The notes under the pieces were generated by a model. It saw only the letters and a program-made list of their open reading frames with translations. It did not search any database and was not told the DNA's origin. Below, piece by piece: positions 1-15,068 of a DNA stretch of 15,068 nucleotides; the first letter of the stretch is position 1, and each line of letters starts with the position of its first letter. Both the position numbers and the translations under genes were made by a program. Origin of the DNA: Oscillospiraceae bacterium (GTDB taxonomy: Bacteria > Bacillota > Clostridia > Oscillospirales > Oscillospiraceae). Location: positions 1 to 15,068 of the forward strand of contig JAFXBH010000222.1 in assembly GCA_017521875.1 (NCBI GenBank), read 5' to 3'.

Positions 1-275
1 AGTATGTTGCTATGGTTAACGCCAACGGCGGCAAGATGCCCAACGCCATCGGTGTTCCCGAAGAGCAACTGCGGAAGGCTGCTGCCCTGAGCGTATGTAA
101 GATCAACATCGACTCCGACCTGCGTCTGGCTCTGACCGGTACTGTTCGTAAGTATTTCAACGATCATCCCGATCACTTTGACCCCCGTCAGTACCTGAAG
201 CCCGCCCGCGCCAACATCAAGGAAATCGTTCGCCACAAACTGGTCAACGTTCTGGGCTGCGCCGGCAAGGCCTAA
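1..275 (+). CDS. fba: Class II fructose-1,6-bisphosphate aldolase, C-terminal part
   Basis: Partial gene: the frame is open from base 3 and ends at TAA 273-275, giving about 90 C-terminal residues. The segment carries the class II aldolase signature KINIDSDLRLA, whose Asn and Asp contact the dihydroxyacetone phosphate moiety in this family. It is followed by the helical tail typical of the bacterial long-tailed form (FDPRQYLKPAR, then a KEIVRHKLVNVLG-like end). The enzyme reversibly cleaves fructose-1,6-bisphosphate into dihydroxyacetone phosphate and glyceraldehyde-3-phosphate in glycolysis and gluconeogenesis, with zinc as cofactor. The zinc ligands lie upstream, outside the window. The ATG at 12 is internal, because the preceding codons continue the same family sequence. 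A strong terminator follows within 20 bases, so this is the last gene of its transcript. Confidence 0.9.
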   Translation, partial: YVAMVNANGGKMPNAIGVPEEQLRKAAALSVCKINIDSDLRLALTGTVRKYFNDHPDHFDPRQYLKPARANIKEIVRHKLVNVLGCAGKA

Positions 276-290
276 TTGCATAAAACAAAA

Positions 291-320
291 ACGGTGTACC
301 GCCTGGTACACCGTTTTTTT
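291..320 (+). terminator. Rho-independent terminator of fba
   Basis: A perfect 10-bp stem (ACGGTGTACC, 291-300, with GGTACACCGT, 305-314) encloses a GCCT loop and runs into seven T (314-320). A-rich bases upstream (286-290) would also give a U-tract on the other strand, so it could work both ways. It ends the aldolase transcript 15 bases after the stop codon. Confidence 0.93.
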
Positions 321-336
321 GTTTTGGAAAGTGTGA

Positions 337-365
337 TTGACAGGCATTCTGCCCGGTGATAAACT
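337..365 (+). promoter_or_regulatory. SigA-type promoter of the LRR protein gene
   Basis: TTGACA (337-342), a 17-bp spacer and TAAACT (360-365) form a good housekeeping promoter. Transcription would begin near 372, giving a leader of about 37 nt to the ATG at 409. An ATG-like in-frame start at 337 lies inside this promoter, which is an independent reason to place the gene start at 409. Confidence 0.65.
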
Positions 366-408
366 ATACCTATCCATTGTTTTCGAAACAGAAAGGACGG
401 CGTGTTAT

Positions 409-1989
409 ATGAAGAGATCTCTCAAAGGGCTGCTGCCCTTTTTGATGTTGACCCTGGCAGTGCTTTGCTGCGTATGCCTGTTTGATCAGGCGCAAGCAGC
501 AGGGGTGGAAGATCTGACCTACACTGTATCCGGCGGTCAGGTTACCATTACCCGGTGCAAACCGCAGGCCAGTGGCCAACTGACCGTTCCCGGCACGATC
601 CAGGGATATCCTGTAACTGCCATCGGCGAGGAAGCATTTCGCGCTTGCGAGAATTTAACCGGCATTACCCTGCCGGAGAGCATCACTGCCATCGGCAACG
701 GCGCATTCAGTTATTGTGCGAAGTTAGAGAGCATCAACCTGCCTGCCGGCCTGACCGTCATTTCTCCCGCGCTTTTCAACAATTGCGGAAAACTGAAAAA
801 CATTCAGATCCCTGCCGGGGTTACGGAGATCGGCTATCGGGCCTTTTCCTCCACCGGTCTGACCTCTGTGGTACTGCCGGAAGGGTTGACCACTGTGGGC
901 TTCAACGCCTTTGCTTATTGCAAAGAACTGACCAGCGCCCAACTGCCCCGCTCTCTGACAAAAATCCCCGAATCCATGTTCAACGAATGTGCCAAACTGA
1001 AGAGCATTCAGATCCACGACACGGTGACCGATATCGGCTCTCTGTCCTTTGCCGGCTGCGCCAGCCTGACTGAGGTTGTCATTCCTGATTCCGTAACGGA
1101 TATGCACATGATAGCCTTCATTAACTGCACAAATTTAAAATCCGTTAAACTTTCCAAAAATACCCCGTTGCTGAACGGTACATTCGGCGGCTGCAGCAGC
1201 CTGACCAACGTCACTGTCCCCAAGGGTGTGACGGCTCTGAAAGGCACATTCCTTCAGTGCGCCGCACTATCCAGCATTGTTTTGCCGGAAGGCTTAACCG
1301 AGATCGGTAATGATACCTTCCGGGAAGTTAAACTCACCGAGGTAGTCATTCCTCAAGGTGTTACCAAATTGGGCGACCGGGCCTTTGACAACTGCCTGAG
1401 CCTGAAAAAGGTGGTAATCCCCTACAGCGTGACCAGCATCAGCGACGGCGCATTTTGGCGCTGCCTGTCTCTGGAAAAAGTAGTCTACTGCGGAACAGAG
1501 GTCCGTTGGAAGATTCTGTCCGCCGGAGAATACAATGTGTCCCTGAATCAGGCGCCTGTGTATCTCCACGAGTATGTAAACGGCGTGTGCAAATACTGCG
1601 GACAAAGCGGCAGCCAGGTGATCCTGAACAACACTTCCTCCCCCAAGCCCACCCAGCCGGTGGTCAAACCCACAGAACCTGTTGTGAAACCCACCCAACC
1701 GGTGGCCACCCAGCCTACTGAACCAGTCACCACTCCCACCCAACCTGATACCACCGAGCCCTCTGCTCCTGCAGAATCCCAGATTCCTCAGGGCGGCTCC
1801 GATTCCGATCAGACAGGCACGACGCCGGTTACCCCTCCCCAGAGCGACACTGACTCCTCTCCTGAAGAAGACGAGAAGGAATCCAAAGAATCTTCCAAGG
1901 CCTGGATTCCCGTGGTCGCTGTAGGCGGTGGCGGTGCAGGCACTGCTGCCGCAGCATGGTATCTTCTGCGAAAAAAGAAAATCTTCTGA
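409..1989 (+). CDS. Secreted BspA-like leucine-rich-repeat protein, membrane anchored
   Basis: A protein of 526 residues. Residues 1-31 are a signal peptide: MKRSLK, a long hydrophobic core, then a QAQAA end. About 13 LRR_5/BspA-type repeats of roughly 23 residues follow, each with the pattern G-x-x-A/T-F-x-x-C-x-x-L. After the repeats comes an HEYVNGVCKYCG motif, a CxxC mini-motif common after such repeats in clostridial surface proteins. Next are a Pro/Thr-rich linker with PT[Q/E]P units (from residue 414), an acidic Ser/Glu stretch, and a C-terminal hydrophobic segment ending RKKKIF. That end looks like a membrane anchor; no LPxTG motif is visible. The start at 409 is chosen because it opens directly on the signal peptide and has AAAGGA upstream. 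Family members act in adhesion or other surface contacts; the ligand here is unknown. It is transcribed alone. Confidence 0.88.
   Translation: MKRSLKGLLPFLMLTLAVLCCVCLFDQAQAAGVEDLTYTVSGGQVTITRCKPQASGQLTVPGTIQGYPVTAIGEEAFRACENLTGITLPESITAIGNGAFSYCAKLESINLPAGLTVISPALFNNCGKLKNIQIPAGVTEIGYRAFSSTGLTSVVLPEGLTTVGFNAFAYCKELTSAQLPRSLTKIPESMFNECAKLKSIQIHDTVTDIGSLSFAGCASLTEVVIPDSVTDMHMIAFINCTNLKSVKLSKNTPLLNGTFGGCSSLTNVTVPKGVTALKGTFLQCAALSSIVLPEGLTEIGNDTFREVKLTEVVIPQGVTKLGDRAFDNCLSLKKVVIPYSVTSISDGAFWRCLSLEKVVYCGTEVRWKILSAGEYNVSLNQAPVYLHEYVNGVCKYCGQSGSQVILNNTSSPKPTQPVVKPTEPVVKPTQPVATQPTEPVTTPTQPDTTEPSAPAESQIPQGGSDSDQTGTTPVTPPQSDTDSSPEEDEKESKESSKAWIPVVAVGGGGAGTAAAAWYLLRKKKIF
1648..1761 (+). repeat. Coding tandem repeat, Pro/Thr-rich stalk
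   Basis: Five imperfect units encode PTQPVVK, PTEPVVK, PTQPVATQ, PTEPVTT and PTQPDTTEP within the LRR protein. The DNA repeats approximate CCCACCCAACCGGTG. Such segments act as extended stalks that hold a surface domain away from the membrane, and they tend to vary in copy number between strains by slippage. Confidence 0.75.
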
Positions 1990-1995
1990 AATATA

Positions 1996-2028
1996 AAAAG
2001 GTAGACACAAGAAATGTGTCTACCTTTT
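1996..2028. terminator. Bidirectional terminator between the LRR gene and spoIIE
   Basis: A perfect 14-bp stem (1996-2009 with 2015-2028) has a 5-base loop AGAAA. It starts with AAAA and ends with TTTT, so both strands get a short U-run. It lies between two convergent genes (stops at 1989 and 2031) and probably serves both. Confidence 0.9.
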
Positions 2029-2030
2029 CT

Positions 2031-3947
2031 TTATCCTTCTGCCGGTTCTAAGGAGATGATCACCACGGTGGCATCGTCCTGGCCCTCCGTCTCTGCACCG
2101 GTCAGTAAAGCGGTGGCCAATTCCCCGGGCGTGTTTCCCACCCCCGCCACGCAGCAACCCAAGGCCAGATCCTCTCCTACGCCGTCACTGACCATGACCA
2201 ACATCTGTCCCCGTCGCAAGGTCAGATACTCTGTCCGTTCCCGATAATCCGTGACGGACAGTCCCGGAGGCGGCCCGGCGGTGCCGATCTTCTCTGCCCC
2301 CAATGCAGTGATCAGGTAGGACGGCACTGCTCCCCATTTATACAAGGCCACCCGGCCGGTATCCAGACGAATTTCCGCCAAATCCATGGTCACCGCGCCG
2401 GCTCTGTCCCGCAGGGCGCACAGACTGTTGATGCTCCGGAGGGCATGCTCTGCTGGATATCCGGCAGATAACATTCGTTTCAGCATTGTCCCGGCGGTAC
2501 GCCCCTCCTGGACCGCCCCGAGACCTGTGCCCATTCCGTCGCACAGAAGCACATAGTAACGCCCTTCCGTACCCATAAAGCGGAGACACCGGTCACCGTT
2601 GTCCTCCTCCGGCCGGTTGCCAAACACCGCTACCTGGGGGGAATAGACTGCCGTTGGCTCTGTCCGCCGGGAGAGCCGGTCAGACAGTTCCTGCAGAAAT
2701 TCCGACAAAAACTGGTACTGCTGCACCACCGCAGCCCGATATTCCTTCTGCCGTTCCCGATCTGCCCGGATGGAGCGCAGTTGCTCCTGCGAGCGGTGGA
2801 GTTCTGCCAGAAACCGACCGCTTTTCCGGCACACGATAGGCAATTCCTCGGTTTGCAACAGGGGTTTGTGGAGCAGCAGACCCGGTAGCATTCCAATCCG
2901 TTGGGTGTCCTTGCACCCCTTTCGGTTAGGACAGGTATGGCAGGCCCGTTCTGCTGCCCGGGTCACCAACGCATCTTCATCCACCGGTATTTCCGGAATC
3001 TCCAGCAGCAATTCCTGGGTCTGGGACAGAACGCCTGCAGCCAGTTCCAGCCGCACTTGCGCTACCCCCGTCTCTCCCCGGCGGTGGGCCACCTTCCCCG
3101 GCACAGGCAGCAAGCCGCCTGCCATTGCTCCCGCTATCAGCGCCGGCAACGGCAAAACATCCCAGGTTTTCCACAACCACATCACCAATAAGTACACAAC
3201 CCCCGGCGCCAATCTCCCCGCCCAGGAGAGGGGTTTGGGCAGCAAGCGAATGAAGTATGCCAGCACCAGCACCGCCGTCATCGGCACAGGCGTCACCTGG
3301 GCCAAATCCAAAGCAAGTCCCGCCATAGCCGCTGCGGGGAACGCCCCAACCACCGTCAGCGCCCCGGCGGCAAAAAAGCCAAGACTGAACCACCGCACCG
3401 GAGCAATCTGCACCAGCGCCAATACCGCAACGCCCCAGCCAAGCCATTCCAGAATCGGATTGCGACCCTTCCGTAATTGGGAAAACAGCCAGGTCACGGC
3501 CGCTGCCAATCCCACACGAATCAAATACAGGGCAATGGGCGTATCCTCCATATTCAAGGTTTGAAACAGTACCCCCGAGGAAGCCACGATCAGGCCTGCG
3601 ATGGCCGGCAGCAGCAAGGGGGTATCCCGACTGATTCGCTTGTCCCCCAGCAGCAATGCCGCGCACAGACCTGCTGCCAGCCATACCAGTTGCTGCTGCC
3701 CCATATTCCAAAAAATCCGATACCCCAAGGCACTGCCCAAGGCCGCCAACACCGCCGGCCAACTACTGCAGGCGCATACCAACGCCAAGGCCAAAGGCAG
3801 AAGACTCTGTCCCAAACTGGCGGCGCTCAACATAAATCCCGCCAATAAGTACGCCCCGCCCCGGGCCACCGTATGAATCCGGGGGTCCAGCGCCCAGCGC
3901 CGCAGGGTATGGCGACTCTGCCGCACATAGGATTGAATCGTTATCAT
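2031..3947 (-). CDS. spoIIE: Stage II sporulation protein E (SpoIIE) serine phosphatase
   Basis: A 638-residue membrane phosphatase. The N-terminal half (about residues 28-290) is a series of some 8-10 hydrophobic segments. A Cys motif follows (C336-x2-C339 ... C345, CHTCPNRKGC) as in SpoIIE central regions. Then comes a linker with charged helical stretches, and a C-terminal PP2C-type domain with metal-binding aspartates at CDGMG (D470), SDGVG (D588) and QDDA (D624/D625). SpoIIE dephosphorylates the anti-anti-sigma factor SpoIIAA in the forespore, which activates SigF, and takes part in polar septum formation. At 638 residues it is shorter than the Bacillus subtilis protein of about 827. The start ATG at 3945-3947 has a good AAGGAG site 9-10 bases upstream; the open frame further upstream has none and overlaps the divergent promoter. 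It is divergent from the CYTH operon and transcribed alone. Confidence 0.93.
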   Translation of the reverse strand: MITIQSYVRQSRHTLRRWALDPRIHTVARGGAYLLAGFMLSAASLGQSLLPLALALVCACSSWPAVLAALGSALGYRIFWNMGQQQLVWLAAGLCAALLLGDKRISRDTPLLLPAIAGLIVASSGVLFQTLNMEDTPIALYLIRVGLAAAVTWLFSQLRKGRNPILEWLGWGVAVLALVQIAPVRWFSLGFFAAGALTVVGAFPAAAMAGLALDLAQVTPVPMTAVLVLAYFIRLLPKPLSWAGRLAPGVVYLLVMWLWKTWDVLPLPALIAGAMAGGLLPVPGKVAHRRGETGVAQVRLELAAGVLSQTQELLLEIPEIPVDEDALVTRAAERACHTCPNRKGCKDTQRIGMLPGLLLHKPLLQTEELPIVCRKSGRFLAELHRSQEQLRSIRADRERQKEYRAAVVQQYQFLSEFLQELSDRLSRRTEPTAVYSPQVAVFGNRPEEDNGDRCLRFMGTEGRYYVLLCDGMGTGLGAVQEGRTAGTMLKRMLSAGYPAEHALRSINSLCALRDRAGAVTMDLAEIRLDTGRVALYKWGAVPSYLITALGAEKIGTAGPPPGLSVTDYRERTEYLTLRRGQMLVMVSDGVGEDLALGCCVAGVGNTPGELATALLTGAETEGQDDATVVIISLEPAEG

Positions 3948-4035
3948 AGCCACACGCTCCTTGCTTTTGTATAGGAGCATCTTATCACGGGTACAGGTAA
4001 TTTTTCTGTCGGAATCAATAAGCAAAGAAAGATTC

Positions 4036-4064
4036 TTGCGTCCTTCTCCCAAAGGATGTATAAT
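4036..4064 (+). promoter_or_regulatory. SigA-type promoter of the CYTH-exonuclease operon
   Basis: TTGCGT (4036-4041), exactly 17 bp, then a perfect TATAAT (4059-4064). The predicted transcript starts near 4071, leaving about 20 nt before the GTG start at 4090. The GGAGGTGA ribosome binding site is at 4077-4084. Confidence 0.8.
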
Positions 4065-4089
4065 AATAGAAAAACCGGAGGTGATTCTT

Positions 4090-4668
4090 GTGGGAATTGA
4101 GTATGAACGGAAATTTAAATTAAACGACCCCACCTTTTTTGCCCTGGCTGCAGCATTTTGTCGGGACGCCAAAACCATCCAAATGGAGACCACCTATTAT
4201 GACACTCCCTCCGGGGCATTATCTTCCCGCCACTATACCCTCAGACTGCGGCTGGAAAACGGCAAATCCGTCTGCACTTTGAAGACGCCGGCCGGAGAAG
4301 CCCGGAACGAGTGGGAAACAGAAAACACTTCTATAGAAGACGCCATACCCCAATTGATTGCCCAGGGTGCGCCGGCAGAATTGCAGGAACTGGCAAAGGA
4401 GGGTCTGTCTCCCATCTGCGGCGCGAAATTTACCCGCCTTGCCAAAATCATTCCCATCACCGAAGGGGAACTGGAAATGGCGCTGGACTATGGCAAACTC
4501 TTCGCCGGTGACCGGGAAGTGCCTTTGTGCGAGTTGGAACTGGAACTGAAATCCGGTAACAAAAAAAGTTTTGACCTGTTCGTGTGGAGCGTTGCCGGGG
4601 AGTACCTGTTGGAAGAAGAGACAGACAGCAAATTCTGTCGGGCGTTCCGGTTATATAAAGGAGAATAA
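4090..4668 (+). CDS. CYTH-domain triphosphatase (triphosphate tunnel enzyme)
   Basis: A 192-residue protein starting with GTG, chosen because GGAGGTGA lies 5 bases upstream and the diagnostic CYTH motif ExExK (E4-Y-E6-R-K8) then sits at the very N-terminus, as usual. Further conserved parts are visible in order: TTYYDT, the basic LRLRLENGK strand, CTLKTP, NEWE, FTRLAKI, LEMALDYG, ELELELKSG, and a late SKFCRAF. Together these form the charged tunnel that binds triphosphate and divalent metal. Bacterial single-domain members hydrolyse inorganic triphosphate or organic triphosphates, and a minority are class IV adenylate cyclases. The substrate cannot be read from sequence. Its stop codon is separated from the next start by a single base, so the two are translated as a unit. 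Confidence 0.85.
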   Translation: MGIEYERKFKLNDPTFFALAAAFCRDAKTIQMETTYYDTPSGALSSRHYTLRLRLENGKSVCTLKTPAGEARNEWETENTSIEDAIPQLIAQGAPAELQELAKEGLSPICGAKFTRLAKIIPITEGELEMALDYGKLFAGDREVPLCELELELKSGNKKSFDLFVWSVAGEYLLEEETDSKFCRAFRLYKGE

Positions 4669-4669
4669 T

Positions 4670-5353
4670 ATGCTGGACGCTCTATTTGCAAAATATGACC
4701 GGCTGGTACTGTTTGACACCGAGACCACCGGCCTGCAATTTCATCGGGATGAAATTATTGAGTTTGCCGCAGTGGTGGTGGAAAAGCGGAACGGCGCGGT
4801 GACTGTCATACAGGAGTATGACGAACTGATCACCTTAAGTCCCGGGGGATTCGTGCCGCCGCTGATTCAGCAACTCACCGGCATCTCCAACGAAGATATC
4901 CGCAGCCGGGGCATTCCCAAAACCCGGCTCTGCTGCGACATTGCCCGTATGATCGCCGGCAACACCCTGCTGCTGGCCTACAACGCCCATTTTGACTTAA
5001 GTTTCCTGTTTTACCTGCTGCTGCGGGACGGGGATCCCACCATTTTGAAGGGGAAAGACAAACTGGATCTGCTGACGGTGTACAAAGACCGCCATTCCTA
5101 CCCCCACAAACTGTGCAACGCCATTGATGTGTACGGTTTGTCCGGCAAGGTGGTCAACTCCCACCGGGCGGTGGACGATGTGCTGGCCACGGTGGAAGTG
5201 ATGAAAGCCATGGAGACAGAAAAGGCAGACTTGGAGCGTTATGTAAATCTGTTCGGCTACAACGCCAAGTACGGTCTGGATGGCAAGCCCATCGGCTCTG
5301 TGACATATAAACCCCAGCACTACGACCCCATTGCACCACTGTATATGCTATAA
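4670..5353 (+). CDS. DnaQ-like DEDDh 3'-5' exonuclease
   Basis: A 227-residue single-domain exonuclease of the DnaQ/epsilon family. Motif I is FDTETTGL (D16, E18). Motif II is in NAHFDLSFL (D109). Motif III is HRAVDD (H165 and D170). All four DEDDh acidic residues and the catalytic His are therefore present. It removes nucleotides from DNA or RNA 3' ends by a two-metal mechanism. Without polymerase or helicase domains it could be a stand-alone epsilon-like proofreader or a nuclease for small RNA or DNA ends. The start at 4670 follows an AAAGGAG site located inside the end of the CYTH gene, so the two genes are translationally coupled. A perfect terminator follows the stop codon. Confidence 0.88.
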   Translation: MLDALFAKYDRLVLFDTETTGLQFHRDEIIEFAAVVVEKRNGAVTVIQEYDELITLSPGGFVPPLIQQLTGISNEDIRSRGIPKTRLCCDIARMIAGNTLLLAYNAHFDLSFLFYLLLRDGDPTILKGKDKLDLLTVYKDRHSYPHKLCNAIDVYGLSGKVVNSHRAVDDVLATVEVMKAMETEKADLERYVNLFGYNAKYGLDGKPIGSVTYKPQHYDPIAPLYML

Positions 5354-5354
5354 A

Positions 5355-5394
5355 AACACCCCATCTCCCGAAGAGATGGGGTGTTCTGTTTTTT
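5355..5394. terminator. Terminator between exonuclease and DUF2207 genes
   Basis: A perfect 13-bp stem (AACACCCCATCTC, 5355-5367, with 5373-5385), loop CCGAA, then CTG and a T-rich run (5389-5394). A-rich bases at 5352-5356 allow function on the minus strand too. It separates convergent genes ending at 5353 and 5396. Confidence 0.9.
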
Positions 5395-5395
5395 A

Positions 5396-7090
5396 TTACG
5401 GCAGGAAACTTTTCACCAGCGCCAGCAGGCGATTCACGCGACTGTTGGGAGAGCGGGTGTTCATTCCTTTCAGAACCCGCTGCATCAGACCACGCCATTG
5501 CTCCGCCCGCATAGGACTGGCGTTGGCCATCGTGATATAGGGACAAGGACCGATCGGCAGTTTTCCAAACTGTCGGGCAAACTTCCGGTCAACCCCTAAA
5601 GCAATGGCATAGGGCAACATCTGGTGGAAATAATCCGGATTGCTTTCACAAATGGTACGCAGTTGCTCCCGGGAGACAGTTTTCAAATACCGCCGGAAGC
5701 CAAGGGTCTGTCCCATAGCCTGTCTGCCTGCCGGGGTACGGCGGCCGCCCAATGCCAGCAGAAAACCGGCAAACAGTTGGCTCAGCGCCAGGTTCATGCC
5801 TATGGAGAACACACCGCTAAGCAAACCCAGCAGCAGCCAAGCCCCGATCAGCGTCAGCGCCATATACAGTTTCTTCCGGTCGGCTGCCAGCAGGTCACCT
5901 GCCCAGGCTTGGATATACCAACTGCTGATCAGCGCCAAGGCCCCCAGCACAATCATCCAGAACCAGCCGTAACCCATACCGATGGCTATCGAAACTCCGT
6001 AGAACATACCTACAATGGCAAACATCCCCCGGAATACCCTTAAGTTACCGGACTTGGGATGGATCATGGAAGACATATTGGGCACAGATTTTGCCACTGC
6101 GCAATAGATTTCCCCATACCTGGGTGAACCAGCCTCCACGAATTCCCGGCGGCCAAACAGTTGCCGGAAACATTTCTGTTCAAAGGCGCTGCGCTCGTTG
6201 CCCATATCCATTCGACGGTACAGACGGACTTTCCCCTGTTCCCAGCGGATCTGCAGGTAGCCCAAACCGGCCCAGGAAAATACCATCATATTCAGGTCGC
6301 CCCCCTTCAGGTGGAGGACGCTGCCCAACTCACCGGCTGTAAAACCTTCCGGGGCATTGGGTTTTCGGAACGGCCAGGTGGGAATGTTCCGGAGGAACAG
6401 CGCCCAGTAGGCCAGCGCCAGCAGGAAGAACAGGGTGGTCAGGATATTCACCGTCTTAAAATCAGGAAGTACGATTCGGGTTTGGGGGAACACCTCCTCC
6501 GACACCAGCAGCGTCATCATCAGGGTCTCGTGGTCTTTCAGTTCCACCTGAGAGACGCCGGTAATAGTAGCGCCGTTGGTGGTGCAGTACAGGTCTTTTT
6601 CGATGTTGGCCTGGTGATACCCGCTGGAGAAAGCCGGTTTGGCAGTCACCTGACCGGGCAGGGTCACAGAAAACTCCATCGCCTGCACCGGGTATGCAAA
6701 ACCGGACAGTAACGGCAGTTGCAGTTCCAGCAGACCTGCCTCATTGGTGACCACCATATTGGGCAGAGAGTAGGTAAAATACAGGGTAATATCCCCCACC
6801 GCCTTACCTACCACGCCGGACAGATTCACCATTCGCAGGCCGTTTTCCATCCGGCTGCCGGCATGGGAGCCGTTGACCGTTACATTGCTGGATTTCCCCG
6901 GCAGAGGGAATCGGAGATCCTCTACCGCCTGATCCAGATGAATGGTCACGCTTAACGTCACCTGACTGCTACCATCGCTGGCAACGGTGGCATAGGCACT
7001 GATATCTTTGGCATAAGTGGCGGCATTGACGCTCACCGCCATAGAGAATAATACACCTAGAATTGTTATGAAAACAAGGACTTTTCTCAC
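5396..7090 (-). CDS. DUF2207-family membrane protein
   Basis: A protein of 564 residues with a GTG start; AAGGAGGTGG lies about 7 bases upstream. Residues 1-23 form a signal peptide ending VNA. An extracytoplasmic beta-rich domain covers about residues 24-215. A transmembrane segment follows near 217-238, then a soluble part with a winged-helix-like stretch (FTAGELGSVLHLKGGDLN). Two hydrophobic pairs lie at about 350-395 and 405-447. The soluble C-terminus contains the GRQAMGQTLGFRRYL and NPDYFHQMLPYAIALGV motifs that I recognise as DUF2207. The biochemical role of the family is not established; a cell-envelope function is the usual inference. It has its own promoter in the gap after the pseudouridine synthase gene, so it need not depend on the hisS transcript. 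Confidence 0.85.
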   Translation of the reverse strand: MRKVLVFITILGVLFSMAVSVNAATYAKDISAYATVASDGSSQVTLSVTIHLDQAVEDLRFPLPGKSSNVTVNGSHAGSRMENGLRMVNLSGVVGKAVGDITLYFTYSLPNMVVTNEAGLLELQLPLLSGFAYPVQAMEFSVTLPGQVTAKPAFSSGYHQANIEKDLYCTTNGATITGVSQVELKDHETLMMTLLVSEEVFPQTRIVLPDFKTVNILTTLFFLLALAYWALFLRNIPTWPFRKPNAPEGFTAGELGSVLHLKGGDLNMMVFSWAGLGYLQIRWEQGKVRLYRRMDMGNERSAFEQKCFRQLFGRREFVEAGSPRYGEIYCAVAKSVPNMSSMIHPKSGNLRVFRGMFAIVGMFYGVSIAIGMGYGWFWMIVLGALALISSWYIQAWAGDLLAADRKKLYMALTLIGAWLLLGLLSGVFSIGMNLALSQLFAGFLLALGGRRTPAGRQAMGQTLGFRRYLKTVSREQLRTICESNPDYFHQMLPYAIALGVDRKFARQFGKLPIGPCPYITMANASPMRAEQWRGLMQRVLKGMNTRSPNSRVNRLLALVKSFLP

Positions 7091-7124
7091 ACCGCCACCT
7101 CCTTAAAATCTTATTTTTCGCCCT

Positions 7125-7153
7125 ATTTTACCACAAAAACCAAGGAAAAGCAA
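7125..7153 (-). promoter_or_regulatory. SigA-type promoter of the DUF2207 gene
   Basis: On the minus strand TTGCTT (7148-7153), a 17-bp spacer and TAAAAT (7125-7130) fit the housekeeping consensus. Transcription would start near 7118, about 28 nt before the GTG at 7090. No hairpin terminator for the upstream gene was found in this 72-bp gap, so readthrough may add to expression. Confidence 0.7.
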
Positions 7154-7162
7154 GGCGCAAAG

Positions 7163-8014
7163 TTACACATTCATCAAAGAATCAATCTCCATTTTCGCCC
7201 CGGTGATGGGATGGGTAAACCGCAACTGTTTGGCGCAAAGCATCTGGGTGGAAAGGCCCAACTGCGCAGAAAGTTCCTTTGATTCTGCGCTGCCGTACTG
7301 GGGGTCACCCAAAATGGGGAAACCCCTGTAGGCGCAATGGACCCGCAGTTGGTGGGTGCGTCCTGTGATGGGCCGCAGCGCCAATTTGCTCACATTTTTT
7401 TGCCGCTCCAGCACCGCAAATTCCGTCACAGACGGTTTTCCCTCAGGAGATACCTGCCGCAGCAGGCTGGGCAGAGGCAACCGGGCGATGGGGGCGTCGA
7501 TGACCCCTGAATCCTCCTCCGGGCCGCCATAGACCAGAGCATGGTAGGTCTTTTGGCAATCTCCCTGCATCAGCAGGCTGTGGATATGGGAATTCTTTGC
7601 CAGCAGCACCACTCCAAAGGTATCCCGATCCAGCCGGGTCAGAGGGTGAAAGGCGCTGTTTTGGCCCGTTTGCTGATAATATCCCAGCACATAATTGGCC
7701 AGCGTGCCGGTAAACCGGGAACGGGAGGGATGGATCAACATTCCCGCCGGCTTATCCACCGCCAGCAGGTGGTCATCTTCGTAGAGCACCGTTAAATCCC
7801 CTGTTTCCGCCGGGTAATCCGGGGTAGGTTCGTCCAGCGGCACAGTAATGACATCCCCCACCTGCACCGGATAGTCGGTATGCACCGCCACCCCGTTGAC
7901 ATAGAGCCGATCCTGCCACTTCAGCCGGTTCATCAGTCCCGCCGACATTTTCAGTTCTTCCCGCAAAAAGGAGGACAGCCGCCCGGAACGGGCGGCAATG
8001 TGTCGTAACTCCAT
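7163..8014 (-). CDS. RluA/RluD-family 23S rRNA-type pseudouridine synthase
   Basis: A 283-residue protein. An N-terminal S4-like RNA-binding segment (about residues 8-62, with LYVNGVAVHTDYPVQVGD) precedes the catalytic domain. The domain begins YEDDHLLAVDKPAGMLIHPS, has the catalytic motif RLDRDTFG with Asp129, and continues with KTYHALVYG and GRTHQLRVHCAYRGFPILGD, all standard for the RluA family. It would isomerise specific uridines in rRNA, or possibly tRNA, to pseudouridine. The exact target (RluC-, RluD- or RluA-like) cannot be assigned by eye. The ATG is one base after the hisS stop, with only a weak GGA-type ribosome binding site, which suggests translational coupling to hisS. Confidence 0.9.
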   Translation of the reverse strand: MELRHIAARSGRLSSFLREELKMSAGLMNRLKWQDRLYVNGVAVHTDYPVQVGDVITVPLDEPTPDYPAETGDLTVLYEDDHLLAVDKPAGMLIHPSRSRFTGTLANYVLGYYQQTGQNSAFHPLTRLDRDTFGVVLLAKNSHIHSLLMQGDCQKTYHALVYGGPEEDSGVIDAPIARLPLPSLLRQVSPEGKPSVTEFAVLERQKNVSKLALRPITGRTHQLRVHCAYRGFPILGDPQYGSAESKELSAQLGLSTQMLCAKQLRFTHPITGAKMEIDSLMNV

Positions 8015-8015
8015 A

Positions 8016-9371
8016 TTATTTTTCCAAAATCAAGGGGCCGTCGCTATTCTTCAAGCCGTTCAGGATATGTTCCGCAGCCTGCGCCGGGGTACACTTGACC
8101 TGCTCACCGCTTACCATATTCTTTACGGAGCAAACGCCCTCGGCAATCTCGTCCTCGCCCAGCAGCACCACATAGGGAACACCCAATTTGTCGGCGTAAC
8201 TCATCTTCTGCTTGAATTTCTTCTGCTCACTGTACAGTTGCGTCCGCACCCCTGCAGAGCGCAGCGCCTCTGCCAGAGCCACACTGTGGCGCAGTTCCGG
8301 AGTCATGGGCAGCACCAGGGCGTCGCAGGGCGCGCCGGACAGATTGTCATTCAACAGACCCTGCTCGTCCAGCACATAGAACAGTCGGGTCAGACCGATG
8401 GAGATGCCCACGCCGGGCAGGGGTTTATCGGTATAGAACTCTGCCAGATTGTCATACCGGCCACCGGAGCAGACAGAGCCGATCTCCGGGTGATCCAGCA
8501 AAGTGGTCTCGTATACTGTACCGGTGTAATAGTCCAAGCCACGGGCGATGGTCAGATCCACCGCAAAATTCTCCTCAGGAACACCAAAAGCAGACAGATT
8601 CCGGGTAACTGCCTTCAGTTCTTCCAGGCCCAGGTCGAACACTTCGTTCCGTCCGGCATAGGTTTCCAAAGCGGTCAACACCTGGTCATTGCTGCCGGTG
8701 ATGGCGATAAAGCGGAGAATTTCTTCGCCTTGCTCTGCGGAAAGGCCACAGTCTTCCACCAGGATCTTCAGCACTTTTTCCGGGCCGATCTTATCCAGTT
8801 TGTCCACGGTGCGCATAATGTCACCGCTCTTTTCGCTCAAGCCCTGCATAGCATAGAAGCCGTTAAGGATTTTCCGGTTATTCACCCGGATCTGGAAACG
8901 GGTCAGGCCAAAGCCACGGAACACCCGGTAGATAATGGCAGGAATTTCCGCCTCGTTGGCAATGTCCAGTTTTCCGTCGCCGATGATGTCGATATCCGCC
9001 TGATAAAATTCACGGAATCTGCCCCGCTGGGCTCTCTCTCCCCGGTACACCTTACCGATCTGATACCGGCGGAAGGGGAAGGACAGGTCATTATAGTGCA
9101 GTGCCACATACTTGGCCAGCGGTACGGTCAGGTCAAACCGCAGCGCCAGATCGCTGTCGCCTTTCTGGAAGCGGTAGATCTGCTTTTCCGTCTCACCGCC
9201 GCCCTTTGCCAGCAGAATCTTGGCATCCTCGATCACCGGGGTGTCCAAAGCCGCAAAGCCGTAAAGGCTGTAGGTATCCCGCAGAATACGCATCATTTTT
9301 TCCAATTTGGCCTGCTTGGCAGGCAGCAGTTCCATAAAACCGGACAATGTCCGGGGTGTAATTCTATCCAT
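8016..9371 (-). CDS. hisS: Histidyl-tRNA synthetase
   Basis: A 451-residue class II aminoacyl-tRNA synthetase that attaches histidine to tRNA(His). Motif 2 is seen as FRRYQIGKVYRGERAQRGRFREFYQ, split across the ATP-binding loop. The histidine-specific signatures LDYYTGTVYE and CSGGRYDNL follow, then motif 3 around PGVGISIGLTRL. A C-terminal anticodon-binding domain of about 95 residues begins near DALVLPM. The start MDRITPRTL at 9369-9371 is preceded by GAAAGGAAGAG and fits the family N-terminus; the open frame further upstream crosses a terminator and the mgsA gene. A terminator hairpin lies between mgsA and this gene, with no room for a promoter after it (see findings). The rluA-type gene follows at one base. 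Confidence 0.96.
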   Translation of the reverse strand: MDRITPRTLSGFMELLPAKQAKLEKMMRILRDTYSLYGFAALDTPVIEDAKILLAKGGGETEKQIYRFQKGDSDLALRFDLTVPLAKYVALHYNDLSFPFRRYQIGKVYRGERAQRGRFREFYQADIDIIGDGKLDIANEAEIPAIIYRVFRGFGLTRFQIRVNNRKILNGFYAMQGLSEKSGDIMRTVDKLDKIGPEKVLKILVEDCGLSAEQGEEILRFIAITGSNDQVLTALETYAGRNEVFDLGLEELKAVTRNLSAFGVPEENFAVDLTIARGLDYYTGTVYETTLLDHPEIGSVCSGGRYDNLAEFYTDKPLPGVGISIGLTRLFYVLDEQGLLNDNLSGAPCDALVLPMTPELRHSVALAEALRSAGVRTQLYSEQKKFKQKMSYADKLGVPYVVLLGEDEIAEGVCSVKNMVSGEQVKCTPAQAAEHILNGLKNSDGPLILEK

Positions 9372-9386
9372 TGGTCTCTTCCTTTC

Positions 9387-9416
9387 AAAAAAACCGTCCA
9401 GCCCTAGGCCGGACGG
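9387..9416 (-). terminator. Terminator or attenuator between mgsA and hisS
   Basis: On the minus strand CCGTCCGGCC pairs with GGCTGGACGG (10 bp, one G-U) around a 3-base loop, followed by seven U (complement of 9387-9393). It begins 11 bases after the mgsA stop and ends just before the hisS ribosome binding site. It therefore either ends the minD-mgsA transcript or attenuates hisS. Confidence 0.8.
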
Positions 9417-9426
9417 CTGGTTGTAA

Positions 9427-9840
9427 TCAATATTTGGACTTGCTGTGGTACAGTTCCCGCCAATCCAGGTCGCCCCGCTGCAGACCCATAATGAACATTT
9501 CCGCGCTGCCCAAATTGGAGGCAAAGGGGATATTGTTCCGGTCGCAATGGCGAATGGTCTCCACCATCTGGCTTTCGTCCCAGGGGTCTATAGTGTTGGG
9601 ATCAGAGAACAGAATCACCAAATCGATCTCGTTGTAGGCGATCCGGGCATTGATCTGCTGATGGCCGCCCTGCTTGTGGGACAGCAGCAATGTGACAGGC
9701 AGACCGGTATTGTCTGCGATCAACCGGCCGGTGGTGGCGGTGGCAAACAACTGGTGCTTAGACAGCACGCTTTTATAGGCTGTGCAGAACTGGACCATCA
9801 GTTCTTTCTTTTTATCGTGAGCCAGGAATGCAATATTCAT
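9427..9840 (-). CDS. mgsA: Methylglyoxal synthase-like protein with altered active site
   Basis: At 137 residues this has the normal length for methylglyoxal synthase, the enzyme that turns dihydroxyacetone phosphate into methylglyoxal and phosphate. Family features are present: LAHDKKK (H8, D9, K12), the TTGRLI phosphate loop, GGxQQI, DLVILFSDP (D80) and NIPFASN. By spacing against my recollection of the Escherichia coli enzyme, three important residues differ. The general base Asp71 is His60, the active-site His98 is Trp87, and Asp101 is Ser90. The fold is surely retained but activity is doubtful. It starts at ATG 9838-9840 with AAAGGAG upstream and follows minD by 16 bases. It could be an unusual enzyme or a ligand sensor of the MGS-like fold. 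Confidence 0.82.
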   Translation of the reverse strand: MNIAFLAHDKKKELMVQFCTAYKSVLSKHQLFATATTGRLIADNTGLPVTLLLSHKQGGHQQINARIAYNEIDLVILFSDPNTIDPWDESQMVETIRHCDRNNIPFASNLGSAEMFIMGLQRGDLDWRELYHSKSKY

Positions 9841-9856
9841 ATTTTTTGCTCCTTTA

Positions 9857-10591
9857 TCATAACTTCACAGGAACGGAATGTCCCTGAATCCGTTTGGCGA
9901 TCCGGCGGCAGGCTGCAGTTGCGCCTTTTTTGGTGTATCCCAGCAACGGCTGGCGGGATACGGCTGCCATGATCACATTTTCATCTTCCGGTACCACGCC
10001 AAGCAGCGGCAATCCGGACTGATCCATCATATCGTCTACGGTCACGCCCATAGCGGTCATCATTTTGGGATTCACGCGATTGATGATCATACGGGCATTG
10101 GTTTTTCCCATCTCTTCCAGCACATCGGCAGCCCGGGAGGCATCCCGCAACGATGCCGGGTCTGCACCGGCCACCAGAATCAACCGGTCGGCAAACTGCG
10201 CCGCCAGCCGGAAACCGGCATCGATCCCGGCAGGAGCGTCCAGCAGCACATAAGAAAACCGGCTGCGAGCCACTTCCAGCATTTGAGAAAAAGCAACCAA
10301 ATCCACATTTTCCACCGGGCAGTTCAGCGGCGCGGTGAGGAAAGAAATGGTGGGGTACACCGGATGGCGGGTGGCAGATTCCAACCCATACTGTCCGGAG
10401 CATACATCCTGAAAAGAGAGGGCGCCGATCTGACTGATACCCAAGGCAATGTCTAAGTTTCGCAAGCCCACATCGCAGTCAATGCACAGGACTTTTTCAC
10501 CCTGCAGCGCCAAGGCTTCCGCAATGCCGGCGCACAAAGAAGTCTTACCCGTTCCGCCCTTGCCGGACAGAACTGCGATCAATTCTCCCAA
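9857..10591 (-). CDS. minD: MinD-like ATPase (septum-site determination), TTG start
   Basis: A 244-residue ParA/MinD-type ATPase. The deviant Walker A motif is SGKGGTGKTS, with K11 and K16 when counted from the TTG at 10589-10591; those are the same numbers as in E. coli MinD. CDVGLRNLDIALG (switch I) and LLDAPAGID (Walker B/switch II) follow. TTG is chosen over the in-frame ATG at 10624 because AAAGGAGG sits 8-9 bases before it. In addition, the ATG overlaps the -10 box of this gene's promoter. MinD places the division septum by recruiting MinC to the membrane. Here no minC or minE is adjacent. The C-terminus (RRIAKRIQG, then a short tail) offers only a weak candidate for the usual amphipathic membrane helix. 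It heads the transcript with mgsA. Confidence 0.87.
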   Translation of the reverse strand: MGELIAVLSGKGGTGKTSLCAGIAEALALQGEKVLCIDCDVGLRNLDIALGISQIGALSFQDVCSGQYGLESATRHPVYPTISFLTAPLNCPVENVDLVAFSQMLEVARSRFSYVLLDAPAGIDAGFRLAAQFADRLILVAGADPASLRDASRAADVLEEMGKTNARMIINRVNPKMMTAMGVTVDDMMDQSGLPLLGVVPEDENVIMAAVSRQPLLGYTKKGATAACRRIAKRIQGHSVPVKL

Positions 10592-10622
10592 GGTGTGGCC
10601 CTCCTTTCCCTTATATAGAGCC

Positions 10623-10651
10623 ATTATAAATCAATATTGCACAAAAAGCAA
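10623..10651 (-). promoter_or_regulatory. SigA-type promoter of minD-mgsA
   Basis: On the minus strand TTGCTT (10646-10651), 17 bp, then a perfect TATAAT (10623-10628). The predicted start is near 10616, giving a leader of about 25 nt to the TTG start at 10591. The -35 hexamer is identical to that of the DUF2207 promoter. Confidence 0.8.
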
Positions 10652-10725
10652 GGATTTTTCCCGGTCAAAACAGCGCAAATGTATTGATTTTTCATAAATT
10701 TTAGGGGTTCAGTACAAATTGGGGA

Positions 10726-10754
10726 TTTACATTTTTCTTCCTGTGTAGTATGAT
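10726..10754 (+). promoter_or_regulatory. SigA-type promoter of the folT riboswitch transcript
   Basis: TTTACA (10726-10731), 17-bp spacer, TATGAT (10749-10754). The predicted start, around 10760, coincides with the first bases of the riboswitch P1 stem. That agreement supports both calls. Confidence 0.78.
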
Positions 10755-10758
10755 AGCC

Positions 10759-10859
10759 GGGAACAGAGTAGGAGACCTCGCGTGAAGTGCTGTCAAAATG
10801 GGGAGTTGAGTGACAGACGAAGGGCATTGCCCGCGATGAGGCTTCCGCATCCGCTGCCC
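10759..10859 (+). promoter_or_regulatory. Tetrahydrofolate (THF) riboswitch aptamer
   Basis: The stretch matches the folate/THF riboswitch in conserved sequence and order: GAGTAGG, CGCGTGAAGTG, an ATGGGG segment, TGACAGACGAAG, and GCATCCGCTGCCC at the end. Stems seen: P1 GGG-AA-CAG (10759-10766) with CTGCCC (10854-10859); CCTCGCG (10776-10782) with CGCG..GAGG (10832-10841); CTGTCA (10790-10795) with TGACAG (10811-10816); and GGGC-ATT-GCCC (10822-10832). The class binds reduced folates and represses folate transport or synthesis genes, fitting the folT gene downstream. A terminator about 100 nt further on is the likely expression platform. Confidence 0.9.
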
Positions 10860-10862
10860 ATA

Positions 10863-10877
10863 TAGGAATTCTTCCTA
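10863..10877 (+). other. Short hairpin after the riboswitch
   Basis: TAGGAA and TTCCTA (10863-10868 and 10872-10877) can form a 6-bp hairpin with loop TTC in the leader RNA between the aptamer and the terminator. Flanking A/T bases may extend it. It may be a folding spacer or pause site; no function is known. Confidence 0.4.
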
Positions 10878-10957
10878 ATATGCAAGCAACGATACTCGGT
10901 CGGGCGAATCAGTCGGCCAGTTTTTGCGCTGTCTTTCCCGATACGGTACCTGTCACT

Positions 10958-10986
10958 CCCTTGTGCTTTTGGCGCAGGGGTTTTTT
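10958..10986 (+). terminator. Intrinsic terminator of the folT leader (riboswitch platform)
   Basis: CCCTTGTGC (10958-10966) pairs with GCGCAGGGG (10972-10980) in a 9-bp stem with two G-U pairs, followed by six T. It lies between the THF aptamer and the folT ribosome binding site. This is the expected place for a folate-dependent transcription terminator. Confidence 0.8.
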
Positions 10987-11052
10987 GTTTGGGTATCCCG
11001 TGGAACGGCGGCAGCCGATTCGTTTTGCCTACATATTAAGGAGGTTATTTTT

Positions 11053-12123
11053 ATGTCCACAATGATGCGCAATCAGACCCTATACCCCCATCCCTTCTCC
11101 AAGGCCTACTGGAAAGATGCCGCTTCTGAACTGAAAAGCACCCGTATGCTGGTGATCACCGCATTGCTCATCGCCTTGCGGGTAGCGCTGAAGCCTCTGG
11201 CCATTCCTCTGGGTAACCCTCAGTTGAACATTCAGACGGCTATGCTGGCAACCGCATTGGGCGCTATGATCTTCGGACCTGTGGTGGCCATTCCCGCCGC
11301 TATTATTTCTGATACCATTGGATTTATGATCTTCCCCAATGGTGATTACTTTCTGCCCTTCGTGCTGACAGAGATCGCCAGTACATTGATCTATTCCCTG
11401 TGTCTATACCGGTCTAAGGTATCTGCCACCCGGGTGATGCTGGCCCGTTTCCTGATCTGCTTCCTGGTAAATATGGTGCTGCAGACCCTGATTATTGCCT
11501 GGCAGTACACCTATATGGGCAACCCCGAAGGCGCTAAGAATCAGATCTTAGGTATCTTTACCATTTCCCGTCTGTTTAAGAATCTGTTCTTCTTCCCCAT
11601 CGAAACCGTGGTGCTGACCCTGTTTTTGAAGGTACTGACACCGGTGACCTACCGGGCGAAACTCACCTTTGACAAAAACGCCGACCTGCGGTTTACCGGC
11701 AAGCAAATTGCCACCCTGGTGCTGCTTGTGGTGGTAGGTCTGGCCAGCGCTGCCGGCTATCTGACCTATTATTACAACACCAACTCTGTGACCAAGGAAT
11801 ACTCCGCCGAACAGGTCATCGAGCGGAACAAGGCTATGCACGAGATCATTACCGAAAAGGACGCCGCCGTGTCCGAAGACGACACCGTGGCGGTAATTGA
11901 AAGTGCCATCAAGCCCTTCCTGGGTAAGGAGACCACCTACACCGTGGCGCTGTATCAGGCCGTGGAGGGCGCAGAGATCACTGACAATATGTGGAGTTAC
12001 AAAAAGACTCCCGCCAGCAAGGACAAAAACCTGCAGCGGATCGCTACTGTAACCATCGTAGCCGAAAACAAAACGGATGCCGTGCTGTCGTTTGATCTCA
12101 AGGCTGCCGAACCCAAGAAATAA
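11053..12123 (+). CDS. folT: ECF transporter S component for folate (FolT), C-terminally extended
   Basis: A 356-residue protein. Residues about 28-205 form a six-helix S component (STRMLVITALLIALRV, GAMIFGPVVAIPAAIISDTIGF and PNGDYFLPF resemble FolT). S components bind the vitamin in the membrane and share an energising module (EcfA/A'/T) encoded elsewhere. The folate assignment rests on the THF riboswitch upstream as well as on sequence. FolT proteins are usually about 170-200 residues. Here a further transmembrane helix (about 218-240) and some 116 mostly polar residues follow, predicted to lie on the far side of the membrane. ATG 11053 is chosen for its AAGGAGG site 8 bases upstream. The terminator and riboswitch predict repression when reduced folates are plentiful. 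Confidence 0.87.
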   Translation: MSTMMRNQTLYPHPFSKAYWKDAASELKSTRMLVITALLIALRVALKPLAIPLGNPQLNIQTAMLATALGAMIFGPVVAIPAAIISDTIGFMIFPNGDYFLPFVLTEIASTLIYSLCLYRSKVSATRVMLARFLICFLVNMVLQTLIIAWQYTYMGNPEGAKNQILGIFTISRLFKNLFFFPIETVVLTLFLKVLTPVTYRAKLTFDKNADLRFTGKQIATLVLLVVVGLASAAGYLTYYYNTNSVTKEYSAEQVIERNKAMHEIITEKDAAVSEDDTVAVIESAIKPFLGKETTYTVALYQAVEGAEITDNMWSYKKTPASKDKNLQRIATVTIVAENKTDAVLSFDLKAAEPKK

Positions 12124-12125
12124 GC

Positions 12126-12155
12126 ATAAGCGGGGATTCTTTCCCCGCTTATTTC
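12126..12155 (+). terminator. Terminator after folT
   Basis: ATAAGCGGGGA (12126-12136) pairs with TCCCCGCTTAT (12142-12152) in an 11-bp stem with loop TTCTT. The following T-run is short (TTTC), so efficiency may be moderate. Confidence 0.75.
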
Positions 12156-12160
12156 TGTAT

Positions 12161-12189
12161 TTGACAAGGTCTTCTTCCCCGATTATAAT
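12161..12189 (+). promoter_or_regulatory. Perfect-consensus SigA promoter of the His-rich/CooT operon
   Basis: TTGACA (12161-12166), exactly 17 bp, then TATAAT (12184-12189): both hexamers and the spacing match the consensus completely. The predicted transcript begins near 12196, about 20 nt before the ATG at 12217. I see no obvious inverted repeat over the promoter that would mark a metal-responsive operator. Confidence 0.85.
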
Positions 12190-12216
12190 AAAGAAAAAAC
12201 AGTTAAGGAGAACTTT

Positions 12217-12651
12217 ATGCATATTCATCACGATCATATTGCCGGTGGCGAGCACACCCATTCTCACGAGCACGCCCACACCCATGAGCATACCCACGAC
12301 GGCGTCGCCCACAGCCACGAGCATTGCCATTCCCACGACCACGGTCATGTGCATCCCCACGATCACGACCATCTCCACGGCCACGATCACGATCATCACC
12401 ACGACCACGACTGCGGTGGCGGTTGCGCCGGCTGCGCAGGAAAATGTGAGCATTCCCCCATGGAGGAACTGATGGCTCTGATGCAGTATATGGTCAATCA
12501 CAACGCCGCCCACGCCAAGGAACTGGCTGATCTGGCTAACCAACTGGAGAAAGCCGGCAGTCACGCCGCATTTGAGCAGGTGATGGCCGCCGTGTCTGAC
12601 TTTGAAAAGGGCAATATGCGCCTGTCTGCCGTGCTGGCAAGTCTGAAATAA
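12217..12651 (+). CDS. Histidine-rich, cysteine-containing metal-binding protein
   Basis: A 144-residue protein without signal peptide, hence probably cytoplasmic. Residues 2-64 contain 30 histidines, mostly as alternating H-x-H with Asp, Glu, Ser or Thr between. Residues 66-77 hold four cysteines as C-x3-C-x2-C-x3-C in a Gly/Ala setting. Residues 82-144 are a helical domain (MEELMALMQYMVNH, then KELADLANQLEKAG) that I do not recognise by name. The composition points to storage or delivery of nickel, zinc or a similar ion. The next gene encodes a CooT-family nickel protein, which favours nickel; CooJ, the partner of CooT in Rhodospirillum rubrum, is also His-rich. AAGGAG lies 6 bases before the ATG. 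A non-specific zinc or nickel reservoir such as Hpn-like proteins is the alternative. Confidence 0.85.
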   Translation: MHIHHDHIAGGEHTHSHEHAHTHEHTHDGVAHSHEHCHSHDHGHVHPHDHDHLHGHDHDHHHDHDCGGGCAGCAGKCEHSPMEELMALMQYMVNHNAAHAKELADLANQLEKAGSHAAFEQVMAAVSDFEKGNMRLSAVLASLK

Positions 12652-12663
12652 GAGGTAACAACT

Positions 12664-12858
12664 ATGTGTCTTTCCACCGTTTATAAGAACACCCGCACCG
12701 AAGAAAATGTGGTGCTGAAAAATGTGATGCGGATTGAGTGCAAAGACGGCTGCGTCATCTGCACCGACCTGATGGAGCGTTCCGTGGCCATTGAAGGCAC
12801 TTTAGAGAGCGCCAACCTGGTAGACGGCTATGTGGTCGTCAAAGAATCCGTTGCTTAA
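12664..12858 (+). CDS. cooT: CooT-family nickel-binding protein
   Basis: A 64-residue protein beginning MCLSTVY, with Cys2 as the family's key residue; in Rhodospirillum rubrum CooT this exposed cysteine is needed for binding nickel by the dimer. The remainder alternates short beta strands (NVVLKNVMRIECKDG, CVICTDLMERSVAIEG, VDGYVVVKE) as in the small barrel-like CooT fold. CooT takes part in nickel insertion into carbon monoxide dehydrogenase, but the family is widespread in Clostridia outside that operon, and its wider role is open. No CODH gene is in the window. It starts 12 bases after the His-rich gene, with a modest AGAGGTAA site, and shares the strong promoter. Confidence 0.85.
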   Translation: MCLSTVYKNTRTEENVVLKNVMRIECKDGCVICTDLMERSVAIEGTLESANLVDGYVVVKESVA

Positions 12859-12868
12859 ACAAAACAGC

Positions 12869-12904
12869 AAACAGGCACAGCAAATGATACTGCTGTGCCT
12901 GTTT
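12869..12904. terminator. Bidirectional terminator between cooT-like and AEC genes
   Basis: AAACAGGCACAGCA (12869-12882) and TGCTGTGCCTGTTT (12891-12904) form a perfect 14-bp stem with an 8-base loop. T-rich bases follow on the plus strand (TTTCTATTATTTT), and a GTTTGCTGTTTTGTTT run follows on the minus strand. It lies between convergent genes ending at 12858 and 12908. Confidence 0.85.
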
Positions 12905-12907
12905 CTA

Positions 12908-13852
12908 TTATTTTGCAACATATTCAAATATTGTCAGAATCACAGGGATCGTAACACAGCCGCACACATGAGAGATCAGCGCCATGCCGGATGCCACTTT
13001 TGTATCCCTTCCCAGCGCGCCGGGTATAATAACGGTACTCAGTCCCAAAGGCATCGCCAAAGAGCAAACCCCGCAAATCGCAAAGGTTTCCGGGAAAGGA
13101 ACCACCGTCATCATCCCAATAAAAAGCAACGGATATACCAAGAGCCGCAAAAAGGACACAAGATAAATACGCTTGATGCGCAGAATCTCCTTTAAGTCAA
13201 ATTGCGCAATGGCCATACCCGTCAGCAGCATAGCGATGGGTGACATACAACTGCCGGCCGAGGAGACAGTTGCGCTGATAAATTTAGGAACCGGAATGCG
13301 CAGCAAGCCGATCAGCATACCCAAAATCGTACATACAAACATAGGGTTTACGAAGTTTTTCAGCCGCTGTTTCACCGTTTGCTTTTCGGTACTGTCCCCC
13401 ATCAACAAAACCGGAACTCCCCACAGGTAGATCAGTGTCCATAGAGGCAATGTAAAAATCAGGTATTCCAAAAAAACATCCGGAAACAACGCGCTGACCA
13501 CCGCGTTTCCCACAAAGCCAAAGTTGGAAAAGCACAGCCCGTATGTAAAAATATTCCGTTCATACTTATCCTTGCTGCAAAACCGCACGCACCCAAAGGA
13601 CAGAGCAATCGCAACCGCCGCCAATACGAAACTTCCCAAAAGCATTTCCCGGGCAGCAGATATTTTTTGCGGTGTAAAGTTATCTATAAAGGTACCCAAC
13701 ACCAACGCAGGGATAAACACCGTGTTTTCCAATTTGGACAACACCGCCTGTGCGTTGTCCGGAACAAATTTCCACCGGGACAGAATATAGCCGATTACAA
13801 TAAACGAGAACAGAAACGCTGTTTGGTTCAATGTTGCAATAAAAACGCTCAT
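12908..13852 (-). CDS. AEC-family (auxin efflux carrier-like) transporter
   Basis: A 314-residue integral membrane protein with about ten hydrophobic segments split by a charged central loop (MGDSTEKQTVKQRLKNF), the architecture of the AEC/BART superfamily. Recognisable family stretches are FSFIVIGYILSRW at the N-terminus, a CFSNFGFVGNAVVSALF helix, NPMFVCTILGMLIGLL after the loop, and MPLGLSTVIIPGALG near the end. Bacterial members move malate, malonate or other organic anions; the substrate here is unknown. It starts at ATG 13850-13852 with AGGGGGA upstream, overlapping the end of the preceding hydrolase gene, nine bases away, so the two form an operon. Its codons look more AT-rich than those of the hisS-minD region. 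Confidence 0.88.
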   Translation of the reverse strand: MSVFIATLNQTAFLFSFIVIGYILSRWKFVPDNAQAVLSKLENTVFIPALVLGTFIDNFTPQKISAAREMLLGSFVLAAVAIALSFGCVRFCSKDKYERNIFTYGLCFSNFGFVGNAVVSALFPDVFLEYLIFTLPLWTLIYLWGVPVLLMGDSTEKQTVKQRLKNFVNPMFVCTILGMLIGLLRIPVPKFISATVSSAGSCMSPIAMLLTGMAIAQFDLKEILRIKRIYLVSFLRLLVYPLLFIGMMTVVPFPETFAICGVCSLAMPLGLSTVIIPGALGRDTKVASGMALISHVCGCVTIPVILTIFEYVAK

Positions 13853-13861
13853 AGAATCCCC

Positions 13862-14638
13862 CTAAATCAGCGCCGTGCCTTCCCATTCGTCGGCAGGCAT
13901 AACACCCATTATTTTTGCAATGGTAGGCGCAATGTCTAAAATGGTGCCGCCGGAGAATTGCTTGCCAGCCTGGAACTGCTTTCCAAAATAGAACATGGGA
14001 ATCGTCGTATCCTCCGGGATATCCGCGCCGTGGCAGCGATCATGACCGCCATGATCTGCCGTTACCACTATGGTGTATTCTTCACCAAATTCCTCTATAA
14101 CCCGACGAATATTGTCCACTGCCACAGAAATTCTGTGCAAATACGCCTCTGTCATCCAACCATGATCATGGCCGCCCTTCTGGTCTGTCTCCACCATATA
14201 GAGGAACACAAAATCCGGCCTATCCTTTCGGATCCTGGCAATGGCGCTGTCTGCCAGAACTGTGTCACTGCTTTCTTCTGCGTAGGAATGAATGTACCCT
14301 GCATACCGCAGCGATCCCGGCCTTGCCACATCCCGCAAAGGCTCCCATCCATAGTACATCGCGCAGACCTTTCCCCCATTTTTCAGTTGTTCAAACAGGC
14401 CAGGCAAAGGTCTTGCCATCGGCAGATAGGTATTGGTGGTAATGCCGTGGCGCTGGGGCGTTACGCTGTGAAACAACGACATAAAGCACGGCAATGTTAC
14501 CGGCGGCAAAACAGTCTGACCCTCCAATGTATAATAGGAATTGCACATCATCTGGTTTATGTACGGGTTTTTGCAAGATAAAAATCCATCCGGACGCATG
14601 CCGTCCACACTGATGAGAATCACTTTGTTTTCTTTCAT
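13862..14638 (-). CDS. Alkaline-phosphatase-superfamily hydrolase (phosphodiesterase/pyrophosphatase type)
   Basis: A 258-residue protein of the type I phosphodiesterase/nucleotide pyrophosphatase group. Metal-site residues are recognisable: SVDGMRPD (D12) and the nucleophile in PPVTLPC (T48), followed by SVTPQRHGI. Next are ETDQKGGHDHGW (D152 and a following His), TADHGGHD (D195, H196), and a final GTILDIAPTIAKIMGV that closes the fold. Such enzymes cleave phosphodiesters, phosphomonoesters or phosphonates with two zinc ions. No signal peptide is present, so a cytoplasmic substrate is likely. ATG 14636-14638 is used because AAAGGGGGT lies about 8 bases upstream; 18 more residues are open upstream without such a site. 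It is first in an operon with the AEC carrier, which might import its substrate or export its product. Confidence 0.87.
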   Translation of the reverse strand: MKENKVILISVDGMRPDGFLSCKNPYINQMMCNSYYTLEGQTVLPPVTLPCFMSLFHSVTPQRHGITTNTYLPMARPLPGLFEQLKNGGKVCAMYYGWEPLRDVARPGSLRYAGYIHSYAEESSDTVLADSAIARIRKDRPDFVFLYMVETDQKGGHDHGWMTEAYLHRISVAVDNIRRVIEEFGEEYTIVVTADHGGHDRCHGADIPEDTTIPMFYFGKQFQAGKQFSGGTILDIAPTIAKIMGVMPADEWEGTALI

Positions 14639-14702
14639 GAAAATACCCCCTTTATTGGTGCTGACATTGGATTTTCTGCAGCCACTTTTCAATTTTTATA
14701 CC

Positions 14703-14730
14703 ATTATAGCACATTTCCACTCAATTGCAA
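14703..14730 (-). promoter_or_regulatory. SigA-type promoter of the hydrolase-AEC operon
   Basis: On the minus strand TTGCAA (14725-14730), a 16-bp spacer and a perfect TATAAT (14703-14708). The predicted start is near 14696, with a leader of about 58 nt. Confidence 0.7.
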
Positions 14731-14761
14731 CAACACAGACCTTTAATCTCTGATACCAAAG

Positions 14762-14793
14762 AAAACCACCGAGGGATTTCCCTCGGTGGTTTT
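14762..14793. terminator. Terminator after rpoD
   Basis: AAAACCACCGAGGG (14762-14775) and CCCTCGGTGGTTTT (14780-14793) form a perfect 14-bp stem around ATTT. On the minus strand the run TTTTCTTT follows, placing it 3 bases after the rpoD stop codon. The plus strand also has a good T-run. Confidence 0.92.
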
Positions 14794-14796
14794 TTA

Positions 14797-15068
14797 TTAG
14801 CAGTAGAAATCCTTGATCTTCTTGGCGCGGCTGGGGTGGCGGAGTTTGCGGATGGCCTTGTTTTCGATCTGACGAATACGCTCTCTGGTAACGCCGAAGA
14901 TCTGACCCACTTCTTCCAAAGTGTGGGTACGGCCGTCGTACATACCGAACCGCATACGCAGCACATCGGCTTCCCGCTCGGTTAGGGAATCCAAAATTTC
15001 CTTCAGCGCCTCCGCCAGCATGGCGTTGGAAGTGGCATCAGCCGGGCCGGGGGTACGCTCGTCCTCCA
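14797..15068 (-). CDS. rpoD: Housekeeping RNA polymerase sigma factor (SigA/RpoD), C-terminal part
   Basis: Partial gene: about 90 C-terminal residues, open to the window edge. Region 4 is complete: [19 protein letters not shown], then the region 4.2 helix-turn-helix [19 protein letters not shown], then the family end [15 protein letters not shown]. Region 4.2 reads the -35 element of promoters. The TTGACA-like -35 boxes found across this window are what such a factor would recognise. The apparent start at 15021 is internal, since the preceding frame (ending ADATSNA) continues the linker of the family. It is followed at once by a strong terminator, so it ends its transcript. Confidence 0.95.

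Follow-up and report, generated by a model that had tools for sequence, protein, structure and literature searches.

The gene for an extremely His-rich protein is followed by a gene for a CooT-family protein in contig JAFXBH010000222.1 of an Oscillospiraceae bacterium (assembly GCA_017521875.1). Positions 1 to 15,068 of the contig were analysed and are referred to here as the window. The CooT of Rhodospirillum rubrum binds one Ni(II) per dimer, and nickel insertion into carbon monoxide dehydrogenase (CODH) is described as less studied than insertion into urease and hydrogenase (PMC6006190). The locus raises the question of whether the two proteins act together on nickel, and which enzyme they would serve.

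Transcription Unit in the Window

The two genes form a single transcription unit flanked by two terminator-like hairpins. A sigma-70-type promoter (TTGACA-17-TATAAT) is located on the forward strand at positions 12161–12189 and matches the consensus at 12 of 12 positions. It is the sole perfect match within the window, against 0.003 expected from base composition. A ribosome-binding site, AAGGAG, can be read off the sequence at 12205–12210 (+). The gene of the His-rich protein extends from 12217 to 12651 (+) and is followed after a 12 bp gap by the CooT-family gene at 12664–12858 (+). The initial annotation had described this promoter, a 144-residue protein with 30 His in residues 2–64 and a C-x3-C-x2-C-x3-C cluster, the 12-base gap, and a 64-residue CooT-like protein with Cys2, and all of these were borne out.

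The first terminator-like hairpin lies behind the CooT gene at 12869–12904 (+) and is terminator-like on the minus strand too. The second, at 12126–12152, lies directly 3’ of the upstream folT gene, so the pair is probably transcribed separately from it. That gene encodes a folate ECF transporter component (TIGR04518) and is preceded by a THF riboswitch at 10762–10858, and the downstream neighbour is a transporter gene (Pfam Mem_trans) running in the opposite direction. The riboswitch and the folate transporter gene together occupy 10762–12123 (+). The encoded S component is 358 amino acids in all and has a long extra C-terminal part, with the family match covering residues 31–197.

His-Rich DUF8180 Protein

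The His-rich protein is 144 amino acids in length and contains 34 His in total, with Cys at positions 37, 66, 70, 73, and 77. Its N-terminal tail (residues 2–64; 12220–12408, +) holds 30 of the His residues and is followed by the Cys cluster C66-x3-C70-x2-C73-x3-C77 (12412–12447, +). Residues 80–144 (12454–12648, +) are predicted by AlphaFold2 to fold as a helical hairpin, with helices at 2–33 and 37–64 of the domain and a mean pLDDT of 97.9. The reading frame is a real gene, since 4,939 proteins match residues 64–144 at E ≤ 0.01. Neither the Pfam nor the NCBIfam copy used gave a match above cut-off for the protein; the former lacks the PF26551 model, which accounts for the missing Pfam match. 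PF26551.1 is precomputed on a protein-database entry identical to the window protein over the queried region, and UniRef names this family DUF8180. The domain called helical and unnamed in the initial annotation is thus helical, as stated, and does have a name. No paper on DUF8180 was found in the literature covered.

An alignment of 30 proteins, including that of the window, shows that H95, N96, H99, and one Leu never vary. The motif H95-N96-x-x-H99 (12499–12513, +) is therefore invariant, while the length of the His-rich part varies widely. Among 30 proteins read, those with three or more Cys, at varying spacing, come from the window genus, from six close relatives, and from a single distant one (L060). 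In L200–L202 the protein is a 68-residue hairpin with no His tail, which keeps HNxxH and still lies directly 5’ of CooT. The N-terminal position of the His tail, which had been taken as a reversed architecture, was confirmed but is not special to the window, as the tail first and the helices last is the usual order in DUF8180 proteins adjoining CooT.

A second group of DUF8180 proteins, here the HW group, includes those of Thermoanaerobacter kivui, Clostridium sp. AWRP, Tepidanaerobacter, Paraclostridium, and others. The sequence HWxxHNxxH is present in 118 of the best 120 of 490 HW-group proteins. The window group aligns with the HW group at an HHalign probability of 95% (E 3e-8). The window protein reads Y-M-V-N-H-N-A-A-H at this site, keeping the last two His of HWxxHNxxH and having Tyr for the first.

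CooT Protein

The CooT-family protein is 64 amino acids in length, has Cys at position 2, and scores 60.5 bits on Pfam PF10133, whose cut-off is 27. Its sequence alone matched no solved CooT structure; a profile built on it and its relatives, 26 CooT proteins in all, matches the solved structures 5n76, 6y8v, and 6fan with E values of 3e-5 to 6e-5. Met-Cys-Leu is invariant in all 26 of these proteins, which had been picked for a Cys at position 2. The window protein has the Pfam family, length, and Met-Cys2 in common with R. rubrum CooT (PDB 5n76) and the CooT of PDB 6fan. It differs from these in its partner gene and gene order, and no CODH gene lies beside it.

Conservation of the Gene Pair

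The family sample consists of 120 genomes of the window’s family, the window genome included. CooT is present in 39, and 38 of these also have the hairpin, which no other genome of the sample has. Co-occurrence is given below as both/first only/second only/neither, with p-values that ignore shared ancestry; for CooT and the helix it is 38/1/0/81 (p = 1e-30). The adjacency on which the initial annotation had staked its two-gene module is strongly conserved, with the hairpin gene directly 5’ of CooT on the same strand for 37 of the 39 family CooT genes. By coordinates, 36 of them follow a hairpin match, 34 at distances of up to 118 bp and the other two at 278 and 415 bp, and the partner of the 37th (G006) was found with a profile. 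In G088 and G057 the hairpin and CooT genes are on different contigs, and in both genomes the CooT gene is the first of a CODH or acs cluster. G040, G060, G072, and G079 each contain an additional hairpin gene that does not lie near CooT.

In a sample of 348 genomes from the phylum, the hairpin profile was found in 16 and lies directly before CooT in 15 of them, even where the match is weak. CooT is present in 106 or fewer of the 348, so most CooT genomes have no detected helix, and CooT is often alone or has a partner too distant to see. No hairpin was apparent among the called ORFs of L189–L196, the eight best-scoring CooT loci of the phylum. At two of these (L189, 486–1097; L196, 425–1031), a CooT variant (MCEANxY...) lies directly behind a conserved protein of about 140 amino acids (IAVxDGxGGGIG), with no hairpin gene. 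The same two genes are found at L201 (79–740), which carries the hairpin kind too.

A further set of 80 hairpin loci, the best of 130 found with a subset of seven sequences, is for that reason no fair sample. CooT is directly behind the helix in 48 of these loci and not in 31, while one locus ends too soon. Of the 31, 23 are linked to HGD genes (described below), several with a CooT heading another HGD pair nearby.

Genes for CsoR-type repressors with His-rich N-termini adjoin the pair at three loci: L083 (7170–7505, −; called by Pfam PF02583), L087 (9055–9429, −; called by BLAST), and L198 (94–600, +; 38 His, called by eye only). At L149, a single gene directly behind the hairpin gene (8191–8733, +) contains CooT, a His-rich linker, and a CsoR-family repressor domain identified by Pfam. 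Such repressors with His-rich N-termini are possible nickel-responsive regulators.

Association with ACS and CODH

Matches to TIGR01702 below 50 bits, which are hybrid-cluster-like, were not counted as CODH, and matches to TIGR00316 below 28 bits (G051, G102, and G109) were not counted as acetyl-CoA synthase (ACS). Split fragments were counted from 100 bits for CODH and from 85 bits for ACS, the window genome (G000) being among the latter. In the 120 family genomes, CooT occurs with ACS in the pattern 34/5/3/78 (p = 4e-21), that is, in 34 of 39 CooT genomes against 3 of 81 others. The corresponding counts for CODH are 32/7/7/74 (p = 1e-15), or 32 of 39 against 7 of 81. There is no association with [NiFe] hydrogenase (2/37/6/75, p = 1), which was present in 2 of 39 CooT genomes and 6 of 81 others. 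A hydrogenase, proposed initially as one possible client of the pair, is not supported by these counts. CODH/ACS, also proposed, gained support from the co-occurrence and from the acs operon context.

Within 10 kb of CooT in the 39 genomes, ACS is found in 17, CODH in 7, and either in 19, counts that are limited by contig ends. Seven more genomes that were opened (G009, G029, G057, G062, G072, G097, and G100) have acs genes beside CooT. The common operon is hairpin-cooT-(small 75-aa gene)-cooC-acsD-acsC-acsE-acsB-acsV. It extends at least to acsE in at least 13 of the stretches opened, and acsB lies behind acsE wherever the contig reaches. Curated models applied to example copies gave the names AcsD, AcsC, AcsE, AcsV, and ACS. 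The cooC label is given by resemblance and place, as the scanned copies match MinD/ParA/CbiA-type models only and no CooC model. In many genomes acsB is present twice, once next to CODH and once behind the pair. The presence of CooT in Wood-Ljungdahl pathway (WLP) neighbourhoods has been noted in an earlier study (PMC6344411), and another places CooT/CooJ in clade E and F CODH operons (PMC13056359).

The small gene between cooT and cooC encodes a conserved 73–74-aa protein (EIFNxCSGNQMRDVF) in many acs operons, for example at L083 (8932–9156, +) and L087 (10032–10253, +). For the L083 copy, Pfam and NCBIfam gave no match. Two matches contain an in-frame stop codon: the ACS match at G105 contig C59 (3980–5317) has one TAG, and the CODH match at G119 contig C97 (10304–12160) has one TGA. 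Decay, assembly error, and recoding are all possible for both.

Two genomes, G063 (97% complete) and G065 (87% complete), have ACS and the pair with no CODH, G063 showing only a 24-bit hybrid-cluster-like match. This suggests that ACS itself is a likely client. Four genomes (G003, G036, G051, and G080) have the pair with neither CODH nor ACS proper, so ACS and CODH are not the only possible clients. Conversely, ACS is present in three genomes (G008, G038, and G085) and CODH in seven genomes that lack CooT, and the pair is thus not needed for every ACS or CODH.

Window Genome and Close Relatives

The window genome is 1.66 Mb in 319 contigs, is 82% complete, and has one CooT. The check for nickel enzymes that had been suggested for it returned an 89-bit ACS fragment located at the end of a contig (C164), and no CODH or hydrogenase match in the assembly at this completeness. 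The fragment shares 86% protein identity with an acsB of G049, which fits the genus rather than contamination. G049 (99% complete), the sole same-genus genome shown, has CODH and two ACS genes.

No acs genes lie beside the pair in the window or in G049. In the latter, a cooC-acsD-acsC-acsE-acsB operon is headless of the pair, which adjoins an rpoB gene (recognised by eye). Six close relatives were opened (G031, G053, G062, G096, G097, and G100), and the pair heads the acs operon in five; the exception is G096, where the acsB genes are on other contigs. In G088, also a close relative, the hairpin gene heads an acs operon without CooT, separate from the cluster headed by its CooT. Since acs neighbours are kept in five close relatives and absent in the window genus, the pair has, judging from gene order, probably left that operon within the genus.

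The relocated pair has a 12 of 12 promoter in both genus members. The best match in the 200 bp 5’ of the start in G049 lies 27 bp before the ATG, as in the window. The best match is 12 of 12 in one of the six close relatives, 11 of 12 in four, and 10 of 12 in one, and is 8 to 10 of 12 in eight more distant loci.

Relation to Known Nickel Systems

The CooJ motif, as reportedly given in the abstract of Alfano et al. 2019, is H(W/F)x2Hx3H, which equals the HWxxHNxxH of the HW group. The HW group has all three His, and the motif is incomplete in the window protein, where the first is Tyr. R. rubrum CooJ (PDB 6hk5) also differs in having a C-terminal His tail, where the window protein has an N-terminal tail and an added Cys cluster. 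In PDB sequence searches with the helix, 6hk5 was listed in two of seven, over nearly its full length and with E values of 0.59 and 1.5. Neither value is significant, so the sequence comparison by itself does not identify the protein as CooJ. The AlphaFold2 hairpin overlays 6hk5 over 62 of 64 residues at 1.2 Å, at rank 45, and such hairpins are common. With weak sequence matches and a common fold, the protein is not classed as CooJ. It may be a distant relative of CooJ, the homology being suggestive, and by its gene company it would work like CooJ. Of the proposed stand-alone CooJ/CooT analogue, the two-gene module in CooJ/CooT-like company is supported.

A His-rich and CooT pair has already been published for acetogens, and the window pair is a relocated variant of this known kind with an altered motif. 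This hp-nbp pair corresponds to CAETHG_1604/1605 and LABRINI_07945/07950, and its homologues accompany the WLP genes of several acetogens, T. kivui included, according to its authors (PMC10230548). T. kivui TKV_c19790 is in the DUF8180 list, where Clostridium sp. AWRP is named too and the hp of Clostridium autoethanogenum is not. Both pairs have a His-rich protein and CooT side by side. The hp-nbp pair adjoins the C1-fixing cluster, whereas that of the window lies apart from acs genes. The window pair further carries a Cys cluster, and its motif is YMxxHNxxH in place of the HWxxHNxxH of the HW group.

Nwaokorie et al. 2023 deleted hp (His-rich) and nbp (CooT) in C. autoethanogenum (PMC10230548). 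ACS was down 1.5- and 1.8-fold in the two deletions and CooS1 likewise 1.5- and 1.8-fold, while AcsE and AcsD were up 1.5- to 1.6-fold. Among these four C1-fixation proteins of Table 1 of that paper, the nickel enzymes fell and the nickel-free ones rose; AcsA, the CODH of the CODH/ACS complex, is absent from the table of changed proteins. The same study gives a lower growth rate for both deletions in rich medium and an unchanged one in minimal-medium syngas batch, and growth of the CooT-gene mutant like the parent with added nickel (PMC10230548). We infer that the protein changes reflect failed nickel loading, a reading that is ours and not that of the authors.

HypB, SlyD, and Hpn-type proteins also have a His-rich stretch for nickel storage. 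The window protein differs from them in its DUF8180 hairpin and its pairing with CooT, and no GTPase or PPIase domain was found in it by Pfam and NCBIfam.

HGD-Linked Relatives

The 80 hairpin loci described above (the best 80 of 130) include 19 linked to ACS or CODH within 8 kb and 39, from 38 assemblies, linked to HGD genes within 3 kb. Of the remainder, 4 are linked to IscS-IscU and 18 are other. The HGD-linked kit occurs in gut Clostridia, namely Mogibacterium and several Oscillospiraceae. The HGD genes belong to PF06050. Against the double-cubane reductase model, which has a cut-off of 350 bits, the larger-scoring subunit reaches 135–140 bits.

At L231 (148–5751, −), near hairpin and cooT genes, the operon order is a CooC-like ATPase, HGD1, HGD2, an ASKHA activase, and a 245-aa protein. 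This last protein matches the ACS middle domain (PF03598) at 34.8 bits against a cut-off of 24, and its best solved match is ACS (E 1e-4). A similar operon at L133 (1633–7209, −), also near hairpin and cooT genes, contains the CooC-like ATPase, HGD1, HGD2, and a like ACS-middle-domain protein (37.2 bits). Parts of the CooC-HGD order are present at L226 and L227.

None of the 22 HGD-linked genomes searched, for which no completeness was given, has a CODH of at least 100 bits, three having hybrid-cluster-like matches of 29–39 bits. ACS proper is present in one of the 22 (G473), and 13 have a 20–28-bit ACS match like that of the 245-aa protein. Over the 120 family genomes, HGD2 is not significantly associated with CooT (5/34/4/77, p = 0.15). 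In the 77 family genomes without CODH and ACS the counts are 3/1/4/69 (p = 0.002), for a subset that was chosen after seeing the data; HGD2 is thus present in three of the four family CooT genomes that lack both. An HGD link was rejected for the window itself, as neither G000 nor G049 has an HGD2 match. These genomes suggest a nickel- or CooC-dependent enzyme that is not yet described. That DUF8180, CooT, and CooC make up a general nickel-insertion kit, also serving an unrecognised nickel enzyme, is a tentative proposal that we regard as rather doubtful.

In four assemblies (L117, L130, L134, and L161), hairpin-cooT lies directly behind iscS-iscU. Three of these genomes were searched: neither CODH nor ACS exceeds 50 bits in G488 (L130) and G491 (L161), and G490 (L134) has both.

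Proposed Function

The unit is probably a strongly promoted two-protein nickel relay, similar to CooJ/CooT, for the CODH/ACS (Wood-Ljungdahl) enzymes of the organism. The His tail of the DUF8180 protein would collect and loosely buffer nickel, and the helical hairpin, probably as a dimer, would hold it more tightly at the invariant HNxxH. From there nickel would be handed on to Cys2 in the CooT dimer and, together with a CooC-type ATPase, be delivered into the A-cluster of ACS and/or the C-cluster of CODH. The pair would do so from the head of the acs operon in many relatives and, in the window genus, from a place apart under its own promoter.

His-rich tails bind many divalent metals. The pair could accordingly be a general buffer of zinc, cobalt, or nickel with no dedicated client, the acs link reflecting the high metal demand of anaerobes. 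Some relatives are annotated in databases as ‘zinc transporter’ or ‘cobalt transporter’, although a His-rich tail on a hairpin of 65 residues has little resemblance to a transporter, and the growth defect of the C. autoethanogenum mutants is reported for rich medium only (PMC10230548). We consider a general buffer unlikely given the near-perfect pairing with CooT, the tight ACS link, and the persistence of the HNxxH hairpin before CooT in L200–L202, where the His tail is gone.

The HGD link of the hairpin in other Clostridia would allow another client in the window genome, such as a double-cubane or 2-hydroxyacyl-CoA-dehydratase-type (HGD-D) reductase. This is very unlikely here, as the window genome holds an ACS fragment and shares with G049 the lack of an HGD2 match. 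The reading to which we give the least credence is a nickel-sensing or regulatory device, with the pair relaying metal status to, for instance, a CsoR-type repressor. It draws on a CsoR-family gene that several relatives carry in divergent orientation to the pair (His-rich at the N-terminus in one of the copies scanned), on the fusion of CooT to His-rich and CsoR-family parts at L149, and on the altered protein levels of the C1 cluster in the deletions (PMC10230548). Against it, neither window protein has a DNA-binding Pfam match, and no CsoR-like hit lies beside the window or G049 pair.

A nickel relay for CODH/ACS would tie the unexplained phenotype of an industrial acetogen to the nickel loading of ACS and CODH. 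DUF8180 is a widespread small domain, and the context of the pair gives it a testable job. The more surprising lead lies in the HGD-linked relatives, through which a new nickel enzyme might be sought in gut bacteria.
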